DNA of 64,000 nucleotides from Halohasta litorea (GTDB lineage: Archaea; Halobacteriota; Halobacteria; Halobacteriales; Haloferacaceae): the NCBI RefSeq assembly GCF_024494645.1, contig NZ_JANHDJ010000001.1:620001-684000 (forward strand), given 5' to 3'. The position numbers and the translations under genes were made by a program. The notes beneath the pieces are model-generated. The model ran no database searches and was not told the origin of the DNA. It saw only the letters and a list, made by a program, of their open reading frames with translations. Below, piece by piece: positions 1 to 64,000 of this stretch (position 1 is the stretch's first letter; every line of letters begins with the position of its first letter).

Positions 1-83
1 CCCCGGTGCCCGAACTCACTGTCGAGTCCGATCGGGATGCCGAGCTCCAGGACGCCGCCCGCGAGTGGGCCGAAACCGAGTAA
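1..83 (+). CDS. C-terminal end of an unidentified protein (partial)
   Basis: An open frame enters from the left edge and stops at TAA 81-83. The last residues read PVPELTVESDRDAELQDAA and then REWAETE, an acidic, probably helical tail. Only about 26 residues are visible, so no family can be named. It lies 24 nt upstream of and in the same direction as the next gene. Confidence 0.5.
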   Translation, partial: PVPELTVESDRDAELQDAAREWAETE

Positions 84-107
84 TCCCTCGGCGACTAACA
101 GCCCCCA

Positions 108-1703
108 ATGACCCGGCTCGCCGTTTTCCTCACGACCCTCTTGCTCCTGTCGGCCGGAGTCGCCCCGGCGGTTGTGACCGCCGGACCCACTCCCAGTGGC
201 AGTATTGACTCCGGGTCGCTGTCGTCGGCCCAGTCGCCATCACCCATCTCAACGGGGTCATCGACCACCTCGACACCCCAGGTAGCGAGTGAATCCGGGC
301 CTGACTCACGGCTCGGCTGTGTCGACGGGGTCTGCCACGACGACGAACTCGGGTTCGACGAGCCGACGAACCTCACCGACGAGGAACTCGATCGGCTGGT
401 CGACCGATCGATGGCCCGCGTCGAGGAGCTCCGTGGCGAGCAGTTCGACTCGACTGTCGACGTCGAGGTCCGAAGCCGCGAGTCGTTCCGCGCCGACAGC
501 GTCCTGACCAACTCCACACGTACCGATAGCTTCCAGCAGTGGAACGACCAGGTCTGGGAGGCGCTGTTCGTCGTCGGCGAAGACCAGCGGTCGGCCGAGG
601 CGATCGATTCGACCGTCGGCGCGGCCGTCAACGGCTTTTATATGCCATCGGAGGACCAGATCGTCATCGTCTCCTCGACGCCCGACGAACCGACCGTCAG
701 CGAGCGGACGCTGGTCCACGAACTCGTCCACGCGTGGCAGGACCAACAGTACGATCTGACGAGCCCGGAGTATCGCGCGGCCACACAGGACGCTGATCTC
801 GCAGTCGACGGCGTCGTCGAGGGCGAAGCGGGCTACATCGAAGCCCGCTACGAGGAGCGCTGTGCCGCGGGGCAATGGGCGTGTCTCGACGAACCAGCTA
901 CCGCAGGCAGCAACAGTGACTCGCCCAGCAATCAGGGCATCCTGCTGACCTTGCTCCAGCCGTACTCCGACGGCCCGGCCTACATCCACGAGGTCAGGTC
1001 GACCGAGGGATGGGACGGCGTCGGCGAGCGTGTCGCCTCGCCGCCCGAGACGACAAGCACCATCATCCACGGCGAGCCACCCGAGGCCGCGTCGCTCGAC
1101 GTTGCCGACGAGTCGACCGACGGCTGGCAACGGTATCCCGACGAGGGTGTCGGCGGCGCGGAGACCGTCGGCGAGGCCTCGATCTACGTCATGTTCTGGT
1201 ATCAGGCCGCCGAGTACGGGGCCGACACGGTCGACACCGATTCGCTGCGGCAGGCCACCGGCGCGTACGACCAGTACAACTACTCCGCCGCGCCGTCCGA
1301 CGGCTGGGTCGGTGACAAGCTCTACCCCTACACACGCGGCGACGACGACGGCTACGTCTGGACGACCCAGTGGGAGTCGACCCAAGATGTCTCCGAGTTC
1401 GTCGAGGCCTACGGTGGAATCCTGGATGCCCACGACGCCACCGAAACCGATTCGGGTGCCTACGTCGTCTCGGATGGCTCGTTCAGCGGCGCCTACGCGG
1501 TCGATGTCACCGACACCCGCGTCACGATCGTCCACGCACCCACAGAGGAGGGGCTGTTTGAATTACGACCGGCGCTTGAACCGACAGCGATCAACGACAG
1601 CGCTGGACCGGCAGTTCTCGAAGACGACATCCCCGGCTTTGGCGTGGCGGCTGCGGTGGCCGCGCTGGTCGCGTTCGTCGCTGTCGGGCGGCGGCTGCGC
1701 TGA
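108..1703 (+). CDS. Hvo_1808-type secreted surface protein with HELVH motif and C-terminal anchor
   Basis: A 531-residue exported protein. Residues 1-25 form a Sec-type signal peptide (MTRLAVF followed by a hydrophobic core), then a Ser/Thr/Gly-rich low-complexity linker. Around residue 200 is TLVHELVHAWQDQQYDL, an HExxH-like zinc metallopeptidase signature (HELVH). The C-terminus reads DIPGFGVAAAV... followed by a hydrophobic helix and RRLR, a PGF-CTERM-like sorting signal that archaeosortase would cleave before lipid anchoring. The arrangement matches what I recall as the haloarchaeal 'Hvo_1808 family surface protein'. The HExxH motif suggests protease ancestry, but no third zinc ligand was identified, so activity is unproven. 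The ATG at 108 is the natural start because it opens the signal peptide. Confidence 0.8.
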   Translation: MTRLAVFLTTLLLLSAGVAPAVVTAGPTPSGSIDSGSLSSAQSPSPISTGSSTTSTPQVASESGPDSRLGCVDGVCHDDELGFDEPTNLTDEELDRLVDRSMARVEELRGEQFDSTVDVEVRSRESFRADSVLTNSTRTDSFQQWNDQVWEALFVVGEDQRSAEAIDSTVGAAVNGFYMPSEDQIVIVSSTPDEPTVSERTLVHELVHAWQDQQYDLTSPEYRAATQDADLAVDGVVEGEAGYIEARYEERCAAGQWACLDEPATAGSNSDSPSNQGILLTLLQPYSDGPAYIHEVRSTEGWDGVGERVASPPETTSTIIHGEPPEAASLDVADESTDGWQRYPDEGVGGAETVGEASIYVMFWYQAAEYGADTVDTDSLRQATGAYDQYNYSAAPSDGWVGDKLYPYTRGDDDGYVWTTQWESTQDVSEFVEAYGGILDAHDATETDSGAYVVSDGSFSGAYAVDVTDTRVTIVHAPTEEGLFELRPALEPTAINDSAGPAVLEDDIPGFGVAAAVAALVAFVAVGRRLR

Positions 1704-1751
1704 CGGGGCCATCCCGTCTCCTTTTTGAGACCGCCACCCGAATCGGGAGCC

Positions 1752-2906
1752 ATGACCGATCCTACGTTCGATATCGTCTCTCCCGAAGCGATCCGTTCGG
1801 GACGGGCGACCGACGCCTACTTCGAGCGCACCGAGTCGACGCTGCGAGCGGCCGACCGCAACCCACACGTCGCCGCCGAGGTGACCGCCGACCAGTTCCC
1901 CGACGGCGAGTTCGAACTGCTGGCAGGCCTCAAGGACGCCGCCGTCCTCCTCTCCGAACGATCGGTCGACGTCGACGCGATCCCGCCGGGGCGGCTGTTC
2001 GACGGCGGCCCCGTCCTGCGGATCGAAGGACCATATCTCGAATTCGCCCGGCTCGAAACCTCGCTGCTCGGGCTGCTCTCCCATGCCTCGGGCATCGCGA
2101 CCGCCGCCCTCGAAGCTCGGCGGGCCGCGCCCGACTCGTCGGTGCTCTCTTTCGGCGCACGCCACGTTCATCCCTCGATCGCGGCGGTCGTCGAACGGAG
2201 CGCCCTCCTCGGCGGCCTCGACGGCTTTTCTCACGTCGCCGCGGGCGAGATTATCGGCCGAGAGGCTGGCGGGACGATGCCCCACGCGCTCCTCCTCTGT
2301 TTCGGCAAAGGCAACCAGGAGGACGCCTGGCGCGCCTTCGACGAGACGGTCCCCGAATCCGTCCCCCGGATCGCGCTCTGTGACACCTTCAGCGACGAGA
2401 AAGACGAGGTGATCCGCGCCGCGGAGGCCCTGGGCGACCGGCTTGACGGCGTCCGGATCGACACCACCGGCTCCCGGCGCGGCGATTTCCGCCATATCAT
2501 CCGTGAGGTCCGGTGGGAACTCGACGCCCGCGGCCACGAGGACGTTGAGATCTTCGTCAGCGGCGGCCTCGGCCCCTCCGAGCTCCGCGAACTGCGCGAT
2601 ATCGCCGACGGCTTCGGTGTCGGCAGCTACATCTCGAATGCTGACCCGGTCGACTTCGCGCTCGATATCGTCGCTGTCGACGGCGAGCCCGTCTCCAAAC
2701 GCGGCAAACTCTCCGGCATCAAATCAGTGTACAGAACCGACGACGGTGGTCACCACGTCGGTCTTCGGGGGACCGACGCACCCCCCAACAGCGAAGAGCT
2801 GATGGAGCCGCTCATTCGAGACGGAACCGTCCTGGATAGCTTCGACTACTCGCTCAATGCTGCAGTCGAACGCGCCAAACAAGACGCCTCGCTCGTCGGT
2901 TTTTAA
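1752..2906 (+). CDS. pncB: Nicotinate phosphoribosyltransferase
   Basis: A 384-residue cytosolic enzyme that condenses nicotinate with PRPP to nicotinate mononucleotide, the entry step of NAD salvage. The family is visible from the quinolinate/nicotinate PRTase fold order: an N-terminal sandwich domain, GARHVHPSI near residue 140, the barrel strands with DTFSDEKDE and GVRIDTTGSRRGD, and the phosphate-binding ISGGL-like segment VSGGLGPSELREL. The start is placed at MTDPTFD (ATG 1752) rather than an upstream in-frame codon that would add a low-quality nine-residue extension. The stop overlaps the convergent AMMECR1 gene by 4 nt. NAPRTase fits better than NadC because no nadA/nadB neighbours are present and the C-terminus contains a KRGKLSGIKSVYR-type segment. 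Confidence 0.88.
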   Translation: MTDPTFDIVSPEAIRSGRATDAYFERTESTLRAADRNPHVAAEVTADQFPDGEFELLAGLKDAAVLLSERSVDVDAIPPGRLFDGGPVLRIEGPYLEFARLETSLLGLLSHASGIATAALEARRAAPDSSVLSFGARHVHPSIAAVVERSALLGGLDGFSHVAAGEIIGREAGGTMPHALLLCFGKGNQEDAWRAFDETVPESVPRIALCDTFSDEKDEVIRAAEALGDRLDGVRIDTTGSRRGDFRHIIREVRWELDARGHEDVEIFVSGGLGPSELRELRDIADGFGVGSYISNADPVDFALDIVAVDGEPVSKRGKLSGIKSVYRTDDGGHHVGLRGTDAPPNSEELMEPLIRDGTVLDSFDYSLNAAVERAKQDASLVGF

Positions 2907-3517
2907 AGTTCTTCGACGCTGCCGCCGTCGGGTCGTTCGCGGTAGACCTGCCCTTCAAATAGCGTGATCATGGTATCGTCGTCCTGCCACGCCACCGGCG
3001 AGACATCGGCCTTCCGGCAGACTAAGGAGAGATACTTTTCTTTGCTCCAGTTCTGTTCGACCGGCAGTGTCGGATACAGCCACGCGTGTTTGTTGCCGGT
3101 GTCGATCGCCACGCCGTGGGTGCCGAGTTCGAGGTCTTCGAGCGGATCGTTCGTCAGTAGGGTGTTGCTAACGACACAGACCGAAATCGAAAGATCGTCC
3201 AGTTCTTTCGAACCGATCTCCGAGCCCGCCGAGTCCGCCGAGGCCGCCTGAATCGCGGCGTCGACGATCGCGTGACCGAGCTGATCGGAACCCTGATAGG
3301 CACCCGCACAGCCTCGGAGCCGACCCCGCCCGCGAGTCGACTGAATCCGGACGAACGCGCCGGTTCTCGCATAAAAGGCATCCCGCATACTGCCGGGGTG
3401 CTCCCGCTGGCCGTGGAGAACATACGACTCTACTGCTTCTCGTGCGAGTTCGACTGCTCGTGCGCCGTCATCATAACTCAGCTGAACGGTCTGTGCCTCG
3501 GACATAACAGTACTCAT
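2903..3517 (-). CDS. AMMECR1 domain protein (TIGR00296 family)
   Basis: A 204-residue soluble protein. The AMMECR1 hallmark is the LRGCAGAYQG segment (RGCxG), here followed by AIVDAAIQAASADS and then by the SISVC strand. The C-terminal part, including LPTLPVEQNWSKEKYLS and CRKADVSPVAW, is typical of the archaeal family. AMMECR1 proteins are universal in archaea and eukaryotes, but the biochemical role remains uncertain. Links to radical-SAM MEMO-type partners are known from other genomes, and no partner is seen here. Two in-frame ATGs exist, at 3517 and 3505. The first is preferred because a TATA-like stretch near 3545-3552 would place transcription close to it. Confidence 0.85.
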   Translation of the reverse strand: MSTVMSEAQTVQLSYDDGARAVELAREAVESYVLHGQREHPGSMRDAFYARTGAFVRIQSTRGRGRLRGCAGAYQGSDQLGHAIVDAAIQAASADSAGSEIGSKELDDLSISVCVVSNTLLTNDPLEDLELGTHGVAIDTGNKHAWLYPTLPVEQNWSKEKYLSLVCRKADVSPVAWQDDDTMITLFEGQVYRERPDGGSVEEL

Positions 3518-3586
3518 GAGAGGGACCGACTTCAATTCTTCCCATTTGTTTAGAACAGAGTTAGGGAGTGGCTTCGGGTGACCGAA

Positions 3587-3597
3587 CGTCTTATTTG
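3587..3597 (+). promoter_or_regulatory. TATA-like element of the RNase P RNA gene
   Basis: The AT-rich string GTCTTATTTGA lies about 25-30 nt before the deduced 5' end of the RNase P RNA at 3619. This is the spacing expected for an archaeal TATA box. The assignment rests on position and composition only. Confidence 0.45.
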
Positions 3598-3618
3598 AGT
3601 CGTAGCCGTAGACTAACA

Positions 3619-4123
3619 GGGTAGAGAGAGCCCGATCCCCGTGGCTGTGGTCGGCTGTATCCAGTTCGGGTACACGGCCGAGGCCATGAGGAAAGTCCCC
3701 CCACCGTTCGGACAGGTGACCGGGCACAAGCCCGGAGTCGGAGACGGCTGGCGCTGAAACAGAAACGAGACCACCTGCCCCAACCGATGAGGTGCGTGCG
3801 ACCGCTATCGGCGGTCGACGGCACTCGCGGCCTCGCTGCGAGTGTGCGAACCGACCCGTAAGGGAAGGAAGTTAACCCACCGAGGGCGCGATGCGACGCA
3901 TCGCGTTATACCGAGCGGCGAAGCCGCGAGGGCGTGGTGACTTCGTCACCACTCACGGACAGGAACGGATGGAACGGTGAATCCTCACCGGTGCAAGTCC
4001 GCGTCAGACAGTCGGGCGTCGGCAGCGGGTCGACGGCCGGCCGTCGAGGTAGTCCGAACACGACGACGGACGCTCAGCCGAATGTCGGGTCGAAACAGAA
4101 GGGGGCTTACTCCTCTCAGCCCA
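3619..4123 (+). ncRNA. rnpB: RNase P RNA, archaeal type A
   Basis: Catalytic RNA of RNase P, which trims 5' leaders from pre-tRNAs. The signature GAGGAAAGTCCCCCC begins at 3688, and its universal partner ACAGAAGGGGGCTTACT lies at 4095-4111; together they form the conserved CR-I/P4/CR-V core. The ends are set by the P1 helix: GGGTAGAGAGAG at 3619-3630 pairs with the stretch ending CTCTCAGCCC near 4122. Strong internal hairpins include GCGATGCG-A-CGCATCGC near 3887-3903, GCGGCGAAGCCGC, and GTGGTGACTTCGTCACCAC near 3935. At about 505 nt it is somewhat longer than I expect for haloarchaea, with the extra length in the hairpin-rich middle. Exact ends are inferred from pairing, not mapped. Confidence 0.93.
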
Positions 4124-4191
4124 TTTGTGCGCCGAGCAGCCGCACCGCCAAACGGACGTGCTTTTAGGTACGCGGCGGTTACTAACGGAAT

Positions 4192-5163
4192 ATGATTTTC
4201 GAGAGCCTTCCGACGACACCGCGGTCGGAGGAACTCATCGACAAGGCCTTTTCACGGGCCGCCCGCTCGGGCAAGGCCAAAGGTGGCCTCGAAGCCCAGC
4301 AGTCGATGCTAACGATCGCCGTCAACATCACCTCCGACAACCTCGAGAACGTCGTCACCGCCTGGCCCGATTTCGAATATATCGACCCCTTCTACTACGA
4401 GTTGGCCGACGCCATCGTCGACGTCGACGAACTCCGGCAATCGCTGTCGAAAGTGACGTGGGCCAGCCGCCAAATAGAAGATCTGGGACGGGAGTACCAA
4501 CCCAAACTCCGCAAGACCGACCCCGAAGTCGCCCGGAAACACCGCAAGCAGGCCTTCGCGCGGATCGCGGATATCATGAATCAGATCGAAGACGATCTCC
4601 GGGCGGTCGGCGACGCCCGTGATGCGCTGAAGAACCTCCCCGACATCCGGCCCGACGAACCCGCTATCGTCATCGCTGGCTACCCCAACGTCGGCAAATC
4701 CTCTTTCGTCAACCACGTCACCCGGGCCTCCAACGAGATCGCCGAATACCCCTTTACGACGCGAGGGGTCCAGATCGGCCACGTCGAGCGCGACCACATC
4801 CGGTACCAGCTGATCGACACGCCAGGGCTGCTCGACCGACCAGAGGACGAGCGCAACGACATCGAGCGGCAGGCTGTCGGTGCGATCGAGCATCTGGCCG
4901 ATACGATCCTGTTTTTCGTCGACGCCTCCGGCGACTGTGGCTACCCCCTCGACGTCCAGTTGGAACTCCGGGACTCGGTCGAAGCCCGGTTCGCAGAGCG
5001 CGACATCCCCGTGTTGACGATCTGCAACAAGAGCGATCGGTCGACCGATGTCGAGGCTGATGCCTACATGAGCGTCACCAACGACGAGGGCGTCGACGAT
5101 GTCCTGGAGCTCGCCATCGAGGCGGTCGGCTTCGAACCGGAGCTTCCCTCCCGCGGCGAGTAA
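4192..5163 (+). CDS. NOG1-like OBG-family GTPase
   Basis: A 323-residue GTP-binding protein, probably a ribosome-assembly or translation factor. The N-terminal 150 residues form the helical NOG1 bundle. The G domain follows with G1 GYPNVGKSS (163-171), switch region YPFTTRGVQIGHV (G2), G3 DTPGLLD (209-215), and G4 NKSD (279-282). The GYPNVGKSS form and the helical N-domain distinguish it from EngA/EngB and from Obg or DRG proteins, and it is shorter than eukaryotic Nog1. It starts 69 nt downstream of the RNase P RNA in the same direction, so the two RNA/ribosome-linked genes may share transcription. Confidence 0.88.
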   Translation: MIFESLPTTPRSEELIDKAFSRAARSGKAKGGLEAQQSMLTIAVNITSDNLENVVTAWPDFEYIDPFYYELADAIVDVDELRQSLSKVTWASRQIEDLGREYQPKLRKTDPEVARKHRKQAFARIADIMNQIEDDLRAVGDARDALKNLPDIRPDEPAIVIAGYPNVGKSSFVNHVTRASNEIAEYPFTTRGVQIGHVERDHIRYQLIDTPGLLDRPEDERNDIERQAVGAIEHLADTILFFVDASGDCGYPLDVQLELRDSVEARFAERDIPVLTICNKSDRSTDVEADAYMSVTNDEGVDDVLELAIEAVGFEPELPSRGE

Positions 5164-5365
5164 TCCTCCGACCGCCCATCCGACAGCAAAGCTCTGCTTA
5201 CTCTTTCCCCCGGGTGTCAGTGAGCACGCCCTCCGGTGGGGCCGCTTTTCGTCCAGATATCCGGTGTCGCGTGGGTATGCAGGTTCTCGCTTACTCGACT
5301 GTCGCTGCGGTCACGACGTACAGGAGGGTGCTAACAAAACCCATGGGTCGACGAGGATAGATGGT
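5164..5365. other. Intergenic spacer without a recognised gene
   Basis: A spacer of about 200 nt between the NOG1-like GTPase and the small ORF before the channel gene. It holds a run TTTCCCCCGGG near 5213 but no clear TATA box, RNA motif or convincing ORF. Confidence 0.4.
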
Positions 5366-5458
5366 ATGAGTGACACACCTTTCGACCGACCGACACGCGC
5401 TGCCACTGCTGGAGGCGCACCTGCTGTATCCACCGCGGCTGGAGGTGAGTGCCGATGA
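5366..5458 (+). CDS. Putative 30-residue ORF coupled to the channel gene
   Basis: ATG 5366 opens a frame beginning MSDTPFDRPTRAATAGGAP that ends in GGECR at TGA 5456-5458. The stop overlaps the channel start in an ATGA arrangement (ATG 5455-5457), a typical sign of translational coupling in haloarchaeal operons. The peptide is Ala/Gly/Thr-rich with no recognisable domain. It may be a real leader peptide or a chance frame. Confidence 0.35.
   Translation: MSDTPFDRPTRAATAGGAPAVSTAAGGECR
5441..5447 (+). promoter_or_regulatory. Shine-Dalgarno site GGAGGTG
   Basis: GGAGGTG lies 7 nt before ATG 5455 and directly abuts the alternative GTG 5449. This spacing favours the ATG as the channel start and implies an internal, leadered translation start. 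Confidence 0.65.
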
Positions 5459-6207
5459 CTCCCGGTGTGGCAGTCGCTCAGGCAACAGTTCCGTCGTGGC
5501 TCCAGGAGACCGTCGCGACGACGCTCGCGTTCATCCCCCGACTGATCGGCGCGGTCGTCATTCTGCTGGTCGGCTGGGTCGTTGGCCGGGCGGTCGCCAA
5601 AGTCGTCGGTCGGCTGGCCGACGCGGTTGAACTCGACCGGGCGGTCCTCAGCACCCCGATCGGCGAGATGCTCGGAGGGACCGAACAGTCCGTCTCGAAG
5701 GCCTTCGGTACGCTATCGGCGTGGTTCGTCTACGCGCTGGCGGTGCTGGCGGCCGCCAACGCTCTGGCCATCGAGACGCTGTCGACGTGGGTCGCAACCG
5801 CGGTCTCCTACCTCCCGGCGTTCATCGCCGGTCTGTTGGTGATCGTCCTCGGCTTCGTCGTCGCCGACTTCCTCGGTGATGCGATCAAGCGGACCCAAGC
5901 AGCCACACAGAGCGCCTACGCCGGGGCGTTCGCGGCCGGGACCAAACTGTTCCTCTACTTCATGGCCATCGTCATTGGCCTGGATACGATGGGGATCAAC
6001 GTCGAGATCCTCTACGTGTTCGCCCGCGCCCTCGCGTGGGGTATCGCCGCCGCGATCGCGATCGGTGCTGGCATTGGGTTCGGATTGGGCGGTCGGGAGT
6101 ACGTCGAGGAGAACATCGCCCGCTGGATGGGGTCGGCCCGTGAGGCTGCGCCGTCCTACGGTACCCGCCAGTCCGGGCCAGAGGGTTCGGCGGCCGACGA
6201 CGACTGA
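5455..6207 (+). CDS. Small mechanosensitive-channel-like membrane protein (MscS TM-helix repeats)
   Basis: A 250-residue integral membrane protein. Hydrophobic segments lie at about 23-45, 83-105, 115-140, 158-178 and 188-210. Glycine-patterned TM helices such as FIPRLIGAVVILLVGWVVGRA and FIAGLLVIVLGFVVADFLGD are the conserved TM_helix repeats of the haloarchaeal MscS-related family, and the last helix ends IGAGIGFGLGGREYVEEN. The large cytosolic beta/cage domain of full MscS is absent, so it is a minimal family member, and gating function is inferred. The hydrophilic tail is acidic. A very strong SD sequence supports ATG 5455. Confidence 0.8.
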   Translation: MTPGVAVAQATVPSWLQETVATTLAFIPRLIGAVVILLVGWVVGRAVAKVVGRLADAVELDRAVLSTPIGEMLGGTEQSVSKAFGTLSAWFVYALAVLAAANALAIETLSTWVATAVSYLPAFIAGLLVIVLGFVVADFLGDAIKRTQAATQSAYAGAFAAGTKLFLYFMAIVIGLDTMGINVEILYVFARALAWGIAAAIAIGAGIGFGLGGREYVEENIARWMGSAREAAPSYGTRQSGPEGSAADDD

Positions 6208-6219
6208 CCGACACCCTCC

Positions 6220-7515
6220 TTAGCTCACGGTTTCGACCTGGACGAACTGCACCTCGACGGAGACCTCGTAGCCCAGCGCCCGGACAACGGCATCGTGGAC
6301 CGGCGTGGCAAGCGATGGTAGCGGTTGGTCAGTTGGAACCGAGATCCGGATCACCACGTGGTCGACCTCGCTGAAGAGGATCCCATCGGTCCGGCTCACC
6401 GTGATCTCGTCGACGCGGATCTCGTCGTAACGCTGCTCGGAGAGTACATCACCAACCGCGTCCTCGACGGCCCGTTCCTCGACGGCTGTGGTGTGGGAGT
6501 CGTAGGTGATCCCGCCGAGAAACACCGAGAGGATCAGAATCGAGACGACGAGCACGACGATCCGCTTGAAGACGGCACTCCGAACGTCGGGCACCCGGAA
6601 CCACGCTTCGGGGCGGTAGCCGGAGTACCACAACACCAGCAACGCCGCGAGGTTGATCGACAACACGTTGACCAGCACGAACACGCCGGAGCCCAACGTC
6701 AGCGACGGGATGCCGTAGGCGATACCGATCCCCATCGCCGCGGCGGGCGGAATCAGCGCGACGGCGATCATCACGCCGACCAGCGAGACCGAAACGCCGG
6801 TCATGAGGCTGAGAATCCCGGCCACTCCCGAGCCGAGAGCGATCGCGAGCGCGAGGATGTTCGGGGCCAGCCGCTCGCGGACCTCGCCGATCGTCAGCGG
6901 GTCGAGCCCCGGCGGGACGAGGTTGCCGAAGCGGAGGGCGGCCGCAAAGAGCGCCGCGCTGCCGACCGCGACCAGCATCCCGCTTATCTGGAGTCGAACG
7001 CCCCGAAGGAACAACGCGTGGTCGTCGACCACAGTCCCGACGCTGGCGGCCAGCGCGGGGCCGATCAGCGGCGCGATTACCATCGAGCCGACGACGGTGG
7101 CCGCCGAATCCAGCAGGAGGCCCGCGGTGGCGACCACCGAGCTGATGACGGTCATCACCAGATAGGTCCGTGGTCCCGAGACCAGGTTCTTCGCGTCGGT
7201 CTGGATCTCCTCGCGGGCGACCTTGTTTTCGCCCGACTCCCTTTCCATGAACTCCTCGGTGAGTTCGTCGAAATGCTTCGAAATAACCGTTTCAGCCTCA
7301 ACGATGACGGTGTAAGTATCTTCGTCGATCCCCACCTCGCGCAGGTCTGCCAGCACGGACTCGACGGCATTGGTCGGTAATGGAAAGGTGACGACCGCGC
7401 TGAACTCCTGGCTGCTGATCTCGTCTGTCACGACGTAGTCGACATCAGCCTCGTCGAGCGTCTCGGTGACTGTCTGCTGGCTTCCCGCCGGAACCTTGAC
7501 CTGTACGAGTCGCAC
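6220..7515 (-). CDS. DUF389 / TIGR00341 family membrane protein
   Basis: A 431-residue protein of three parts. An N-terminal ACT-like soluble domain (MRLVQVKVPAGSQQTVTETL, residues 1-90) is followed by a membrane core of six or more helices (about 125-340) carrying the DUF389 motifs GSMVIAPLIGP and SLVGVMIAVALIPPAAAMGIG. A C-terminal soluble region of about 90 residues follows. The family is widespread in archaea and cyanobacteria and is of unknown transport activity. It converges on the MscS-like gene with only 12 nt between stops, so the two are probably independent units. Confidence 0.87.
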   Translation of the reverse strand: MRLVQVKVPAGSQQTVTETLDEADVDYVVTDEISSQEFSAVVTFPLPTNAVESVLADLREVGIDEDTYTVIVEAETVISKHFDELTEEFMERESGENKVAREEIQTDAKNLVSGPRTYLVMTVISSVVATAGLLLDSAATVVGSMVIAPLIGPALAASVGTVVDDHALFLRGVRLQISGMLVAVGSAALFAAALRFGNLVPPGLDPLTIGEVRERLAPNILALAIALGSGVAGILSLMTGVSVSLVGVMIAVALIPPAAAMGIGIAYGIPSLTLGSGVFVLVNVLSINLAALLVLWYSGYRPEAWFRVPDVRSAVFKRIVVLVVSILILSVFLGGITYDSHTTAVEERAVEDAVGDVLSEQRYDEIRVDEITVSRTDGILFSEVDHVVIRISVPTDQPLPSLATPVHDAVVRALGYEVSVEVQFVQVETVS

Positions 7516-7591
7516 GACTCATCACTCCATGCGGTCGCCTAAAGAACTCAGTACGCCCTCGGATGATTTTCCGTAGATCGGACAGCAAGCC

Positions 7592-8296
7592 TCAGGGTTG
7601 GAGCCGACCCAATACGGGGATCTCTGCGATCATCTCGGTATCGATATCTGCCCAGTAGAGCCCCTCGGGTCGACGCCCGGTTGACTCGGTCTCGATGGTC
7701 CGCGTCGGCGTCACGATCAGATCCAGCGGCACGTCGTGGCGGTCGGTCTCGATCCCCTCGACGAGTTGGCAGTCGTGGACGGTTGTGGAGACCGTGGTGG
7801 CGTCGTCGACGCGGCCGAACCCCCGCAGGACGGCGAATTCGAGATCGCTATACCCCTCGCCTTTGCCGACGCGACTCCCCGTCTCGTCGATGGCGACGCT
7901 CCCGGCGACGATGAGGTCGATGTGTGGCATCGCCTCGGGGTCGACCGGGATGCCGTGTTTCGAACTGCCGGAGACCGTTGTCGCGGCGTCGATGTCGTCG
8001 ACCTCGTCGGGATCGAGCCGGAGAAACGGCTGTTCGTCGCGGAGTCGCGGTACGGCCATATAGACGGTTTTTCCGTCGCGGAGGGCCCGTCGACGGACCG
8101 GTAACTGCGGCGCGTCGGGATTGCATTTCAGTGTCGAAGCCTGCTGCCACGCCTCGGTGTCGGCCAGCCGATCCGCTGCTTCGCGGTGGTTCTCGAAGTT
8201 CGGGATTCGGCCGTGCGGCGGAAACGGAAACCGGGCGATCCCCTCGCTTTCGAGGAAATCCCAGATCCGTTCGCGGAGGTCGGGTTTGGAACTCAT
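7592..8296 (-). CDS. 5-formyltetrahydrofolate cyclo-ligase family protein
   Basis: A 234-residue soluble protein matching the archaeal branch of 5-FTHF cyclo-ligase (methenyl-THF synthetase fold). Visible features are the N-terminal basic/aromatic segment IARFPFPPHGRIPNFENH, the strand TVYMAVPRLRDEQPFLRLDP, and the nucleotide-binding GSVAIDETGSRVGKGEGYSDLEFAVL, where GxGxGYxDxE is the family signature. The known enzyme converts 5-formyl-THF to 5,10-methenyl-THF using ATP. Archaeal homologues are only weakly characterised, so the substrate is inferred. It lies outside the main one-carbon region but would feed the same folate pool. Confidence 0.8.
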   Translation of the reverse strand: MSSKPDLRERIWDFLESEGIARFPFPPHGRIPNFENHREAADRLADTEAWQQASTLKCNPDAPQLPVRRRALRDGKTVYMAVPRLRDEQPFLRLDPDEVDDIDAATTVSGSSKHGIPVDPEAMPHIDLIVAGSVAIDETGSRVGKGEGYSDLEFAVLRGFGRVDDATTVSTTVHDCQLVEGIETDRHDVPLDLIVTPTRTIETESTGRRPEGLYWADIDTEMIAEIPVLGRLQP

Positions 8297-8407
8297 AGTC
8301 GACTTTCGATCCGTCAGTACGTTGGGCTGTCGGTACGCCGGTCGGCTCTACCTCCCCGCCGCAGAGAGGGTGTGGAGCTATATGAGCCACGCGAGCCACT
8401 ACCCTGT

Positions 8408-8668
8408 ATGAACCACGGCCGGTTGAAACGCCTGCTCGAATTCCTCGTCATCGGGATCGTCTTCGGTATCACCGAGGACGTTCTCGCTGTCGTTCTGACA
8501 ACTGATGCGGAGATAACACCCGAGATGATCGGTCTTATCGTTGTTATTGCAGTTCCGTTTGCCGTTCTTTCGGAACTCGTCGTTGACCACCCGCGATTCG
8601 TTCAGTTCGACCGGCTGGCGGTCTGGCTCCGGGCGCGATACAGCTCGCGCACCGACAACACGCGGTAG
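8408..8668 (+). CDS. Small two-helix membrane protein, haloarchaeal, unknown function
   Basis: An 86-residue protein with two membrane spans (LEFLVIGIVFGITEDVLAVVL and IGLIVVIAVPFAVLSELVV) joined by a short acidic loop, with a basic C-terminus. No catalytic or binding motif is visible. The ATG at 8408 is the only start that removes a long arginine/proline-rich shadow extension. It is divergent from the cyclo-ligase gene, sharing a 110-nt upstream region. Confidence 0.65.
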   Translation: MNHGRLKRLLEFLVIGIVFGITEDVLAVVLTTDAEITPEMIGLIVVIAVPFAVLSELVVDHPRFVQFDRLAVWLRARYSSRTDNTR

Positions 8669-8747
8669 TCACTGTCTACGGTGGGCTATAGAGGTGTATA
8701 TAATCTCTGACCGGAATCGCAAAGAGGCTCGCCACTTTCGTGTAGGT

Positions 8748-9170
8748 ATGTCGACCAAGATCGCCTTCGTCTGTGTCCAGAACGCGGGTCGGAGTCAGAT
8801 GGCAACCGCCTTCGCCGAACAGGCCCGCGCCGAACACGATGCCGAAGCCGACATCGAGATCGAAACCGGCGGCACCCAGCCTGCCGACCACGTCCACCCC
8901 GAAGTCGTCGAGGTCATGAAAGAGAAGGGAATGGACCTCTCGGATCGGGTTCCGAAAGAAGTCACTCCCGACGATCTGCGAGCGATGGACCTCGTGATCA
9001 CGATGGGCTGTTCGGCCGAGGGCGTCTGTCCCGCGGCCTGGAACGGCGAGAACCGCGACTGGGATCTCGACGATCCCGACGGGCAGGGCCTCGACTCGGT
9101 CCGAGAGATCCGCGACGACATCGAGGCTCGCGTCGACGCGCTGTTCGACGAGCTGCTGGCGACCCAATAG
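8748..9170 (+). CDS. Low-molecular-weight phosphatase / arsenate reductase family protein
   Basis: A 140-residue LMW-PTP fold enzyme. The P-loop CVQNAGRSQ (C9 to S15) carries the Cys-x5-Arg nucleophile motif. A second site, TMGCSAEGVCPAAW, resembles the MGC-CP pair used for intramolecular disulphide shuttling in thioredoxin/glutaredoxin-linked ArsC enzymes. This pair and the adjacent arsM/arsR genes favour arsenate reduction over protein tyrosine dephosphorylation. ATG 8748 starts exactly at the first beta strand. It is followed immediately (0 nt gap) by the small HTH gene and is probably co-transcribed with it. Confidence 0.82.
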   Translation: MSTKIAFVCVQNAGRSQMATAFAEQARAEHDAEADIEIETGGTQPADHVHPEVVEVMKEKGMDLSDRVPKEVTPDDLRAMDLVITMGCSAEGVCPAAWNGENRDWDLDDPDGQGLDSVREIRDDIEARVDALFDELLATQ

Positions 9171-9416
9171 ATGAGCGCTGCAACTGACGGCCGCGCCTGC
9201 GTCGCCGAGGCGACTGCAAGCGCGAAACTCCTGTACACGGTCCTCTGCCACGAGGGTCCCCGAACCCAGTCGGCGCTCGTCGACGAGACAGGACTCAACC
9301 GTGAGACGATCCAGCGGGCCATCTCGAAACTCGTCGACTGTGGCGTCGTTACTGAATCGAGAGATCCGACAGATGCCCGCCGGAAACGCTACCGGCCGGT
9401 CGATAGTCACTGCTGA
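9171..9416 (+). CDS. Small winged-helix (MarR/ArsR-like) DNA-binding protein
   Basis: An 81-residue protein that is essentially one winged HTH: KLLYTVLCHEGPRTQSALVD, then ETGLNRETIQRAISKLVDCG as the recognition-helix region, and a wing SRDPTDARRKRYRP. It starts on the base after the phosphatase stop codon, so the two form an operon and are likely coupled. Two cysteines (positions 10 and 26) plus Cys 63 and Cys 81 could sense thiol-reactive ligands, but no canonical metal motif is present. It probably regulates this operon or the divergent ars genes. Confidence 0.78.
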   Translation: MSAATDGRACVAEATASAKLLYTVLCHEGPRTQSALVDETGLNRETIQRAISKLVDCGVVTESRDPTDARRKRYRPVDSHC

Positions 9417-9436
9417 GCAGGGTCGTACCCAGTCGG

Positions 9437-10306
9437 CTACGTGAGTGGTTTCCGTGCCTCGATTGTCGCCGAGACGGCGTACTCGCTGACGTCGTATTCG
9501 TCGGACCACTCGCGGATGAACTCTCGGCTTTCGTCTTTTGGCTCGATTTCGATACCGACGAACCCGGCCGCTTCGAGCATGGTTTCGAGGGCCTCGACGG
9601 TAGCTGCACCACCGACACAGGAGGCAATCGCGTCGAGATCGGACTGGACGGCCTCCGGTGGGCTCGCGCTGAGAACTACGTCCGAGACCGCGAGCCGACC
9701 GCCAGGCTGTAGGACCCGAAACGCCTCGGCGAACACCTGCGGTTTCGCTGGCGAGAGATTGATGACACAGTTCGAGATGATGACGTCGACCGTCCCGTCG
9801 GCCACCGGGAGGTGTTCGATCTCGCCGAGCCGGAACTCCGTGTTTGCCGACCTGTTTTCCCGGCTGTTCTCGCGGGCCTTTTCGATCATTTCGGGGGTCA
9901 TATCGACGCCGATAACGTGGCCCGTCTCGCCCACCTCGCGGGCAGCCAAAAAGCAGTCGAAGCCCGCACCCGCACCCAGATCGAGCACCGTCTCTCCGGC
10001 GTCGAGACTCGCTATCGCGGTCGGATTGCCACAGCCCAATCCGAGATTGGCCCCGTCTTCGACCGCATCGAGGTCCGCATCGTCGTAGCCGAGTTGGCGT
10101 GTCGTTTCGGCGAGAGCCGATGTGGCTGGGTCGGAGCGCTCGCCAGCGGTCGGCTCACAGCAGCCGGTCGAAGACCCGCTGGCGGCCCGGTCGGCTGTCG
10201 GTCCACAGCAGCCGCTCGACGTCTCAGCAATCGCGCCGTACCGCTCTCTGACTGCGCGGCGCTGTTCGTCCGGATCGATCGGTTCGTCGGTCGAGTGGTC
10301 ACTCAT
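9437..10306 (-). CDS. arsM: Arsenite S-adenosylmethionine methyltransferase
   Basis: A 289-residue SAM-dependent methyltransferase that methylates As(III) to volatile or less reactive species. The SAM-binding motif VLDLGAGAGFDCFLA lies at 108-121 and GVDMTPEMIEKAR at 133-146. Arsenic-ligand cysteines expected for the family are present in NLGLGCGNPTA (C92), ISNCVINL (C180) and ASCVGGA (C230). The N-terminus additionally carries two Cys-Cys pairs, SSGCCGPTAD (33-34) and TGCCEPTAGE (49-50), in a repeated CC(G/E)PTA context. ATG 10306 overlaps the arsR 3' end by 8 nt, making an arsR-arsM operon. Confidence 0.92.
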   Translation of the reverse strand: MSDHSTDEPIDPDEQRRAVRERYGAIAETSSGCCGPTADRAASGSSTGCCEPTAGERSDPATSALAETTRQLGYDDADLDAVEDGANLGLGCGNPTAIASLDAGETVLDLGAGAGFDCFLAAREVGETGHVIGVDMTPEMIEKARENSRENRSANTEFRLGEIEHLPVADGTVDVIISNCVINLSPAKPQVFAEAFRVLQPGGRLAVSDVVLSASPPEAVQSDLDAIASCVGGAATVEALETMLEAAGFVGIEIEPKDESREFIREWSDEYDVSEYAVSATIEARKPLT

Positions 10307-10676
10307 CGCTCCCCTCCTGGATGGTATCGAGCGCCAACAGCAGTGTCCGTGCCTCGGTAGTTGCCGTATAATACCGCCAGCGTCCCTCCTTTCGCCGACT
10401 GACCAATCCGGCCTCCAGGAGCCGCGAGAGGGCGTTGCTGACGGTGCCCTGGGTGACGCCGACCAGCGGCGGGAGTTCACAGACACAGGCACCCGCTTGG
10501 CCCGCACCAGCGACGTATCTGAGCGTTTCGTACCGTGTTTCGTTGCCGACCGCCGAGAGCATTGCCACATCATCGAGGAGTGCCTCATCGGTGAGGCTGT
10601 GTGAGGCTGTACAGCAGTCCCCATCGGGTGCGTCTTCGATACCCCGGTCCGTGTGTTCGGCGCTGTTCGAATTCAT
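10299..10676 (-). CDS. arsR: ArsR/SmtB family transcriptional repressor
   Basis: A 125-residue winged-helix regulator. The HTH covers about 35-105, with recognition helix [17 protein letters not shown] and wing [19 protein letters not shown] (C64 and C66) in the helix preceding the recognition helix is the classical As(III)/Sb(III) site of ArsR. An extra CC pair (C21-C22) sits in the N-terminal tail. Release from DNA on arsenite binding would derepress arsM. ATG 10676 is chosen because it lies just inside the AT-rich promoter/operator region. Confidence 0.9.
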
Positions 10677-10684
10677 ATTTCTAT

Positions 10685-10700
10685 ATTCAAATATTGGAAT
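10685..10700. promoter_or_regulatory. Palindromic operator candidate upstream of arsR
   Basis: ATTCAAATATTGGAAT is an imperfect 8+8 palindrome with 7 of 8 positions matched. It is followed at 10701 by ACTCAAATATG, a further copy of the TCAAATAT half. It starts 8 nt upstream of the arsR start codon in a sharply AT-rich patch and is therefore well placed for ArsR autoregulation. It also lies about 90 nt before the divergent engB-like gene. Confidence 0.55.
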
Positions 10701-10786
10701 ACTCAAATATGTATCTGTCGTCGCGGTCGATCGGTCGGCACCGACCACACAGAAGTCGTTTATCCGCTGGGGCTGCTACTGTAGGT

Positions 10787-11413
10787 ATGTTCGAAGATCG
10801 TCCCGACCGCGACAGCGAGATCGTCCTCGTCGGCCGGTCGAACGTCGGCAAGTCGACGATTATGCGGGAGCTAACGGGCCACGCCGTCCCAACTGGGAAA
10901 AAACCGGGCGTCACGCGGAAGCCCAACCACTTCGACTGGTCGGGCGAGAGCTTCATGTTTACCGATCTGCCGGGGTTCGGCTTCATGTCCGGCGTCGAAG
11001 GCGAGCACCAAGACGCGATCCAAACCGATATCGTCCGCTACTTGGAGGACAACGCCGACTCGATTCTGGCTGGCGTGCTCGTCGTCGACGGCAAGAGCGT
11101 CATCGACATCATCGACCGCCACAGCGACCGCGGCAACATCCCACACGACGTCGAGATGTTTCACTTCCTCGAAGAACTCGATATCCCGGTCGTGGTCGCG
11201 GTCAACAAGATGGACAAAGTCGACGACAAAGACGAACGACTCAACGACCTGTGTGATCGGCTTGGTCTCTTTCCGCCGTGGCAGCAGTGGGACGACGACA
11301 CGATCGCCCCGATCACGGCGAAAAAGGGGCGGATCAACGCACTCCGCGAGGTGTTGTCGCACCATCTCCACGAGGCTAAACGTGACGATCTGCTGACGTT
11401 CGTCAAAAAATAG
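10787..11413 (+). CDS. engB: EngB-family GTP-binding protein
   Basis: A 208-residue TrmE-Era-EngA-EngB-type GTPase, likely in ribosome (large-subunit) assembly. G1 GRSNVGKST is at 16-24, the G2 threonine is in [10 protein letters not shown]3 is DLPGFGF near 59, and G4 is NKMDKVDD near 137, with a SAKKG-like ITAKKG as G5. The archaeal length and the RSNVGKS form identify EngB. The start ATG 10787 follows GTAG and excludes a Ser/Arg-rich upstream extension. It is divergent from arsR. Confidence 0.9.
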
Positions 11414-11484
11414 TCGGCGACTACTGACGTTCAGTCGACGCTGACGGTCCGGACCGTGAAGGCGACCGGGGCCCATGGTGGCGT

Positions 11485-11625
11485 ATGGCTCGCAACACGA
11501 CCGCAGGCTGGTCGCTGATCAGTTCGGGACTCGTCACGCTGTTGTTGACCGCACTTCCCGGCGACTCCGTCTGGTGGGGAGTGGGACTGCTCGCAGTCGG
11601 GATATTCGTTCTCGTGAAGACGTGA
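11485..11625 (+). CDS. 46-residue membrane protein, unknown function
   Basis: ATG 11485 opens MARNTTAGWSLISSG, followed by hydrophobic stretches LVTLLLTALPGDS and VWWGVGLLAVGIFVLVKT, ending at TGA 11623-11625. The pattern (short polar head, two tightly spaced helices, basic end) is that of the many haloarchaeal small membrane proteins. It fills the gap between engB and the dehydrogenase gene. No function can be assigned. Confidence 0.55.
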   Translation: MARNTTAGWSLISSGLVTLLLTALPGDSVWWGVGLLAVGIFVLVKT

Positions 11626-11717
11626 GGGGACTGTTTGGCTTCGATCGAATCGCACCAGCCTGGGTTGACCGGGCTGTTTTAGGTTCCCTTTTGCTCCTCT
11701 AGTTGAAATAGATCGAT

Positions 11718-12695
11718 ATGTCCGAACCGTGGCAAATTCTCCTGCCGACCCAGATCGACCCATCCGGGCCATCGTCGATCGCTGATTTCGCCGAGTGTAC
11801 CGGAATGGATGAATACGGCAGCCTCAAGGCCGCCCTCGACGACATCGCCGCCTACGATGCGGTCGTCGTCAGGGTCGCCGAACTCGACCGCGAGGTTATC
11901 GAGCGCGCCGCGAACCTGCAGGTGATCGCCAAACACGGCACCGGACTCGACAACGTCGATATCGAGGCAGCCTCCGAACACGGTGTCGTGGTCTGCAACA
12001 CGCCGGGGGTCAACTCCCGGTCGGTCGCCGAGCACGCCATTGCACTCCAGTTCGGCGTCCAGCGAAACCTTGCGGCTGCCGACCGCCACGTCCGCAAGGG
12101 CGGCTGGGATCGAGCCGCCTACACCGGTCACGAACTGCAGGGCGACATGCTGGGACTGATGGGGTTCGGTGCCATCGCTCAGGAGACCGCGACGATCGCC
12201 CAAGGGATCGGCCAAGACGTCGTCGTCTACGATCCGTACGTCCCGTCCGATGACGTTCCCGCGGGAATCGAGCAGGTCGACGACCTCACCGAACTGTTTG
12301 CCCGGTCGGATACCGTGAGCATTCATGTGCCGCTGGTCGAGGACACGCGGCACGCCGTCTCGACGGCGCAGTTCGAGGCGCTCGGTGACGAGGGCGTGCT
12401 TATAAACACGTCACGCGGAGGAATCGTCGACGAGGCGGCGCTCTTCGAGGCTCTCGACAGCGGCGTGATCGCGGCTGCCGGGCTCGACAACTTCGAACAG
12501 GAGCCGCCCGAGGAGGACAATCCGTTGCTCGACCGTGACGACGTGCTCCTCACACCGCACGTCGGTGGGGTTACGTACAACGCGTTGGAGCGTATGAGTC
12601 GCGGGGCCGCAGCGAACATCCGGACCGTCTACGAGGGCGACCTCCCGGAGTCGACGGTCAACCGCGAGGCGCTTGACCGACAGATCGAACAGTAA
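11718..12695 (+). CDS. D-2-hydroxyacid dehydrogenase (SerA-like, NAD-dependent)
   Basis: A 325-residue enzyme of the D-isomer-specific 2-hydroxyacid dehydrogenase family. The substrate domain is at both ends and a Rossmann domain lies in the middle, with GLMGFGAIAQETA (GxGxxG variant), the conserved Arg in INTSRGGIVDE, and the catalytic Glu/His region VLLTPHVGGVT. The length and the lack of a C-terminal ACT/ASB domain mean it is not full 3-phosphoglycerate dehydrogenase; the physiological 2-oxoacid is unknown. A role in serine synthesis is possible but not supported by neighbours. Confidence 0.85.
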   Translation: MSEPWQILLPTQIDPSGPSSIADFAECTGMDEYGSLKAALDDIAAYDAVVVRVAELDREVIERAANLQVIAKHGTGLDNVDIEAASEHGVVVCNTPGVNSRSVAEHAIALQFGVQRNLAAADRHVRKGGWDRAAYTGHELQGDMLGLMGFGAIAQETATIAQGIGQDVVVYDPYVPSDDVPAGIEQVDDLTELFARSDTVSIHVPLVEDTRHAVSTAQFEALGDEGVLINTSRGGIVDEAALFEALDSGVIAAAGLDNFEQEPPEEDNPLLDRDDVLLTPHVGGVTYNALERMSRGAAANIRTVYEGDLPESTVNREALDRQIEQ

Positions 12696-12797
12696 CCACG
12701 ACTCCCCGCCCGTCGGCGATCGCCTCTGTGTGGCAGGACGACCACGGCCCGACCCCGTTTATCAAGGAACGTCTCTGTGCAGCCGTCTCGTCTGTCC

Positions 12798-13481
12798 TCA
12801 GACTCCGAGCGCATCGGCCAGCTCGAAGACCGTCTCGATGGTGAGATCGGGATCGGTGCCGAAGGTCTCCCACGGCGAGCCCTTCCGGTCGACCCAGACA
12901 CCCTGCATTCCGGCGTGGGTCGCACTCATCACGTCGAACCAGCCCGCGGTGACGTGGGCGATCTCCTGGATCGGCGTCCCGGTTCGCCCGGCGGCGTGGC
13001 GGTAGAGGTCGGCGGTCGGTTTGAACGTCCGAATCTCGTCGGCGCTGATCGTGTCTTCGACGAGATCACCGATCTCGGCGTGTTCGACCAGCGAATCGAG
13101 CATTTCGGGGTTCCCGTTGGAGACGACATAGCAGTCGTAGCCGCCCTCGCGGAGGCGCTCGATCCCGTCTCGGACGTCGTCGAAGACGTCCAGTTCGTGG
13201 TATACCGCCAGAATCTCGTCGCGCTCGGCGGTCGAGATGTCGATGCCGTGGGCATCCAGGGCGTACTGGAGCGCGTCGCGGTTGATTTCGTAGAAGGGTT
13301 GGTAGGCCTCGATCCCGTTGGCAACGAACGTGTAGGCCAGCGATCGGGAGCGCCACAGCTTCGAGATCGGCTCTGGGTCGGCAACATGCGCGGCGAGGGC
13401 CTGCTCGGCGGCCTCGACGTCGACCAGCGTGCTGTAGGAGTCGAAGGTGACCGTCGAAACGCGGTCGGGATCGAATGGCAT
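12798..13481 (-). CDS. Haloacid dehalogenase type II (HAD superfamily hydrolase)
   Basis: A 227-residue HAD hydrolase. Motif I reads VTFDSYSTLVD, with the nucleophile Asp followed by Ser-Tyr rather than the DxD of phosphatases, as in L-2-haloacid dehalogenases. Motif II is YVVSNGNPEML, the motif III lysine lies in EIRTFKPTADLY, and motif IV is VTAGWFDVMSATHAGM. The ATGs further upstream add low-complexity sequence, so MPFDPDRV (13481) is chosen. The substrate may be a haloacid or another carboxylate; family members in haloarchaea are mostly uncharacterised. Confidence 0.85.
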   Translation of the reverse strand: MPFDPDRVSTVTFDSYSTLVDVEAAEQALAAHVADPEPISKLWRSRSLAYTFVANGIEAYQPFYEINRDALQYALDAHGIDISTAERDEILAVYHELDVFDDVRDGIERLREGGYDCYVVSNGNPEMLDSLVEHAEIGDLVEDTISADEIRTFKPTADLYRHAAGRTGTPIQEIAHVTAGWFDVMSATHAGMQGVWVDRKGSPWETFGTDPDLTIETVFELADALGV

Positions 13482-13545
13482 AGCTGGGCTGACGGCTCGC
13501 TCGATGGTAACGGTTCGGACATGGCACTTCGATTCGAGAAGCCGT

Positions 13546-13827
13546 TCAGCGGTAGTACCAGCGCGCAACGAGCGCGACGGCGACGACGGTCAGTGCGGTC
13601 ACGAGGGCACTGATAAGCGATCCGCGTGGGGTTGCGGCTCCGATCGCGACGGTGGTCCCGGTGAAGCCGCCTGCCAGTGTGGCCGTCCCGACGACCGTGC
13701 CGAGACCGATACAACAGAAGCTGATCGTCCCGATGATCGACAGCGCACCGAGAAACGACTCGTCGTTGCCGTCGTCACTCATCGTCGGCCCATCCGTCTC
13801 CGTCTCGCCCGCTGAATGGGCACTCAT
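13546..13827 (-). CDS. Small membrane protein with a Cys-Cys pair in the first helix
   Basis: A 93-residue protein with a polar acidic N-terminus and two to three membrane spans: LSIIGTISFCCIGLGTVVG, a glycine-rich TLAGGFTGTTVAIGA, and ISALVTALTVVAVALVARWYY. The CC pair inside the first helix resembles the arrangement in mercuric-ion transporters of the MerT type, but the rest of that family's features are absent, so this is only an analogy. An internal ATG at 13782 is an alternative start. Confidence 0.6.
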   Translation of the reverse strand: MSAHSAGETETDGPTMSDDGNDESFLGALSIIGTISFCCIGLGTVVGTATLAGGFTGTTVAIGAATPRGSLISALVTALTVVAVALVARWYYR

Positions 13828-13937
13828 ACATACGGGGATACTCGCGTGCCGACGCAAGTAGTGGTTGGTTCGTTGTGCACAGTCGACGCACGAGCCGTCC
13901 CGGGCCAGACTGGAGTTTGTCACTGGCCCTTGTGCTG

Positions 13938-13946
13938 TATATAAAA
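13938..13946 (+). promoter_or_regulatory. TATA box of the DsrE-family gene
   Basis: TATATAAAA is a near-consensus archaeal TATA box. It predicts transcription start near 13967, giving a short leader before ATG 14015 and making the in-frame upstream ATG at 13964 unlikely to be used. Confidence 0.6.
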
Positions 13947-14014
13947 GACGCCAGTATTCATACATGGTAGTCGGCGGCTTGGTGTCGGTCGTACACAACA
14001 GCCGTCGGTATAAG

Positions 14015-14395
14015 ATGGACTGGGGCGCACAGAGAGCTGTGGCAAACGCAGCAATCTTCATTCTGACGGGGAACGAATCGCACGCCGACTACGGGCGGCT
14101 GGCAAACGGGCTCGAAGCCGCCAAGGAGTTCGCCGAAACCGACGGCGACGAGGTAACGGTTGTCTTCGACGGCGCTGGCACCCAGTGGATTCCGGAGCTC
14201 ATCGACACCGAGAGCGACTACCACGACCTCTATACGGCGATCCGCGATGAGGCGATCGTCTGTGACTACTGTGCGGGTGCCTTCGGTGTCGAAGACGCAG
14301 TCGACGAGGCCGGGCTCACGCTCGTCAACGAGTACGAGGGCCACCCCAGCGTCCGGGAGTTCGTCGCCGACGGCTACGAAGTGATCACCTTCTAA
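14015..14395 (+). CDS. DsrE-family sulfur-relay-like protein
   Basis: A 126-residue single-domain protein of the DsrE/TusD fold: first strand AAIFILTGNESHADYGRLAN, then EVTVVFDGAGTQWIPEL and IVCDYCAGAFGVEDAVDEAG, with Cys in the CDYC segment where DsrE family proteins place their persulfide-type cysteine. The Cys-x-x-Cys pair could bind sulfur or be redox active. No partner sulfur-relay genes are adjacent, so the pathway is unknown. Confidence 0.78.
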   Translation: MDWGAQRAVANAAIFILTGNESHADYGRLANGLEAAKEFAETDGDEVTVVFDGAGTQWIPELIDTESDYHDLYTAIRDEAIVCDYCAGAFGVEDAVDEAGLTLVNEYEGHPSVREFVADGYEVITF

Positions 14396-14412
14396 CTCGG
14401 CGCAGCCTCCCG

Positions 14413-14484
14413 AGTCCATCACACGCCCACAGTCCATCACACGCCCACAGTCCATCACACGCCCACAGTCCATCACACGCCCAC
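14413..14484. repeat. Four exact tandem copies of an 18-bp unit
   Basis: The unit AGTCCATCACACGCCCAC occurs four times without interruption at 14413, 14431, 14449 and 14467. The copies are identical, implying recent slippage. It lies in the 176-nt convergent gap between the DsrE gene and the Bat-type regulator, so it is not in a coding region. On the minus strand it reads GTGGGCGTGTGATGGACT. Confidence 0.95.
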
Positions 14485-14571
14485 ATTTGTTTCGGCGATG
14501 AATCCGTCTCGAAGCGTCTCAACGAGCGCCTTGTCGGCCTGGTTTTATATTCTATCCTGACTGGAGGACCG

Positions 14572-16170
14572 TTACCTGTGAATCTCCGCGGCGAACACCT
14601 TCCGCTGGGCGGCGCGTAAATGCTGGGTAAACGTCGCCCGTGAGATGTCGAGTGTGTCGGCGAGCTCACCGGTGTTGTTGTGCCGCGGCCGCTCGAAGTA
14701 GCCCGCCTCGATGGCGAGTTCGAGCACCTGCCGCTGTCGGTCGGTCAGATCGTCGACCACCTCCGTGTTGGGTGTCCTGGAGGAATCGGTGGTCCACAGC
14801 GTCGTCACCGATCCCTCGCCACACTGCTTCGAGAGTACCTCGACACACTGCTTGACGGTGGTTTCGCCGCCGAGAACCGCTGCGATCCGTGCGTGTCCCC
14901 CGTCGACGCTGGTTTGGGATAGCGAGACGCCGACATCGACGAGCCGTGTTTCGGGAACCGGCGACTCGGCGACGAGCCCACACTGAATGACGTCGTCGGT
15001 TCGGTAGTAGTCGACCGAGATGATGGCCGCAGTCGCGGTAACGGCCGCCGAGAGGTCGGCTTCCGTGACTCCTTCGACGGTCGTAACGTAGAGCACCTCG
15101 TCGTCATTTCGGGGAATGACTGTTGCTGTACGGAGCGCCGATCCGTCGGGCAGTGCTGCCGCAAGCCCGACAAGCGGGTGGCACCCACCGCGGAGTGTGA
15201 ATGCGACCGTCGGGGTGGCAGACGAGAGGAGCGTTCGCTTCCAGGCGGTCGTCTGGAAGGCGTAGCCGACCGTCTCAGCGTACTCGGTGAGCAACGCCCG
15301 TTCACGGTCGTCGATCCGCGGCATCCGGCTGTAGACCGTCAACACACCGAAATAGACGCCGTTGTGACTGATCGGGATCGCTGCCACCGACCCGAAGCCG
15401 TGGTCGACGGCGACCTGCTGCCAGTCTGCGGACTCGGGGTCCGTCCCCTCGATGGCTGGCAGTGAGTGAACGAGTGGTTCGGATTCGTCGAGTGCACGAA
15501 GGGTTGGCTCGGTACAGTCGGCTGGCCGCCTCCCGGGGGGGATCGTGGCTTCGAGATAGGTGGTCTCACCAGCCGTCGACAGCGGGACGACTCCGCGGTC
15601 GTTGTCGAGCACAGCGATCCATGCACAGCCATAGCCGCTTTCGACCAACTGCTCGCAGATGGTTTCGCCGAGTTCCGAACGGGTCGACGAGGCGGTGACG
15701 GTTTCGAGGAGCGCCTCCTTGTGTCGTCGCTCGCGGGCCACCGCCCGGCGGTTCCGGTCGGCCTCGACGGCCGCTTCGATCCGCCGGACCAACCCGGTGG
15801 GTTGGTGGCCGAGTTCCATCTTCCTGACGTAGTCGGTGACCTGCTCGCCGATCGCGTCGCTGGCGACCGCCTCGTCTCCCTCGCCGGTCACCAAAATAAA
15901 CGGCAGCTCCGGCTCGGTGGCGCGAACCTCCGCCAGCAGTTCGACCCCGGTGCCGTCCCCGAGCTGGTAGTCACAGACGACACAGTCCGGTAGCTCGGCG
16001 CTGAGTGCCTCTTGGGCCGCCTCGAAGCTCGTGGCTGTCGATACGTCGACTCGCTCCTGGAACCGTTCGAGCAGTCGCCGCTGGGTTCGGACCCATGTTT
16101 CGTCGTCGTCGATCAGGAGCACCGATATCGGGCGTGTCTCTGGTGGCTCCTGGATGCCCTTTCGGCGCAC
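14572..16170 (-). CDS. Response-regulator receiver / GAF / Bat-type HTH transcription regulator
   Basis: A 532-residue three-part regulator. The receiver domain (14-125) has acidic pocket DDDE (21-24), phosphoacceptor D67 in VVCDYQLGDG, and K117. A GAF-like sensory domain (about 150-310) contains CAWIAVLDNDRG and AIPISHNGVYFGVLTVYSR. A bacterio-opsin-activator linker domain follows, then the C-terminal HTH-10 (about 470-530) with LTDRQRQVLELAIEAGYFERPR and ISRATFTQHLRAAQRKV. The start is GTG 16168-16170. It is followed upstream by the co-oriented histidine kinase, a probable partner. Confidence 0.87.
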   Translation of the reverse strand: MRRKGIQEPPETRPISVLLIDDDETWVRTQRRLLERFQERVDVSTATSFEAAQEALSAELPDCVVCDYQLGDGTGVELLAEVRATEPELPFILVTGEGDEAVASDAIGEQVTDYVRKMELGHQPTGLVRRIEAAVEADRNRRAVARERRHKEALLETVTASSTRSELGETICEQLVESGYGCAWIAVLDNDRGVVPLSTAGETTYLEATIPPGRRPADCTEPTLRALDESEPLVHSLPAIEGTDPESADWQQVAVDHGFGSVAAIPISHNGVYFGVLTVYSRMPRIDDRERALLTEYAETVGYAFQTTAWKRTLLSSATPTVAFTLRGGCHPLVGLAAALPDGSALRTATVIPRNDDEVLYVTTVEGVTEADLSAAVTATAAIISVDYYRTDDVIQCGLVAESPVPETRLVDVGVSLSQTSVDGGHARIAAVLGGETTVKQCVEVLSKQCGEGSVTTLWTTDSSRTPNTEVVDDLTDRQRQVLELAIEAGYFERPRHNNTGELADTLDISRATFTQHLRAAQRKVFAAEIHR

Positions 16171-16408
16171 TCTCAGACACCACTCGTCGGCCGCTCACAG
16201 AGGCGTCGGACCGCGGCAGTTCGCACGTGGCTCATTTGTTCTCCTAGTTCTCGGAGAGCCTCCTAAAGGGTATGCCACCATATAGTGGTATCTAACGGCT
16301 GCAGTTGGTTGACAGTCGGGATGCTGGAGGGAGGGGGCTGGACGGTGGGTACTGTAGGGTGAGCACTGGAGGGTGGCGGCTGACTATCAGTGGCTGTCTG
16401 TCGTCGAT
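16171..16408. other. Spacer between kinase and Bat regulator with palindromic TATA region
   Basis: This 238-nt gap holds ATGCCACCATATAGTGGTATC near 16271-16291, an inverted repeat whose AT core could serve as a minus-strand TATA box for the regulator. No gene is evident apart from a 20-codon frame. Confidence 0.4.
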
Positions 16409-18205
16409 TCACCCGGCGTGTGTGGCGGTTTCGATCTCGAACCGTGCGCCGCCTGCCTCGCTGTCAGTGATCGCCAGCGACCAGCCGTGGGCGTCCACAA
16501 TCGTCCGAACGATGGCCAGCCCGTAGCCCGAGCCGCTGCCGGTTGAGACGCCGAACGCCAGCAGATCCTCCCGCCTGTCGGCCGGAATACCCGGCCCGTC
16601 GTCCTCGATATAAAACCCCGACGCCGCTGGGAGTGTCCCAACGGTCACGGTGGTCACAGACGGCTGGCGGGCGTCCGCGGCGTGGTCAACGCTGTCGCCG
16701 GGTTCCGTCCGGCTGCTCGTTGAGCCATGTTCGACACTGTCGCCGGGCTCCGTCGGGCTACTCGTTGAGCCATGCTCAACACTGTTCTGAAAGAGGTTCT
16801 CGAAGGCCTGTTGGAGCCGACTGGCATCCGCAGTCAGGCGGCAGGTCGACTCGACGCTGAGTCCGAGCCCAGCGGTGTCGACGACATCCCACGCGTTTCG
16901 GGCCACTGTTTCGAGATCACAGTCGGTCGGCGTCTTCACGTCCGTACTTTCGCGGGCGAGCGCGGGCAGCCCCTCGGCGAAGGCTCGGAGCCGACGGTGG
17001 ACGGTTTCGAGATCAGACAGTGACTGATCGACCTCGGCCGATGGCGAAGCCAGATCCGCCCGTATGAGATGCAGCAGGCTCTCGCCGGTCGCCAGCGGCG
17101 TCGCCAGATCGTGTGAGACGACACCCGCGAGCCGTTCGAGCTGTTCGTTTTTGGCTTCGAGGCTCTCCTGTTGGGTCTTCTGGAGGGTGATGTCGGTCAG
17201 CGAGAGGATACAGCCGCGTGGCTCGTCCGTGGTGGCTGGCTCGGTCCCTCTGAGCCGGGCGATATACTGTCGCGGCGTGCCGTCGACCTCGATCACACAC
17301 TCCATGGCCCCCGCCAGTTCCGGGTGGAGATCGCCGTCTTCGAGCAGCGGGTCCGGGAGGATCGAGGTGAGGTCCTGGCCCCCGATCGAATCCCCATCAA
17401 CATCGACCACCGCCCGTGCGGCACGGTTGGCATCCAGGACCCGGTTCGACGTGGTGACGACGAACACTGGATCGTCGAGGGTATGGAAAACGCGCTCGTG
17501 GGCGACCGGGACGAAGCCGGTGAGTTCGGCGCGCTGGACGATGGCCGCCAGCGGAATCCCCACGATGACGAAGACGACGGGAGTGAGATCCGCGGTCGGA
17601 ATCGGGCGAAATCCCAGATGAAACAGCCCGTTGGCGAGCCACGGCGCGCTCAGACAGGCCAAAAGCACCAACGACTGGCGTCTGTACAGCCGGTTTTTCG
17701 TGACGGTCTCGCCGACGATGAGGCCCGTCCCGATTAGCAACAGGCTGTAGGAGTAGACGATATTGACTCGGTGGCCGATGGCGGGCGGCGTTTCGAGCAA
17801 GGCGACGCCATCGACCGTTCGAACGATCATCTCGGCGTAGAACCACGAATGTGACTCGACGGTCCAGACGAGCGCGAGGACGCCAGCGGGAACCAGCGAG
17901 AGAAAGGCGAGCCGTCGCCGCGAGAGCCACGCCTCGCGGTCAGTGTACTGGAGGGCGAAGGTGATCCAGACGAGCGGAACCGTAACGACCGAGAGATACG
18001 ACAGTTGGATGAAAAACAGCAGCCACGCCTCGGTTTCGGCAACGAGATAGCCGACGTAGGTCGCCGCCCAAAAACCGACGACCAGCAGGAACACCCCGAA
18101 GGTGAAGGCGGGCTGTCGACGGTCGTATTTGACTAGCAGCGAGATCGCCAGCAGCCCGCCGATGAGCGCCGACCCCGAATACGCGGTCAGCCCGGCAACG
18201 TACAT
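16409..18205 (-). CDS. Membrane sensor histidine kinase (7TM-PAS-HisKA-HATPase)
   Basis: A 598-residue kinase. Seven hydrophobic helices fill residues 1-220 (histidine-kinase N-terminal 7TM domain), then a PAS domain (about 235-345, VFHTLDDPVFVVTTSNRVLDANRAA). The HisKA motif is GVVSHDLATPL (H-box), the N-box is NLFQNSVEHG, and the nucleotide-binding motifs are DDGPGIPADRR and GSGYGLAIVRTIVDAHG. The start MYVAGLTAY is used because the longer frame adds 150 residues without hydrophobic or conserved features. The ATP-binding domain contains a 15-residue tandem duplication just after the N-box. It probably signals to the downstream receiver-Bat regulator, in the same direction 238 nt away. Confidence 0.88.
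   Translation of the reverse strand: MYVAGLTAYSGSALIGGLLAISLLVKYDRRQPAFTFGVFLLVVGFWAATYVGYLVAETEAWLLFFIQLSYLSVVTVPLVWITFALQYTDREAWLSRRRLAFLSLVPAGVLALVWTVESHSWFYAEMIVRTVDGVALLETPPAIGHRVNIVYSYSLLLIGTGLIVGETVTKNRLYRRQSLVLLACLSAPWLANGLFHLGFRPIPTADLTPVVFVIVGIPLAAIVQRAELTGFVPVAHERVFHTLDDPVFVVTTSNRVLDANRAARAVVDVDGDSIGGQDLTSILPDPLLEDGDLHPELAGAMECVIEVDGTPRQYIARLRGTEPATTDEPRGCILSLTDITLQKTQQESLEAKNEQLERLAGVVSHDLATPLATGESLLHLIRADLASPSAEVDQSLSDLETVHRRLRAFAEGLPALARESTDVKTPTDCDLETVARNAWDVVDTAGLGLSVESTCRLTADASRLQQAFENLFQNSVEHGSTSSPTEPGDSVEHGSTSSRTEPGDSVDHAADARQPSVTTVTVGTLPAASGFYIEDDGPGIPADRREDLLAFGVSTGSGSGYGLAIVRTIVDAHGWSLAITDSEAGGARFEIETATHAG
16691..16780 (-). repeat. 45-bp tandem duplication inside the kinase N-box region
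   Basis: Two 45-nt units (16691-16735 and 16736-16780), about 84 percent identical, encode VEHGSTSSPTEPGDS and VEHGSTSSRTEPGDS. A third degenerate half-copy begins SVDHAAD. The unit duplicates the end of the catalytic N-box (NSVEHG), lengthening the loop before the G1 box. The frame is preserved. Confidence 0.9.
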
Positions 18206-18275
18206 GACTCTGTGACTATCTTTCGACTCGACCGGTAGGACTCTATCGGTTCCGGTCACCCGGAGAACATATCTC

Positions 18276-18370
18276 CCCGAGACGGTCGACAGTAGGTGTT
18301 TGAGGGCGTGAAACCCACACATACCATTACTCGCTGGTATCCCACTTATGCCGCTTCTATCAGTACTACT
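18276..18370. repeat. Left copy of a 95-bp direct repeat flanking the large surface-protein gene
   Basis: The copy shares GAGACGGTCGACAG and, exactly 61 nt later, a block GCTGGnATCCCACTT...TTCTATCAGTACT with the right copy at 22536-22630. Spacing is identical in both, while the middle has diverged. It sits upstream of the surface-protein start and also upstream of the divergent kinase gene. TGGnATCCCA is close to a perfect palindrome. Confidence 0.75.
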
Positions 18371-18527
18371 GACCAACAATGCGACCGATTCTCCCGAGAG
18401 GATTCGTCGGACGTCCTTCGTCACAGCCCACACTGGGTCTCCGGCGGGCCAACCGTCGACCGAGCGTCTCTGAACTGTCGACCAACCGACCGCGCCGAAT
18501 TGATGCGGTGTCGGCTCCGGAGGCATA

Positions 18528-21500
18528 ATGAAGCGCCTTCGGCTGGCCACGATACTCGTAGTGGTATCGGTGGCTGTCCTCAGCACCGGGCTTGTCGGGA
18601 CGGCCGCAGCCCAAACGGAGATCTCCAACTGGACCGATCTCCAGGGAATGCAAGACGACCCCACTGGGGACTATGTCCTTGCGAACGACCTCGACGAGAA
18701 TACAGACGGCTATGAAACCGTCGTCGGCAACGGCGGATTCGAGACGATCGCGCCTGTCAACGCAGATGTTGGGTATGACTATTTCAAGGCGACGTTTGAT
18801 GGACAGAAGCATACGATTTCTGGCCTCAAAATCGACTCCTCAGGTGGGTTTTCCGGTCTCTTTGGACGGACATCCGGTTCTGAGGTCAAAAACGTCGTCT
18901 TCGAGGGTGTGAACGTCATCAACGGAGATCCAGATAGAGCTACTGGAGGGGTGATTGGCTACAATGACGGAGTGGTACGAAACGTCAGTGTTAGCGGATC
19001 GGTCGAGGGAGGTGGCCATACCGGTGGAATCGTTGGAGAGAATGCTGGTACCATCGAAGATTCGTACGCAACGGCTACTGTTACCAGTAGGTCGACAGAA
19101 TACGAATACGCCGGTGGACTGGTCGGACAGAACACCGGAACCGTCGAAGATTCTTATGCTGCCAGCGACGTGTCCGGCGGAAACGATGCCGGTGGGGTGG
19201 TCGGGTTCAACAGCGGCGGCGAAGTTCGAACCTCCTACTGGGATACCTCACTCACATCCGGATCGTCCGGCGGAACCGGACTCTCGACCGAAGAGATGAC
19301 CGGTGCGGACGCACCCGAGAACATGGGTGGCTTCGCGTTCACCGACAGATGGCACGCCACCGACTCCTACCCCGTCTTCGCGTGGCAAAACACCGACCCG
19401 TACTTCGGTGTGACCATCGAGAACACGAACTCCCCCGTCGAGATCGGTGACACGCTCACCGCCACCGCGTCGGTCACCAACTGGGGAGCGGACGGTTCAG
19501 GGACGGTGACGCTTACGGACACTGGTTTCGAAAACGTACAGCGCGACTCCACCACCATTTCCCCCGCTTCCGGGGTGTCAGAGGACGTCGACCTCTCTTG
19601 GACGACCGATTCCCAAAACAACGGTAATGGAGACATCACGGTGTCGTCGGGCGACGACGAGGCTACCGCAACCGTCCGCGTCATCGATCCCGTCTTGAGT
19701 CTTGATATCGACGAGACAATGCCGGTTGATCCCGTCGACGGCGGATCGGCCAACGAGATCACCCTGACGGCGACGTACGAAGACGCCGGGACCGGAGCCC
19801 CGATCGAGGGCGAACCGGTCTCGTTCTCGGCCGTGAGGGCTTCGGGATCGCTTGAAAACCGCGACGGATCGACTGATGGAAACGGCGAGGCGACCGCTAC
19901 CTACGTCGTCGGCGACGGCGACTGGGTTCAACCCGTGGAACTGTCGGTGGTACTTGACGACGACAACTCTGTCTCTAGAGCGGTCGCCTTCGATGTCGGC
20001 GAGCCCGAATTCGCGATCAACATGGTGGCCGATCAAAGCGAGATACAACCGTCCGGCGAGGCCACCGTGACCGCGACGGTCACCTACGAAGCACCGTTCG
20101 CCGCCGGAAACGAACAGGAGGGCGAAACCGTCGACTTCTCGGCCGGAACCGCCGAGGGCAGTCTTGGACTGACCGACGACACCAACGCCGACGGTACTGC
20201 GACGACGACCTACACCTCCAGCGAGAGGGATTTCGGCGACACAGTGACGATCATGGGCGAGGTTGACGATGTCACTGACACGGCGGCGGTCGACGTGTTG
20301 GATTCCGTCGTGATCGAGGCGACGGGCTCGACGACGACTGCTGGTGACTCCGGAGAACTCGACGTCACAGCGACTGATGGGACTGGTGCTCTCCTGGAGG
20401 GCGTCACAATCGAAGTAACTGACGACGGTGGTCTCGACGGGATTTCGACCGGCGAGACGAACCAGACGAACGCCTCCGGCGTCGCAACGTTCTCGTTCAC
20501 CGACGAGCAGTCCCGGGACGCCACCCTCGGCTTCGCGTGGGGAGAAGATACTGGAGTCGAAGCCACCGCAACCGTGAGGGTCGACCCGGCCGATCCGGCG
20601 GCCGTCGTCGTCAGTTCACAGCCCGACGACGCGACCGCAGGCGAGCCGGTCAGCAACGAGACCAGTGGTACTCTCGTCGTCGACATCCGCGATGCGTACG
20701 ACAATGTGGTCGACGACGCCACCGATGAGGTGACCCTCGATATCGAAACCGGCGATGGAACTCTCGGGGGTGACACAACAGTCAGCGCTACTGATGGCGT
20801 CACCACGTTCTCGGATCTCTCCATCGAGACGGCTGACGACTACACCCTCACTGCCGCTGCCGGTGGACTGACCGAGGACCGCAGTCGCTCGTTCACCGTC
20901 TCGGCCGCAGCCGCCGACAGCTTCGCGGTCGACGCGCCGGATTCGATCATTGCGGGAGACTCGTTCGTGCTGACGGTCAACGCGACCGACGAGTTCGGCA
21001 ATCCGGCGAGCGGCCAGGACCTCGCTGGCTTCGAACTCGACTCGGCGTTCGACGGTATCGTCTACAGTTCGGCGGTCGAACTCAACGAAACCGGCGAGAA
21101 CGAAACGCGGGTCGCTGCACGGTCAGTAACGACGGTCAATGAGAGCCACACGCTTACTGCCAGTGCGGACGCCCTCGGTGACGAAAGCATTGATATTCGG
21201 GTCGATCCCGCGGCCGTCGACAGCCTCACCGCGCCGAACGTGACCGGAACCGCCGGACTCCCCGGAACGCTCACGGTCAACGCCTCCGATGCATTCGGTA
21301 ACTCGCTCGCCGACGAGGGTATCAACGTCACCGACTCCGGTGGCCTCGGCCGACTCGTCGCTGGCAACACGAACCGGACGAACGAAACCGGTGACGCCGC
21401 CTTCGAGTTCCTCGAAAACACCAGCGGCACCTACTCTGTCGACCTCGTAGCCGTCGGCAATACCACAGTCACCACCACCGCGAACGTTACCATCGAGCAG

Positions 21501-22487
21501 GCAGCCGTCGACTCCCTTTCGGCTTCGCTCGCCGAAGACTCACTGACGACCGGCGAGTCGACGACCTTCACCGCCAATGCGAGCTTTATCAATGGAACGA
21601 CGCTCGACCGTACCGAAACGGCGAACCTCACCTCGAATGATTCGTCAGTAGCAAGCGTCGACGCCAACGGGACCGTGCGAGCCGAGAGTGCGGGACGAAC
21701 GGAGCTCAAAGCCGAACTCGGCGGCAAAAACGACACGGTCGCGGTGTCGGTCTCGAACCCACCACGCGCCAATCCAGCACGCAGTTCGAGTCGTCGCACC
21801 GCTTCGCGGACCGATGACGCTGTCGACATCGAGACCAACGACGATGGGAGTGTCTCGGCGACGCTCTCGGCGTCGGCCGACGAACCCGCCAGTATCGATC
21901 TCGGTGCAGCTGTCAGCGATGAGAGTGGCACGCGCTACGGTCGCGTCGATCTCACTTTCAGCGAGGATACCGAGATAACCTTTGAGGCTCGGCCGACGAG
22001 CCGTGACGGCCTCCCCGATGGCACACCTACGCTCGGGGATACTGAGGATGGACGTACCGATGACAACGGGGACACCAGCGGTGAGCCCGGCCGGGCCATC
22101 TCTTATGTCGAGTTCACGGCCGCCTCGGATGGCGTCGATGCCAGCGACCGAATCAGCGCGGCGACCATCGAATTTGAGGTGAGCAGCGACACCCTCGACG
22201 ATCGTGATCTCGATGTCGATGATGTCGCGCTCAACCGCTACGACGAGGACGCCAGCGAGTGGACCGAACTCGACACGGAAGTCGTCTCGGACGGAGACGA
22301 AGCGGTCACCTACGAGTCGACCACGCCCGGTTTCTCGGTATTTGCGGTCGGCGAGAGAGTTGCTGAGACAGCGACCGACGAGCCGACAGAATCGACCGAG
22401 ACGGCGGACAATACGCCGGGATTCGGGCTGTTCACGGCAGTCGTCGCCCTGCTCGGCGTGGCACTTCTGGTCGGTCGACGTGTGTGA
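18528..22487 (+). CDS. Large GLUG/Ig-like repeat surface protein with PGF-CTERM anchor
   Basis: A 1319-residue exported protein. The signal peptide is at 1-29 (MKRLRLATILVVVSV... ending GTAAAQ). Residues about 30-290 form a beta-helix-like head with GLUG motifs (GGIVGENAGTIEDSYA, GGLVGQNTGTVEDSYA, AGGVVGFNSGG). From about 300 to 1080 follow repeated bacterial-Ig-like modules, recurring as VDSLTAPNVTGTAG and DSFAVDAPDSIIAGD. A PGF-pre-PGF-type domain containing YESTTPGFSVFAVGE precedes a Thr/Glu linker and the C-terminal TPGFGLFTAVVALLG helix with GRRV, an archaeosortase signal. Many NxS/T sequons suggest glycosylation. It probably acts in adhesion or cell-envelope structure. Direct repeats bracket it. 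Confidence 0.88.
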   Translation: MKRLRLATILVVVSVAVLSTGLVGTAAAQTEISNWTDLQGMQDDPTGDYVLANDLDENTDGYETVVGNGGFETIAPVNADVGYDYFKATFDGQKHTISGLKIDSSGGFSGLFGRTSGSEVKNVVFEGVNVINGDPDRATGGVIGYNDGVVRNVSVSGSVEGGGHTGGIVGENAGTIEDSYATATVTSRSTEYEYAGGLVGQNTGTVEDSYAASDVSGGNDAGGVVGFNSGGEVRTSYWDTSLTSGSSGGTGLSTEEMTGADAPENMGGFAFTDRWHATDSYPVFAWQNTDPYFGVTIENTNSPVEIGDTLTATASVTNWGADGSGTVTLTDTGFENVQRDSTTISPASGVSEDVDLSWTTDSQNNGNGDITVSSGDDEATATVRVIDPVLSLDIDETMPVDPVDGGSANEITLTATYEDAGTGAPIEGEPVSFSAVRASGSLENRDGSTDGNGEATATYVVGDGDWVQPVELSVVLDDDNSVSRAVAFDVGEPEFAINMVADQSEIQPSGEATVTATVTYEAPFAAGNEQEGETVDFSAGTAEGSLGLTDDTNADGTATTTYTSSERDFGDTVTIMGEVDDVTDTAAVDVLDSVVIEATGSTTTAGDSGELDVTATDGTGALLEGVTIEVTDDGGLDGISTGETNQTNASGVATFSFTDEQSRDATLGFAWGEDTGVEATATVRVDPADPAAVVVSSQPDDATAGEPVSNETSGTLVVDIRDAYDNVVDDATDEVTLDIETGDGTLGGDTTVSATDGVTTFSDLSIETADDYTLTAAAGGLTEDRSRSFTVSAAAADSFAVDAPDSIIAGDSFVLTVNATDEFGNPASGQDLAGFELDSAFDGIVYSSAVELNETGENETRVAARSVTTVNESHTLTASADALGDESIDIRVDPAAVDSLTAPNVTGTAGLPGTLTVNASDAFGNSLADEGINVTDSGGLGRLVAGNTNRTNETGDAAFEFLENTSGTYSVDLVAVGNTTVTTTANVTIEQAAVDSLSASLAEDSLTTGESTTFTANASFINGTTLDRTETANLTSNDSSVASVDANGTVRAESAGRTELKAELGGKNDTVAVSVSNPPRANPARSSSRRTASRTDDAVDIETNDDGSVSATLSASADEPASIDLGAAVSDESGTRYGRVDLTFSEDTEITFEARPTSRDGLPDGTPTLGDTEDGRTDDNGDTSGEPGRAISYVEFTAASDGVDASDRISAATIEFEVSSDTLDDRDLDVDDVALNRYDEDASEWTELDTEVVSDGDEAVTYESTTPGFSVFAVGERVAETATDEPTESTETADNTPGFGLFTAVVALLGVALLVGRRV

Positions 22488-22535
22488 TGAATACACCGAC
22501 GACTCGACCGCTTCGAACTCGGTCTGGTAGGACGC

Positions 22536-22630
22536 TCCGAGACGGTCGACAGGAGAGACCTATCTACGCGATCCACCGACAGACCACTCTCTGCTGGGAT
22601 CCCACTTGTTCGGTTTCTATCAGTACTGCT
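22536..22630. repeat. Right copy of the 95-bp direct repeat flanking the surface-protein gene
   Basis: Pairs with 18276-18370. The last 36 bp are the best conserved (GCTGGGATCCCACTT, then TTCTATCAGTACT). It begins about 50 nt after the surface-protein stop codon. Such bracketing suggests the gene arrived or was duplicated together with its promoter/terminator region, or that the unit can be lost by recombination. Confidence 0.75.
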
Positions 22631-22745
22631 GCTCACCTACTGTGACCGACACCATCGTTGAATTCGTCGAATAAGACCAGCTGGTCGACTTTGGTATGCG
22701 TTAGTAAGCAGTAAATTCGTGTGACCATGTAGCAGCCGGTATCGG

Positions 22746-22788
22746 AAATGGTGGCTCAGGTGAATTCCTCGTCACAAGGGGCTCGGAG
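22746..22788. repeat. Dispersed 43-bp repeat, copy 1
   Basis: ATGGTGGCTCAG, a 7-nt variable stretch, then 22 identical bases ending AAGGGGCTCGGAG are shared with 49481-49523. The forward frame reads GGSxxxLVTRGSE in both copies and the reverse frame reads SEPLVTRxxxEPP. Here it adjoins a decayed ABC permease gene. Confidence 0.8.
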
Positions 22789-22995
22789 ATGGCGACCCCG
22801 ATCGCGATTGCGGCAATCGGCGGGCTGTACGCCGAAAAAAGCGGCGTGTTCAACATCGGGCTTGAGGGATTCATGATCATTGGTGCATTCAGTGCCGCTG
22901 CGATGATGTTCATCCTCGGCCTCGTGGTGCTGACTGCGTGGGGCAAAACACGAATGCCATCGAAAGTGGGAGAATCCTACGACACGGAAGAGTGA
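22747..22995 (+). pseudogene. Remnant of a simple-sugar/nucleoside ABC transporter permease
   Basis: The frame reads MATPIAIAAIGGLYAEKSG and then VFNIGLEGFMIIGAF, the N-terminal signature of BmpD/YufQ-type ABC permeases. It then jumps directly to a single terminal helix and the tail GKTRMPSKVGESYDTEE. A full permease has more than 300 residues, but only about 69 from the ATG remain, with the middle deleted. No intact ATP-binding or substrate-binding partner is adjacent. It is probably a decayed internal-deletion relic, although a start at 22789 could still give a 68-residue peptide. Confidence 0.7.
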
Positions 22996-23201
22996 CATTC
23001 TCGAGTCATGAGCAGGTAGACCACCGCGTTTCCATTTTACCATATCTTTGGAAATTGCGTTCCCACGAGTACTCTCGGTAGTCACTCTGAACACTACGTT
23101 CGAGTTGTGTCGGAGTGGACATGGTTCGAAATTCGGGTCGACGAGACCTTCGAGGGCACCCGTCGGCCCTCTTATAAACACCTGCCGTAAGTAACAACAT
23201 C

Positions 23202-23210
23202 GTTTATGAT
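23202..23210 (+). promoter_or_regulatory. TATA-like element for the DmdA-like gene
   Basis: GTTTATGAT lies about 29 nt before ATG 23235, predicting a leaderless or near-leaderless mRNA. A second candidate, CTTATAAAC at 23171-23179, lies further upstream. Confidence 0.45.
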
Positions 23211-23234
23211 GGTTTCTAATCTCAATTCAAAAGC

Positions 23235-24611
23235 ATGACCGACAATACAGACCATCCGAATTATCCGAGTGTCGACCAGTCGGATCGGACGGTTCCGCGG
23301 AACCTCCGTCAGACCGGCGACCCCGGCATCGAAATGTTAGTCTCCACGCGCGTTCGCAAATCCCCGTTTTTCCACAAGTCGTTCGACGAGGAGGGCGCGT
23401 GGCGCGCCACCGTCTACAACCGACTCTACCACCCCCGTGGCCTCATCGAACCCGAGGACGGCGGCGTGATGAAGGAGTACGATGCGCTGACCAACGACGT
23501 CACGCTCTGGGACGTGGCCGTCGAGCGCCAGATCCGCGTGAAGGGCCCTGACGCGGAGGCGCTGACCAACTACGTCGTCACACGTGACGTCACCGGCATG
23601 GACGCGATGGATGGCAAGTACGTCATCCTCTGCAACGAGGACGGCGGCGTCCTGAACGATCCGGTCCTCCTCCGACCCGCCGAAGACGAGTTCTGGTTCT
23701 CGATTTCGGATTCGACGCTCATGCAGTGGCTGCAGGGCGTCAACGTCGACAACGAGTTCGACGTCGAGATCGACGAGATCGACGTCGCGCCGATGCAGAT
23801 CCAGGGCCCGAAGGCACTGGACGTGATGGTCGACGTCGTCGGCGAGAAAGTCAAAGACATCCCCTACTACGGTCTCATGGAGGCCGAGATTGACGGCTGT
23901 GATGTGCTGATCAGCCAGACCGGCTTTTCGGGCGAGGAAGGCTTCGAGATCTACGTCAAAGACGCCTCGAAGAACGCAGAACGGGTCTGGGACCCCGTTA
24001 TGGAGACGGTCAAAGCCCACGGCGGGCGGCAGATCGCGCCAGGGCACCACCGACGCATCGCCGCCGGAATCATGTCGTGGGGCCAGGATCTCGATCACGA
24101 GACGTCGCCGTTCCAGGTCAATCTCGGCTACCACGTCCCCGACGATAAGGACGCCGACTATATCGGAAAAGAGGCACTGGAGGAACAGAAAGCACAGATC
24201 GAAAACGGCGAGTATCCGTTCACCCACAAACTCATCGGGCTCAAACTCGCTGGCGAGCCGATCCGCGATTACGCCCCCGACTTCTGGCTCGTCTCCGACC
24301 CCGAGACGGGCCAAGAGTGTGGCTACATCACGTCGCCGTGGTGGAACCCCGACCTCGAAACCAACATCGCGATGGGCTTCGTCCCGGCCGAAAAAATCCA
24401 AGAAGTCACCGACACCCCGCTCAACGACGACATCTACGACGAAGACCTCGACCTGGAGTTCCAAGTCCACCTGCCCGACGAGTACTCCGAGGAACCCGGT
24501 GAGCCGACGTTCGCGACGTTCGCAAAGGTGCCGTTCAAGGAGTCAGTCAACCCGAGCGCCCGCGAGCAGGCCAAACTCAACGCCAGACAGGAAGTCGAAC
24601 AAAACGACTGA
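23235..24611 (+). CDS. DmdA-like (GcvT-fold) folate-dependent demethylase
   Basis: A 458-residue protein of the aminomethyltransferase superfamily. It resembles dimethylsulfoniopropionate demethylase DmdA more than glycine-cleavage T protein: it carries RKSPFFHKSF and ATVYNRLYHPRGL at the N-terminus, then DVTLWDVAVERQIRVKGPDA, NDPVLLRPAEDEFWFSISDS, PMQIQGPKA, and SGEEGFEIYV, followed by RIAAGIMSWGQDLDHETSPF. DmdA transfers a methyl group from DMSP to THF, giving 5-methyl-THF. The protein is about 90 residues longer than bacterial DmdA, with an N-terminal extension and an acidic C-terminal segment. Adjacent metF, dimethylglycine-dehydrogenase-like genes and a BCCT transporter also allow glycine betaine as substrate. 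The assignment to the GcvT fold is firm, the substrate is not. Confidence 0.8.
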   Translation: MTDNTDHPNYPSVDQSDRTVPRNLRQTGDPGIEMLVSTRVRKSPFFHKSFDEEGAWRATVYNRLYHPRGLIEPEDGGVMKEYDALTNDVTLWDVAVERQIRVKGPDAEALTNYVVTRDVTGMDAMDGKYVILCNEDGGVLNDPVLLRPAEDEFWFSISDSTLMQWLQGVNVDNEFDVEIDEIDVAPMQIQGPKALDVMVDVVGEKVKDIPYYGLMEAEIDGCDVLISQTGFSGEEGFEIYVKDASKNAERVWDPVMETVKAHGGRQIAPGHHRRIAAGIMSWGQDLDHETSPFQVNLGYHVPDDKDADYIGKEALEEQKAQIENGEYPFTHKLIGLKLAGEPIRDYAPDFWLVSDPETGQECGYITSPWWNPDLETNIAMGFVPAEKIQEVTDTPLNDDIYDEDLDLEFQVHLPDEYSEEPGEPTFATFAKVPFKESVNPSAREQAKLNARQEVEQND

Positions 24612-24665
24612 CCGATCCCGCTTCGGCCCTCCATCGACATCTGTTGCAGGCGTCATTTGGCACCC

Positions 24666-24698
24666 CATTTTTGCTTCGTGACCTCATTTTGCTTCGTG
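24666..24698. terminator. Duplicated T-rich terminator-like element between convergent genes
   Basis: CATTTTTGCTTCGTG (24666-24680) and CATTTTGCTTCGTG (24685-24698) form a direct repeat in the 179-nt convergent gap. T runs after GC-rich sequence are typical of archaeal termination. The neat duplication may give a tandem terminator for the demethylase mRNA. Confidence 0.45.
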
Positions 24699-24790
24699 TC
24701 GACACGTATCGGACAGTCGCTGTCAGTCTGTGAGCACCCCTCTGTCGGTCAGAGCCAACAGCGGAACAACAGGTGAAAACGCACCGACAA

Positions 24791-25651
24791 CTACGAGTCG
24801 AGCCGGGAGCGACGCCACGCTTCGGTATCCGGTGTCTGGTTGAACGTGTAGATGTGGACGCCACGAATGTCGTACTCCTCGTCGTCCACGTAGGGCGCGA
24901 GCCCATCGATGAGATCGTCCGGTTTATAGGTGCCCCGAGAGCCGACGAGCTGCCGGACGAACCCGAGGATACCGGTCGTCTTCCGCAGGAATTCGATCGA
25001 GTCGCCGACGCCGACCTTCTGTGAGATCTGGAGGAGTCGCTGATACTTCATCACGCCCGGAATGCCGACCTCGACCGGCAGGTCGACGCCGCGGGCGCGG
25101 ATCGTCTCGATCCAGTCGAGGACGGTCTCGGGGTCGTAACAGAGCTGGGTAACGATGTAGGTCGCGTAGGGTTCTTTTCGTGCCATCGACTCCGACAGCG
25201 TCCCGTCCGAAATGAAATCGTGCCCCTCGGGGTAGCCCGTAATACCGACTTCGTCGAACGAGTACGGCATCTCTTCGAGCGCAGAAAGCAGTTCGTAGGC
25301 CGACTCGAACGAGCCCGCGGGCTCCTCGCGGTCCCCGCCCGGAACGAAGATATCAGTGACGCCCGCGTCGGTCAGTCGTTGGGCGATCGATTCGAGGTGG
25401 TCTGTGCCTTCGACGTAGCGTGCGGCGATGTGGGGAACCACGTCATAGCCCTGCTCGGCCGCCTGTTCGGTGCGTTCGACCGTCCGCTCGATCCCGAGTT
25501 GTGGCGAGGTCGTAATGGCGATCGTCGCGTCATCGGGAAGATGCTGGATCTCGTCGTCGAAGCTATCGAACGGCATGAGCTCGAACCGGGCGTTTTGTAG
25601 CAAGGCTTCGACGCCATCCTGCTGTGTCGTGGTCGTAGTTCCCAATGACAT
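24791..25651 (-). CDS. metF: Methylenetetrahydrofolate reductase (MetF family)
   Basis: A 286-residue TIM-barrel flavoenzyme family protein interconverting 5,10-methylene-THF and 5-methyl-THF. Family marks are ATIAITTSPQLGIERT, VPHIAARYVEGTDHLESI, TDIFVPGGDREEPAG (the PGGD-type turn), GITGYPEGH, and QLCYDPETVLDWIETIRARG with PVEVGIPGVM. The EG in GYPEGH and the Gln/Asp residues around QLCYDP match MetF substrate positions. In this context it would oxidise 5-methyl-THF from the demethylase. It converges on the demethylase and lies downstream of a regulator gene with a nearly identical promoter. Confidence 0.88.
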   Translation of the reverse strand: MSLGTTTTTQQDGVEALLQNARFELMPFDSFDDEIQHLPDDATIAITTSPQLGIERTVERTEQAAEQGYDVVPHIAARYVEGTDHLESIAQRLTDAGVTDIFVPGGDREEPAGSFESAYELLSALEEMPYSFDEVGITGYPEGHDFISDGTLSESMARKEPYATYIVTQLCYDPETVLDWIETIRARGVDLPVEVGIPGVMKYQRLLQISQKVGVGDSIEFLRKTTGILGFVRQLVGSRGTYKPDDLIDGLAPYVDDEEYDIRGVHIYTFNQTPDTEAWRRSRLDS

Positions 25652-25697
25652 ACGTTAACAACTGATAGTCGCATACCCACTTTTGTTTGCGGGTGAT

Positions 25698-25717
25698 ACA
25701 ACAAACCCATTTAAATA
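25698..25717 (-). promoter_or_regulatory. metF promoter with shared 20-bp motif
   Basis: The plus-strand text is ACAACAAACCCATTTAAATA, read on the minus strand as a TATTTAAATGGGTT box. It is 17/20 identical to the element at 26876-26895 in front of the regulator gene, at nearly the same distance (about 47 nt) from the start codon. It combines a TATA box with a likely regulator-binding flank. Confidence 0.6.
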
Positions 25718-25729
25718 GGGTCGACCCAG

Positions 25730-26827
25730 CTATGCGCCACTCGGATTACACTGCTGGATGCGTCCGGCGATCTGATCGTACGACACTGACCGCTCGGGGT
25801 CACCGGAAACAGTCCGCGAGACGAGATCCAGCAGATCGAGCTTCTGTAGGATTGTTCGAGTTTGGGTACGATCCAGTTGGAGCTGCCGTTGTACCTCGTA
25901 GACAGTCATCGAATCCACGACGGCATCGGCGATATCCTCAATCTCTACCGACTCGGGAAGCCCAAGTCCGTCAGTGACGAGCGTTTCGTCCTGAATCCGG
26001 TCCATCGGATCGTCGCTCGGCGTGGGTGACTGGGTCGTCGACGGGTCGACCGTCGTCTCGACGGATTCAGCGGTCTCATTGTCGCTGTCGGCCGTGTTGT
26101 ACGAATTGGGTGTGTGAATGTTCGCGTCGATCATATACCGTCGGACTGTCTCCGAAGAGACGTCCATCTCGATTCGTCGACTCATTTCAGTGAAGTTGTC
26201 GCACACCTCGTAGAGCTGTTGCAGGTACGCTGTATCCTCGTACGGTGGAAGAGAATCGTCACGGACGGCCGAGGGGTCAGGTTCCACTTCCGTGTTGTCT
26301 TCCGAGTGACCGGAGGGGACTGCGTCGACGTCACTTGCCGTTGTGTCGGGAGTTCCAGCGGATTGGCCGTGTTCAAGGAGTTTGATGTGTGTTTCGGTCG
26401 ATTCGCTTTGTGTGTCTGTTTCGGTCGGACCGGTTTCGTTCGTATCGTCGGCTCCCACTGCTGACTGACCGGACTCTTTCGAGGGATCGATACGCAGTTC
26501 GAGGACCGACAACAGTCCGTCGTCGGTGATCTGGACGGCTTCGTCGTTCACCGTCACAGCGGTCGCCTCCGAGGGAAGCCCCATGAGATCGGAGTTCGAA
26601 AACTCGACTTGGATCGTCCCGTTTTCGGTTACCGTCGCATCTGCAGGAGTGATCTGTTGAGAGAGACCGTCTCCCGATGCGGCACAGAAAGAGGCGAGGA
26701 GTTCTATGGTGACTTCGAGCATTTCGTTGTCTCCGGCCGTTGCTTCGATGTGTTGGATCGATCGACCGTTCGATTCGTACTGCTCGATGATCCGAGAGAG
26801 GGCATCGAACGATGCGGAGGGTCCCAT
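25730..26827 (-). CDS. Putative HTH transcription regulator of the one-carbon cluster
   Basis: A 365-residue soluble acidic protein. The N-terminal about 110 residues form a beta-rich domain. A Ser/Thr/Asp-rich disordered linker runs from about 110 to 190. An HTH-like segment follows at about 195-240: YLQQLYEVCDNFTEMSRRI with VSSETVRRYMIDANIHTP. A second HTH-like stretch, EDIADAVVDSMTVYEVQRQLQ with TQTRTILQKLDLLDLV, lies near 310-345. I do not recognise a named family. Its position between metF and the first dehydrogenase, and the promoter motif it shares with metF, make control of these genes the simplest inference. The ligand is unknown. Confidence 0.65.
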   Translation of the reverse strand: MGPSASFDALSRIIEQYESNGRSIQHIEATAGDNEMLEVTIELLASFCAASGDGLSQQITPADATVTENGTIQVEFSNSDLMGLPSEATAVTVNDEAVQITDDGLLSVLELRIDPSKESGQSAVGADDTNETGPTETDTQSESTETHIKLLEHGQSAGTPDTTASDVDAVPSGHSEDNTEVEPDPSAVRDDSLPPYEDTAYLQQLYEVCDNFTEMSRRIEMDVSSETVRRYMIDANIHTPNSYNTADSDNETAESVETTVDPSTTQSPTPSDDPMDRIQDETLVTDGLGLPESVEIEDIADAVVDSMTVYEVQRQLQLDRTQTRTILQKLDLLDLVSRTVSGDPERSVSYDQIAGRIQQCNPSGA

Positions 26828-26875
26828 GGTATTGCCATATCATACCACGGTTTGTCCCTAAGTCGTATATGGGGA

Positions 26876-26895
26876 ACAATCAACCCATTTATATA
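26876..26895 (-). promoter_or_regulatory. Regulator-gene promoter with shared 20-bp motif
   Basis: The plus-strand text is ACAATCAACCCATTTATATA, read on the minus strand as TATATAAATGGGTTGATTGT. It is the twin of the metF element at 25698-25717 and about 49 nt from the regulator start. It suggests co-regulation and possible autoregulation. Confidence 0.6.
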
Positions 26896-27075
26896 ACCAT
26901 CGTTTGCTTCCAATGTCGTGAAATGATCGGTCAGCTGTGATCGCAAATCGTCGTGTTTTGGGTTTTGATCCGGGGGTCCACAACACAACGTGACAGCGAT
27001 AAAACAGGCTGAAATCAAGCAGTACGACCGTCGATAACTATTTTTGAACGGCACTGTCACTTTAGAGCCATATTT

Positions 27076-29649
27076 ATGGAGACAACCGACAGCCTTCCGA
27101 CCCACGCCGACACCGTCATCGTTGGTGCCGGAATCGTCGGCTGCAATATCGCCTATCAACTAACAGCACTTGGTCGCGAGGACGTCGTCGTCGTCGACCA
27201 GGGACCGATGCCGACGACCGGCGGCTCCTCGACGCACGCGCCGGGGATCATGTTCCAAACGGCCGAACCCAAGGTCCTCGGCAAGTTCGCCGACTATAGC
27301 CGCCAGCTGTACAGCGATCTCGAAGGGGCCGACGGACAGCAGGCCTACAACGAGGTCGGCGGCATCGAAGTCGCCCGCAGCGACGAGCGGATGGACTTCC
27401 TCCAGCGCCGCGTCGAGTACGCCAAGGCGTGGGGGATCGACGACCCCCAACTGCTCTCGCCCGAGGAGGTCACCGAACTGCTCCCGCTCGTCGACGAAAG
27501 CGAGATTCTCGGCGGCTACTACTCGCCGACTGACGGACAGGTGTCGGGCGTCGTCGCTTGCGATGCGCTGGCCCGCGAGGCGATGGATCAGGGTGCACAG
27601 TTCGTCCCCCACACCCGCACCGAAGACGTCGACGTCGAAGACGGCGCTGTCCAATCGGTCGTCACCGAACGCGGGACGATCGACTGCGAGGAGGTCGTCG
27701 TCGCCACGAACATCTGGGCGCGGCAACTCGGCGAGAAACTGGGCGTTCACCTTCCGGTGACGCCGGTCGAACACCAGTACACGATGACCGAATCACTCGA
27801 CGAGATGGCCGAGGGGGCCGTCGACGTGACGAGTCATCCCCTGTTCGAGAACTACGAAAACGTCTCCGGCGAGAAGGCGACCCGGCTGCTGGTCGGCCCC
27901 GACCGCCCGATCCTGCGCGATCAGGACAACGCGATGTACTACCGGACCCACGGCGACTCCTACGGCATCGGCTCGTACAACCACGAGCCGATCGTGCCCG
28001 ACCCCATGGAGCTGGGTGGCAACGATCCCGACGGCGAGCAGGGGTCGGTCCACGAGTTCACCGACCACCACATGGACACCGCGACCCACCCGGACCGACC
28101 GGACAAAGCGCCGCGACAGGCCAGCGACGAACTCATCCCGGCGACTGAGGGAGCGGACCTCGAACACAAGTACAACGGGATGTTCGCCGAATCGCCCAAC
28201 GGCCTCCCCGTGATGGGGCCTGTCCAGGAGTACGACGGTCTCTGGACGGCGGCGGCCATCTGGGTCACCCACGCCGGCGGAGCCGGCAAAGCCCTCGCTG
28301 AGTGGATGGAACACGGGGTTCCGCGGCTCCCTGATGGGCCGATCGATCTGGCGGGCTGTGACGTCAACCGGTTCGACGACCACGAGGGCAGCTGGAGCTT
28401 CGCCCGCGACATCGGCGCCGAGGAGTACCGCATCGTCTACAACATCACCCACCCCAAATGGGTGTGGACCGAAACTCAGCGGGACATCCGGCGGACGCCG
28501 ATGTACCACACGCACAAGGAGTACGACGCCGAGCTGTGGGCCGAAGCCGGTTGGGAGGAACCGCAGTGGTTCGAGTCGAACGCGGACTTAGTGGCCGAGT
28601 ACGGTGACCGAATCGTCGACCGCGAGGGCTGGGAGGGTCGATACTGGTCGCCGATCGAGGGCGCGGAGGCGCTCAACGTCCGTGAGAACGTCGGCCTTCA
28701 CGACATGACGTCGTTCAACAAGATGGAGGTGATCGGAGACGAGGCCAGCGAGTTCGTCCAGTACCTCTGTACGAACGACATGGACATCGACGTCGGCGAC
28801 GTCAAATACACGCTGATGTGCAACGAAGGCGGCGGTGTTCGCGCGGACATAACCGTCACGCGGACCGACGAGGACCGCTATCTCTTGTTAACGACCGGAC
28901 GCGAAGTCGGCAACAACCACGTCGCGTGGGTCCGCGAACAGTCACCGGCCGAGGTCGTCGTCAACGACGTCACCTCCAGCTACGCAGCGATGGTCTGTAC
29001 CGGCCCCAACGCTCGGGCCGTCCTGTCGAAACTCACCGACGTCGACCTCTCGGACGAGGCGTTCCCCTTTTTCACGAGCCAAGAGTTTTTCGTCGACAAC
29101 ATCCCGGTGCGGGCGCTGCGCGTCTCGTACGCCGGTGAACTGGGGTGGGAGCTCTACACCCCCTCGGAGTACGGCGAACGGCTCTGGGAACACCTCCTGG
29201 ACGCCGGCGAGGAGTACCGAATTCGACCCTACGGCAACGGCGCACTGGATTCGTTGCGCATCGAGAAGGGGTTCCGTCTCTGGGGTGAGGACCTCCATAC
29301 CGAGCACAACCCCTACGAGGCAGGCCTCGGCTGGGCCGTCGACCTCGAGACGGAGTTCATCGGCAAGGACGCTGTTGCCGCGGCCGCGGCGGGCGATAAC
29401 ATCGATCACAAGGTCGCCTGCCTCACGCTCGACGATCCGGAGGCGGTCGTATTGCCCGACAAACCGGTGCTCGACGGCGAGGAGACCATCGGCTACCTTC
29501 ACAGCGCCGAGTACGGCTACACCGTCGGGGCCTGCGTCGCCTACACCTACCTGCCGCCGGAGTATGCCGAACCCGGAACCGAGGTCGAGATTCTGTACGA
29601 GGGCAATCGGTACGCGGTGACCGTGCGCGAGGAACCGCTGGTATCGTAG
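27076..29649 (+). CDS. Dimethylglycine/sarcosine dehydrogenase-like FAD enzyme, paralogue 1
   Basis: An 857-residue two-module flavoenzyme. Residues 1-430 form a DAO-type FAD oxidoreductase with GAGIVGCNIAYQL (17-29) and SSTHAPGIMFQT, in which H54 aligns with the covalent flavin histidine of DMGDH. From about 430 come the FAO_M and GcvT-type folate domains, with NVGLHDMTSFNKMEV, CNEGGGVRADITV and RVSYAGELGWELY. The last 90 residues form the GcvT C-terminal barrel. Known relatives oxidatively demethylate dimethylglycine or sarcosine and capture the methyl as 5,10-methylene-THF. ATG 27076 follows an AT-rich stretch (CTATTTTTG) suited to a promoter. Confidence 0.85.
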   Translation: METTDSLPTHADTVIVGAGIVGCNIAYQLTALGREDVVVVDQGPMPTTGGSSTHAPGIMFQTAEPKVLGKFADYSRQLYSDLEGADGQQAYNEVGGIEVARSDERMDFLQRRVEYAKAWGIDDPQLLSPEEVTELLPLVDESEILGGYYSPTDGQVSGVVACDALAREAMDQGAQFVPHTRTEDVDVEDGAVQSVVTERGTIDCEEVVVATNIWARQLGEKLGVHLPVTPVEHQYTMTESLDEMAEGAVDVTSHPLFENYENVSGEKATRLLVGPDRPILRDQDNAMYYRTHGDSYGIGSYNHEPIVPDPMELGGNDPDGEQGSVHEFTDHHMDTATHPDRPDKAPRQASDELIPATEGADLEHKYNGMFAESPNGLPVMGPVQEYDGLWTAAAIWVTHAGGAGKALAEWMEHGVPRLPDGPIDLAGCDVNRFDDHEGSWSFARDIGAEEYRIVYNITHPKWVWTETQRDIRRTPMYHTHKEYDAELWAEAGWEEPQWFESNADLVAEYGDRIVDREGWEGRYWSPIEGAEALNVRENVGLHDMTSFNKMEVIGDEASEFVQYLCTNDMDIDVGDVKYTLMCNEGGGVRADITVTRTDEDRYLLLTTGREVGNNHVAWVREQSPAEVVVNDVTSSYAAMVCTGPNARAVLSKLTDVDLSDEAFPFFTSQEFFVDNIPVRALRVSYAGELGWELYTPSEYGERLWEHLLDAGEEYRIRPYGNGALDSLRIEKGFRLWGEDLHTEHNPYEAGLGWAVDLETEFIGKDAVAAAAAGDNIDHKVACLTLDDPEAVVLPDKPVLDGEETIGYLHSAEYGYTVGACVAYTYLPPEYAEPGTEVEILYEGNRYAVTVREEPLVS

Positions 29650-29756
29650 GTGCCGCCCGTCCCAGTTGCATCTACTCCCCAGACGAGTCGATCCTCATTT
29701 TCTCTGGTTTCTGTCATACTGTGGTTCTGTCTCAGCGGCGTCCTGTGAGCAGAATC

Positions 29757-29769
29757 CCGTGAATCACGG
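29757..29769. promoter_or_regulatory. Perfect 13-bp palindrome upstream of paralogue 2
   Basis: CCGTGAATCACGG is a perfect 6-1-6 palindrome in the 240-nt intergenic region, about 85 nt before the TATA box of the second dehydrogenase gene. It could be an operator, but no second copy was found in the other promoters of the cluster. Confidence 0.4.
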
Positions 29770-29850
29770 TCTTGATTGAAATGGACGATAACAGCCGATT
29801 GAAGGGATCTACGACCAATATAACAAAATTGAAATGTAATTCCACCGGTG

Positions 29851-29858
29851 TATTTAAG
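29851..29858 (+). promoter_or_regulatory. TATA box of dehydrogenase paralogue 2
   Basis: TATTTAAG predicts transcription start near 29880, which excludes the in-frame ATG at 29869 and supports ATG 29890 (or 29881). Confidence 0.55.
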
Positions 29859-29889
29859 ATCATGACAGATGCAGTCGGCAATGATACCA

Positions 29890-32442
29890 ATGAGCGAAGA
29901 GACCCTCCCATCACATGCGGATACGGTCATTATCGGAGCCGGCGCTGTCGGTAGTAGTGTCGCCTATCACCTCTCGGAACTCGGGGCGACGGACGTAGTC
30001 GTCTTGGACCAGGGCCCGCTGCCGGTGACCGGCGGTTCGTCGGTCCACGCCCCCGGCATCATGTTCCAAACCTCGCCGTCGAAGATTCAGACGAAGACGG
30101 CCCACTATACGAGTCGACTGCTCTCGGAGGCTGGCGTCTACGATGAGGTCGGCGGCATCGAGGTCGCCCGGAGCGACGAACGGATGGACTTCCTCCAGCG
30201 CCGCCTCGAGTGGGCAACTGCCTACGGATTACCCGAACCACAACTGCTCTCGCCGGAGGAGGTCACCGACCACCTCCCGCTTGTCGACGAAAGCGAAATC
30301 CTCGGCGGCTACTACTCGCCGACCGACGGCCGCGTCGACGGGATCGCCGCCCTCCAGTGGTATAGAGAGAACTCTTCGGCCGACTTCTTCGGCAACGTCG
30401 AAGTGACCGACCTCGACGTGACGGGTGGCGAGATCAACGGCGTCGACACCGATCAAGGCCGGATCGACTGTGAGCGCTGTGTGCTCGCGACGAACAACTG
30501 GGGGTATCAGACCGGCCAACTCGCTGGCCTCGACCTCCCGATCGCACCCGTCGAACACCAGTACGTCGTCACCGAACCGCTGTCGGAACTCGGCGGCGTC
30601 GAAACCGTAGTCGGCGACAACACGACCGGACTCGACGTGCCGGGCGACCGATCGATCGCCGAGTACATGAGCGAAGGTCCGCACCGACCGGTCGGCCGCG
30701 ATCAGGATCACTCGCTGTACTTCCGAACCCACGGCGACGCGCTGGGGATGGGCTCGTACAACCACGAGACGCTCTCGGTCGACCCGTCGGCGATGGGCAA
30801 AAACTCCGCGGAGCAGCAGGCATCGGTCCGCGGCTTTACCGAGGAACACTGGGAGCAGCCGACCCACCCCAATCGAGAAAAATCCGCCAAGCAGGCGTTC
30901 GACGAGCTGCTTCCGGCCACCGTCGACGCGGAGTACGCGGTCACCGAAAACGGGATCTTCGTCTTCACGCCCGACGGGATGCCCGCCGTCGGCGAAACCG
31001 CACAGGTCGACGGCCTGTGGACGGGACTGGCGATCTGGTGGACCCACTCGGGCGGCTACGGCCGGATTCTCGCCGAGTGGATGGAAACCGGCGTCCCGCG
31101 GCTCCCCTCCGGTCCCGTCGACACCGGCGGCATCCACGTTCGGCGGTTCGAACCCCACGCCGGCGAGAAAGACTACTTCGTCGACCGCGGCGCGAAACGG
31201 TACGAACAGGTCTACAGCATCGTCGAACCGCGCTGGCAACCCGAGGATCACCGCGGTCTTCGGCGGAGTCCGTTCTACCAGCAGCAACAGGCGCTGGGCG
31301 CGGAGTTCTACCAGAGCGGCGGCTGGGAATCACCCCAGTGGTACGCGTCCAACGCGGACCTCGTCGACCGATACGACGAGCGCATTCCGGAGCAAGACGG
31401 CTGGCAGGGAATCAACCGCTCGAAGATCGAGGCGGCCGAACACATCCACACCCGTCAGGCGGTGTCGATGTTCGATATGACCTCGTTTAGCTCGATCATG
31501 GTCGAAGGCGAGGACAGCGGCGCGTTCCTCCAGCGGGTCTGCAGCAACGATATGGACCTCGACATCGGGCAGGTTCGGTACTCGCTGCTGTTGAACGAGG
31601 GCGGCGGCATCCTCGCGGACATTACCGTCGTTCGACTCGACGACGAGCGGTACATGGTGACGACCGGCGGCGGCAACTCGCCGGGCATCCACGGCGGATG
31701 GCTTGCCGAGCGCGCTCCCGAGACGGTGTCGGTCCACATCGAAGAGGGCGCGAAGTCGACGATCGGCCTCTGGGGGCCGAAGTCGCGGCTCCTGCTGCAG
31801 CGGTGTACCGACGCCGACGTCACGAACAGCGGCTTCCCGTACTTCCGAGCCAAGGAGATCTACGTCGGCGACGTGCCCGTCATCGCGCTGCGGGTCTCCT
31901 ACGTCGGGGAACTCGGCTGGGAGCTGTGGACGCCGAGCGAGTACGGCGGGCGGCTCTGGGAGACGTTGTGGGAGGCCGGAGATGATCTGGACGTCAGACC
32001 GATGGGCGGCGGCGCACTGAGTTCGATGCGACTGGAGAAGGGGTTCCGGCTGTGGGGGACTGATATCGACACCGACGCCAATCCCTTCGAGGCGGGATTG
32101 CCCTTCGCCGTCGACATGGAGACGGAGTTTATCGGGAAATCGGCGCTCGAAGCGGCCACCGAGGAAGGGATCGACAATCGGATCACGCCGCTGACGCTGG
32201 ATGACTCGACGGATATCATGCTGAGCGGCCGCCCGGTCCTGAAAGACGACGAGCCGATCGGTTATGTGCAAGCGGGCGACTACGGCTACAGCATCGGCGA
32301 GTCGATCACCTACACGTACGTTCCCGACGAATACGCCTCGGCAGGTACATCGGTCCAAATCCTGTGTGAGGGAACCGTCTACGATGCGACGGTGCGCGAC
32401 GAACCGCTGTTCGACGCCGGACGAGAGAAACTACTCAGGTGA
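29890..32442 (+). CDS. Dimethylglycine/sarcosine dehydrogenase-like FAD enzyme, paralogue 2
   Basis: An 850-residue paralogue of the preceding enzyme with the same order: FAD-binding GAGAVGSSVAYHL (17-29), SSVHAPGIMFQT (candidate covalent-FAD H53), FAO_M, GcvT (MFDMTSFSSIMVEGED, LNEGGGILADITVV, RVSYVGELGWELW) and GcvT C-terminal domain. The start at MSEETLPSHADT is chosen by alignment with paralogue 1 (METTDSLPTHADT) and by the TATA box. The strongest divergence is in residues 130-330, where substrate contacts are expected, so one paralogue may act on dimethylglycine and the other on sarcosine. That split is inference. Confidence 0.85.
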   Translation: MSEETLPSHADTVIIGAGAVGSSVAYHLSELGATDVVVLDQGPLPVTGGSSVHAPGIMFQTSPSKIQTKTAHYTSRLLSEAGVYDEVGGIEVARSDERMDFLQRRLEWATAYGLPEPQLLSPEEVTDHLPLVDESEILGGYYSPTDGRVDGIAALQWYRENSSADFFGNVEVTDLDVTGGEINGVDTDQGRIDCERCVLATNNWGYQTGQLAGLDLPIAPVEHQYVVTEPLSELGGVETVVGDNTTGLDVPGDRSIAEYMSEGPHRPVGRDQDHSLYFRTHGDALGMGSYNHETLSVDPSAMGKNSAEQQASVRGFTEEHWEQPTHPNREKSAKQAFDELLPATVDAEYAVTENGIFVFTPDGMPAVGETAQVDGLWTGLAIWWTHSGGYGRILAEWMETGVPRLPSGPVDTGGIHVRRFEPHAGEKDYFVDRGAKRYEQVYSIVEPRWQPEDHRGLRRSPFYQQQQALGAEFYQSGGWESPQWYASNADLVDRYDERIPEQDGWQGINRSKIEAAEHIHTRQAVSMFDMTSFSSIMVEGEDSGAFLQRVCSNDMDLDIGQVRYSLLLNEGGGILADITVVRLDDERYMVTTGGGNSPGIHGGWLAERAPETVSVHIEEGAKSTIGLWGPKSRLLLQRCTDADVTNSGFPYFRAKEIYVGDVPVIALRVSYVGELGWELWTPSEYGGRLWETLWEAGDDLDVRPMGGGALSSMRLEKGFRLWGTDIDTDANPFEAGLPFAVDMETEFIGKSALEAATEEGIDNRITPLTLDDSTDIMLSGRPVLKDDEPIGYVQAGDYGYSIGESITYTYVPDEYASAGTSVQILCEGTVYDATVRDEPLFDAGREKLLR

Positions 32443-32495
32443 GCAGTCGACGGTATCGCTCGTAAATCGCCCAGTTGCACCCTTCGACCCCAGCA

Positions 32496-33761
32496 ATGAA
32501 CTCAACCGAATCCGACGACCAAACTGAATCCGACGACCCCCCGGTTACGTACGCCGATATCGAACGCGCTCGCAAGCGACTCGATGACGACACCGTCGTC
32601 AAGGAGACGCCGGTCGAACGAAGCTCGTCGCTCGACGAGTTCGTCGGCGGCACCGTCTATCTCAAGATGGAACACCTCCAATGGACCGGCTCGTTCAAAC
32701 CGCGCGGTGCGTACAACAAAATCACACAGGACGTCGATCGGGGCGTCGACTCCTTCGTCGCCGCCAGCGCGGGCAACCACGCCCAGGGAGTGGCGCTCGC
32801 AGCCGCCAACTGCGGGGCCGAGGCGACCATCTTCATGCCGAAGAACGCCCCGCAGGCGAAAGTCGATGCGACGAGAGGCTACGGTGGAAGTGTCGAACTC
32901 GTCGGCAAGGACTTCCAGGAGACGATGGCCCACGCCCAAGCGGCAGTCGAGGAAACGGACGCCGAGTTCGTCCACGCCTACGACGACCCAGACATCATCG
33001 CCGGGCAGGGAACCCTCGGCGCGGAGATGTATCACGACTGTCCCGACGTGGATACCGTCGTCGTCCCCATCGGCGGCGGCGGGCTCATCAGCGGCGTCTC
33101 GACGGCGATCAAACACCTCTCGCCGGAGACGCGCGTCGTGGGCGTCCAGGCGACCGGTGCCGAGACGGTCCACGAGAGCCTCGACAAGGGAATGCCGGTC
33201 GTCCTCGACGAGGTCGACACGATCGCCGACGGCATCGCGACCGGCGGCGTCTCCGAGCTGACTCTCGACATCATCGAGCGGAACGTAGACGAGATCGTGA
33301 CGGTCTCCGATACGGAGATCGCCCAAGCGATACTGCTCTTGATGGAGCGTGCGAAACAGGTCGTCGAAGGGGCTGCGGCGGCCTCGGCCGCAGCCGTACT
33401 GAGCGAGAGCCTCGATGTGACCGACGAGACGGTGATGCCGCTTCTCTGTGGCGGCAACCTCGATATGACACAACTCCGAACGGTCTTGATTCACGCGCTC
33501 ACCGAGCGTCGACAACTCATGCGGCTTCGCGTTCGGATCGACGACCGACCGGGAGTCCTAGAGGACATCTCCGGGACGATCGCTGACTACGGAGCGAACA
33601 TCCACGACGTTCGTCACGACCGTTCGGTCGACGATCTGGACGTCGGCGAAGCCTATCTCGTCCTCAATGTCGAAACCAGCGGCATCGAACACGCCAACGG
33701 CATCGTAGACGGGATCGAAGCGAGCGGCTATCCCGTCGAGGATATCGCGCGGACGAACTGA
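32496..33761 (+). CDS. Threonine/serine ammonia-lyase with C-terminal ACT domain
   Basis: A 421-residue PLP enzyme of fold type II. The PLP lysine is K68 in WTGSFKPRGAYNK. The substrate/PLP loop is ASAGNHAQGVA, the glycine-rich phosphate loop is PIGGGGLISG, and an ACT domain (about 340-421) begins RLRVRIDDRPGVLEDI. The length and single ACT domain are those of the catabolic-type IlvA/TdcB family. It deaminates threonine to 2-oxobutyrate or serine to pyruvate. Fifty-three nt after the dehydrogenase it is probably co-transcribed, so disposal of serine made from glycine plus methylene-THF is plausible. TTG 32475 in the same frame is a less likely start. Confidence 0.88.
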   Translation: MNSTESDDQTESDDPPVTYADIERARKRLDDDTVVKETPVERSSSLDEFVGGTVYLKMEHLQWTGSFKPRGAYNKITQDVDRGVDSFVAASAGNHAQGVALAAANCGAEATIFMPKNAPQAKVDATRGYGGSVELVGKDFQETMAHAQAAVEETDAEFVHAYDDPDIIAGQGTLGAEMYHDCPDVDTVVVPIGGGGLISGVSTAIKHLSPETRVVGVQATGAETVHESLDKGMPVVLDEVDTIADGIATGGVSELTLDIIERNVDEIVTVSDTEIAQAILLLMERAKQVVEGAAAASAAAVLSESLDVTDETVMPLLCGGNLDMTQLRTVLIHALTERRQLMRLRVRIDDRPGVLEDISGTIADYGANIHDVRHDRSVDDLDVGEAYLVLNVETSGIEHANGIVDGIEASGYPVEDIARTN

Positions 33762-33830
33762 ACCATCGATCGAACAGACGACAAATCAACGGGTCGACAC
33801 ACTCACCGCAGCCGAGGGGTGCAGCAAAAA

Positions 33831-33840
33831 TTATTTATTT
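33831..33840 (+). promoter_or_regulatory. TATA box of the UspA gene
   Basis: TTATTTATTT lies about 35-40 nt before the UspA start ATG 33874, within an AT-rich stretch in a GC-rich genome. Confidence 0.5.
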
Positions 33841-33873
33841 TCAGCTATACCAGATGTACTTGCACAATTAATT

Positions 33874-34317
33874 ATGTACGAATCCATTTTGATCCCGTAC
33901 GATGGGAGCGACGAAGCGAATCGAGGGGCCACACACGGTATCGACCTCGCAGCCGAGCTCGGAGCCGCTGTACACGGGTTGTACGTGATGGACCTCCCCG
34001 GAGCGCCACGTGCACTCTCGCTTCGAGACGACGAAGAGGAGCTCCGCGAAGAGTACAGGGAGTACGGCGAGACCGTGATGGCCGAGCTCAGCGAGCTTGC
34101 CCACGAACGCGGTGTCGAGTGTTCGACGGCGATCAAAAGCGGCTCGGTGAGCGAAGCCATCGTCGACTATGCCCGAGACGAGGGGCTAGACGCGATCGTG
34201 ATGGCCTCGGCGTACCACGGGACTCTCGGGGCGTTGCTGGGCGGAACGACCGACAAAGTCGTTCGAACCGCCACAGTGCCGGTAATAACACAGCGAATGC
34301 GTGTCGACGAGGTCTAA
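33874..34317 (+). CDS. Universal stress protein (UspA family)
   Basis: A 147-residue single-domain Usp. It starts with the family strand MYESILIPYDGSDEANRGA. Later it carries LDAIVMASAYHGTLGALLGGTTDKVVRTATVPV, the nucleotide-binding loop region of the family. Haloarchaeal genomes often place Usp genes beside membrane transporters, and here a BCCT transporter lies about 700 nt downstream. Regulation of that transporter is possible but unproven. Confidence 0.88.
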   Translation: MYESILIPYDGSDEANRGATHGIDLAAELGAAVHGLYVMDLPGAPRALSLRDDEEELREEYREYGETVMAELSELAHERGVECSTAIKSGSVSEAIVDYARDEGLDAIVMASAYHGTLGALLGGTTDKVVRTATVPVITQRMRVDEV

Positions 34318-34323
34318 GTCGGA

Positions 34324-34485
34324 TTACGTTGTGAGGACCCGTGTTTCCCTGAAATAAAGCACAATACTCAGGCTCAAAAAGCAGACCCCGGCAATGCCGA
34401 AGTCGCCAGCGGCCATCGCCGAGAGCGCAGCCGCGCCAAGGATGACGGCGAGGCCGACGAGACCGGATGCCAACAGGTTCGCCAT
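34324..34485 (-). CDS. 53-residue membrane protein, unknown function
   Basis: On the minus strand ATG 34485 opens MANLLASGLVGLAVILG, then AAALSAMAAGDFGIAGVCF, ending LYFRETRVLTT at TAA 34324-34326. Two hydrophobic helices are separated by an AxGDxG turn, with a basic C-terminus. It converges on UspA with a 6-nt gap. The codon usage and hydrophobic pattern look real, and the function is unknown. Confidence 0.6.
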   Translation of the reverse strand: MANLLASGLVGLAVILGAAALSAMAAGDFGIAGVCFLSLSIVLYFRETRVLTT

Positions 34486-34961
34486 ACACTACCTACTGTG
34501 ACTGAACCATTAAACGCCAGTATCTCGAACACGATTCGTCAAAAGTGCAATAACTAGTGTAGGGTAGTGCGCCATTTATCTAGTGAAAAATAGAATATGT
34601 AAACCTGCGTTAAAGTTGTGAGAAAAATCCGATTTCGAAACACATCTTATCAATATCATTGAATAAAATAGGTTCGTTGTGAAGCCTTCTGCGTACGGTT
34701 TATAACACGTTCAGCGAATCTCTCCTGTTGTTTTGTAATCATGGCTAACTTTTATTACAATTCCTCCAATGTGTGTGGGTGAGGATGTGTGTCATAGTCA
34801 TTAGAAAAACCGAACTACACGAACGGATCGAGAACTGACGCGTCATCGCTGGTGTTGGGTTGCTGTCTCCGGTGTGGTCCAGTGAGCGTACAACCGAGTT
34901 GGTACCGCGATGACCGAACGACGAGGCGGTCGATAGGAATGTAAGAAAGACGAAAACAGAT
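34486..34961. other. Long AT-rich intergenic region before the BCCT transporter
   Basis: More than 470 nt without a convincing gene. The left half (34540-34760) is distinctly AT-rich for this chromosome. A TATA box TTTATAAC at 34699-34706 would start transcription near 34730, which implies a leader of about 280 nt for the transporter mRNA or a separate small RNA. No known riboswitch was recognised. Confidence 0.6.
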
Positions 34962-35030
34962 ATGACCCGGAAGATCCAGAGACGGTTGATACACGACGGG
35001 AGGGTATCGTATGTCAGACAGCGACAGTAA
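34962..35030 (+). CDS. Putative 22-codon upstream ORF overlapping the transporter start
   Basis: ATG 34962 reads MTRKIQRRLIHDGRVSYV, followed by four more residues and TAA at 35028-35030, overlapping the first 20 nt of the BCCT gene in another frame. It is strongly basic. It could act as a leader peptide that controls transporter translation, or be incidental. Confidence 0.3.
   Translation: MTRKIQRRLIHDGRVSYVRQRQ
34998..35004 (+). promoter_or_regulatory. Shine-Dalgarno site of the BCCT gene
   Basis: GGGAGGG lies 6 nt upstream of ATG 35011 and confirms a leadered transcript with this start codon. Confidence 0.65.
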
Positions 35031-36759
35031 AACCGGAGAGATTTCTGACGGACTTCAGGTGGAGCTGTTCCATCCGGACTCCGACAGGAAACCGGGAGAT
35101 ACCAACATCGAGGCGTTCGGGTTCGACATCCATCCGATCGTTTTCCCGGTCGCACTGGGTTTGGTCGCACTGTTCATCGCAACCACCATTCTGTTAGGCG
35201 ATCAGGCGGCCAACGCGTACTCGGCAGTCCGCAGCTTCTTCGAGGGGAACTTCGGCTGGTTCTATCTCCTCTCTGTGAACGTGTTCATCGTTACGATTCT
35301 GTACTTCGCACTCGGGAAGTACGGAACGATCAGGATCGGTGGTGTGGAAGCCGAAAAGGAGTTTAGCGACTTTTCGTGGATGGCCATGCTGTTCAGCGCT
35401 GGCATGGGGATCGGCCTCATGTTCTACAGCGTCTCGGAGCCGCTGTTTTACTTCGGCAGCGTCCCGGGCTTTTTCGGTGCCGAAGCCGGGACCGGTGCAG
35501 CGGCATCGGCAGCAATGGCTCAAACGTTCTTCCACTGGGGCTTTCACCCGTGGGCAATCTACGGGCTGGTCGGCCTCGGATTGGCGTTCTTTTCGTACAA
35601 CCGTGGGCTCCCGCTGACCTTCCGCTCGATCTTCTGGCCCCTCCTCGGTGACCGAATCTACGGCTGGCCCGGACACATCATCGACCTCGTGACGGTGTTT
35701 GCGACGCTATTCGGGCTGTCGACATCGCTCGGCCTCGGCGTCGCCCAGATCAACACCGGCCTCTCGTACGTCGGCGGCGATATGCTCGGCATCGTCAGTA
35801 TCCCAACAGGGACCGTGCCACAAATCCTCCTCATCGCGGTGATCACCGGCATTGCCACGATGTCGGTCGCCGCCGGCCTCAATAAAGGCGTCAAGCGACT
35901 CAGCACGCTGAACCTCTACCTAATGCTCGGGCTACTGGGTTTCATGCTCGTCGTCGGTCCGACGGTGTTCATCTTCGGAACGTGGGTCGAGGGGCTCGGT
36001 GCGTACTTCGGCAACCTGCTGTCGCTGTCGTTCTTCACCGGGACGCTCGGTGAAGGCGGCAGCACAGTCTCCGCATGGACCGTGTTCTACTGGGCGTGGT
36101 GGATCGCCTGGTCACCGTTCGTCGGCATGTTTATCGCACGCATTTCGAAAGGCCGAACCGTCCGAGAGTTCGTCATGGGCGTGCTGTTCCTGCCATCGCT
36201 GTTCTCGACACTCTGGCTGTCAGTGTTCGGCGGCAGCGCGCTGTTCAACTCGCTGCAAGGAAACGGTGCAGCCCTCGCAACGTACAACGAACTCGGTCAG
36301 ACTGTGGCGATGTTCGCGCTCCTCGAACAGTTCCCGCTCGGCGCGATTTCGGGACTCCTCGCGACGCTGCTCGTGGTGACGTTCTTCGTCACCTCCTCGG
36401 ACTCGGGGTCGCTGGTTATCGACCATCTGACCTCGGGCGGTAAACACGACGTTCCCAAAAATCAGCGAGTCTTCTGGGCGGTCACCGAGGGTGCGGTCGC
36501 CGCACTCTTGCTGTGGGGCGGCGGTCTCAACGCCCTCCAAACGGCCGCGATCGCGACCGGCTTCCCGTTCGCCATCGTCCTGATGTTGATGTGCGTTACC
36601 GTCTATCAAGGGTTGAAAAACGAGTACGAAATCCTAGAATCCGATCAGTTCGCAGAACGTATCCAAGATATGACCGAAGACGAAGATATCGAAGTGGTGC
36701 AGACCGGCGATCAGGTCGTCACGGACGTGAGAGGAGGTGATGTCGAGGGGACCGACTAA
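35011..36759 (+). CDS. BCCT family transporter (betaine/carnitine/choline type)
   Basis: A 582-residue LeuT-fold carrier with 12 membrane helices, an acidic N-terminal tail of about 40 residues and an acidic C-terminal tail after residue 525. The glycine-rich TM3 motif GMGIGLMFYSVSEP (131-144) and the BCCT Trp box FYWAWWIAWSPFVGMF (359-374), followed by ARISKGRTVREF, are diagnostic. GMGIG (rather than a variant with Asp) is the form associated with Na+-coupled betaine uptake in BetP-like carriers. Substrate identity remains inferred. Its position between the dehydrogenase genes and the folate genes suggests it supplies the methylated substrate rather than acting only in osmoprotection. Confidence 0.92.
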   Translation: MSDSDSKTGEISDGLQVELFHPDSDRKPGDTNIEAFGFDIHPIVFPVALGLVALFIATTILLGDQAANAYSAVRSFFEGNFGWFYLLSVNVFIVTILYFALGKYGTIRIGGVEAEKEFSDFSWMAMLFSAGMGIGLMFYSVSEPLFYFGSVPGFFGAEAGTGAAASAAMAQTFFHWGFHPWAIYGLVGLGLAFFSYNRGLPLTFRSIFWPLLGDRIYGWPGHIIDLVTVFATLFGLSTSLGLGVAQINTGLSYVGGDMLGIVSIPTGTVPQILLIAVITGIATMSVAAGLNKGVKRLSTLNLYLMLGLLGFMLVVGPTVFIFGTWVEGLGAYFGNLLSLSFFTGTLGEGGSTVSAWTVFYWAWWIAWSPFVGMFIARISKGRTVREFVMGVLFLPSLFSTLWLSVFGGSALFNSLQGNGAALATYNELGQTVAMFALLEQFPLGAISGLLATLLVVTFFVTSSDSGSLVIDHLTSGGKHDVPKNQRVFWAVTEGAVAALLLWGGGLNALQTAAIATGFPFAIVLMLMCVTVYQGLKNEYEILESDQFAERIQDMTEDEDIEVVQTGDQVVTDVRGGDVEGTD

Positions 36760-36851
36760 GTACTGATACTGCTTGACTCTTGTGACGTTGTTTGTCCGGG
36801 CACAATAGCTGTCTGTAGATTTCTTTACGGAGCGCACAGACAGTATCACAT

Positions 36852-36929
36852 ATGGACCGTGCAACCGTGCGACGAGATCTATCGACCAGCCGTCGACCCC
36901 AGAATTCCGACAGGAGAACAGAACCGTGA
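36852..36929 (+). CDS. Putative 25-codon ORF coupled to fchA
   Basis: ATG 36852 starts a basic peptide beginning MDRATVRRDLSTSRRP and ending at TGA 36927-36929, whose stop overlaps the GTG start of the next gene (GTGA). Start-stop overlap suggests translational coupling. It would be nearly leaderless if the weak box TTTCTTTAC (36820-36828) is the promoter. Confidence 0.35.
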   Translation: MDRATVRRDLSTSRRPQNSDRRTEP

Positions 36930-37522
36930 CATTCGCCGAACAGCCGATCGGCCAGTTCGCCGCCGACGTCGCGTCGACGCGGGTGACACCGAGCGGAGGC
37001 GCAGTTGCTGCCGTCTCCGGGGCGATGGGTGCATCGCTCTGTGAGATGGTCTGTATCCACACCGCCAACAGCAACGCGGCTGGGTCGACCCTCTCGGATC
37101 TCGGTGAGGAGTTCGGGCGTCACCGCAGACGGTTACTGAGGCTTGCGGACGACGATGCCGCCGCGGTCGACTCCTTGCAAGCAGCGTTTAGAGAACACGA
37201 GTCGACATCGAATACCGTCCAGACGGCCGTGAAACGCGCAACAGACGTCCCACTGGAGATTGCGACGGTGTGTCTGGCCGTCATCGAGGCTGGAGTGGAC
37301 GTCGTCGAAAACGGCAATCCCAACGCCGTTGCCGACGCAGTCACCGGCATCGCGTTGGCTCACGCGGCGCACAGATCGGCCGTGTTCACCGTCCGCACCA
37401 ACCTTGAGTTACTAACGGATCCAGAAGTGGTCTCGAACCGCGACCGACAGGCGACCGAGCTCGCGCAGGCCGCCCAAGCGGCAATGGATCGCGTCGACGA
37501 GCGTGTAGATCACTCGCTGTGA
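36926..37522 (+). CDS. fchA: Cyclodeaminase/cyclohydrolase family protein (FchA-like)
   Basis: A 198-residue helical protein of the formiminotransferase-cyclodeaminase C-terminal family. TPSGGAVAAVSGAMGASLCEMVC (21-43) is the family signature. The helix bundle continues through DDAAAVDSLQAA and NPNAVADAVTGIALAHAAHRSA. Family members hydrolyse 5,10-methenyl-THF to 10-formyl-THF or act on 5-formimino-THF. With Fhs and FolD nearby, methenyl-THF cyclohydrolase is likely. It starts at GTG 36926, with CAGGAG at 36911-36916 as ribosome-binding site. It lies 166 nt after the BCCT gene. Confidence 0.85.
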   Translation: MTFAEQPIGQFAADVASTRVTPSGGAVAAVSGAMGASLCEMVCIHTANSNAAGSTLSDLGEEFGRHRRRLLRLADDDAAAVDSLQAAFREHESTSNTVQTAVKRATDVPLEIATVCLAVIEAGVDVVENGNPNAVADAVTGIALAHAAHRSAVFTVRTNLELLTDPEVVSNRDRQATELAQAAQAAMDRVDERVDHSL

Positions 37523-37563
37523 GCGCCCAATGGCTGCGAGGGGTTCAAAAGACGCGAAAAAGC

Positions 37564-38199
37564 CTAGCTTTGGGACACGTGCACCGACCCGGCGTGGAAC
37601 CACAGTCTGGTCGGTCCACCGATCCCGACCGAAGCAATTGCGACCCACACGACGATACCGAAACTCACCGGCAGCAGCAACCATACGAGTGCGCTGACCG
37701 TCCCGAGTCCAACCAAGCCGATCCACGGGTCGGTCGCGCCGACGAGGTCGGCCAACCACGCACCGACGACGACGAACCCCAACCCGCCGAGCGAGAAAAC
37801 GAGCCCAGCGGCGACCAGTGTCACAGACACTGTGAGCGCAGTTTCGGCGACCGCCAGACGGATCAGTTGTGAGTAGGCGTAGCCGACGAGCAACACGACG
37901 ATACCGTAGGCCATGAGTCCATACAATGCGGAGACGAGTGGGCGCTGCATTGACGCCGAGACAGCATCATCGAGCCGACCCCCATACCGGTAGATGATCG
38001 CCCCACCGCAGATGACTGTCGTAATGGACGAGACTGCTGCCAGAACGGGTCCGTGCGCATCGAGACCTGCTGTCGGAATGATAGCATCAGCCGACAACAA
38101 TTCACCGGAAACGAGAACCGCCGTCCAGATATCCGGCAGGCTATCGGCGAGCATGACAAGCCGGTTCACGAGACGTTGTGAAAAATGTTGGTCAAGCAT
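37564..38199 (-). CDS. Multispanning membrane protein downstream of folCP, unknown family
   Basis: A 211-residue integral membrane protein with about five helices, including GPVLAAVSSITTVICGGAIIY, LMAYGIVVLLVGYAYSQLI, LTVSVTLVAAGLVFSLGGLGF and WIGLVGLGTVSALVWLLLPV. The conserved-looking loop RYGGRLDDAVSASMQRP faces one side. ATG 38199 lies 20 nt after the folCP stop, so it is the distal gene of that operon. I do not recognise the family; a folate or pterin transport role is possible only by position. Confidence 0.7.
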   Translation of the reverse strand: MLDQHFSQRLVNRLVMLADSLPDIWTAVLVSGELLSADAIIPTAGLDAHGPVLAAVSSITTVICGGAIIYRYGGRLDDAVSASMQRPLVSALYGLMAYGIVVLLVGYAYSQLIRLAVAETALTVSVTLVAAGLVFSLGGLGFVVVGAWLADLVGATDPWIGLVGLGTVSALVWLLLPVSFGIVVWVAIASVGIGGPTRLWFHAGSVHVSQS

Positions 38200-38218
38200 G
38201 AGGTAGTGTAACGACTGC

Positions 38219-40648
38219 TCAGTCGGCATCAAGCAACGAAGCGACATCAGCAGCAGCAACTGCGTCATTCGCGGCCTCGACCGTCCGAACCACGGCGACG
38301 TTTTCGGCAACGTCATGCACCCGAACCAGATCTGCGCCACGCTCGGCAGCCATGACCGTCACCGCAAGCGTCGGCAGCAGGCGATCGCTGTCCTGGTGGC
38401 TAACAGCTTCGAACATCGATTTTCGGGAGTGGCCAACCATCACCGGACAGCCGAGTGCTCGGAGTTCGGCGAGTCGGTCGACCAGCGCGAACGACGCCGA
38501 GGCGTCCTTGCCGAATCCACAGCCCGGATCCACGATAACCTGTTGGCGGTCGATGCCGACCTGCTCGGCGCGGAGAAGCCGCTCGTTGAGATCCCGAAGA
38601 ACGGTTTCGACGCTGTCGTCACTCACAGTCTGTTCGGGATCAACTGGAGCCGACAGACTGTGCATGAGGATAACTGTCGCGTCGTGGTCGGCGATCACGA
38701 AGCGCATTTCGGGGTCGGAGAGCCCCGAGACGTCGTTGACGATATCGGCACCCGCTGCGAGCGCTGCATCCGCGACTGCCGCTTTCCGGGTATCGACCGA
38801 AATCGGGACCGGAAGCGAGGCGATCGACTCGATCACAGGGACGACGCGGTCGATTTCGGCGTCGACCGAGATGGGGTCAGCACCGGGACGTGTGCTTTCG
38901 CCGCCGACATCGATGACGTCGGCACCGGCCGCAACCATCTGCTCGGCCCGGTCGACCGCCGCATCGAGACGGGCGTACTCGCCGCCGTCGTAGAAGCTGT
39001 CGGGCGTGACGTTCAATATCCCCATCACCGCCGTCGAATCGGTGTCGAACGGTTCGGCCGGTAACGAACCATCGAGCCGGGTTCGAAGCTGTCGTGCAAA
39101 CGGTGCAAGGCCGAGGCCATCACGTTCGATAGCGTCGGCGAGTGCGTGAAGTTGGGCGTCGGTCCCCTGGAGAACGGTCGAGACGAGTTTCTTTGGCGCA
39201 CCAACATCTGATGTAACACAGTCGCCGCCGATGGATTCGAGCCGTTCTTCGACACAGGTGGCCTGTTCGGGGCGAAGCGTCGTCGAGAAACGTCGGTGGC
39301 CTACGGCGTCGACATCAGTCTCGGAAGCCACCGCGTCTTCGGTTGCGGTGATCGCCGGTGATTGGCAACGGGAGTCGGTCGGAACGAGCAACCGTGTCCA
39401 GCGGTCTCGTGCCTCGGCGACAGCGTACAGCGACCCGGTGACGAGGACAAAATCGTCCTCACCGGCCGCGTCGACGGCCCGTTCGGTGGCTTCGAGGACG
39501 GATTCGATGCGGTGGATCTCGTCGGCGTGGCCGTCGAAGACGTCGGCCAGTACGGATGGTTCGGCTGCGCGGTCGGTCACGGGGCGCGTGGTGTAGGCGG
39601 TGTCGACCGGCGGCAGCGCGCGAACCATCCGCTCGTGGTCCTTATCGCTCATCGCCGCGAAGACGACGTGCAACTCCTCGTACGCATAGCGATCGAGCAG
39701 GTCGGCGAGCGCAGTCATTGCGCCGGGGTTGTGCGAGCCGTCGAGGACGATCATTGGCTCGGTCGATCTGATCTCGAAGCGTCCTGGCCAGCTCGCAGCT
39801 CGAAGGCCGTCGGCGATCGTTCGGGAGTCGACGGTGGCAACTTGAGTCGCAAGCGTCGCTGCAATACCAGCGTTCGTCGCCTGGTGTTGGCCGAGCAGCG
39901 AGAGGTTGGTCTCGATGGCCCACTCAGCTCCCGTGATCGAGACGGTGTTTTCGACAGCCGAGTGCATACCGTTTTCCACAGCAGTAATATCCGAGTCCGC
40001 TGGACCGACCGTTATCACGTCTGTTTCGGTTCGAATGGCGTCGAGTGCGGCCCCCGTCGTCCCCGTGACGAGCGGCGCGTCAGTCGGGGCAACCTGGGCT
40101 TTGTCGCGGGCGATCTCCTCGATCGTCTCCCCGAGCAGTTCGGTATGTTCGAGACTGACGCTCGTGACTGCACTCGCAACGGGATCGACCGCACTCGTCG
40201 CGTCGTACCGGCCGCCAATGCCGACTTCGAGGATCGCGACGTCGACATCCTCGGCTCCAAAGTGGAACAGCGCGAGCGCGGTAAGGACCTCGAACTGCGT
40301 CGGCCGATCATCCGGAGAGAGTTCCTGCTCGATGAACGGCTTGATCCGCTCGACGAACTCGGTGACGCGGGCTTTCGGAATCCGTCGATCGTTGACGAGG
40401 ACCTGTTCGCGAAACGTATCGAGTGCTGGTGAGGTAAACAGGCCGACGTTCAATCCCTCGGTTCGAAGGACGCTGTCGAGCAGTCGCGCAGTGCTTCCCT
40501 TCCCGTTCGATCCGGCGATCTGGACGCAGTCGATGTCGTCCTGGGGGTCGCCGAGGAACGACAGCATCCGCGCGGTCGTCTCCGTACCCAACTTCGGTCG
40601 ACGCTGGTGTAACGAGTGGAGGTAGTCGGCCGAATCGTGGTATTCCAT
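38219..40648 (-). CDS. folCP: Fused folylpolyglutamate synthase / dihydropteroate synthase
   Basis: An 809-residue bifunctional folate enzyme. Residues 1-430 are FolC: P-loop AGSNGKGST (45-53), TSPALDTFREQ, EVGIGGRYDAT, LDGSHNPGA, with a later VTGSLYAVAEARDR. A linker follows to about 540, then FolP: MGILNVTPDSFYDGG, DVIDVGGESTRPGA, ISVDTRKAAVADAAL, NDVSGL, VDPGCGFGK, and VGHSRKSMFEA. The N-half attaches glutamates (or another amino acid) to folate, and the C-half joins pABA to the pterin. This fusion is known from haloarchaea such as Haloferax. It drives the downstream membrane-protein gene and supplies the cofactor used by the neighbouring one-carbon enzymes. Confidence 0.93.
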   Translation of the reverse strand: MEYHDSADYLHSLHQRRPKLGTETTARMLSFLGDPQDDIDCVQIAGSNGKGSTARLLDSVLRTEGLNVGLFTSPALDTFREQVLVNDRRIPKARVTEFVERIKPFIEQELSPDDRPTQFEVLTALALFHFGAEDVDVAILEVGIGGRYDATSAVDPVASAVTSVSLEHTELLGETIEEIARDKAQVAPTDAPLVTGTTGAALDAIRTETDVITVGPADSDITAVENGMHSAVENTVSITGAEWAIETNLSLLGQHQATNAGIAATLATQVATVDSRTIADGLRAASWPGRFEIRSTEPMIVLDGSHNPGAMTALADLLDRYAYEELHVVFAAMSDKDHERMVRALPPVDTAYTTRPVTDRAAEPSVLADVFDGHADEIHRIESVLEATERAVDAAGEDDFVLVTGSLYAVAEARDRWTRLLVPTDSRCQSPAITATEDAVASETDVDAVGHRRFSTTLRPEQATCVEERLESIGGDCVTSDVGAPKKLVSTVLQGTDAQLHALADAIERDGLGLAPFARQLRTRLDGSLPAEPFDTDSTAVMGILNVTPDSFYDGGEYARLDAAVDRAEQMVAAGADVIDVGGESTRPGADPISVDAEIDRVVPVIESIASLPVPISVDTRKAAVADAALAAGADIVNDVSGLSDPEMRFVIADHDATVILMHSLSAPVDPEQTVSDDSVETVLRDLNERLLRAEQVGIDRQQVIVDPGCGFGKDASASFALVDRLAELRALGCPVMVGHSRKSMFEAVSHQDSDRLLPTLAVTVMAAERGADLVRVHDVAENVAVVRTVEAANDAVAAADVASLLDAD

Positions 40649-40711
40649 AGCACATATGGTCCGTGGTGGCGTGATTAATGTACCGTCGCAATCACGTTGT
40701 GTCGGGCGGGT

Positions 40712-40720
40712 GATTTATTG
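40712..40720 (+). promoter_or_regulatory. TATA-like element of the AlaX gene
   Basis: GATTTATTG lies about 28 nt before ATG 40744, which predicts a leaderless mRNA. Confidence 0.45.
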
Positions 40721-40743
40721 AGTCACGTCGGTAGCCCACGGAC

Positions 40744-41943
40744 ATGAGCCGTGAACAGTCAGGTACCCGCGCATCCGCTGACCCGTACGTTACCGCGTTC
40801 GACTCGACCGTTCGGTCGACCGATGGTCGAGAAATCGTCCTCGACGAAACGTACTTTTACCCCGAAGGAGGCGGCCAACCGGCCGATCGCGGAACGCTCG
40901 GCGGGATGGATGTCGTCGACGTCCAGAAACGTGACGGCGAGATCGTCCACACCCTCGCTACGGAGCCGGAACTGACGCCCAGCGAACGCGTCCACGGAGC
41001 AATCGACGAATCGTTTCGAACCTACTGCATGCGAGCCCACACTGCGAGCCACGTCGTCTATGGCGCTGGTCGTCGGCTGTTCGATGCCCAAGGCTACGGC
41101 GGCTTCGCTATCGCTGACGACCGCATCCGCCTCGATTTTAAAACGACGGCCTCAGTCGACGAGATCGACCCCTTCGAGATCGAACGACTCGCTACGGAGG
41201 CCGTCTGGGACGGCCGGTCGGTCGAGTGGGACGAGATGGATGCCGACAAAGCCCGCGCAGACGACCGGATCGTCTTCAATCTGCCCGATGGCGCTGAATC
41301 GGCCGATACGGTCCGGATCGTCGAGATCGACGGCTGGGATATTTCTGCCTGCGGGGGGACCCACGTCGAAAACACGAGCGAAATCGGACCAATAACTGTG
41401 CTCGATACCGAGAACATCGGTGAGGACCTCATACGGGTCGAGTACGCCGTCGGTCCGACGGCCATCGACCAACAACTCGCCGAGCGTCGACACGCGACCC
41501 AGGCCGCAGAACTGCTCGATACAGGCGTCGAGGAACTCGCCGGACGTGCCGAGCGCCTTCTCGAACGAATCCAAGCCTTAGAGGCTGAACGCGACGAAAT
41601 GCGGGATCGACTGCTCGAGACGCGGGTCGCAGCGCTCAGCCAACAGACGGTGACGAAAGACGGCGCTGAGTGGCTCGTCGGCACGGTTGAGGCGGCCGGT
41701 CCGAACGCGGTGGCTGATCGAATCCGCGAACGTGAAAACCCGGCCGACGTGGTCGTCCTGACGGGAGTCGACGGCGCGACCTTCCTCGTCGTTGGGACTG
41801 GCGGCGAACACGACGCCAACGAGATCATAACCGACGTGACCGACGAGTTCGGCGGTGGTGGCGGCGGACAGCCGACCATCGCTCAGGGCGGCGGACTCGA
41901 CGCTACCCCCGAGCGCGTCGCCGAATACGTTCGAAACTTGTGA
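40744..41943 (+). CDS. Alanyl-tRNA editing protein (AlaX family, with DHHA1-like domain)
   Basis: A 399-residue free-standing editing protein. It has a beta-barrel N-domain with YFYPEGGGQPADRG (38-50), the zinc/editing site RAHTASH (97-103, H99 and H103) and ACGGTH (202-207, C203 and H207). A coiled-coil of about 50 residues (250-300) and a C-terminal DHHA1-like domain ending in GGGGGGQPTIAQGGG follow. It hydrolyses Ser- or Gly-mischarged tRNA-Ala. HTASH in place of HxxxH with Thr-Ala-Thr is a minor variation. Its location inside a cluster expected to raise intracellular glycine and serine is suggestive. Confidence 0.9.
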   Translation: MSREQSGTRASADPYVTAFDSTVRSTDGREIVLDETYFYPEGGGQPADRGTLGGMDVVDVQKRDGEIVHTLATEPELTPSERVHGAIDESFRTYCMRAHTASHVVYGAGRRLFDAQGYGGFAIADDRIRLDFKTTASVDEIDPFEIERLATEAVWDGRSVEWDEMDADKARADDRIVFNLPDGAESADTVRIVEIDGWDISACGGTHVENTSEIGPITVLDTENIGEDLIRVEYAVGPTAIDQQLAERRHATQAAELLDTGVEELAGRAERLLERIQALEAERDEMRDRLLETRVAALSQQTVTKDGAEWLVGTVEAAGPNAVADRIRERENPADVVVLTGVDGATFLVVGTGGEHDANEIITDVTDEFGGGGGGQPTIAQGGGLDATPERVAEYVRNL

Positions 41944-42068
41944 ACGGAATACTATGGAGACCTGATCCACCGAAACTCATCGCATACGCTGACAGATAGG
42001 ATGAGCAATCGACTGCAGTACAGCGACAGTACGAACACATCCTATCCCCTTAGTATCAACTAGGCTAA

Positions 42069-42077
42069 CATTATTAC
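42069..42077 (+). promoter_or_regulatory. TATA-like element of fhs
   Basis: CATTATTAC lies about 30 nt before ATG 42104, supporting that ATG as a leaderless start over the GTG at 42086. Confidence 0.5.
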
Positions 42078-42103
42078 GGCGGTGTGTGGTACGTCTGTTC
42101 GAA

Positions 42104-43837
42104 ATGTCTTCACAGGATCAAGAGCAGACGGACGGACCGATCCCCACGGATTACGATATCGCTCAGTCGACGGACATGGAGCCGATCTGGGAACTGGTCG
42201 AGCCGTGGGGACTCGGCCTCGATGACCTCCAGTACTTCGGCGAGTACACAGCGAAGGTTAAACATCACGCAATCGAGCGCCTCCGCGAGGGGGCCGCGGA
42301 CAAAGCACAGAATCTGGTACTGGTGACCGGGATGACGCCGACGCCAAAGGGCGAAGGCAAGACGGTCACGACCGTCGGTCTCGGACAGACGCTCAACCAC
42401 ATCGGCGAGGAGGCGATGATCGCGATCCGCGAGCCCTCGCTCGGTCCGGTATTCGGGGTCAAAGGCGGGGCCGCCGGTGGGGGGCGCTCACAGGTGCTCC
42501 CGATGGAAGACATCAACCTCCACTTTACCGGTGACCTCCACGCACTCACCTCCGCGCACAACCTGATCGCGGCGATGCTCGACGCCAAAATATCGCAGGA
42601 CGACGACCTCGAAATCGACGTCAACAACGTTGCGTGGCCGCGAGCAATCGACATGAACGACCGTGCGCTCCGGGAAACAGTCATCGGCCTCGGCGGTAAA
42701 ACCGGTGGCACGCCCCGCGAAGACAGTTTCCTCCTTACCGCCGCCTCCGAGTTGATGGCGGTGCTCTGTCTGGCGGGCGATCTCGAAGACCTCAAAACGC
42801 GCGTCGACCGGATCATCGTCGCTTATAATAAGCAAGACGAGCCGGTGACAGTCGGTGACATCGAGGCTACCGGGCCGGTTACGATGCTGCTGCGTGACGC
42901 GATCAAGCCGAACGTCGTTCAAACGATCGAGGGGACACCGGCGTTCGTCCACGGCGGTCCCTTTGCAAACATCGCCCACGGGACCAACTCGCTGATCGCC
43001 GACAAGACCGCCTTCGGCATGGGCGACTATCTCGTCACCGAGGCCGGATTCGGTTCGGATCTCGGCGCGGAGAAGTTCATGGACGTCGTCTGCCGGATCG
43101 GCGAGATGACGCCGAACGCGGTCGTGCTGGTCGCTTCCGTCCGCGCACTCAAATACCACGGCCTAGACCAGTGGCCCGTCGACTACGACGGGATCGCCGA
43201 AGCCGGTGTCGAGGCCGTCGAGGCCGGCTTCGACAACCTCGACAAGCACGTCCGCAATCTCCAGAAATTCGGCGTCCCGGTCGTCGTCTCGATCAACCGA
43301 TTCCCCGACGACACCGACGCCGAGATTCAGGCGGTCCTGGATCATTGTCAGGACGACCTCGGCGTCAGAGTCGCCGAGTCGAACGTCTTCGCCGACGGTA
43401 GCGAGGGTGGTGTCGACCTCGCCGAAAACGTCGTCAGCGCGGTCGAAGACGGCGACGAAGACGAGTTCACGATGCTCTACGATGACGACGACGCCATCAC
43501 CGAAAAGATTCAGACGGTCGCGACCGAGATATACGGCGCCGACGACGTGAAGTACACCGGCGGCGCGCTCGACGATATCGAACGCATGGAGGAACTCGGC
43601 TTCGGCGAGTATCCGGTCGTCATGTCGAAGACGTTCCACTCGCTTTCCGACGATGCCAGTAAAAAAGGTGCGCCGGAAGGATGGGAACTCGAAATCAGCG
43701 AGGTCTACCCCTCCGCTGGGGCCGGATTCCTCGTTGCGCTCACCGCCGACGCGCTGACCATGCCGGGGCTACCGGCCGATCCGGCGGCCGCCGACATGGA
43801 TATCGACGCCGACGGGAACATCTCGGGACTGTTCTGA
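42104..43837 (+). CDS. fhs: Formate-tetrahydrofolate ligase
   Basis: A 577-residue enzyme forming 10-formyl-THF from formate, THF and ATP, or running in reverse to yield ATP during C1 oxidation. The P-loop is TPTPKGEGKT (78-87), followed by VTTVGLGQTLNHIGEEAM. FGVKGGAAGGGRSQV is the conserved glycine-rich loop, then LHFTGDLHALTSAHNL, and NIAHGTNSLIADKTA and TEAGFGSDLGAEKF later on. The length is typical. In a demethylation pathway the reverse direction would conserve energy as ATP. It is flanked by the convergent ridA gene. Confidence 0.95.
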   Translation: MSSQDQEQTDGPIPTDYDIAQSTDMEPIWELVEPWGLGLDDLQYFGEYTAKVKHHAIERLREGAADKAQNLVLVTGMTPTPKGEGKTVTTVGLGQTLNHIGEEAMIAIREPSLGPVFGVKGGAAGGGRSQVLPMEDINLHFTGDLHALTSAHNLIAAMLDAKISQDDDLEIDVNNVAWPRAIDMNDRALRETVIGLGGKTGGTPREDSFLLTAASELMAVLCLAGDLEDLKTRVDRIIVAYNKQDEPVTVGDIEATGPVTMLLRDAIKPNVVQTIEGTPAFVHGGPFANIAHGTNSLIADKTAFGMGDYLVTEAGFGSDLGAEKFMDVVCRIGEMTPNAVVLVASVRALKYHGLDQWPVDYDGIAEAGVEAVEAGFDNLDKHVRNLQKFGVPVVVSINRFPDDTDAEIQAVLDHCQDDLGVRVAESNVFADGSEGGVDLAENVVSAVEDGDEDEFTMLYDDDDAITEKIQTVATEIYGADDVKYTGGALDDIERMEELGFGEYPVVMSKTFHSLSDDASKKGAPEGWELEISEVYPSAGAGFLVALTADALTMPGLPADPAAADMDIDADGNISGLF

Positions 43838-43846
43838 AGAGGGCCG

Positions 43847-44239
43847 TTACTCGTTTTCTGATCCCGCCGCCGCGATCGCTTCGATCTCGACGGCCGCTCC
43901 CTTCGGCACTGCACCCGCTTCGATGGCGCTCCGGGCAGGCGGCTCAGTATCGAAGAACTCGCTGTATGCCTCGTTGAATGCGTCGAAGTCCTCGATCGAA
44001 TCCAGATAGATGGTGGTCTTGAGCACGTCGGAGCGGTCGAGCCCTTCGGCCGCCAGAATCGCCTCAACGTTCCTGAGACACTGTCGCGTCTGGGCGGCGA
44101 CCGGTTCGTTGTCGAGTAACTCGCCGTCGACTGTCAACGGGAGCTGTCCGGCCGTGATGAGGAGATCGCCGTTCGTGGTCGCTTGGCTGTACGCGCCGAC
44201 GGCCGCCGGTGCATCGTCAGTGCTGATAACACGCTTCAT
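43847..44239 (-). CDS. ridA: RidA family enamine/imine deaminase
   Basis: A 130-residue Rid/YjgF protein: YSQATTNGDLLITAGQLPL (18-36), QTRQCLRNVEAILAAEG, VLKTTIYLDSIEDFDAFNEAY, and PPARSAIEAGAVPKGAAVEIEAIA. The conserved Arg in PARSAI matches active RidA. RidA releases ammonia from 2-aminoacrylate and 2-aminocrotonate, the reactive intermediates made by serine/threonine dehydratase, one of which is encoded at 32496-33761. It ends 10 nt from the convergent fhs stop. Confidence 0.9.
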   Translation of the reverse strand: MKRVISTDDAPAAVGAYSQATTNGDLLITAGQLPLTVDGELLDNEPVAAQTRQCLRNVEAILAAEGLDRSDVLKTTIYLDSIEDFDAFNEAYSEFFDTEPPARSAIEAGAVPKGAAVEIEAIAAAGSENE

Positions 44240-44425
44240 GGCGAGGAGCTATCGCAGCAACCGTGTTAAATCCCGGCCACGAGCCGGTTACTCCCACATC
44301 ATCCCAGTTTGGTTAGTTGTTGTGTGCCGATTGGATACGCCGTCTCTGCTAGGGCACAAGGTGTCGACCAACGGGCGAGGTGTCCCAACCACTGGGTTCA
44401 CCATGGAGTCGACGACAGCTGTCGC

Positions 44426-44998
44426 TCAGCTGCGTGCGAAGGCGGTACAGAAGTTCTCGATCAGGTCCATTCCGGCGTCGGTGAGGATGCTTTCGGGGTG
44501 GAACTGGACGCCGAACTGCGGACGGTCGACGTGCCGAACCCCCATGACGACACCCTGATCGTCGTCGGTGTGTGCCGTCTCGACCAGCTCGGTCGGTAGC
44601 TCGTCGTCCCCAACAGCCAACGAGTGATACCGACCGACGGTCATCGGCTCGTCGAGACCGGCGTACAACCCTGCCCCATCATGACGAACAGCCGAGGGTT
44701 TCCCATGGACCACAGTCGGCGCGTGGTCGACCGAGGCACCGTAGGCCGCACACAGGGCTTGATGGCCCAGACAGACGCCGAGTGCGGGATAGGCCGTCTC
44801 GGCGAACACGTCGATAGAGACGCCTGCCTCTGCGGGCGTTCCCGGCCCCGGAGAGACGACGATCCCATCGGGGTCGAGTTCGTTGATTCCCTCGACATCG
44901 ATGGCGTCGTTTCGACAGACAGTGACCTCCTCAAAGGAGCCGACGTACTGGACGAGGTTGTAGGCGAACGAGTCGTAGTTGTCGATGATCAGGATCAT
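44426..44998 (-). CDS. Class I glutamine amidotransferase, PabA/TrpG type
   Basis: A 190-residue glutaminase subunit. The start [15 protein letters not shown], oxyanion motif [11 protein letters not shown], nucleophile C76 in GVCLGHQ and catalytic H167/E169 in FHPES are all present. It supplies ammonia to chorismate aminating enzymes. It overlaps the synthase gene by 4 nt, indicating coupled translation. A folate-cluster position favours PabA (4-aminobenzoate), though TrpG duty is also possible since many archaea share one subunit. Confidence 0.9.
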
Positions 44999-46500
44999 CG
45001 GCCCCCCTCCATCGGCTCGGAGGCCGACTCGACCGAAAACGAGCCCTGTTCGCCCAGCGCCTCGTCGACGGCCGTGACGAGCGCGCGGGCCTTGTCGAGC
45101 GTCTCTTTGTATTCGGCTTCAGGGACCGAGTCGTGGACGATACCGCTGCCGACACGGAGTCGATACTCGTCGTCGTGGCGGACGAGAGTGCGGATCGTGA
45201 TGTTCAGCGTGGCCCGATCGTCGAACCCGAAGACACCGACAGAGCCGGTGTACGGTCCCCGTCGAGTGCGTTCGACCTCGTCGATGATCTCCATCGTCCG
45301 GGGTTTCGGTGCGCCGGTGATCGTCCCGCCCGGAAAAACGGCCGCGACGGCGTCGGCCAGTGACCGATCATCGCGGAGCCGACCCTCGACGAGCGAAACG
45401 AGGTGCATCACCTCCGAATACCGGTCGACCCGGCGGTACTCCGCGACATCCACCGTCCCGTACTCACTCACCTTCCCGAGGTCGTTTCGTTCCAGATCGA
45501 CAAGCATTGCGTGTTCGGCACGCTCCTTGTCGTCGGTGCGGAGTTCGCGAGCGAGCGCCTCGTCATCTGCCGGTGTCGAACCACGCGGACGCGTTCCGGC
45601 GATGGGTTCGGTGACTAATCGATCGCCGTCGACGTCCAACAGCAGTTCCGGACTGGCGCTGACGAGGTCGACGCCTGGGAACTCCAAGAGCCCGGAGTAC
45701 GGCGCTGGATTCACGCGCCGCACGGCGGCGAACGTCTCGACTGGGTGGACCACTGCCGGTGCGACGAGTCGATGGGAGACGTTTGTTTGGAACGTATCGC
45801 CGTCTCGAATGTACTGCTTGATCTGCCGGACGCGCTCGGCGAACGCCGCCTCGCCGCACTCGCTTTGGAACGTCGCGTGTGTCGCGGCAGTGGGTTGGGA
45901 CCGGACCGCCTTGTCACCGTTGCGGGCTTCGGTTGCCAGTTCAACGGCGCGCTTGCGACCCGACTCGTAGGCCGCCGCAGGCGAATCCCTGACGACGGGA
46001 CAGGCGGTGATACGAACGTCCACTTCGCCGTCGTGTGGCTCCTTCCACGCGGCGACACGGTCGAACACGCCCAGTTGGACCCGGGGGAGACCGTCAGCGT
46101 CGGTCGTCGACGGGATGTCCTCTAGCTCTCGTGCAATGTCATATGACAACCACCCGAATGCTCCGCAGGGGTATGGAACGTCGCACTCGCCCCGAACCAA
46201 CTGCTGACGATCGAGTAGTTCGTCGATCGCCGCAAGACTGGATCGATCGCCCTCTTGGACCGACTCAGCGTCGACCTGTAGCTGGTCGACCGGATCAACG
46301 GCGAAATACCCCCACCCCGTCTGGCCGCCGGTGGTCTCGAGGTAACAGCCGCTCGTCTCCGCTGTTCGGGCGCGACGATAGGCTTCGAACGGGTCCGACA
46401 CGGTGAGACGGAGTTCGACTGGGATTCGAGCACCATGCGGTGCTGACTCGGCGGTCTCGATGAACGATTCGACGTCGGTGACGATCTGAATCTCACTCAT
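44995..46500 (-). CDS. Chorismate-binding synthase component I, probable PabB (or TrpE)
   Basis: A 501-residue chorismate-binding enzyme with motifs [31 protein letters not shown]-type [49 protein letters not shown] and [13 protein letters not shown] has Ala where aminodeoxychorismate synthases usually have Lys (PIKGT), which is anthranilate-synthase-like. [11 protein letters not shown] and the folate context look like PabB. Function is therefore ambiguous between aminodeoxychorismate and anthranilate synthesis. ATG 46500 is preferred over an upstream GTG at 46509. No separate aminodeoxychorismate lyase gene is seen beside it. Confidence 0.82.
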
Positions 46501-46584
46501 GTGGGACACGTTCCTCGTGTGAGGGAACCGACTCCCCTGTGAAAGTATCTACAAACACGGACCGTTCCCGACAAAAACCTTTGG

Positions 46585-46592
46585 TGAGACAA
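46585..46592 (+). promoter_or_regulatory. TATA-like element upstream of the folD leader ORF
   Basis: A box of the type AATTATAG lies about 26-30 nt before ATG 46615. On the minus strand the same AT patch (CTATAATTTTG) could serve the divergent pabB-like gene about 90 nt away. Confidence 0.45.
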
Positions 46593-46614
46593 AATTATAG
46601 AGTGATTACTGCCG

Positions 46615-46692
46615 ATGTCATCAGATATTCGAGACGATTCCGGGACGAATATCCGATCACGTAAGAATAGGTGTGCTATTCCACACCATTAG
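46615..46692 (+). CDS. Putative 25-codon leader ORF before folD
   Basis: ATG 46615 reads MSSDIRDDSGTNIRSRKN, then seven residues and TAG 46690-46692. With the TATA-like box at about -26 it would be leaderless. It ends 80 nt before folD. It is the same length as the putative leader ORF before fchA, but the sequences are unrelated. Coding status is uncertain. Confidence 0.3.
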   Translation: MSSDIRDDSGTNIRSRKNRCAIPHH

Positions 46693-46772
46693 CTATGTGA
46701 TTCGATGCCGAGGACAGTACGGAACGCTGAACTGCAGCACGACTTCGCCGCTGCAGCAGCACTCACTGATCT

Positions 46773-47666
46773 ATGACGACGATACTCGACGGCACGGAAC
46801 TCGCAGATCGAATCGAGGCCGACGTAGCGACCGCGACCGATCGCCTTGCCGAGGCCGGTACCACGCCGGGGCTGGCAACCGTCCTCATGAGCGACGACGG
46901 CGCAAGCGAGACCTACGTCTCGATGAAACAACGAACGTGCGAAGAGCTCGGAATCAACAGCTTCCACCACGAAATTGATCCGGATAAATCGGCAGCAGCG
47001 CTGTTCGAGCGAATCGATGCGCTGAACGACGACCCCGAGGTTCACGGCATCCTCGTACAGATGCCGGTGCCCGACCACGTCGACAAACAACAGGTGCTCG
47101 AACGTATCGATCCGATCAAGGACGTCGACGGGTTCCACCCCGAAAATGTCGGCCGGTTGGTCGCCGGAAACGCTCGGTACAAGCCCTGTACACCCCACGG
47201 AATTCAAAAACTGATGGCGGCCTACGACATCGAGACTGCAGGGAAGGATGTCGTCGTCATTGGACGGTCCGATATCGTCGGGAAACCGATGGCAAACCTG
47301 CTCATTCAGTACGGTGCGGGCGGCAATGCGACGACGACCGTCTGTCATTCCCGGACGAGAGACCTCGGCGAGAAGACGCGCAGTGCCGATATCGTCATCG
47401 CCGCGGCTGGCGTTCCCGAATTAGTCGACGGAGCGCTGCTCTCCGAGGGGGTGACGGTGATCGACGTCGGCGTCAATCGGGTCGATGCGAACACCGACAA
47501 GGGGTACGAGCTCGTTGGCGACGTCGACTTCGAGAGCGCGAAAGGAAAAGCGTCGGCGATCACGCCGGTCCCGGGCGGGGTCGGACCGCTCACCATCGCG
47601 ATGTTGATGCACAATACGGTCAAAGCGGCGAGCCTCCAATCGGAGACGGCCGTCGAACTCCCGTAG
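46773..47666 (+). CDS. folD: Bifunctional methylene-THF dehydrogenase / methenyl-THF cyclohydrolase
   Basis: A 297-residue enzyme oxidising 5,10-methylene-THF with NADP and hydrolysing methenyl-THF to 10-formyl-THF. The catalytic Y48-K52 pair is in SETYVSMKQRTCEELG. VQMPVPDHVDKQQV, the dinucleotide-binding VVIGRSDIVGKPMA (161-174) and TPVPGGVGPLTIAML (264-278) complete the signature. It is a central hub between MetF or dimethylglycine-dehydrogenase products and Fhs. A cyclohydrolase (FchA-like) elsewhere in the cluster duplicates one of its two activities. Confidence 0.95.
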   Translation: MTTILDGTELADRIEADVATATDRLAEAGTTPGLATVLMSDDGASETYVSMKQRTCEELGINSFHHEIDPDKSAAALFERIDALNDDPEVHGILVQMPVPDHVDKQQVLERIDPIKDVDGFHPENVGRLVAGNARYKPCTPHGIQKLMAAYDIETAGKDVVVIGRSDIVGKPMANLLIQYGAGGNATTTVCHSRTRDLGEKTRSADIVIAAAGVPELVDGALLSEGVTVIDVGVNRVDANTDKGYELVGDVDFESAKGKASAITPVPGGVGPLTIAMLMHNTVKAASLQSETAVELP

Positions 47667-47730
47667 TTCGCTCCCGTCGGTTCGTCCTTTGTATTCGGGA
47701 CTCGCTACCGTGATATTCGGTGTCGCAGGA

Positions 47731-47739
47731 TATTTATCA
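47731..47739 (+). promoter_or_regulatory. TATA box of the 86-residue membrane-protein gene
   Basis: ATATTTATC is placed about 30 nt before ATG 47762, indicating a leaderless transcript and fixing that start over the upstream one at 47720. Confidence 0.5.
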
Positions 47740-47761
47740 AACACCAGTCCGGCCCTACTAT

Positions 47762-48022
47762 ATGGGCAATGTTCGAATCTCACCGGGCCCCGCTGAAACG
47801 GAGGCATTTAGACTCGGTATCGTAAGCAGTATCGTGCTCGGAGCGGTCGCAATCGGAATCCTGTCCTGGATCGGGATTTTGACGCCGGTTGTCGGCTACG
47901 TGTTTGTAGTCTTGTTCCCGATTTATCTCTTGCTTGTAGCGGTGGCGCTCAATGTTTGGCTCAACGGGCTGCAAGATACGACCGCCTTACGACCGGTCTA
48001 TCGAACGAAAAAGCCAAAATAG
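47762..48022 (+). CDS. Small two-helix membrane protein, unknown function
   Basis: An 86-residue protein. A short N-terminal tail (MGNVRISPGPAETEAFRLG) precedes two helices, IVSSIVLGAVAIGILSWIGI and VVGYVFVVLFPIYLLLVAVA. The end is a basic YRTKKPK. No conserved motif or named family was recognised. Confidence 0.65.
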   Translation: MGNVRISPGPAETEAFRLGIVSSIVLGAVAIGILSWIGILTPVVGYVFVVLFPIYLLLVAVALNVWLNGLQDTTALRPVYRTKKPK

Positions 48023-48054
48023 GTCGCAGCAGGAACAGGATCGAGCAGCATCGA

Positions 48055-48708
48055 CTACGTCTCATCGTCGAACAACGTTGCCGAGATGAGGTTTCGCATC
48101 CCACGTCTGAGTCGACCGCTCATCGCGGTCGACGAGAGGCCGATTTCCGCGGCGGCTTCGTTCAGCGAGATATCACGCGGTTCGTTGAAATACCCGCCCT
48201 CGTAGACGGTTTTGAGGGCGATCCGTTGTTCCTCTGTGAGTCCGTACGATACTTCGTCACCGGTGCCGCTGTTTCCGTATATTTCGATGATATCCAGCGA
48301 GATGTCGTTCTCGGTGGCATACTCCCAGATCTCGTTGAGTGCGTTTCGATCCGGGAGCAGCAGGTGGACGAGCCATCCGCTCCGAACCGCTTCCGTATGG
48401 ACGAGAAACCCGTTCACGTCGGTGACGACGGTGCTGATCAGTTTCGTTTCAGGTGTGAATTCGATATAATAGATACCCGTGTGGTCGGTCCAATCGATGA
48501 GATCGTACGCCTCAACGGTCTGGTCGTCTGCAAGTGCTTGTTCGAGTTGCTCGCGGTCGTTGTACTCGATAAGGAATGGAAACACCGTCGCACCGGGAGC
48601 GGTGTTCCCGTGGGTAATCGCACGAATGTCGACGTCATCGAGGCGTTGGAGGGTTGGTGCGAGAGTGAGGCGGTCGTGGTCAATGTGTATTTTGGCTGTA
48701 ACGGACAT
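48055..48708 (-). CDS. Bat-type (HTH-10) transcription regulator
   Basis: A 217-residue regulator. The N-terminal domain of about 150 residues has the DICT/Bat-like beta pattern (AKIHIDHDRLTL, TKLISTVVTDVNGFLVHTEAVRSGWL). The C-terminal HTH-10 reads GLTEEQRIALKTVYEGGYFNEPRDISLNEAAAEIG, then LSSTAMSGRLRRGMRNLI. This family acts downstream of redox or light signals in haloarchaea. It has no receiver domain. It converges on the small membrane protein gene. Confidence 0.85.
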   Translation of the reverse strand: MSVTAKIHIDHDRLTLAPTLQRLDDVDIRAITHGNTAPGATVFPFLIEYNDREQLEQALADDQTVEAYDLIDWTDHTGIYYIEFTPETKLISTVVTDVNGFLVHTEAVRSGWLVHLLLPDRNALNEIWEYATENDISLDIIEIYGNSGTGDEVSYGLTEEQRIALKTVYEGGYFNEPRDISLNEAAAEIGLSSTAMSGRLRRGMRNLISATLFDDET

Positions 48709-48913
48709 TGAATATGATGCTGTGAACGGGACGGGAAACCCCAGCTGGGACCAGTTGGCAGGGATGACCTATCCTGCGCGGATCGATCAGATACCAACCA
48801 ATACGACGGCAATGAAATAATAATTGTGTGTCTGCAGTGTCACGAAGGTACACAGCACCGCGATCCGAAAGAACTCTCTGTCGAATGCGACAGGCCATCC
48901 GACCCGTGGGACT

Positions 48914-49339
48914 TCACTGGGCAACCAAGACCATCCCAACAACTGCGAACGCGATGCCAATCACTCTCGTCGTCGTAACCTCGTCTCCGAGAATAACCAT
49001 ACCGATGATGGCCGCGACGACAAAGTACATCGCACCGAACGTTGCGACGATCGTCGTCGACCCATGGGAGAACCCGACGTACATCGAAATAAGGCCGATT
49101 CCGGTGAACAACCCCGCCACGCCAGCAAGCAGTCCTCCTCTCGCAGTAACGGCGAGCGAAGCATCTGATACGATGACAAATCCAAGTGCAAAGAGTCCCG
49201 CTATGAGATATGAGATGGCAGCGGCAGTCCTCGGATCAATAGACTCCGATGCGGCGTTGCCCAAGACGGTCCAAATCCCCCAAGTCACCATTGTAATCAA
49301 ACCGAACAAGACAGCCGAATTCATTTCGGCAAACTCCAT
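48914..49339 (-). CDS. Single-domain EamA/DMT-family transporter
   Basis: A 141-residue membrane protein with one EamA domain of about five helices: FGLITMVTWGIWTVLGNAAS, ISYLIAGLFALGFVIV, GLLAGVAGLFTGIGLISMYVG, and TIVATFGAMYFVVAAIIGMVILGDEV. The last segment carries the conserved GE-type motif (LGDEVT) of EamA. Proteins with a single domain pair to form the full carrier. No second subunit gene is adjacent, so homodimer formation is likely. A palindromic TATA (ATTTAAAT, 49393-49400) precedes it. Confidence 0.8.
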   Translation of the reverse strand: MEFAEMNSAVLFGLITMVTWGIWTVLGNAASESIDPRTAAAISYLIAGLFALGFVIVSDASLAVTARGGLLAGVAGLFTGIGLISMYVGFSHGSTTIVATFGAMYFVVAAIIGMVILGDEVTTTRVIGIAFAVVGMVLVAQ

Positions 49340-49607
49340 CAGAGAGGGTTTCGTATCGCTCCTTAAAAATATCCACCGCTTATACTGACTAGTATTTAAA
49401 TATTCTCTGTAATTCCCTCGATTATTTCATATGACCGGAAATACGACAAATCCCCTTGACGGTCTAGCGGTCAATACAGTAGATGGTGGCTCAGTGTGGT
49501 GCCTCGTCACAAGGGGCTCGGAGGGGGTAACTGTCGTCACTGCCACCAGCGGCTGTTCGGACTCCCGAAGTAAGAATCCACGCATCCACGGCCGCGCCGC
49601 GGCGTGG
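49340..49607. other. Spacer containing dispersed repeat copy 2
   Basis: The 268-nt gap between the EamA gene and nuoCD holds a palindromic TATA at 49393-49401 facing both ways. It also holds a plus-strand frame from ATG 49431 that runs through the 43-bp repeat and into antisense nuoCD. I consider that frame unlikely to be a gene, though its first 50 codons are not antisense. Confidence 0.5.
49481..49523. repeat. Dispersed 43-bp repeat, copy 2
   Basis: This copy matches 22746-22788: ATGGTGGCTCAG plus a 22-bp identical block ending GGGGCTCGGAG, with the same 7-nt variable interval. In both copies the flanking sequences are otherwise unrelated. Confidence 0.8.
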
Positions 49608-51263
49608 TTAGCGGTCGACCTCACCCATGATCGTATCCAGACTCCCGAGGGTGGCAATCAGATCGGGGACGTACTCGCCTTCAGCCATCTCCGGCAGCGC
49701 CTGGAGGTTCGAAAACGACGGCCCGCGGATCTTGAACCGCGCTGGTGTCTCGGTGCCATCAGATCGAATATAAATACCCAGTTCGCCTTTGGCGGCCTCG
49801 ACGGCCCGATAGATCTCGCTGTCGGCGTCGGGCTTGATCGTCCGCGGGACGTTCGATTGAATCGTCCGCTCGTCTTCGGGCCAGTCTTCGAGGAGGTCGA
49901 CACACTGTTCGATGATTTTGGCCGACTCCTCGACCTCCTGGAGGCGAACCAGCAGTCGGGCGTAGTTGTCGCCGTCGGGTTCGGTGATCACGTCCCACTC
50001 CAATCGGTCGTAGTAGCCGTATGGATCGTCCCGCCGGAGGTCGTAGTCGACACCCGACCCCCGAGCCACGGGACCGGTACAGCCGTAGTCCTTGGCCGTC
50101 GCGGCGTCGATGACGCCCGTGCCGACCGTTCGAGTCTGGATGATCTCGTTGCCGGTCAGTAGGTTGTGAAAATCGGCGAGTCGCTCGGGCAGCCCGTCGA
50201 CGAACCCGCGAACGTCCTCGAAGAAATCCGCCCGCGGCTCGGGGAGGTCCCAGACGACACCGCCGAGCCGGAAGTAGTTGAACATCAGTCGCTGGCCGGT
50301 GAGGTCTTCGAGGATGTTTTGGACACGCTCGCGCTCCTGGATCGCGTACATAAACGTCGCCGTGAAATCCCCACAGACGTCGAGCGCGTACGCTCCGATG
50401 GCGAGCATATGCGAGAGGATGCGGCTGAACTCGGCGGCCAGCGTCCGGATCACCTGTGCATATTCGGGAACGGCAATATCGGCGAGGTCCTCGGCGGCCC
50501 GCGCGTAGGCCCACTCGTTGAGTAGGCCGCCACCGCCCCAGTCCCAGCGGTCGGGGTACGGCATGATCTGGTAGCGGTAGGTCCCCTGTTGGCACATCTG
50601 TTCCTCGCAGCGGTGGATGTAGCCGATGTCTGGGTCGACGGCCGCGACCTGCTCGCCATCGAGGCTGAGTTTGAGGTGCATCACCCCGTGGGTGGCGGGG
50701 TGGTGGGGGCCGATGTTGAGGAACATCGTCCCCTCGCCCTCTTGGGCGACCTGATCATGGAGGTGGCCGTCCTGCTCGCGGAGCGGGACAATCTGCGGCT
50801 GGTCGGCGTCGTATTCGAGCGACAGCGGGTGGCCCTGCCACGTTTCGGGCAGCAAGATTCGGCGGAGATCGGGGTGGTCGTCGTATGTGATCCCCACCAG
50901 ATCGTAGGCCTCCCGTTCGTGCCAGTCGGCCGTCCGGAATACCCCGGCGGCGGAGCTCGACTGCGGCTCTCCGCTGGGTGTCGGGACGACGATGCTTGCC
51001 TCCCGCGTGGGGTCGTCGTAGTCCCGGAGGTGGTAGATCGTCTCGTAGCGATCCGGATACTGCTGGGCGGTGACACAGGCGAGGTGGTCCAGCCCCGACT
51101 CGTTTTTAAGCGTGCCGAGTACGTCGGGTACGTTTTGTGGGGCGATCCGCCCGGCGGGCGCGTTGCGGTGTTGTTCTCGACCCTGTAACCGATCGACGAC
51201 TGGCCCGAGAACGGCTGGAACATCCGACTTCTCCAGCTCCTGGCTCGCGGCGTGGCTCGACAT
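49608..51263 (-). CDS. NADH-quinone oxidoreductase subunit C/D fusion (NuoCD), orphan
   Basis: A 551-residue fusion of complex-I peripheral-arm subunits. Residues 1-165 correspond to NuoC (HLRDYDDPTREASIVVPTP, WHEREAYDLVGITYDDHPDLRRILLPETWQGHP). The NuoD part starts at LNIGPHHPATHGVMHLKLSL and includes IGYIHRCEEQMCQ, RDWDWGG-like WDWGGGG, and RGSGVDYDLRRDDPYGYY, ending SLDTIMGEVDR. The His in PHHPATHG, important for quinone reduction, is present. Neighbouring nuo genes that would normally surround it are absent from the window. It may be a relocated gene or a second copy. Confidence 0.9.
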   Translation of the reverse strand: MSSHAASQELEKSDVPAVLGPVVDRLQGREQHRNAPAGRIAPQNVPDVLGTLKNESGLDHLACVTAQQYPDRYETIYHLRDYDDPTREASIVVPTPSGEPQSSSAAGVFRTADWHEREAYDLVGITYDDHPDLRRILLPETWQGHPLSLEYDADQPQIVPLREQDGHLHDQVAQEGEGTMFLNIGPHHPATHGVMHLKLSLDGEQVAAVDPDIGYIHRCEEQMCQQGTYRYQIMPYPDRWDWGGGGLLNEWAYARAAEDLADIAVPEYAQVIRTLAAEFSRILSHMLAIGAYALDVCGDFTATFMYAIQERERVQNILEDLTGQRLMFNYFRLGGVVWDLPEPRADFFEDVRGFVDGLPERLADFHNLLTGNEIIQTRTVGTGVIDAATAKDYGCTGPVARGSGVDYDLRRDDPYGYYDRLEWDVITEPDGDNYARLLVRLQEVEESAKIIEQCVDLLEDWPEDERTIQSNVPRTIKPDADSEIYRAVEAAKGELGIYIRSDGTETPARFKIRGPSFSNLQALPEMAEGEYVPDLIATLGSLDTIMGEVDR

Positions 51264-51315
51264 ACCCGACTAGTTCCTGGCCGTCTACCCGATAGTTCTG
51301 CCTCACTCAACCGGT

Positions 51316-51326
51316 TATTTATAAGT
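51316..51326 (+). promoter_or_regulatory. TATA box of the GTG-start Bat regulator
   Basis: TTATTTATAAG predicts initiation at about 51345, coincident with the GTG start codon. This gives a leaderless mRNA and decides the start. Confidence 0.6.
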
Positions 51327-51344
51327 AGGGCCAGTACGGTCGGT

Positions 51345-52010
51345 GTGAACTACCTCGATCTCAGGCTTCGGTTCGCCCCCGAGGTACGGCACCCGATCCA
51401 CCAGTTCATCGACGCCTCCACGGCCGTCGACCGGGACGTGCTCGTCCACGGCAACACCCTCGGCGAGGAGGACACCTTCCTGTTCTACGTCGTCGGCGAC
51501 CGCGAGCCCTACGCGGCTGCACTGGCGGCCGCCGACAGCGTCGTCGACTTCGAGATCACCGGGATCGACGACCGGAGTTTTTACACCTTTCTGCGACAGC
51601 GGCGGCCCGATGTCGACGAGGAGACCTTCGGGGCCTTCCAGCGAACAGGGGTGATCGTTATCCCGCCGATCCAGTTCCTCCCCGATGGCGTGGCCACGCT
51701 CACAGTCGTCGGCGAGTCGGCTGCGCTCCAGGAGACCCTCCAATCGCTGCCAGCCGCGGTCGACGTGACCGTCGAGCGCGTCGGCGACTACGACTGGCGG
51801 CAGTCGCTGTTCGACCCCGGCCTTACCGACCGCCAGCGCGAGGCGGTTCGGGCCGCCGTCGACGTCGGCTACTACGCCGTGCCCCGTGAGGGCAGTGTCG
51901 CGGCTGTCGCCGACACGCTGGAGTGCTCGACGAGTACAGCCGCCGAGCACCTCAGAAAAGCCGAAGCGGCGGTGATGGCCGCGTTCTGCGGCCTGCGGCA
52001 GTACGGCTGA
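51345..52010 (+). CDS. Bat-type (HTH-10) transcription regulator
   Basis: A 221-residue regulator starting at GTG (VNYLDLRLRFAPEVRHP). The N-terminal sensory half has the Bat-associated VLVHGNTLGEEDTFLFYVVGD pattern. The HTH-10 begins LTDRQREAVRAAVDVGYYAVPREG and contains VADTLECSTSTAAEHLRKAEA. The frame extends further 5' but that part lies upstream of the TATA box. It is divergent from nuoCD with a shared 80-nt promoter region, so control of nuoCD is possible. Confidence 0.85.
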   Translation: MNYLDLRLRFAPEVRHPIHQFIDASTAVDRDVLVHGNTLGEEDTFLFYVVGDREPYAAALAAADSVVDFEITGIDDRSFYTFLRQRRPDVDEETFGAFQRTGVIVIPPIQFLPDGVATLTVVGESAALQETLQSLPAAVDVTVERVGDYDWRQSLFDPGLTDRQREAVRAAVDVGYYAVPREGSVAAVADTLECSTSTAAEHLRKAEAAVMAAFCGLRQYG

Positions 52011-52025
52011 GTGGAGCCCCCCGGC

Positions 52026-53279
52026 TCAGAGCGCGTCGACCCATTCGGCGTTCGATCGGTGTTGGGCGGCGACGACCGAGATGCCACGCTGGTCCAGGAG
52101 CCCGTCTTCGGTCAGGACGCCCGTGACGTGGTCTCCCGGCGTCAGATCGAAGATCGGATTTCGGACCCCGATCGACGCCTCGCCGTCGTAGACCGCGGCC
52201 GCCGGTCCCTCCTCGCTGTGGAAGGTGTCGTCGGTGGCGACTTTATCCCGCGCAGCAACCACATACACCGGCACGTCGGCCCTGTCGGCCGCCAGCGCGA
52301 GCATCCGCGTGCCGACCTTGTTGACGATATCCCCGTTCGGGAGGATCGTGTCCGCACCGACGAGGACGGCCCCGAACTCCCGATCCGACAGCACTGCGGG
52401 AAGCGCCGCGTCGGTCGTCACCGTCACGTCGACCCCCTCGCTGGCCAACGATTCGGCGTGATCGATCCCCTCGCGGTCGGGGCGGGATTCGGCGACCGTC
52501 ACCGGCTCGCCGAGCTCGGCGAGTGCGTCCCTGACTGTCCCCGACCACGACAGCGTCGCGATCGGGCCATCGAGCCTGTCGGCGGCGGTTGCCGCGGCGG
52601 TCGCGTCGGCATCGAGTGCGGCCCCGATCTCCTCGATCGCCCGGTCGTGGACCGCCTGCGGCGAGCGGTCGGCCCCGCTCATCACGCGGTTGAGCCGGTT
52701 TTCCAACACCGCCATGCTCGGCCGGGCGTCCTGAAGTTCGAGCGCCGTCTCGACCAGTTCCTCGAACTCGTCGACGACCGCTGCTCGGTCCCGAAGCACG
52801 CCGAGGGCCCGAATCGACAGCGCGGCCGCGCCGTGGACGGTGTCGGCGGCGATCGTCGTCGGCGAGGGGGCGACCTGTTCGTAGGCCGCCCAGAGTCCGG
52901 GAACCGTTTCCCGGTCGCGGATCGCCGTTGGCGGCACCCACTCGACGGCCTCGACCCCCTCTAGGTCGCCGATCTCGCGGGTGGGTGTGTCGAACAACAC
53001 GGGGTGGATCGTTCGCTCGCCGCCCTCGCCGACGGTGAACGACTCGCCCGCGTAGGCCAGCGTCAGCGACGAGAGCCCGGTGGCCCCCCGAACGATCCGC
53101 CGGGCTTGGGCCGCCAGCGTCACCGAATCACCCTCGCTGAGCGCTGAGAGCCCATCCCAACGGTCGTGCTCCGAGTCGGCTGGCTGGGTCAACAGCACTG
53201 CCCCCCGGTTTCGGACGAACGCAGTGACGATCTCGCTCATCACCTTACTGTCGTTGCCGATCGATACCATGGTTTCCAT
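52026..53279 (-). CDS. Fused Nudix-like / eIF2B-like protein
   Basis: A 417-residue protein. The N-terminal about 130 residues have a Nudix-like layout (FVRNRGAVLLTQPADSEHDRWDGL) but lack the full GX5EX7REUXEEXGU box. The C-terminal about 280 residues are eIF2B-alpha/MtnA-like: RLDGPIATLSWSGTVRDAL, FGAVLVGADTILPNGDIVNKVGT, DVPVYVVAARDKV, and NPIFDLTPGDHVTGVLTEDG. Archaeal eIF2B-like proteins include ribose-1,5-bisphosphate isomerases and related sugar-phosphate enzymes, so a translation role should not be assumed. Several in-frame starts exist near 53270-53285; ATG 53279 is chosen. Confidence 0.75.
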   Translation of the reverse strand: METMVSIGNDSKVMSEIVTAFVRNRGAVLLTQPADSEHDRWDGLSALSEGDSVTLAAQARRIVRGATGLSSLTLAYAGESFTVGEGGERTIHPVLFDTPTREIGDLEGVEAVEWVPPTAIRDRETVPGLWAAYEQVAPSPTTIAADTVHGAAALSIRALGVLRDRAAVVDEFEELVETALELQDARPSMAVLENRLNRVMSGADRSPQAVHDRAIEEIGAALDADATAAATAADRLDGPIATLSWSGTVRDALAELGEPVTVAESRPDREGIDHAESLASEGVDVTVTTDAALPAVLSDREFGAVLVGADTILPNGDIVNKVGTRMLALAADRADVPVYVVAARDKVATDDTFHSEEGPAAAVYDGEASIGVRNPIFDLTPGDHVTGVLTEDGLLDQRGISVVAAQHRSNAEWVDAL

Positions 53280-53372
53280 TCCCACGATACTTGATATCTC
53301 CGCTGGGCGAGCAACACCGGTTCGACCGGCCCCTATCGTCGCCCTTTTTGAGTCGATACCCGAATACGAGCC

Positions 53373-54143
53373 ATGGAACTATTCGCCGTCGACGACATCC
53401 CCGAAATCGAGCCGGGGGACGATCTCGCCGCTCTCATCCGCGAGCGGGTCGACCTCCGACCCGACGACGTGGTCTGTGTCGCCAGCACCGTGGTCTCGAA
53501 GACCGAAGGCCGTATTGCGGATCTCGACGATTTCCCCGCCGGACCGCGGGCCCGCGAGATCGCCGCCCGCCTCTCCGAACTCGACGACCGTGAGAAGGAC
53601 CCTCGCTTCGCCCAAGCAGTGCTCGAAGAGAGCGTCGAACTCCTCATGGAGTCGCCCTTCCTGCTCACCGAAACCCGGTTCGGTCACGTGGGCGTCAACG
53701 CCGGGATCGACCGCTCGAACGTGCCGGGTGGCGATCTCCTCTTGCTCCCCAAGCGCCCCAGCGAGAGCGCCGCAGGCATCCAGGAGGAACTCCCGGCCGA
53801 TCAGGTGATCGTCACCGATACTTGTGGGCGGCCGTTCCGCTACGGCCAGCGCGGGGTCGCCATCGGCTGGGACGGGATGCCCGCAAGCCGCGATTGGCGC
53901 GGCCAGCTCGACCGCGACGGCCGGGAGATGGGTGTCACCGTCCAGAACGTGATCGACGAACTGGCCGCCGCAGCCAACCTCGTCGCTGGCGAGGGCAACG
54001 GCGGGACGCCCGTGGTCGTCGTTCGCGGCTTCGAATTCGGCGACCTGCCGGGGAGTCAGAACCACTTCCGCGAGCTTGAGGGCGATTACGTCCGCCAGGC
54101 GTTGCGTGGCTGGTCCCACAACCCACAGGAGGGAGAAGCCTGA
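53373..54143 (+). CDS. cofE: Coenzyme F420-0:L-glutamate ligase
   Basis: A 256-residue enzyme adding gamma-linked glutamates to F420-0 with GTP. Family motifs are VDDIPEIEPGDDLAALI, VVCVASTVVSKTEGRI, NVPGGDLLLLPKRPSESA, VTDTCGRPFRYGQRGVAIGW and GMTVQN-like GVTVQNVIDELAAAANLV. The catalytic surfaces rich in Asp/Glu around TDTCGRPFR are intact. The stop overlaps the next start (TGATG), so cofE and the Mer-like gene are translationally coupled. This links cofactor production to an F420-dependent enzyme. Confidence 0.92.
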   Translation: MELFAVDDIPEIEPGDDLAALIRERVDLRPDDVVCVASTVVSKTEGRIADLDDFPAGPRAREIAARLSELDDREKDPRFAQAVLEESVELLMESPFLLTETRFGHVGVNAGIDRSNVPGGDLLLLPKRPSESAAGIQEELPADQVIVTDTCGRPFRYGQRGVAIGWDGMPASRDWRGQLDRDGREMGVTVQNVIDELAAAANLVAGEGNGGTPVVVVRGFEFGDLPGSQNHFRELEGDYVRQALRGWSHNPQEGEA

Positions 54144-55126
54144 TGTTCGGCATCGAACTCACGCCCGAACACCCCATCGAGCGACTCACCGATCTCGGGA
54201 TTCAGGCGGAAGAAGCCGGGTACGACACGCTGTTTTCGTCGTGCCATTACAACAACCGCGACGCCTTCGCCGCGCTCCATCACATCGGCGCGGCCACCGA
54301 CGACCTCCGGGTGGGACCGGGGGTCGCCAACCCCTTCGAGATCCACCCCGTGACGCTGGCCTCGAAGGTCGCCACGATCGACGAGGCCACCGGCGGACGG
54401 GCGGTCTTCGGCATCGGGCCGGGCGACCCCTCGACGCTCGCCAATCTGGGCTACGCTGACGACCGTGGGCTCCGGCCCGTCCTGGAGGCATTTAAAACAG
54501 CCCAGCAGCTCTGGGCGGGCGAGCGCGTCGACACCGACGGCACCTTCGAGGCGACCGACGCGGGACTCAACTACGAACCGCCGAGCGGGGCCGAAATTCC
54601 GGTCTATGTCGGCGGCGAGGGGCCCCATATGTGCCGGATGGCCGCCAAACACGCCGGAGGGCTCCTTTTCAATGGCTCCCACGAAGCGGACCTCGCGTGG
54701 GCCCGCGATCAGGTCGCAAAGGGACTGGCCGACCGCCCCGACTCCCGCGGCGCGTTCGATCTCGCTGCCTACGCCAGCGTGAGTGTCGATGAGGACCCAG
54801 AGGCCGCCCGCGAGGCCGCCCGGCCGCCGGTCGCCTTTATTACGGCCGGAGCCGCACCGCCGGTCCTGGACCGCCACAATATCGACAACGAACTGGCCAG
54901 CGAGATCGGCGGCCACATCAGTGCCGGGGAGTTCTCCGAGGCCTTCGAACTCGTCACACCGGCGATGATCGAGGCGTTCTGTATCGCCGGGGATGTCGCC
55001 GAGGTCAGCGAGCGGATGGCCGCCGTCCTGGACCACGCCGACAGCATCGTCGTCGGCTCGCCGCTCGGGCCGGATCTCGAAACTGCCATCGATCTCGCAG
55101 CCGAGGCCTACAACCGGATCGACTAA
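54143..55126 (+). CDS. mer: F420-dependent methylene-tetrahydropterin reductase (Mer)
   Basis: A 327-residue bacterial-luciferase-like TIM barrel. It begins MFGIELTPEHPIERLTDLG, then GYDTLFSSCHYNNRDAFAAL, DDLRVGPGVANPFEIHPV (the non-prolyl cis-peptide region of the family), and DEATGGRAVFGIGPGDPSTL. Mer reduces 5,10-methylene-tetrahydropterin using reduced F420. In haloarchaea, which use folate, it has been proposed to work on methylene-THF. The window thus encodes two unrelated enzymes for the same interconversion (this and MetF). Overlap with cofE supports F420 dependence. Confidence 0.86.
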   Translation: MFGIELTPEHPIERLTDLGIQAEEAGYDTLFSSCHYNNRDAFAALHHIGAATDDLRVGPGVANPFEIHPVTLASKVATIDEATGGRAVFGIGPGDPSTLANLGYADDRGLRPVLEAFKTAQQLWAGERVDTDGTFEATDAGLNYEPPSGAEIPVYVGGEGPHMCRMAAKHAGGLLFNGSHEADLAWARDQVAKGLADRPDSRGAFDLAAYASVSVDEDPEAAREAARPPVAFITAGAAPPVLDRHNIDNELASEIGGHISAGEFSEAFELVTPAMIEAFCIAGDVAEVSERMAAVLDHADSIVVGSPLGPDLETAIDLAAEAYNRID

Positions 55127-55250
55127 CCCAGTAGTCACCGCCTACGACCCGCGTAGCCACCGTATTCTTCAATACTGCACTCGATTCGGCGTGCGCTGCC
55201 AGCACCACCGCAACCGAGTACACATACGTCTCGGTCGACAAGCGGTTTCG

Positions 55251-56174
55251 ATGAGTGATCTCGGGCATGCGAACGCAGGGTATCGACGGCTGTTCGACTC
55301 GGCCGAGCTCTCCTTCGGACTCGGATTTCCGCTGACCGGCGAGCGGGAGTCGACACCGGTTATCGAGGAGGAAACCCGGCTGGCGAGCCACGCCGAATCG
55401 GTCGGCTTCGACGGGCTGTGGGCGCGGGACGTGCCGACCTACTGGCCGCGGTTCGGCGACGCTGGCGGCGCGTTCGACACGTGGCCGCTGCTCTCGCATC
55501 TGGCGGCCCACACCGACGAGATAGCCCTCGGCACCTCCAGTGTCGTCCTCTCGTTGCGGCATCCGATCCACGTCGCCAAATCGGCCGCCAGCGTCGATCG
55601 GCTCTCCGACGGGCGGCTCGTCCTCGGCGTCGCCTCCGGTGACCGCGATCCCGAGTATCCGGCCTTCGGTGTCGATCCTGACGAGCGCGGCGAACTGGTT
55701 CGGGAGAGCGTCGCGGCCCTCCGAGCAATATGGAGCGAGGAGTACCCAACGCTCGATGGCTCCTGGGGGCAGTTGGACGGCGACCTCGACGTGCTGCCGA
55801 AGCCGACGACCGAGACGCTGCCACTGCTTCCGACGGGGTATGCACGGCAGTCCATCGAGTGGATCGCCGACCACGGCGACGGCTGGCTGTTCTACCATCT
55901 CCCGGAGGACACACTGCAGACGTATCTCGACGACTGGCGAGAGCTCGCAGGGGAGAAACCGTTCGTGATCGCCGTGCAGGTCGAACTGGCAGCTGATCCG
56001 ACAGCCGACCCCGAGCCGCTGCATCTCGGCTACCGGGCTGGCGTCGAGTGGTTCAGGGAGTACTTCCGGAAACTGGAATCGTTCGGCCTCGATCACGTCA
56101 TCGTCGGCCTGCGGTCCGACCAGCCGCAGCAGGCGATGTCGACGTTCGCCGACGGGATTATCGACGAACTGTGA
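55251..56174 (+). CDS. LLM-class flavin/F420-dependent oxidoreductase
   Basis: A 307-residue luciferase-like monooxygenase family enzyme: SFGLGFPLTGERESTPVIEEE, SVGFDGLWARDVPTYWPRFGD, LGTSSVVLSLRHPIHVAKSAASVDRLSDGRLVLGVASGD. The segment order resembles the TIGR03571 subfamily. FMN or F420 could be the electron carrier. ATG 55251 follows the Mer gene by 124 nt and gives a natural N-terminus for the barrel. Substrate unknown. Confidence 0.82.
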   Translation: MSDLGHANAGYRRLFDSAELSFGLGFPLTGERESTPVIEEETRLASHAESVGFDGLWARDVPTYWPRFGDAGGAFDTWPLLSHLAAHTDEIALGTSSVVLSLRHPIHVAKSAASVDRLSDGRLVLGVASGDRDPEYPAFGVDPDERGELVRESVAALRAIWSEEYPTLDGSWGQLDGDLDVLPKPTTETLPLLPTGYARQSIEWIADHGDGWLFYHLPEDTLQTYLDDWRELAGEKPFVIAVQVELAADPTADPEPLHLGYRAGVEWFREYFRKLESFGLDHVIVGLRSDQPQQAMSTFADGIIDEL

Positions 56175-56217
56175 TGGCTGCGACCGATCGACGTGCTGGC
56201 CGACTCCGCGACATCGA

Positions 56218-56874
56218 TTAGTAGCCCAGCGACTCGCGGACCAGGACGACCGTCGTCCGTCCCTCGTCGAGTTCCTGCCGGAAGACGAGCTGTTTGGCGA
56301 TCGCGGATTCGACGCCGTAGGCCTCTTTGGCGCGTTCGTTTTCCAGCGGGTAGGCGACCGATTCGAGCCGGTCGAACGCATCGTCGAGCGTCGGGACGAT
56401 CTTGTTGACGCCGCTGACGATGACGACGTTGCCCGCGGCAAAGGGGTAGGCACCGATCCGGCTGCCGGAGCGGTCGGCTGCGACGAGCGCGCCGGTCTGT
56501 GAGATCGCGTTGATCCCACCGAGGAAGTAGTCGGCGGTCTGTGACTCGCGCCGGGCGGCCTGCCGTTCGGCGTCGTCGTCGATGCTCCAGATCTCGTCGG
56601 GGAGGCTCTCCCACTCGTGGTCGCCCTCGGTCAGATACTCGATGAAGCCGATCTCTTCGAGCGTCGTTGAGTGGCCGTTCATCACCGACGCGCCAGCCGG
56701 AATCTGCGACTGGACTGTTTCGAGGGCTTCGTCGGCCGAATCGACGACTACGACCTCGAACCCGTTGGCTTCGAGGGACTCGACCGTCGCTTCGACCGTT
56801 TCGTCGTCCGGCTGGGTGTCGAGGCTGTCGTCGATCTCGGTTTCGGCTGCGTACTCGGCTTTCTCTTGAGACAT
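56218..56874 (-). CDS. LUD domain protein (LutC/YkgG-like)
   Basis: A 218-residue protein of the LUD superfamily: ASVMNGHSTTLEEIGFIEYL, then YFLGGINAISQTGALVAADRSGSRIGAYPFAAGNVVIVSGVNKIVPTLDDA, the conserved substrate/CoA-like pocket. LutC acts with LutA and LutB in lactate oxidation, but neither partner is adjacent, so it may be a stand-alone member of unknown function. ATG 56874 is preferred over the TTG at 56886. Confidence 0.82.
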   Translation of the reverse strand: MSQEKAEYAAETEIDDSLDTQPDDETVEATVESLEANGFEVVVVDSADEALETVQSQIPAGASVMNGHSTTLEEIGFIEYLTEGDHEWESLPDEIWSIDDDAERQAARRESQTADYFLGGINAISQTGALVAADRSGSRIGAYPFAAGNVVIVSGVNKIVPTLDDAFDRLESVAYPLENERAKEAYGVESAIAKQLVFRQELDEGRTTVVLVRESLGY

Positions 56875-57043
56875 GAATCTACTCAAAATAGCACCGAGAC
56901 CGTGTTAAACACTCGCGGACACTCGTGTCAGGTGGTTACATCCGTGTTACTTGACGATGTTCTATAACTGACGTAGTGGAAATCGGGGACCGAAAACTGG
57001 TCGATTTATACTCAAACCCGAACTCTCGGCTCCGGTCGGCCCG

Positions 57044-57268
57044 TTACTCGATCCGCTCGTTGGGACCGCTCCCGAGGTTCGGCAGCGGGATGCCGAGCGC
57101 GCCGAGGGCGCTGTAGCCCAGCACGCCGACCGACAAGAGAATGAAGGCGGTGCCGGTGGCGACGATGACCGCCGACAGCGGGCTTCGGAGCGCGACCTCG
57201 CCGATCAGTCCGGGCATCTGGATCGCATCGGTCAGCAGGCGGACGGTGAAGTCGATAAAGGCGTTCAT
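57044..57268 (-). CDS. Small two-helix membrane protein, unknown function
   Basis: A 74-residue protein: MNAFIDFTVRLLTDAIQMP, then membrane helix LSAVIVATGTAFILLSVGVLGYSALGALGI, ending PNLGSGPNERIE. Pro/Gly at the helix end suggests surface exposure. It is divergent from the site-2 protease gene by 100 nt. Unknown family. Confidence 0.65.
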   Translation of the reverse strand: MNAFIDFTVRLLTDAIQMPGLIGEVALRSPLSAVIVATGTAFILLSVGVLGYSALGALGIPLPNLGSGPNERIE

Positions 57269-57368
57269 ACCCGCCGTTTTGTACGCCGGGTATATGTGTG
57301 TTCAGGTGTCGACGGGCGGCCGAGCCAGACCCGAACCGCTTTCCTGTTCGGGAAACCAAGGGCTGGCA

Positions 57369-59195
57369 ATGAGTACGCTACTCTGGATTCTCACCGGGAT
57401 CTTGGCCTACTCGGCCGTGGCGGTCGCCCTCGACAGACGGGGGATACTGCCCGACTCGTTCAAGGTTTCCGGCCCTCTGCTGACGATCCACACCGGACGC
57501 GGGCGCGCGCTGCTCACCCGACTCGCAAAGCCGAAACGCGTCTGGCGCGCCCTCGCAAACGTCGGTGTTGGCATCGCGCTCGTGACGATGGTCGGCACCT
57601 TCTTCATGCTAATCGTCCAGAGCGTGTCGATCCTCCAGTCGCCGCCGACCGAGACCGTCCTCCAGAACCCACGCAACGCGCTGGTGATCCCCGGCGTCAA
57701 CGAGTTCCTGCCGCTGTCGGTCGCCCCCGAAATCATCATCGGCCTGCTGGTCGGGCTGGTCGTCCACGAGGGCGGCCACGGCCTTCTGTGCCGCGTCGAG
57801 GACATCGACATCGACTCGATGGGGGTCGTGCTGTTCGCGCTGTTGCCCATCGGGGCGTTCGTCGAACCCAGCGAGGAGAGCGCCAAGGAGGCCGACCGCG
57901 GAGCCCGAACCCGGATGTTCGCGGCGGGAGTGCTCAACAACCTCCTCATCACTGCGCTGGTCTTCGCGCTGCTGTTCGGCCCGGTCGGGGGCGCTATCGC
58001 CACATCGCCAGGTGCGGCCGTCGGCGGCGTCTATCCAGGAAGCGCTGCCGACTTCGCCGACATCGGGAACGGCGACCGGATCGTCGCCGTCGACGGCACC
58101 CCCGTCGAATCCGGCGCGGAGCTGTCGGCGGCCCTCGAAGCGCCAGACGACGAGACGGTGGCGATCGAACTCGCCGACGGGCGGACGGTGATGGTCGAAC
58201 GCTCGATGCTCGTCACCTCGGTATCCGGGGACTCACCGTTCGCGGGCGAGGGGGGTATCGCCGCCAACGACACCATCACTGCCGTCAATGGGACGCCGGT
58301 GTCGACCGAGGCGGAGATCGAGACGGCGGCCGCAAACGGCTCGAACGTCACCCTGACCTACAGCAACGGCACCTCGGGTGACGAGCGGACGATCACTGGG
58401 CCGCTCGGCGTGCTGACGTCGGTCTCGGAGGCGGGTCCACTGTCGAGTGAGATTCCGGCTGGCCAACCGGTCGTCATCACCGAAATCGGCGGCGAGCGGG
58501 TCTTCGATATCGACGACGTGACCGCAGCCCTCGACGACCGCCAGCCGGGTGAGACGGTGTCGGTCGTCGCCTATGTCGACGGTGAGCGAGCCGAATACGA
58601 TGTGGAACTCGACGGCGAACCCGAGCCGTGGTATCAGCCCGTTGTCGACCTGTTCGGAAACGATTCCGACGAGGACGAACAGGTCTTCATCGGGATCGTC
58701 GGGAGCGCACCGCTGAGCGGGGTTAGTGCCGACGGCGTCGGTGCGATGCTGTACCCCGCCGACAACTACCTCTCGATCCTCACCGGCGATGTCGGCGGCG
58801 GGGTTGCGATCTCGCTTTTGTTCCTGCTTATCCTCCCGTTTGCCGCGGTTATCGATCCCGCCTTCGGCTTCAATTTCGCTGGCTTCGTCGAAGCCAACGC
58901 AGGATTCTACGATGTTGTCGGCCCACTGTCGGTACTCGGCGAGGGTGGGGTGTTCCTGCTGGCGAACGTCCTGTTTTGGACCGGCTGGGTCAACTTCAAC
59001 CTCGCGCTGTTCAACTGCATTCCGGCGTTCCCACTCGACGGGGGGCGAATCCTCCGAACCTCCGCGGAATCGATCGTCTCGCGGCTGCCGGTCGACTCCA
59101 AGCCCGCCTTCACGCGGGCGATCACGACCAGTATCGGCCTCATCATGTTGGTGAGTCTCGTGTTGATGGTCTTCGGTCCACGGCTACTGAACTGA
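57369..59195 (+). CDS. Site-2 protease family (M50) membrane metalloprotease
   Basis: A 608-residue intramembrane protease. Membrane spans lie at about 3-22 and 62-90. HEGGH (133-137) is the zinc-binding HExxH site, preceded by IIIGLLVGLVV. Two PDZ-like modules lie between the catalytic halves (SAADFADIGNGDRIVAVDG and GEGGIAANDTITAVNGTPV). The second metal motif is in FNCIPAFPLDGGRILR (NPxxDG-like) near the C-terminus. S2Ps cleave membrane-tethered regulators or signal peptides. The substrate is unknown, and the tandem PDZ domains suggest regulation by protein binding. Confidence 0.9.
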   Translation: MSTLLWILTGILAYSAVAVALDRRGILPDSFKVSGPLLTIHTGRGRALLTRLAKPKRVWRALANVGVGIALVTMVGTFFMLIVQSVSILQSPPTETVLQNPRNALVIPGVNEFLPLSVAPEIIIGLLVGLVVHEGGHGLLCRVEDIDIDSMGVVLFALLPIGAFVEPSEESAKEADRGARTRMFAAGVLNNLLITALVFALLFGPVGGAIATSPGAAVGGVYPGSAADFADIGNGDRIVAVDGTPVESGAELSAALEAPDDETVAIELADGRTVMVERSMLVTSVSGDSPFAGEGGIAANDTITAVNGTPVSTEAEIETAAANGSNVTLTYSNGTSGDERTITGPLGVLTSVSEAGPLSSEIPAGQPVVITEIGGERVFDIDDVTAALDDRQPGETVSVVAYVDGERAEYDVELDGEPEPWYQPVVDLFGNDSDEDEQVFIGIVGSAPLSGVSADGVGAMLYPADNYLSILTGDVGGGVAISLLFLLILPFAAVIDPAFGFNFAGFVEANAGFYDVVGPLSVLGEGGVFLLANVLFWTGWVNFNLALFNCIPAFPLDGGRILRTSAESIVSRLPVDSKPAFTRAITTSIGLIMLVSLVLMVFGPRLLN

Positions 59196-59288
59196 TCGCT
59201 GGCAGTCGATTGCGGTCAGTCGACCGGGGACTGTCGCTGGCGGATTCAACACGCAAAACCCATACTTCCGGCGGGTGAACGCGGAGGT

Positions 59289-60803
59289 ATGGCAGAAGTC
59301 CCACCGACAGACGAGGGCTGGTACGTGTTGCACGATTTCCGGACGATCGACTGGGACGAGTGGCGCGAGACGCCGGAAGCCGACCGCCAGCGGGCGATCG
59401 ACGAGGGCGTCGACTATCTCAACGAGCAGGCCGCCGTCGAGGAGGGCACGACCGCGGTGTTCTCGATCATCGGTCACAAGGCCGACCTGCTCGTGCTCCA
59501 TCTCCGGCCGACGCTCGACGCGGTGTCGACGGCCGAACGCGCCTTCGAGCGGACCGCCCTCGCCGGGCTCACCGACCAGCCGACCTCCTACGTCTCGGTT
59601 ACCGAGGTCTCGGGTTACGTCTCCGACGAGTACTTCCAGGAGGACGGCGAGGTCGACGCCGGGCTCGAACGTTACATCGAAGGGAAACTCAAACCCGAAA
59701 TCCCTGACGACGAGTACGTCTCGTTTTATCCGATGAGCAAACGCCGCGGCGAGGAGTACAACTGGTACGATCTCTCGTTCGACGAGCGCGCCGAGATGAT
59801 GGCCGTCCACGGCGAGACCGGCAAAGGGTACGCCGGCAAGATCAAACAGATCATCTCCTCGTCGGTCGGGTTCGACGACTACGAGTGGGGGGTGACGCTG
59901 TTCGCGGCCGAGCCGACCGACATCAAGGACATCGTCTACGAGATGCGGTTCGACGACGTCTCCTCGAAGTACGGCGAGTTCGGCTCCTTCTACGTGGGTC
60001 GACGCTTCCCCGCCGAGGATCTGGGGGCCTATCTCGCCGGCGAAACGGTGCCGACCGGCGAAGCCGAGTCCCACGGCGAGTCGGGCGGTCACCACCACGG
60101 CCACGGTGACGCCGACAGTTCACACGGCCACGGCCATGGCCACGGCGACGGTGACAGTCACCACGGTGAGGCTCACGGCGGAGACCACCACGACGAGCCA
60201 GCCGACGACCCTGCCGACGAGGAGTCGATCCGCGGCGAGCTGGCCGACCTCGACATCTACGCGGGCAAACCCCACGGCGAGGACGTCTACGCGACAGTCC
60301 TGTACTCGGAAGCCGACACCGAGGAGCTGTTCGAGGAGGTCGACGGGCTCCGGTCGAACTTCGACCACTACGACACCCACGTCAAAACCGCCGTCTACGG
60401 GGCCCAAGACGGCAGCCGTCGCGCGGTCGTCTCGATCTGGGAGACCGCCAGCGCCGCCGACACCGCCGCGGGCTTCCTCTCGGAGCTCCCCGAAATCGTC
60501 GAGCGGGCCGGCGAGGAGTCCGGCTTCGGGACGATGGGGATGTTCTACACGGTCAAACCCGACTCTCGTGAGGACTTCGTCGAGAAGTTCGACACCGTCG
60601 GCGACGTGCTCGCCGAGACCGAGGGCCACATGGACACTGATCTGATGGTCAACCACGAGGACGACAACGATATGTTCATCGCCAGCCAGTGGGCCTCCCA
60701 GGAGGACGCCATGGGCTTTTTCGGCTCCGAGGAGTTCCGCGACACCGTCGAATGGGGTCGTGACGTGCTGGCCGACCGCCCCCGACACGTCTTCCTCGCG
60801 TAA
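59289..60803 (+). CDS. pitA: PitA-type chlorite dismutase-like/ABM fusion with His-rich linker
   Basis: A 504-residue two-domain protein. Residues 1-250 are chlorite-dismutase/HemQ fold (YVLHDFRTIDWDEW, FSIIGHKADLLVLHLRP, YPMSKRRGEEYNWYDLSFDERAEMMAVHGETGKGYAGKIKQI, where H in the MxxHG region is the expected heme ligand). A His/Gly/Asp/Glu-rich linker of about 55 residues (HHHGHGDA, HGHGHGHGDGDSHHGEAH) follows. The C-terminal domain is antibiotic-monooxygenase-like (VYATVLYSEADTEE, MGMFYTVKPDSREDFVEKF). The same domain order is known from Haloferax PitA. HemQ relatives decarboxylate coproheme, so a role in heme synthesis is likely. The linker may bind metal. Confidence 0.9.
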   Translation: MAEVPPTDEGWYVLHDFRTIDWDEWRETPEADRQRAIDEGVDYLNEQAAVEEGTTAVFSIIGHKADLLVLHLRPTLDAVSTAERAFERTALAGLTDQPTSYVSVTEVSGYVSDEYFQEDGEVDAGLERYIEGKLKPEIPDDEYVSFYPMSKRRGEEYNWYDLSFDERAEMMAVHGETGKGYAGKIKQIISSSVGFDDYEWGVTLFAAEPTDIKDIVYEMRFDDVSSKYGEFGSFYVGRRFPAEDLGAYLAGETVPTGEAESHGESGGHHHGHGDADSSHGHGHGHGDGDSHHGEAHGGDHHDEPADDPADEESIRGELADLDIYAGKPHGEDVYATVLYSEADTEELFEEVDGLRSNFDHYDTHVKTAVYGAQDGSRRAVVSIWETASAADTAAGFLSELPEIVERAGEESGFGTMGMFYTVKPDSREDFVEKFDTVGDVLAETEGHMDTDLMVNHEDDNDMFIASQWASQEDAMGFFGSEEFRDTVEWGRDVLADRPRHVFLA

Positions 60804-60872
60804 TCGGCTCGCCATCCTCGCGTAGGCGTATCGCCACCGGATTTCTTGCGGCTGCGTGGCGTCGCCTCACGC

Positions 60873-61979
60873 ATGAACGGCCTCGAAATCGGCCTTCGAC
60901 TCATCGCCGGGCTGTCTCTTATCGGTGCGAACGCAGTGTTCGTCGCCACCGAGTTCGCGCTGACGCGGGTCCGGCAGTACGACAAGTCGGCGTTCGATTC
61001 GCCCGGCCTCCGGCGGGCCTGGGAGATGACCACCGACCTGGAGATCTATCTAACGAGCTGTCAGGTGGGCATTAGCGCGACGAGCATCGCCGTCGGGATC
61101 ATCGCCGAACCCGCGCTGTCGTCGATCCTCTCGCCGCTGTTCGAGAACACGGTCTTCGCCTCCATCGGGGCCGGGGGACTCCTCGCATTCGGGATCATCA
61201 ACCTCCTGCATCTGACCCACGGCGAGCAGACGCCGACCTACCTCGGCGTCGAACGAACCCGCTTTGTCGCCCGCTACGGTACCCCCTTCCTCTACTGGTT
61301 CACGAAGGTGATCTACCCTGCCATCTGGATCGGCGACGGCGTCGCCAAATGGACCCTCGGGCTGTTCGGCGTCGAGATGACCGGCGCGTGGCTTGATACC
61401 CACACCGAGACCGTCCAGACACGCGCCGAACTCCGTCACCGCCTTACCTCGCTGCTCGACAGCGGCAACCTCCCACGGGAGCGGATGGAGGAGGTCCTCA
61501 ACGCCTTCACCATCGGCGAGATCCCGGTCGACGACGTGATGACTCACGCCGAGGATATCGTCTGGCTCTCGGCGGCCGAGCCGGTCGAGGCGAACCTCGA
61601 CCGCATCGGAGCGAGTCCAAACACCCGGTTTCCGGTGCTCGGTGAGGACGACGACACGCCGGTCGGCGTCGTCTACGTCCCGACGGTCGTCGACGCTATC
61701 GACGACCTCCGGGCGGGCGAAACCACTTTCCAGGAGCTGGCCGTCCCGCTGCTTCGTCTCCCCGCCGACATGAACGTCAGCGACGCCGTCGACCGGCTCC
61801 AGGACGAGGGCCAAGAGCTCGCCGTAGTGGTCGAAGACACTGGGGAAGACGAGATCGTCGGCCTCATCACCGCAACCGACGTTCTCGAAGCAGTGGTCGG
61901 CGACGTCGAGGACCCGCTGGATGTCCAACTCGCCGAGTCGACGGAGCCGTCACTGTCCGGTCGTGTCGATCCGGAGTGA
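60873..61979 (+). CDS. CNNM/CorC-like (DUF21) membrane protein with CBS pair
   Basis: A 368-residue protein. DUF21 membrane domain (1-180): GLSLIGANAVFVATEFALTRVR, YLTSCQVGISATSIAVGIIAEPAL, and LAFGIINLLHLTHGEQTPTYLGVERT (HGEQTPK-like signature, with Thr where most have Lys). CBS domains follow at about 215-340 (TIGEIPVDDVMTHAEDIVWLSA, LPADMNVSDAVDRLQDEGQELAVVVED). These proteins export Mg2+ or act as cation-handling regulators. The large C-terminal CorC_HlyC domain is absent. ATG 60873 is the start of the first helix. Confidence 0.85.
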   Translation: MNGLEIGLRLIAGLSLIGANAVFVATEFALTRVRQYDKSAFDSPGLRRAWEMTTDLEIYLTSCQVGISATSIAVGIIAEPALSSILSPLFENTVFASIGAGGLLAFGIINLLHLTHGEQTPTYLGVERTRFVARYGTPFLYWFTKVIYPAIWIGDGVAKWTLGLFGVEMTGAWLDTHTETVQTRAELRHRLTSLLDSGNLPRERMEEVLNAFTIGEIPVDDVMTHAEDIVWLSAAEPVEANLDRIGASPNTRFPVLGEDDDTPVGVVYVPTVVDAIDDLRAGETTFQELAVPLLRLPADMNVSDAVDRLQDEGQELAVVVEDTGEDEIVGLITATDVLEAVVGDVEDPLDVQLAESTEPSLSGRVDPE

Positions 61980-62044
61980 AAGTAGTCCGACAGCGATCGC
62001 TCCGGTCGTAGTCGTGTGGTTTCGAGCCGAACTGCGGGGCTCGG

Positions 62045-62212
62045 CTACCGATCCAGGAGGTAGCCCGCGACGCCGAACAGCCCGAAGCCGAGCGTGACCG
62101 GTACCCAGATTCCGGCCTCGCGGTCGGTCAGTCGGCTATGGGCGGCCACGCCCGCCGCGAGGACCGTGTGGGTGACCGCTGTCAGTTTCAGGACCGACCG
62201 AAGCCTGCCCAT
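62045..62212 (-). CDS. 55-residue membrane protein downstream of aldo/keto reductase
   Basis: On the minus strand ATG 62212 reads MGRLRSVLKLTAVTHTVL and AAGVAAHSRLTDREAGIW, then VPVTLGFGLFGVAGYLLDR, stop TAG at 62045-62047. Two helices and a basic N-terminus. It begins 2 nt after the aldo/keto reductase stop, so it is probably the last gene of that operon. Function unknown. Confidence 0.6.
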   Translation of the reverse strand: MGRLRSVLKLTAVTHTVLAAGVAAHSRLTDREAGIWVPVTLGFGLFGVAGYLLDR

Positions 62213-62214
62213 CG

Positions 62215-63282
62215 TTAGTCGCCTGCTACTTTTCGGGCCAACCCAGCATCACGGAGGTCCTCCCCATCGACTGAGGATCGGAGACTGTCCATCCCGTCGA
62301 AGCGGTCGATTCCGAAATTCGTTGCGTACAGTTCGTCGACGCGGGCGACTTCCTCGTCAGTCAGTGGCACTTCGGAAGCCTTGGCCCATTCCGTGATATC
62401 GTCTTTCGTCCGGAACGTCGGGGTCACGGTTGCAACGGGGTTGTGGCTCAGCAGGTAGGCGATCGATGCCTGTCCCATCGTGCGCTCGGGAGTGCCGTCC
62501 TCGCCGCCCTTCAAGAACTGGAGGGTTTCGAGCTTTTCCCAGCCCGTCTCGTACCACTCGTCGGGACGGAACCCGCGGTGGTCACCCTCGCCGAGTTCGG
62601 TGTCGGGGGTGACCTGCTCGTTGAGCAGTCCCGAGGAGTGGGGCACCCGCGGGATGAGGCTGGTCGACGAGCCCGTCTTCTCGATAGTCTCCAGGAAGTG
62701 GTTGCCGACCTCCTGCTCGAAGAGGTTCCAGACCAACTGGAGCGAGTCGAACTCCTCGGTGATCGCCATATCGCCCTCGGCGAGCCAGCCGATCGAGGGG
62801 CCGAGCGCCCAGCCGGTGGCCCCGATAACGCCTTCCTCTTTGAGTTCGTCGAAGACCTCCAGGATGTCTTCGTCGACCTCCTCGACGTCCGCGTTGTGGA
62901 GCTGGAGGACATCGACGGAGTCGACGCCGAGTCGGTCGAGGCTCTTCTCGGTGGCCTCCCGGATGTACTCGGGGGTGATCTCTTTGGGCAACTCGCCGTG
63001 GCCCGCCTGCGGATTGTTATAAAAATCGTAGCCGATCTTTGTGGCCAGCGTGACCTCGTCGCGGCGGTCGGCCAGCGCTTTGCCGAGGACTTCCTCGGAG
63101 TTCCCGTGGCCGTAGACGTCCCCCGTATCGAAGTAGGTGATCCCCTCGTCGATGGCGTGGTGGATCATCTCGATGGCCTGGTCTTCGGTGCGGTCGCCCC
63201 ACCAGTCGGTGCCGACGACCCACGCGCCGAAGCCGACTTCGCTGACCTCGACACCGGAGTCGCCGAGCGTTTGCTGTCGCAT
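62215..63282 (-). CDS. Aldo/keto reductase family oxidoreductase
   Basis: A 355-residue NADPH-dependent reductase of the AKR fold. FDTGDVYGHGNSEEVLGKAL carries the catalytic Tyr, VTLATKIGYDF the catalytic Lys, and SLDRLGVDSVDVLQLHNAD is the family signature. IPRVPHSSGLLNEQVT and AYLLSHNPVATVTPTFRTKDDI complete the cofactor binding site. The substrate is not predictable. A Ser/Pro-rich variant near QVT is not seen in AKR1-type enzymes, so it belongs to the broad archaeal/bacterial AKR group. Confidence 0.87.
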   Translation of the reverse strand: MRQQTLGDSGVEVSEVGFGAWVVGTDWWGDRTEDQAIEMIHHAIDEGITYFDTGDVYGHGNSEEVLGKALADRRDEVTLATKIGYDFYNNPQAGHGELPKEITPEYIREATEKSLDRLGVDSVDVLQLHNADVEEVDEDILEVFDELKEEGVIGATGWALGPSIGWLAEGDMAITEEFDSLQLVWNLFEQEVGNHFLETIEKTGSSTSLIPRVPHSSGLLNEQVTPDTELGEGDHRGFRPDEWYETGWEKLETLQFLKGGEDGTPERTMGQASIAYLLSHNPVATVTPTFRTKDDITEWAKASEVPLTDEEVARVDELYATNFGIDRFDGMDSLRSSVDGEDLRDAGLARKVAGD

Positions 63283-63344
63283 ACCACGCCGTAGGAGGTC
63301 GGTCCACTTAGCGAAACTGGTTCGTTTTCACTGGCTGGGAACGG

Positions 63345-63785
63345 TCAGCCGCCGCGCCACTCGTCGGGATCACGGTTGCCGTGGCCGGATTCGAGGTTGC
63401 GAGCCTCGTTCAGCAGCTCGCCGTGGTTCAGGATGATGTCGGTCATCGTGATGATGCCGTCGAGATCGAACCCCGACACCACCGGGAGTTTTTTCACGTC
63501 CTCCGTGCGCATCCGGCCGATAGCCGTCCGCACGGTCTTGTTCGGCTCGATCGTCACGAGCGGTCGGCTCATCACCTTGCGGACAGGTACCTCCTCGAAG
63601 GGGCGATTAGTCGCGTAGCCGACCCGGAGGGCGTCCATCTCGGTTACGATCCCCGCGGGCGTGTCGTCATTCATGACGATCACGCTGCCGACACTGTTGT
63701 GGAGCATCTGTCCGGCCGCGCCCTTCATCGTGGCCCCGACGGGAACGGTCACGATCTCCCGACTCATCAGTTCCTTGACGCGCAT
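63345..63785 (-). CDS. CBS-pair domain protein
   Basis: A 146-residue protein made of two CBS motifs: VKELMSREIVTVPVGATMKGAAGQMLHNSVGSVIVMND and RKVMSRPLVTIEPNKTVRTAIGRMRTEDVKKLPVVSGFDLDGIITMTDIIL. Tandem CBS domains bind adenosyl ligands and regulate partner enzymes or transporters. It probably senses energy charge. No membrane or catalytic domain is fused. Confidence 0.88.
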   Translation of the reverse strand: MRVKELMSREIVTVPVGATMKGAAGQMLHNSVGSVIVMNDDTPAGIVTEMDALRVGYATNRPFEEVPVRKVMSRPLVTIEPNKTVRTAIGRMRTEDVKKLPVVSGFDLDGIITMTDIILNHGELLNEARNLESGHGNRDPDEWRGG

Positions 63786-63895
63786 CCTCGGACGTTCTCG
63801 GTGAACCTATATTGGTTTTTCGGCGCACTGGCCCAGGTTGTACGTTTCCCTCCCTGTCGTCCGGTGGCTGGACAGCCCGAATACACAACCGAATT

Positions 63896-63904
63896 CCTTT
63901 ACAT
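63896..63904 (+). promoter_or_regulatory. TATA-like element for the last gene
   Basis: CTTTACATA lies about 28 nt before ATG 63927, predicting a leaderless transcript. Confidence 0.45.
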
Positions 63905-63926
63905 ACTCGCGGTCAATCGGGGTGTA

Positions 63927-64000
63927 ATGACGAAGCGACACGTGTCACTACCCGCGGACGCCGCCGTGGGTGTCCGGGGATTCATCGATGAGGTCGACGA
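63927..64000 (+). CDS. Start of an unidentified protein (partial)
   Basis: Only 24 residues are inside the window: MTKRHVSLPADAAVGVRG and then FIDEVD. The acidic start is typical for the organism, but no family can be named. Confidence 0.55.
   Translation, partial: MTKRHVSLPADAAVGVRGFIDEVD

Follow-up and report, generated by a model that had tools for sequence, protein, structure and literature searches.

A DmdA-superfamily protein shared by haloarchaea and SAR11, encoded beside a short MetF, as a candidate glycine betaine:THF methyltransferase

The window analysed in this study, a 64,000-nucleotide stretch of the Halohasta litorea genome, encodes a protein of the DmdA superfamily, for which the name DmdAL was coined here. 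DmdAL is probably a THF-dependent demethylase that most likely takes a methyl group off glycine betaine and passes it to THF, with a dedicated short MetF oxidising the resulting methyl-THF. Transfer of a methyl group to THF is the well-supported part of this proposal. Glycine betaine as the donor is suggested by gene context and is favoured with moderate confidence, and the oxidising direction of MetF is what its genomic and structural associations suggest. The evidence obtained at the sequence level is the fold, the clade, the gene neighbourhood, the co-occurrence of genes across genomes and the lack of detectable members of other betaine-demethylating families in this genome.

The DmdAL gene is real. 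Its reading frame begins with ATG, encodes 458 amino acids and has a GC3 of 0.83, and the region holds no second long coding-like frame. Pfam detected GCV_T (147 bits) and a weak GCV_T_C in the protein; the N-terminal FAD oxidoreductase domain of the dimethylglycine dehydrogenase (DMGDH) type (DAO, FAO_M) was absent from these Pfam matches. Among the NCBIfam models the DmdA model NF009133 ranked first with 249.5 bits, which is below its cut-off of 410, and a SAR11 ortholog scored 237 bits against the same model. Two GcvT models gave 162 bits (cut-off 300) and 145 bits (cut-off 235.85), both also below threshold. The closest PDB sequence was Pelagibacter ubique DmdA (3tfh, E 2e-44), and the same structure was the top match of a fold search (E 9e-31) with an AlphaFold model (pLDDT 73, pTM 0.78) that had input relatives of only ~40% identity and that gives the fold while leaving residues 1-40 and part of the C-terminal tail unresolved. 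Judged from its sequence, DmdAL is a member of the DmdA superfamily in which the THF-binding fold and site are present. Since the DmdA model led the family scores and 3tfh led both the sequence and fold matches, the first-pass annotation of this DNA was right to read the motif order as DmdA-like rather than GcvT-like: WDVAVERQ, which conforms to the DmdA-type WDVAxERQ, stands in place of the GcvT motif FDVSHM, and the DmdA-type N-terminal block RxR-S/T-P...YN+ was also found.

The phylogeny that the first-pass annotation had proposed as a check was run as a maximum-likelihood tree of 69 rows. The DmdA-like rows split from GcvT, DMGDH and Tdm at 100/99, and DmdAL does not lie inside the GcvT clade. 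DmdAL forms a single clade (100/100) comprising haloarchaeal clade A, which includes the window protein, haloarchaeal clade B, and rows from roseobacters, Rhodospirillaceae and SAR11. The group sister to it (96/73) contains the DmdA clade (100/99) along with another large clade from marine bacteria. Because the outgroup has long branches, the clades are firmer than the exact placing of the root. Identity as GcvT was ruled out by the 100/99 split, the scores below the GcvT cut-offs and the lack of FDVSHM. Identity as DmdA was ruled out by the position outside the DmdA clade, the score below 410 and the replacement of DmdA-invariant residues, so the earlier description of a DmdA-like demethylase stands as regards the superfamily but does not make the protein a DmdA.

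Other DmdA-like proteins were observed alongside this family. The haloarchaeal paralogs of clade B (L106, L107, L036-L051, L094) are 66-71% identical to DmdAL, and their loci, which often carry a Bat-type regulator and in some cases an MFS carrier, do not have MetF or DMGDH nearby. These paralogs probably act on a different methylated substrate, so the DmdAL family need not share a single one. A third marine DmdA-like clade (L096, L097, L100, L118, L139 and others), ~40% identical to DmdAL, is encoded in a conserved operon alongside an Lrp regulator, an OsmC-like protein, an enoyl-CoA hydratase and an acyl-CoA synthetase, which was read as an undescribed DMSP-like pathway. Some of its members, from Marinobacterium (L111-L113), Halomonas denitrificans (L149) and Lichenihabitans (L099), adjoin PurU and FolD, with MetF also present in L099 and L111, an arrangement that resembles a methyl-THF oxidation chain; Marinobacterium often has two copies of the third-clade gene. 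A Marivivens operon (L101, 6998-12157) contains DmdB-, DmdC- and DmdD-like genes with a DmdA-like protein just outside the DmdA clade. A DmdA-like gene at 2-1120 of L109, a 5.3-kb contig listed as viral, adjoins terminase- and portal-like genes, and this region may be a gene-transfer agent or prophage. A search of viral contigs for DmdAL relatives returned a single one, at 32% identity.

The active site of DmdAL differs from that of DmdA. In the alignment, the DmdA-invariant K199, Q200 and E238 have become G, E and R in 34/34 DmdAL sequences, and all 34 read F-S-G-E where DmdA reads W/Y-S-K-Q, while the folate-site Glu204 and Tyr206 are conserved throughout. PMC7487153 assigns roles to these residues; it treats the W as specific for DMSP and reports a subclade in which F takes its place. 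Roseobacter DmdA has Y at the W197 position, however, so the change of W197 to F was dropped as sole proof of an altered substrate and the argument rests on the whole residue set.

Both ends of the protein are extended. The N-terminal extension recorded in the first-pass annotation covers approximately residues 1-38, and its signature is kept in archaea and bacteria alike. The acidic C-terminal segment noted there was also confirmed: residues 393-425 contain 39% D+E compared with 20% over the whole protein. The C-terminal loop and tail are family-wide (Y417, S437, R443 and E444 kept in 33-34 of 34 sequences), and the acidic form is the haloarchaeal version, the tail in SAR11 orthologs being present without the acidity. 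On the alignment, the N- and C-terminal extensions together are a family mark. A purely haloarchaeal acidic oddity was ruled out since the extensions also occur in SAR11 and roseobacter orthologs, and with orthologs at 54-65% identity in those bacteria the haloarchaeal setting is not the peculiarity it had been taken for.

The most telling neighbour of DmdAL is the dedicated MetF, which the first-pass annotation had missed along with the rest of the folate island. In the window its gene follows DmdAL convergently. Among 392 Halobacteriales genomes, DmdAL was found in 97 (96 long matches and one fragment), short MetF in 100, spanning 37 genera, and both in 96 (Fisher p ~1e-85, a value that ignores the kinship of the genomes). 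In SAR11, MetF lies directly upstream of DmdAL on the same strand in 12/12 loci, with an 8-base overlap in 9; no MetF was present within the stretches examined around roseobacter DmdAL loci. DMGDH and GcvT yield methylene-THF and MetF would be required if the product were 5-methyl-THF, so the pairing makes 5-methyl-THF the most likely product of DmdAL. The GCV_T fold and the DMGDH neighbours would also suit a free-standing folate domain that takes up methylene groups from DMGDH/sarcosine oxidation or from the cleavage of glycine, with 5,10-methylene-THF as product. This is very unlikely, as the DMGDHs have GCV_T domains of their own, the genome encodes a separate GcvT-like protein, DmdAL is split from GcvT/DMGDH/Tdm and the strict MetF pairing implies a methyl-THF product.

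The direction in which MetF works also has to be considered. MetF is usually biosynthetic, and it could supply 5-methyl-THF for DmdAL to methylate dimethylglycine, a thiol or a similar acceptor. This is extremely improbable here: about three quarters of the sampled Halobacteriales genomes, two congeners included, are without both genes, the make-up of the island (carrier, DMGDH, dehydratase) is catabolic, and the nearest MTHFR structure probably points the other way. The best PDB match of the window MetF was 7xg9 (E 1.3e-30; second best 8.7e-11), which we take to be the SYK-6 MTHFR. In SYK-6 the MTHFR works with the THF O-demethylase LigM and oxidises 5-methyl-THF (PMC12585457), and the closest structure is thus probably that of a methyl-THF oxidiser. 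Additionally, SAR11 is without MetE and MetH (PMC12478193), so MetF is not required there to supply a folate-dependent methionine synthase.

DmdAL and MetF open an island of ~25 kb, from 23.2 to 48.7 kb of the window, that contains a complete folate one-carbon set (Table 1), together with RidA and a few other interspersed genes, e.g. at 37564-38154 and 40744-41943. The DMGDH-like neighbours named in the first-pass annotation are both part of it. Clusters in relatives add GlyA and dihydrofolate reductase, and in Salinigranum marinum Fhs, FolP, FolD twice, PabAB, DmdAL, MetF and DMGDHs lie within 25 kb. The 43 clade-A loci contain MetF in 33, DMGDH in 23, BCCT in 16, FolD in 15 and GlyA in 12, and the corresponding counts in 17 clade-B loci are 0, 0, 1, 0 and 0. 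The conserved protein beside MetF is 30-49% identical across clade-A loci and is possibly a regulator. Aspartoacylase-like genes were seen in 11 and creatininase-family genes in 9 of the 43 clade-A clusters (L098 and others). At the island edge, a short coding-like fragment resembling an ABC permease (22789-22995) is probably a gene remnant. In the 12 SAR11 loci a GbcA-like Rieske protein occurs in 9, and BHMT-type, OpuAC and ProW-type genes in 3-4; DMGDH is also present in some.

Table 1. Coordinates of DmdAL, its segments and the genes of the surrounding island in the window
Feature	Position	Strand	Evidence or occurrence
DmdAL, DmdA superfamily, proposed glycine betaine:THF methyltransferase	23235..24611	+	profiles, structure matches, tree
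N-terminal extension with signature VDQSDRxVPxNLRQ(S/T)G	23235..23349	+	common to SAR11 and roseobacter orthologs
Active-site loop SQTGFSGEEGFEIY	23913..23954	+	DmdA W/Y197-S-K-Q changed to F-S-G-E; E and Y of the folate site unchanged
C-terminal loop, strongly acidic in haloarchaea	24411..24506	+	alignment
Short MetF/MTHFR-like protein, proposed 5-methyl-THF oxidising partner	24791..25651	-	profiles, structure match, co-occurrence
Conserved protein, no Pfam match	25730..26827	-	in 21/43 clade-A loci
Dimethylglycine/sarcosine dehydrogenase-like (DAO + FAO_M + GCV_T + GCV_T_C)	27076..29649	+	profiles
Second dimethylglycine/sarcosine dehydrogenase-like	29869..32442 (probable start 29890)	+	profiles
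Serine/threonine dehydratase (TIGR01127), proposed serine to pyruvate	32475..33761 (probable start 32496)	+	
UspA-like protein, conserved BCCT neighbour	33874..34317	+	
BCCT betaine transporter (PF02028, 602 bits)	35011..36759	+	
FchA-like methenyl-THF cyclohydrolase (FTCD_C)	36926..37522	+	
FolC-FolP fusion (FolCP; folylpolyglutamate synthase / dihydropteroate synthase)	38219..40648	-	
Formate-THF ligase Fhs	42104..43837	+	
PabA/TrpG glutamine amidotransferase (p-aminobenzoate synthesis)	44426..44998	-	
PabB aminodeoxychorismate synthase I (TIGR01824, over cut-off)	44995..46500	-	
FolD methylene-THF dehydrogenase/cyclohydrolase (NF010764, over cut-off)	46773..47666	+	
Bat-type HTH_10 regulator	48055..48708	-	such a regulator in 32/43 clade-A loci

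The island is accessory, given that DmdAL is absent from both congeners searched (G173, G275) and is carried on megaplasmids in Haloarcula. Orthologs were found in 144/247 Pelagibacteraceae genomes (54-59% identity) and in 7/248 genomes of the Roseovarius family (60-65% identity). The clear orthologs in Halobacteriales and Pelagibacteraceae are far too many to be a chance result. Some SAR11 copies, from draft single-cell or metagenome genomes, have in-frame stops that reflect either decay or sequencing error.

Several observations bear on the substrate. A DMGDH1-like protein is encoded in 85 of the 97 DmdAL genomes, and a DMGDH-family protein was found in 11/11 tested of the remaining 12. Three solutions are known for converting glycine betaine to dimethylglycine, namely BHMT, GbcA and MttB/MtgB (PMC12478193). 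Family searches of the H. litorea genome detected no BHMT-type (PF02574), MttB (PF06253) or Rieske (PF00848) protein, and PF02574 was absent from 18 further DmdAL genomes as well, which leaves DmdAL as the remaining candidate for the step before DMGDH. A 2011 survey had reported that haloarchaeal dimethylglycine oxidases adjoin BCCT carriers and had raised the possibility that glycine betaine, dimethylglycine or sarcosine is used, though growth of Haloquadratum walsbyi was not improved by betaine despite a dimethylglycine-oxidase-like gene (PMC3102087). Glycine betaine had been among the possible substrates listed in the first-pass annotation, and it is retained as the best reading from context. 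BHMT and the GbcA-like Rieske protein near the SAR11 operon mean that other glycine betaine routes are possible in those bacteria.

DMSP must also be weighed, since no characterised family or structure is closer than DmdA. In that case DMSP, which BCCT carriers can import, would be demethylated to methylmercaptopropionate and 5-methyl-THF, and MetF would be equally useful. However, DmdAL lies outside the DmdA clade and has K199, Q200 and E238 replaced, SAR11 retains a separate true DmdA alongside it, and the neighbours are N-methylglycine enzymes. Furthermore, true dmdA loci carry dmdBCD-like genes, whereas neither the recurring neighbours of the 43 clade-A loci nor the genes of the island in the window include dmdB, dmdC or dmdD. 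DMSP is therefore an unlikely substrate. Possible, though doubtful, is a different quaternary or sulfonium solute, such as choline, carnitine, proline betaine, beta-alanine betaine, dimethylsulfonioacetate, TMAO or the like. The chemistry and the logic of MetF would be unchanged, several such solutes are carried by BCCT and OpuA-type transporters, several betaines are substrates of GbcA-like Rieske proteins, and clade B is sometimes paired with an MFS carrier instead. Two DMGDHs with GlyA and the serine/threonine dehydratase, however, best fit the glycine series.

With glycine betaine as the preferred substrate, the BCCT carrier would import it and DmdAL would move one methyl group onto THF at N5, with dimethylglycine and 5-methyl-THF as products. 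The short MetF would oxidise the latter to 5,10-methylene-THF, and the two DMGDH-like flavoenzymes would take dimethylglycine to sarcosine and then glycine, charging another THF at each step. FolD, the FchA-like cyclohydrolase and Fhs could convert the C1 units to formate with ATP, and glycine and methylene-THF could be joined to serine by GlyA, which is clustered in relatives, and the serine converted to pyruvate by the dehydratase. The chemistry of moving a methyl group off a quaternary ammonium is more demanding than that for the sulfonium of DMSP, and we know of no enzyme that passes such a group straight to THF with neither cobalamin nor a thiol. The same net reaction from glycine betaine to THF is carried out by the cobalamin-dependent MtgABC enzymes (PMC12478193).

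In brines and oceans alike, glycine betaine is a major osmolyte. If the proposal is true, the gene, found in most sampled SAR11 genomes, would be among the sea's most abundant betaine-degrading genes, DmdAL would be the missing first step of haloarchaeal betaine catabolism, and known chemistry would gain the direct passage of a methyl group from quaternary ammonium to folate. According to PMC12478193 (2025), the marine first step was, before the MtgBCD result of that study, known only as a predicted, unvalidated SAR11 BHMT, and PMC3102087 did not name a first-step enzyme for haloarchaea. One candidate gene can now be named for both groups and linked to SAR11_1265. Parts of this picture had been seen before: the family as 'non-DmdA' (PMC7487153), its very probable SAR11 member as an aminomethyltransferase beside metF (PMC3160333) and the dimethylglycine oxidases beside BCCT (PMC3102087). 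No paper that joins these observations or assigns a function to DmdAL was found in a search that left out preprints and most subscription papers. Whether DmdAL represents a cobalamin-free, thiol-free glycine betaine:THF methyltransferase common to haloarchaea and SAR11, and so a fourth biochemical route to dimethylglycine, is put here at about even chances.

Compared with DmdA (P. ubique 3tfh; NF009133), DmdAL has the same fold, THF site and WDVAxERQ and YN(H/R)M blocks, and methyl transfer to THF would be expected of it too. It differs in its separate clade, its lower model score, F-S-G-E in place of W/Y-S-K-Q, the extensions at both ends, the lack of dmdBCD and the linkage to MetF and DMGDH. 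The SAR11 MetF-DmdAL pair is very probably SAR11_1264-1265, going by the published description of SAR11_1265 as an aminomethyltransferase of unassigned substrate beside SAR11_1264 metF, for which a second DMSP demethylation was speculated (PMC3160333); no paper assigning a function to these tags was found in the literature searched. Those orthologs share the sequence and the upstream MetF with the haloarchaeal system, but their loci are without the folate-synthesis island. PMC7487153 describes non-DmdA homologs with a DmgdH-like subclade that carries F171 and includes AEM59334.1. This subclade, which has the same F replacement, probably contains the haloarchaeal DmdAL family; the paper reads it as DMGDH-like in structure and, in the passages available, does not connect it with MetF, folate genes or glycine betaine. 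LigM/DesA with S6MTHFR of Sphingobium SYK-6 (PMC12585457) combine a THF demethylase with a short 5-methyl-THF-oxidising MTHFR, as proposed here for DmdAL, but the LigM/DesA substrates are aryl methoxy compounds and LigM is only remotely similar to DmdAL (28.9 bits in the PDB sequence search). Finally, BHMT, GbcAB and MtgB-MtgC-MtgA (PMC12478193) convert glycine betaine to dimethylglycine, as DmdAL would, but they belong to protein families unrelated to DmdAL and their acceptors are homocysteine, oxygen or cobalamin.
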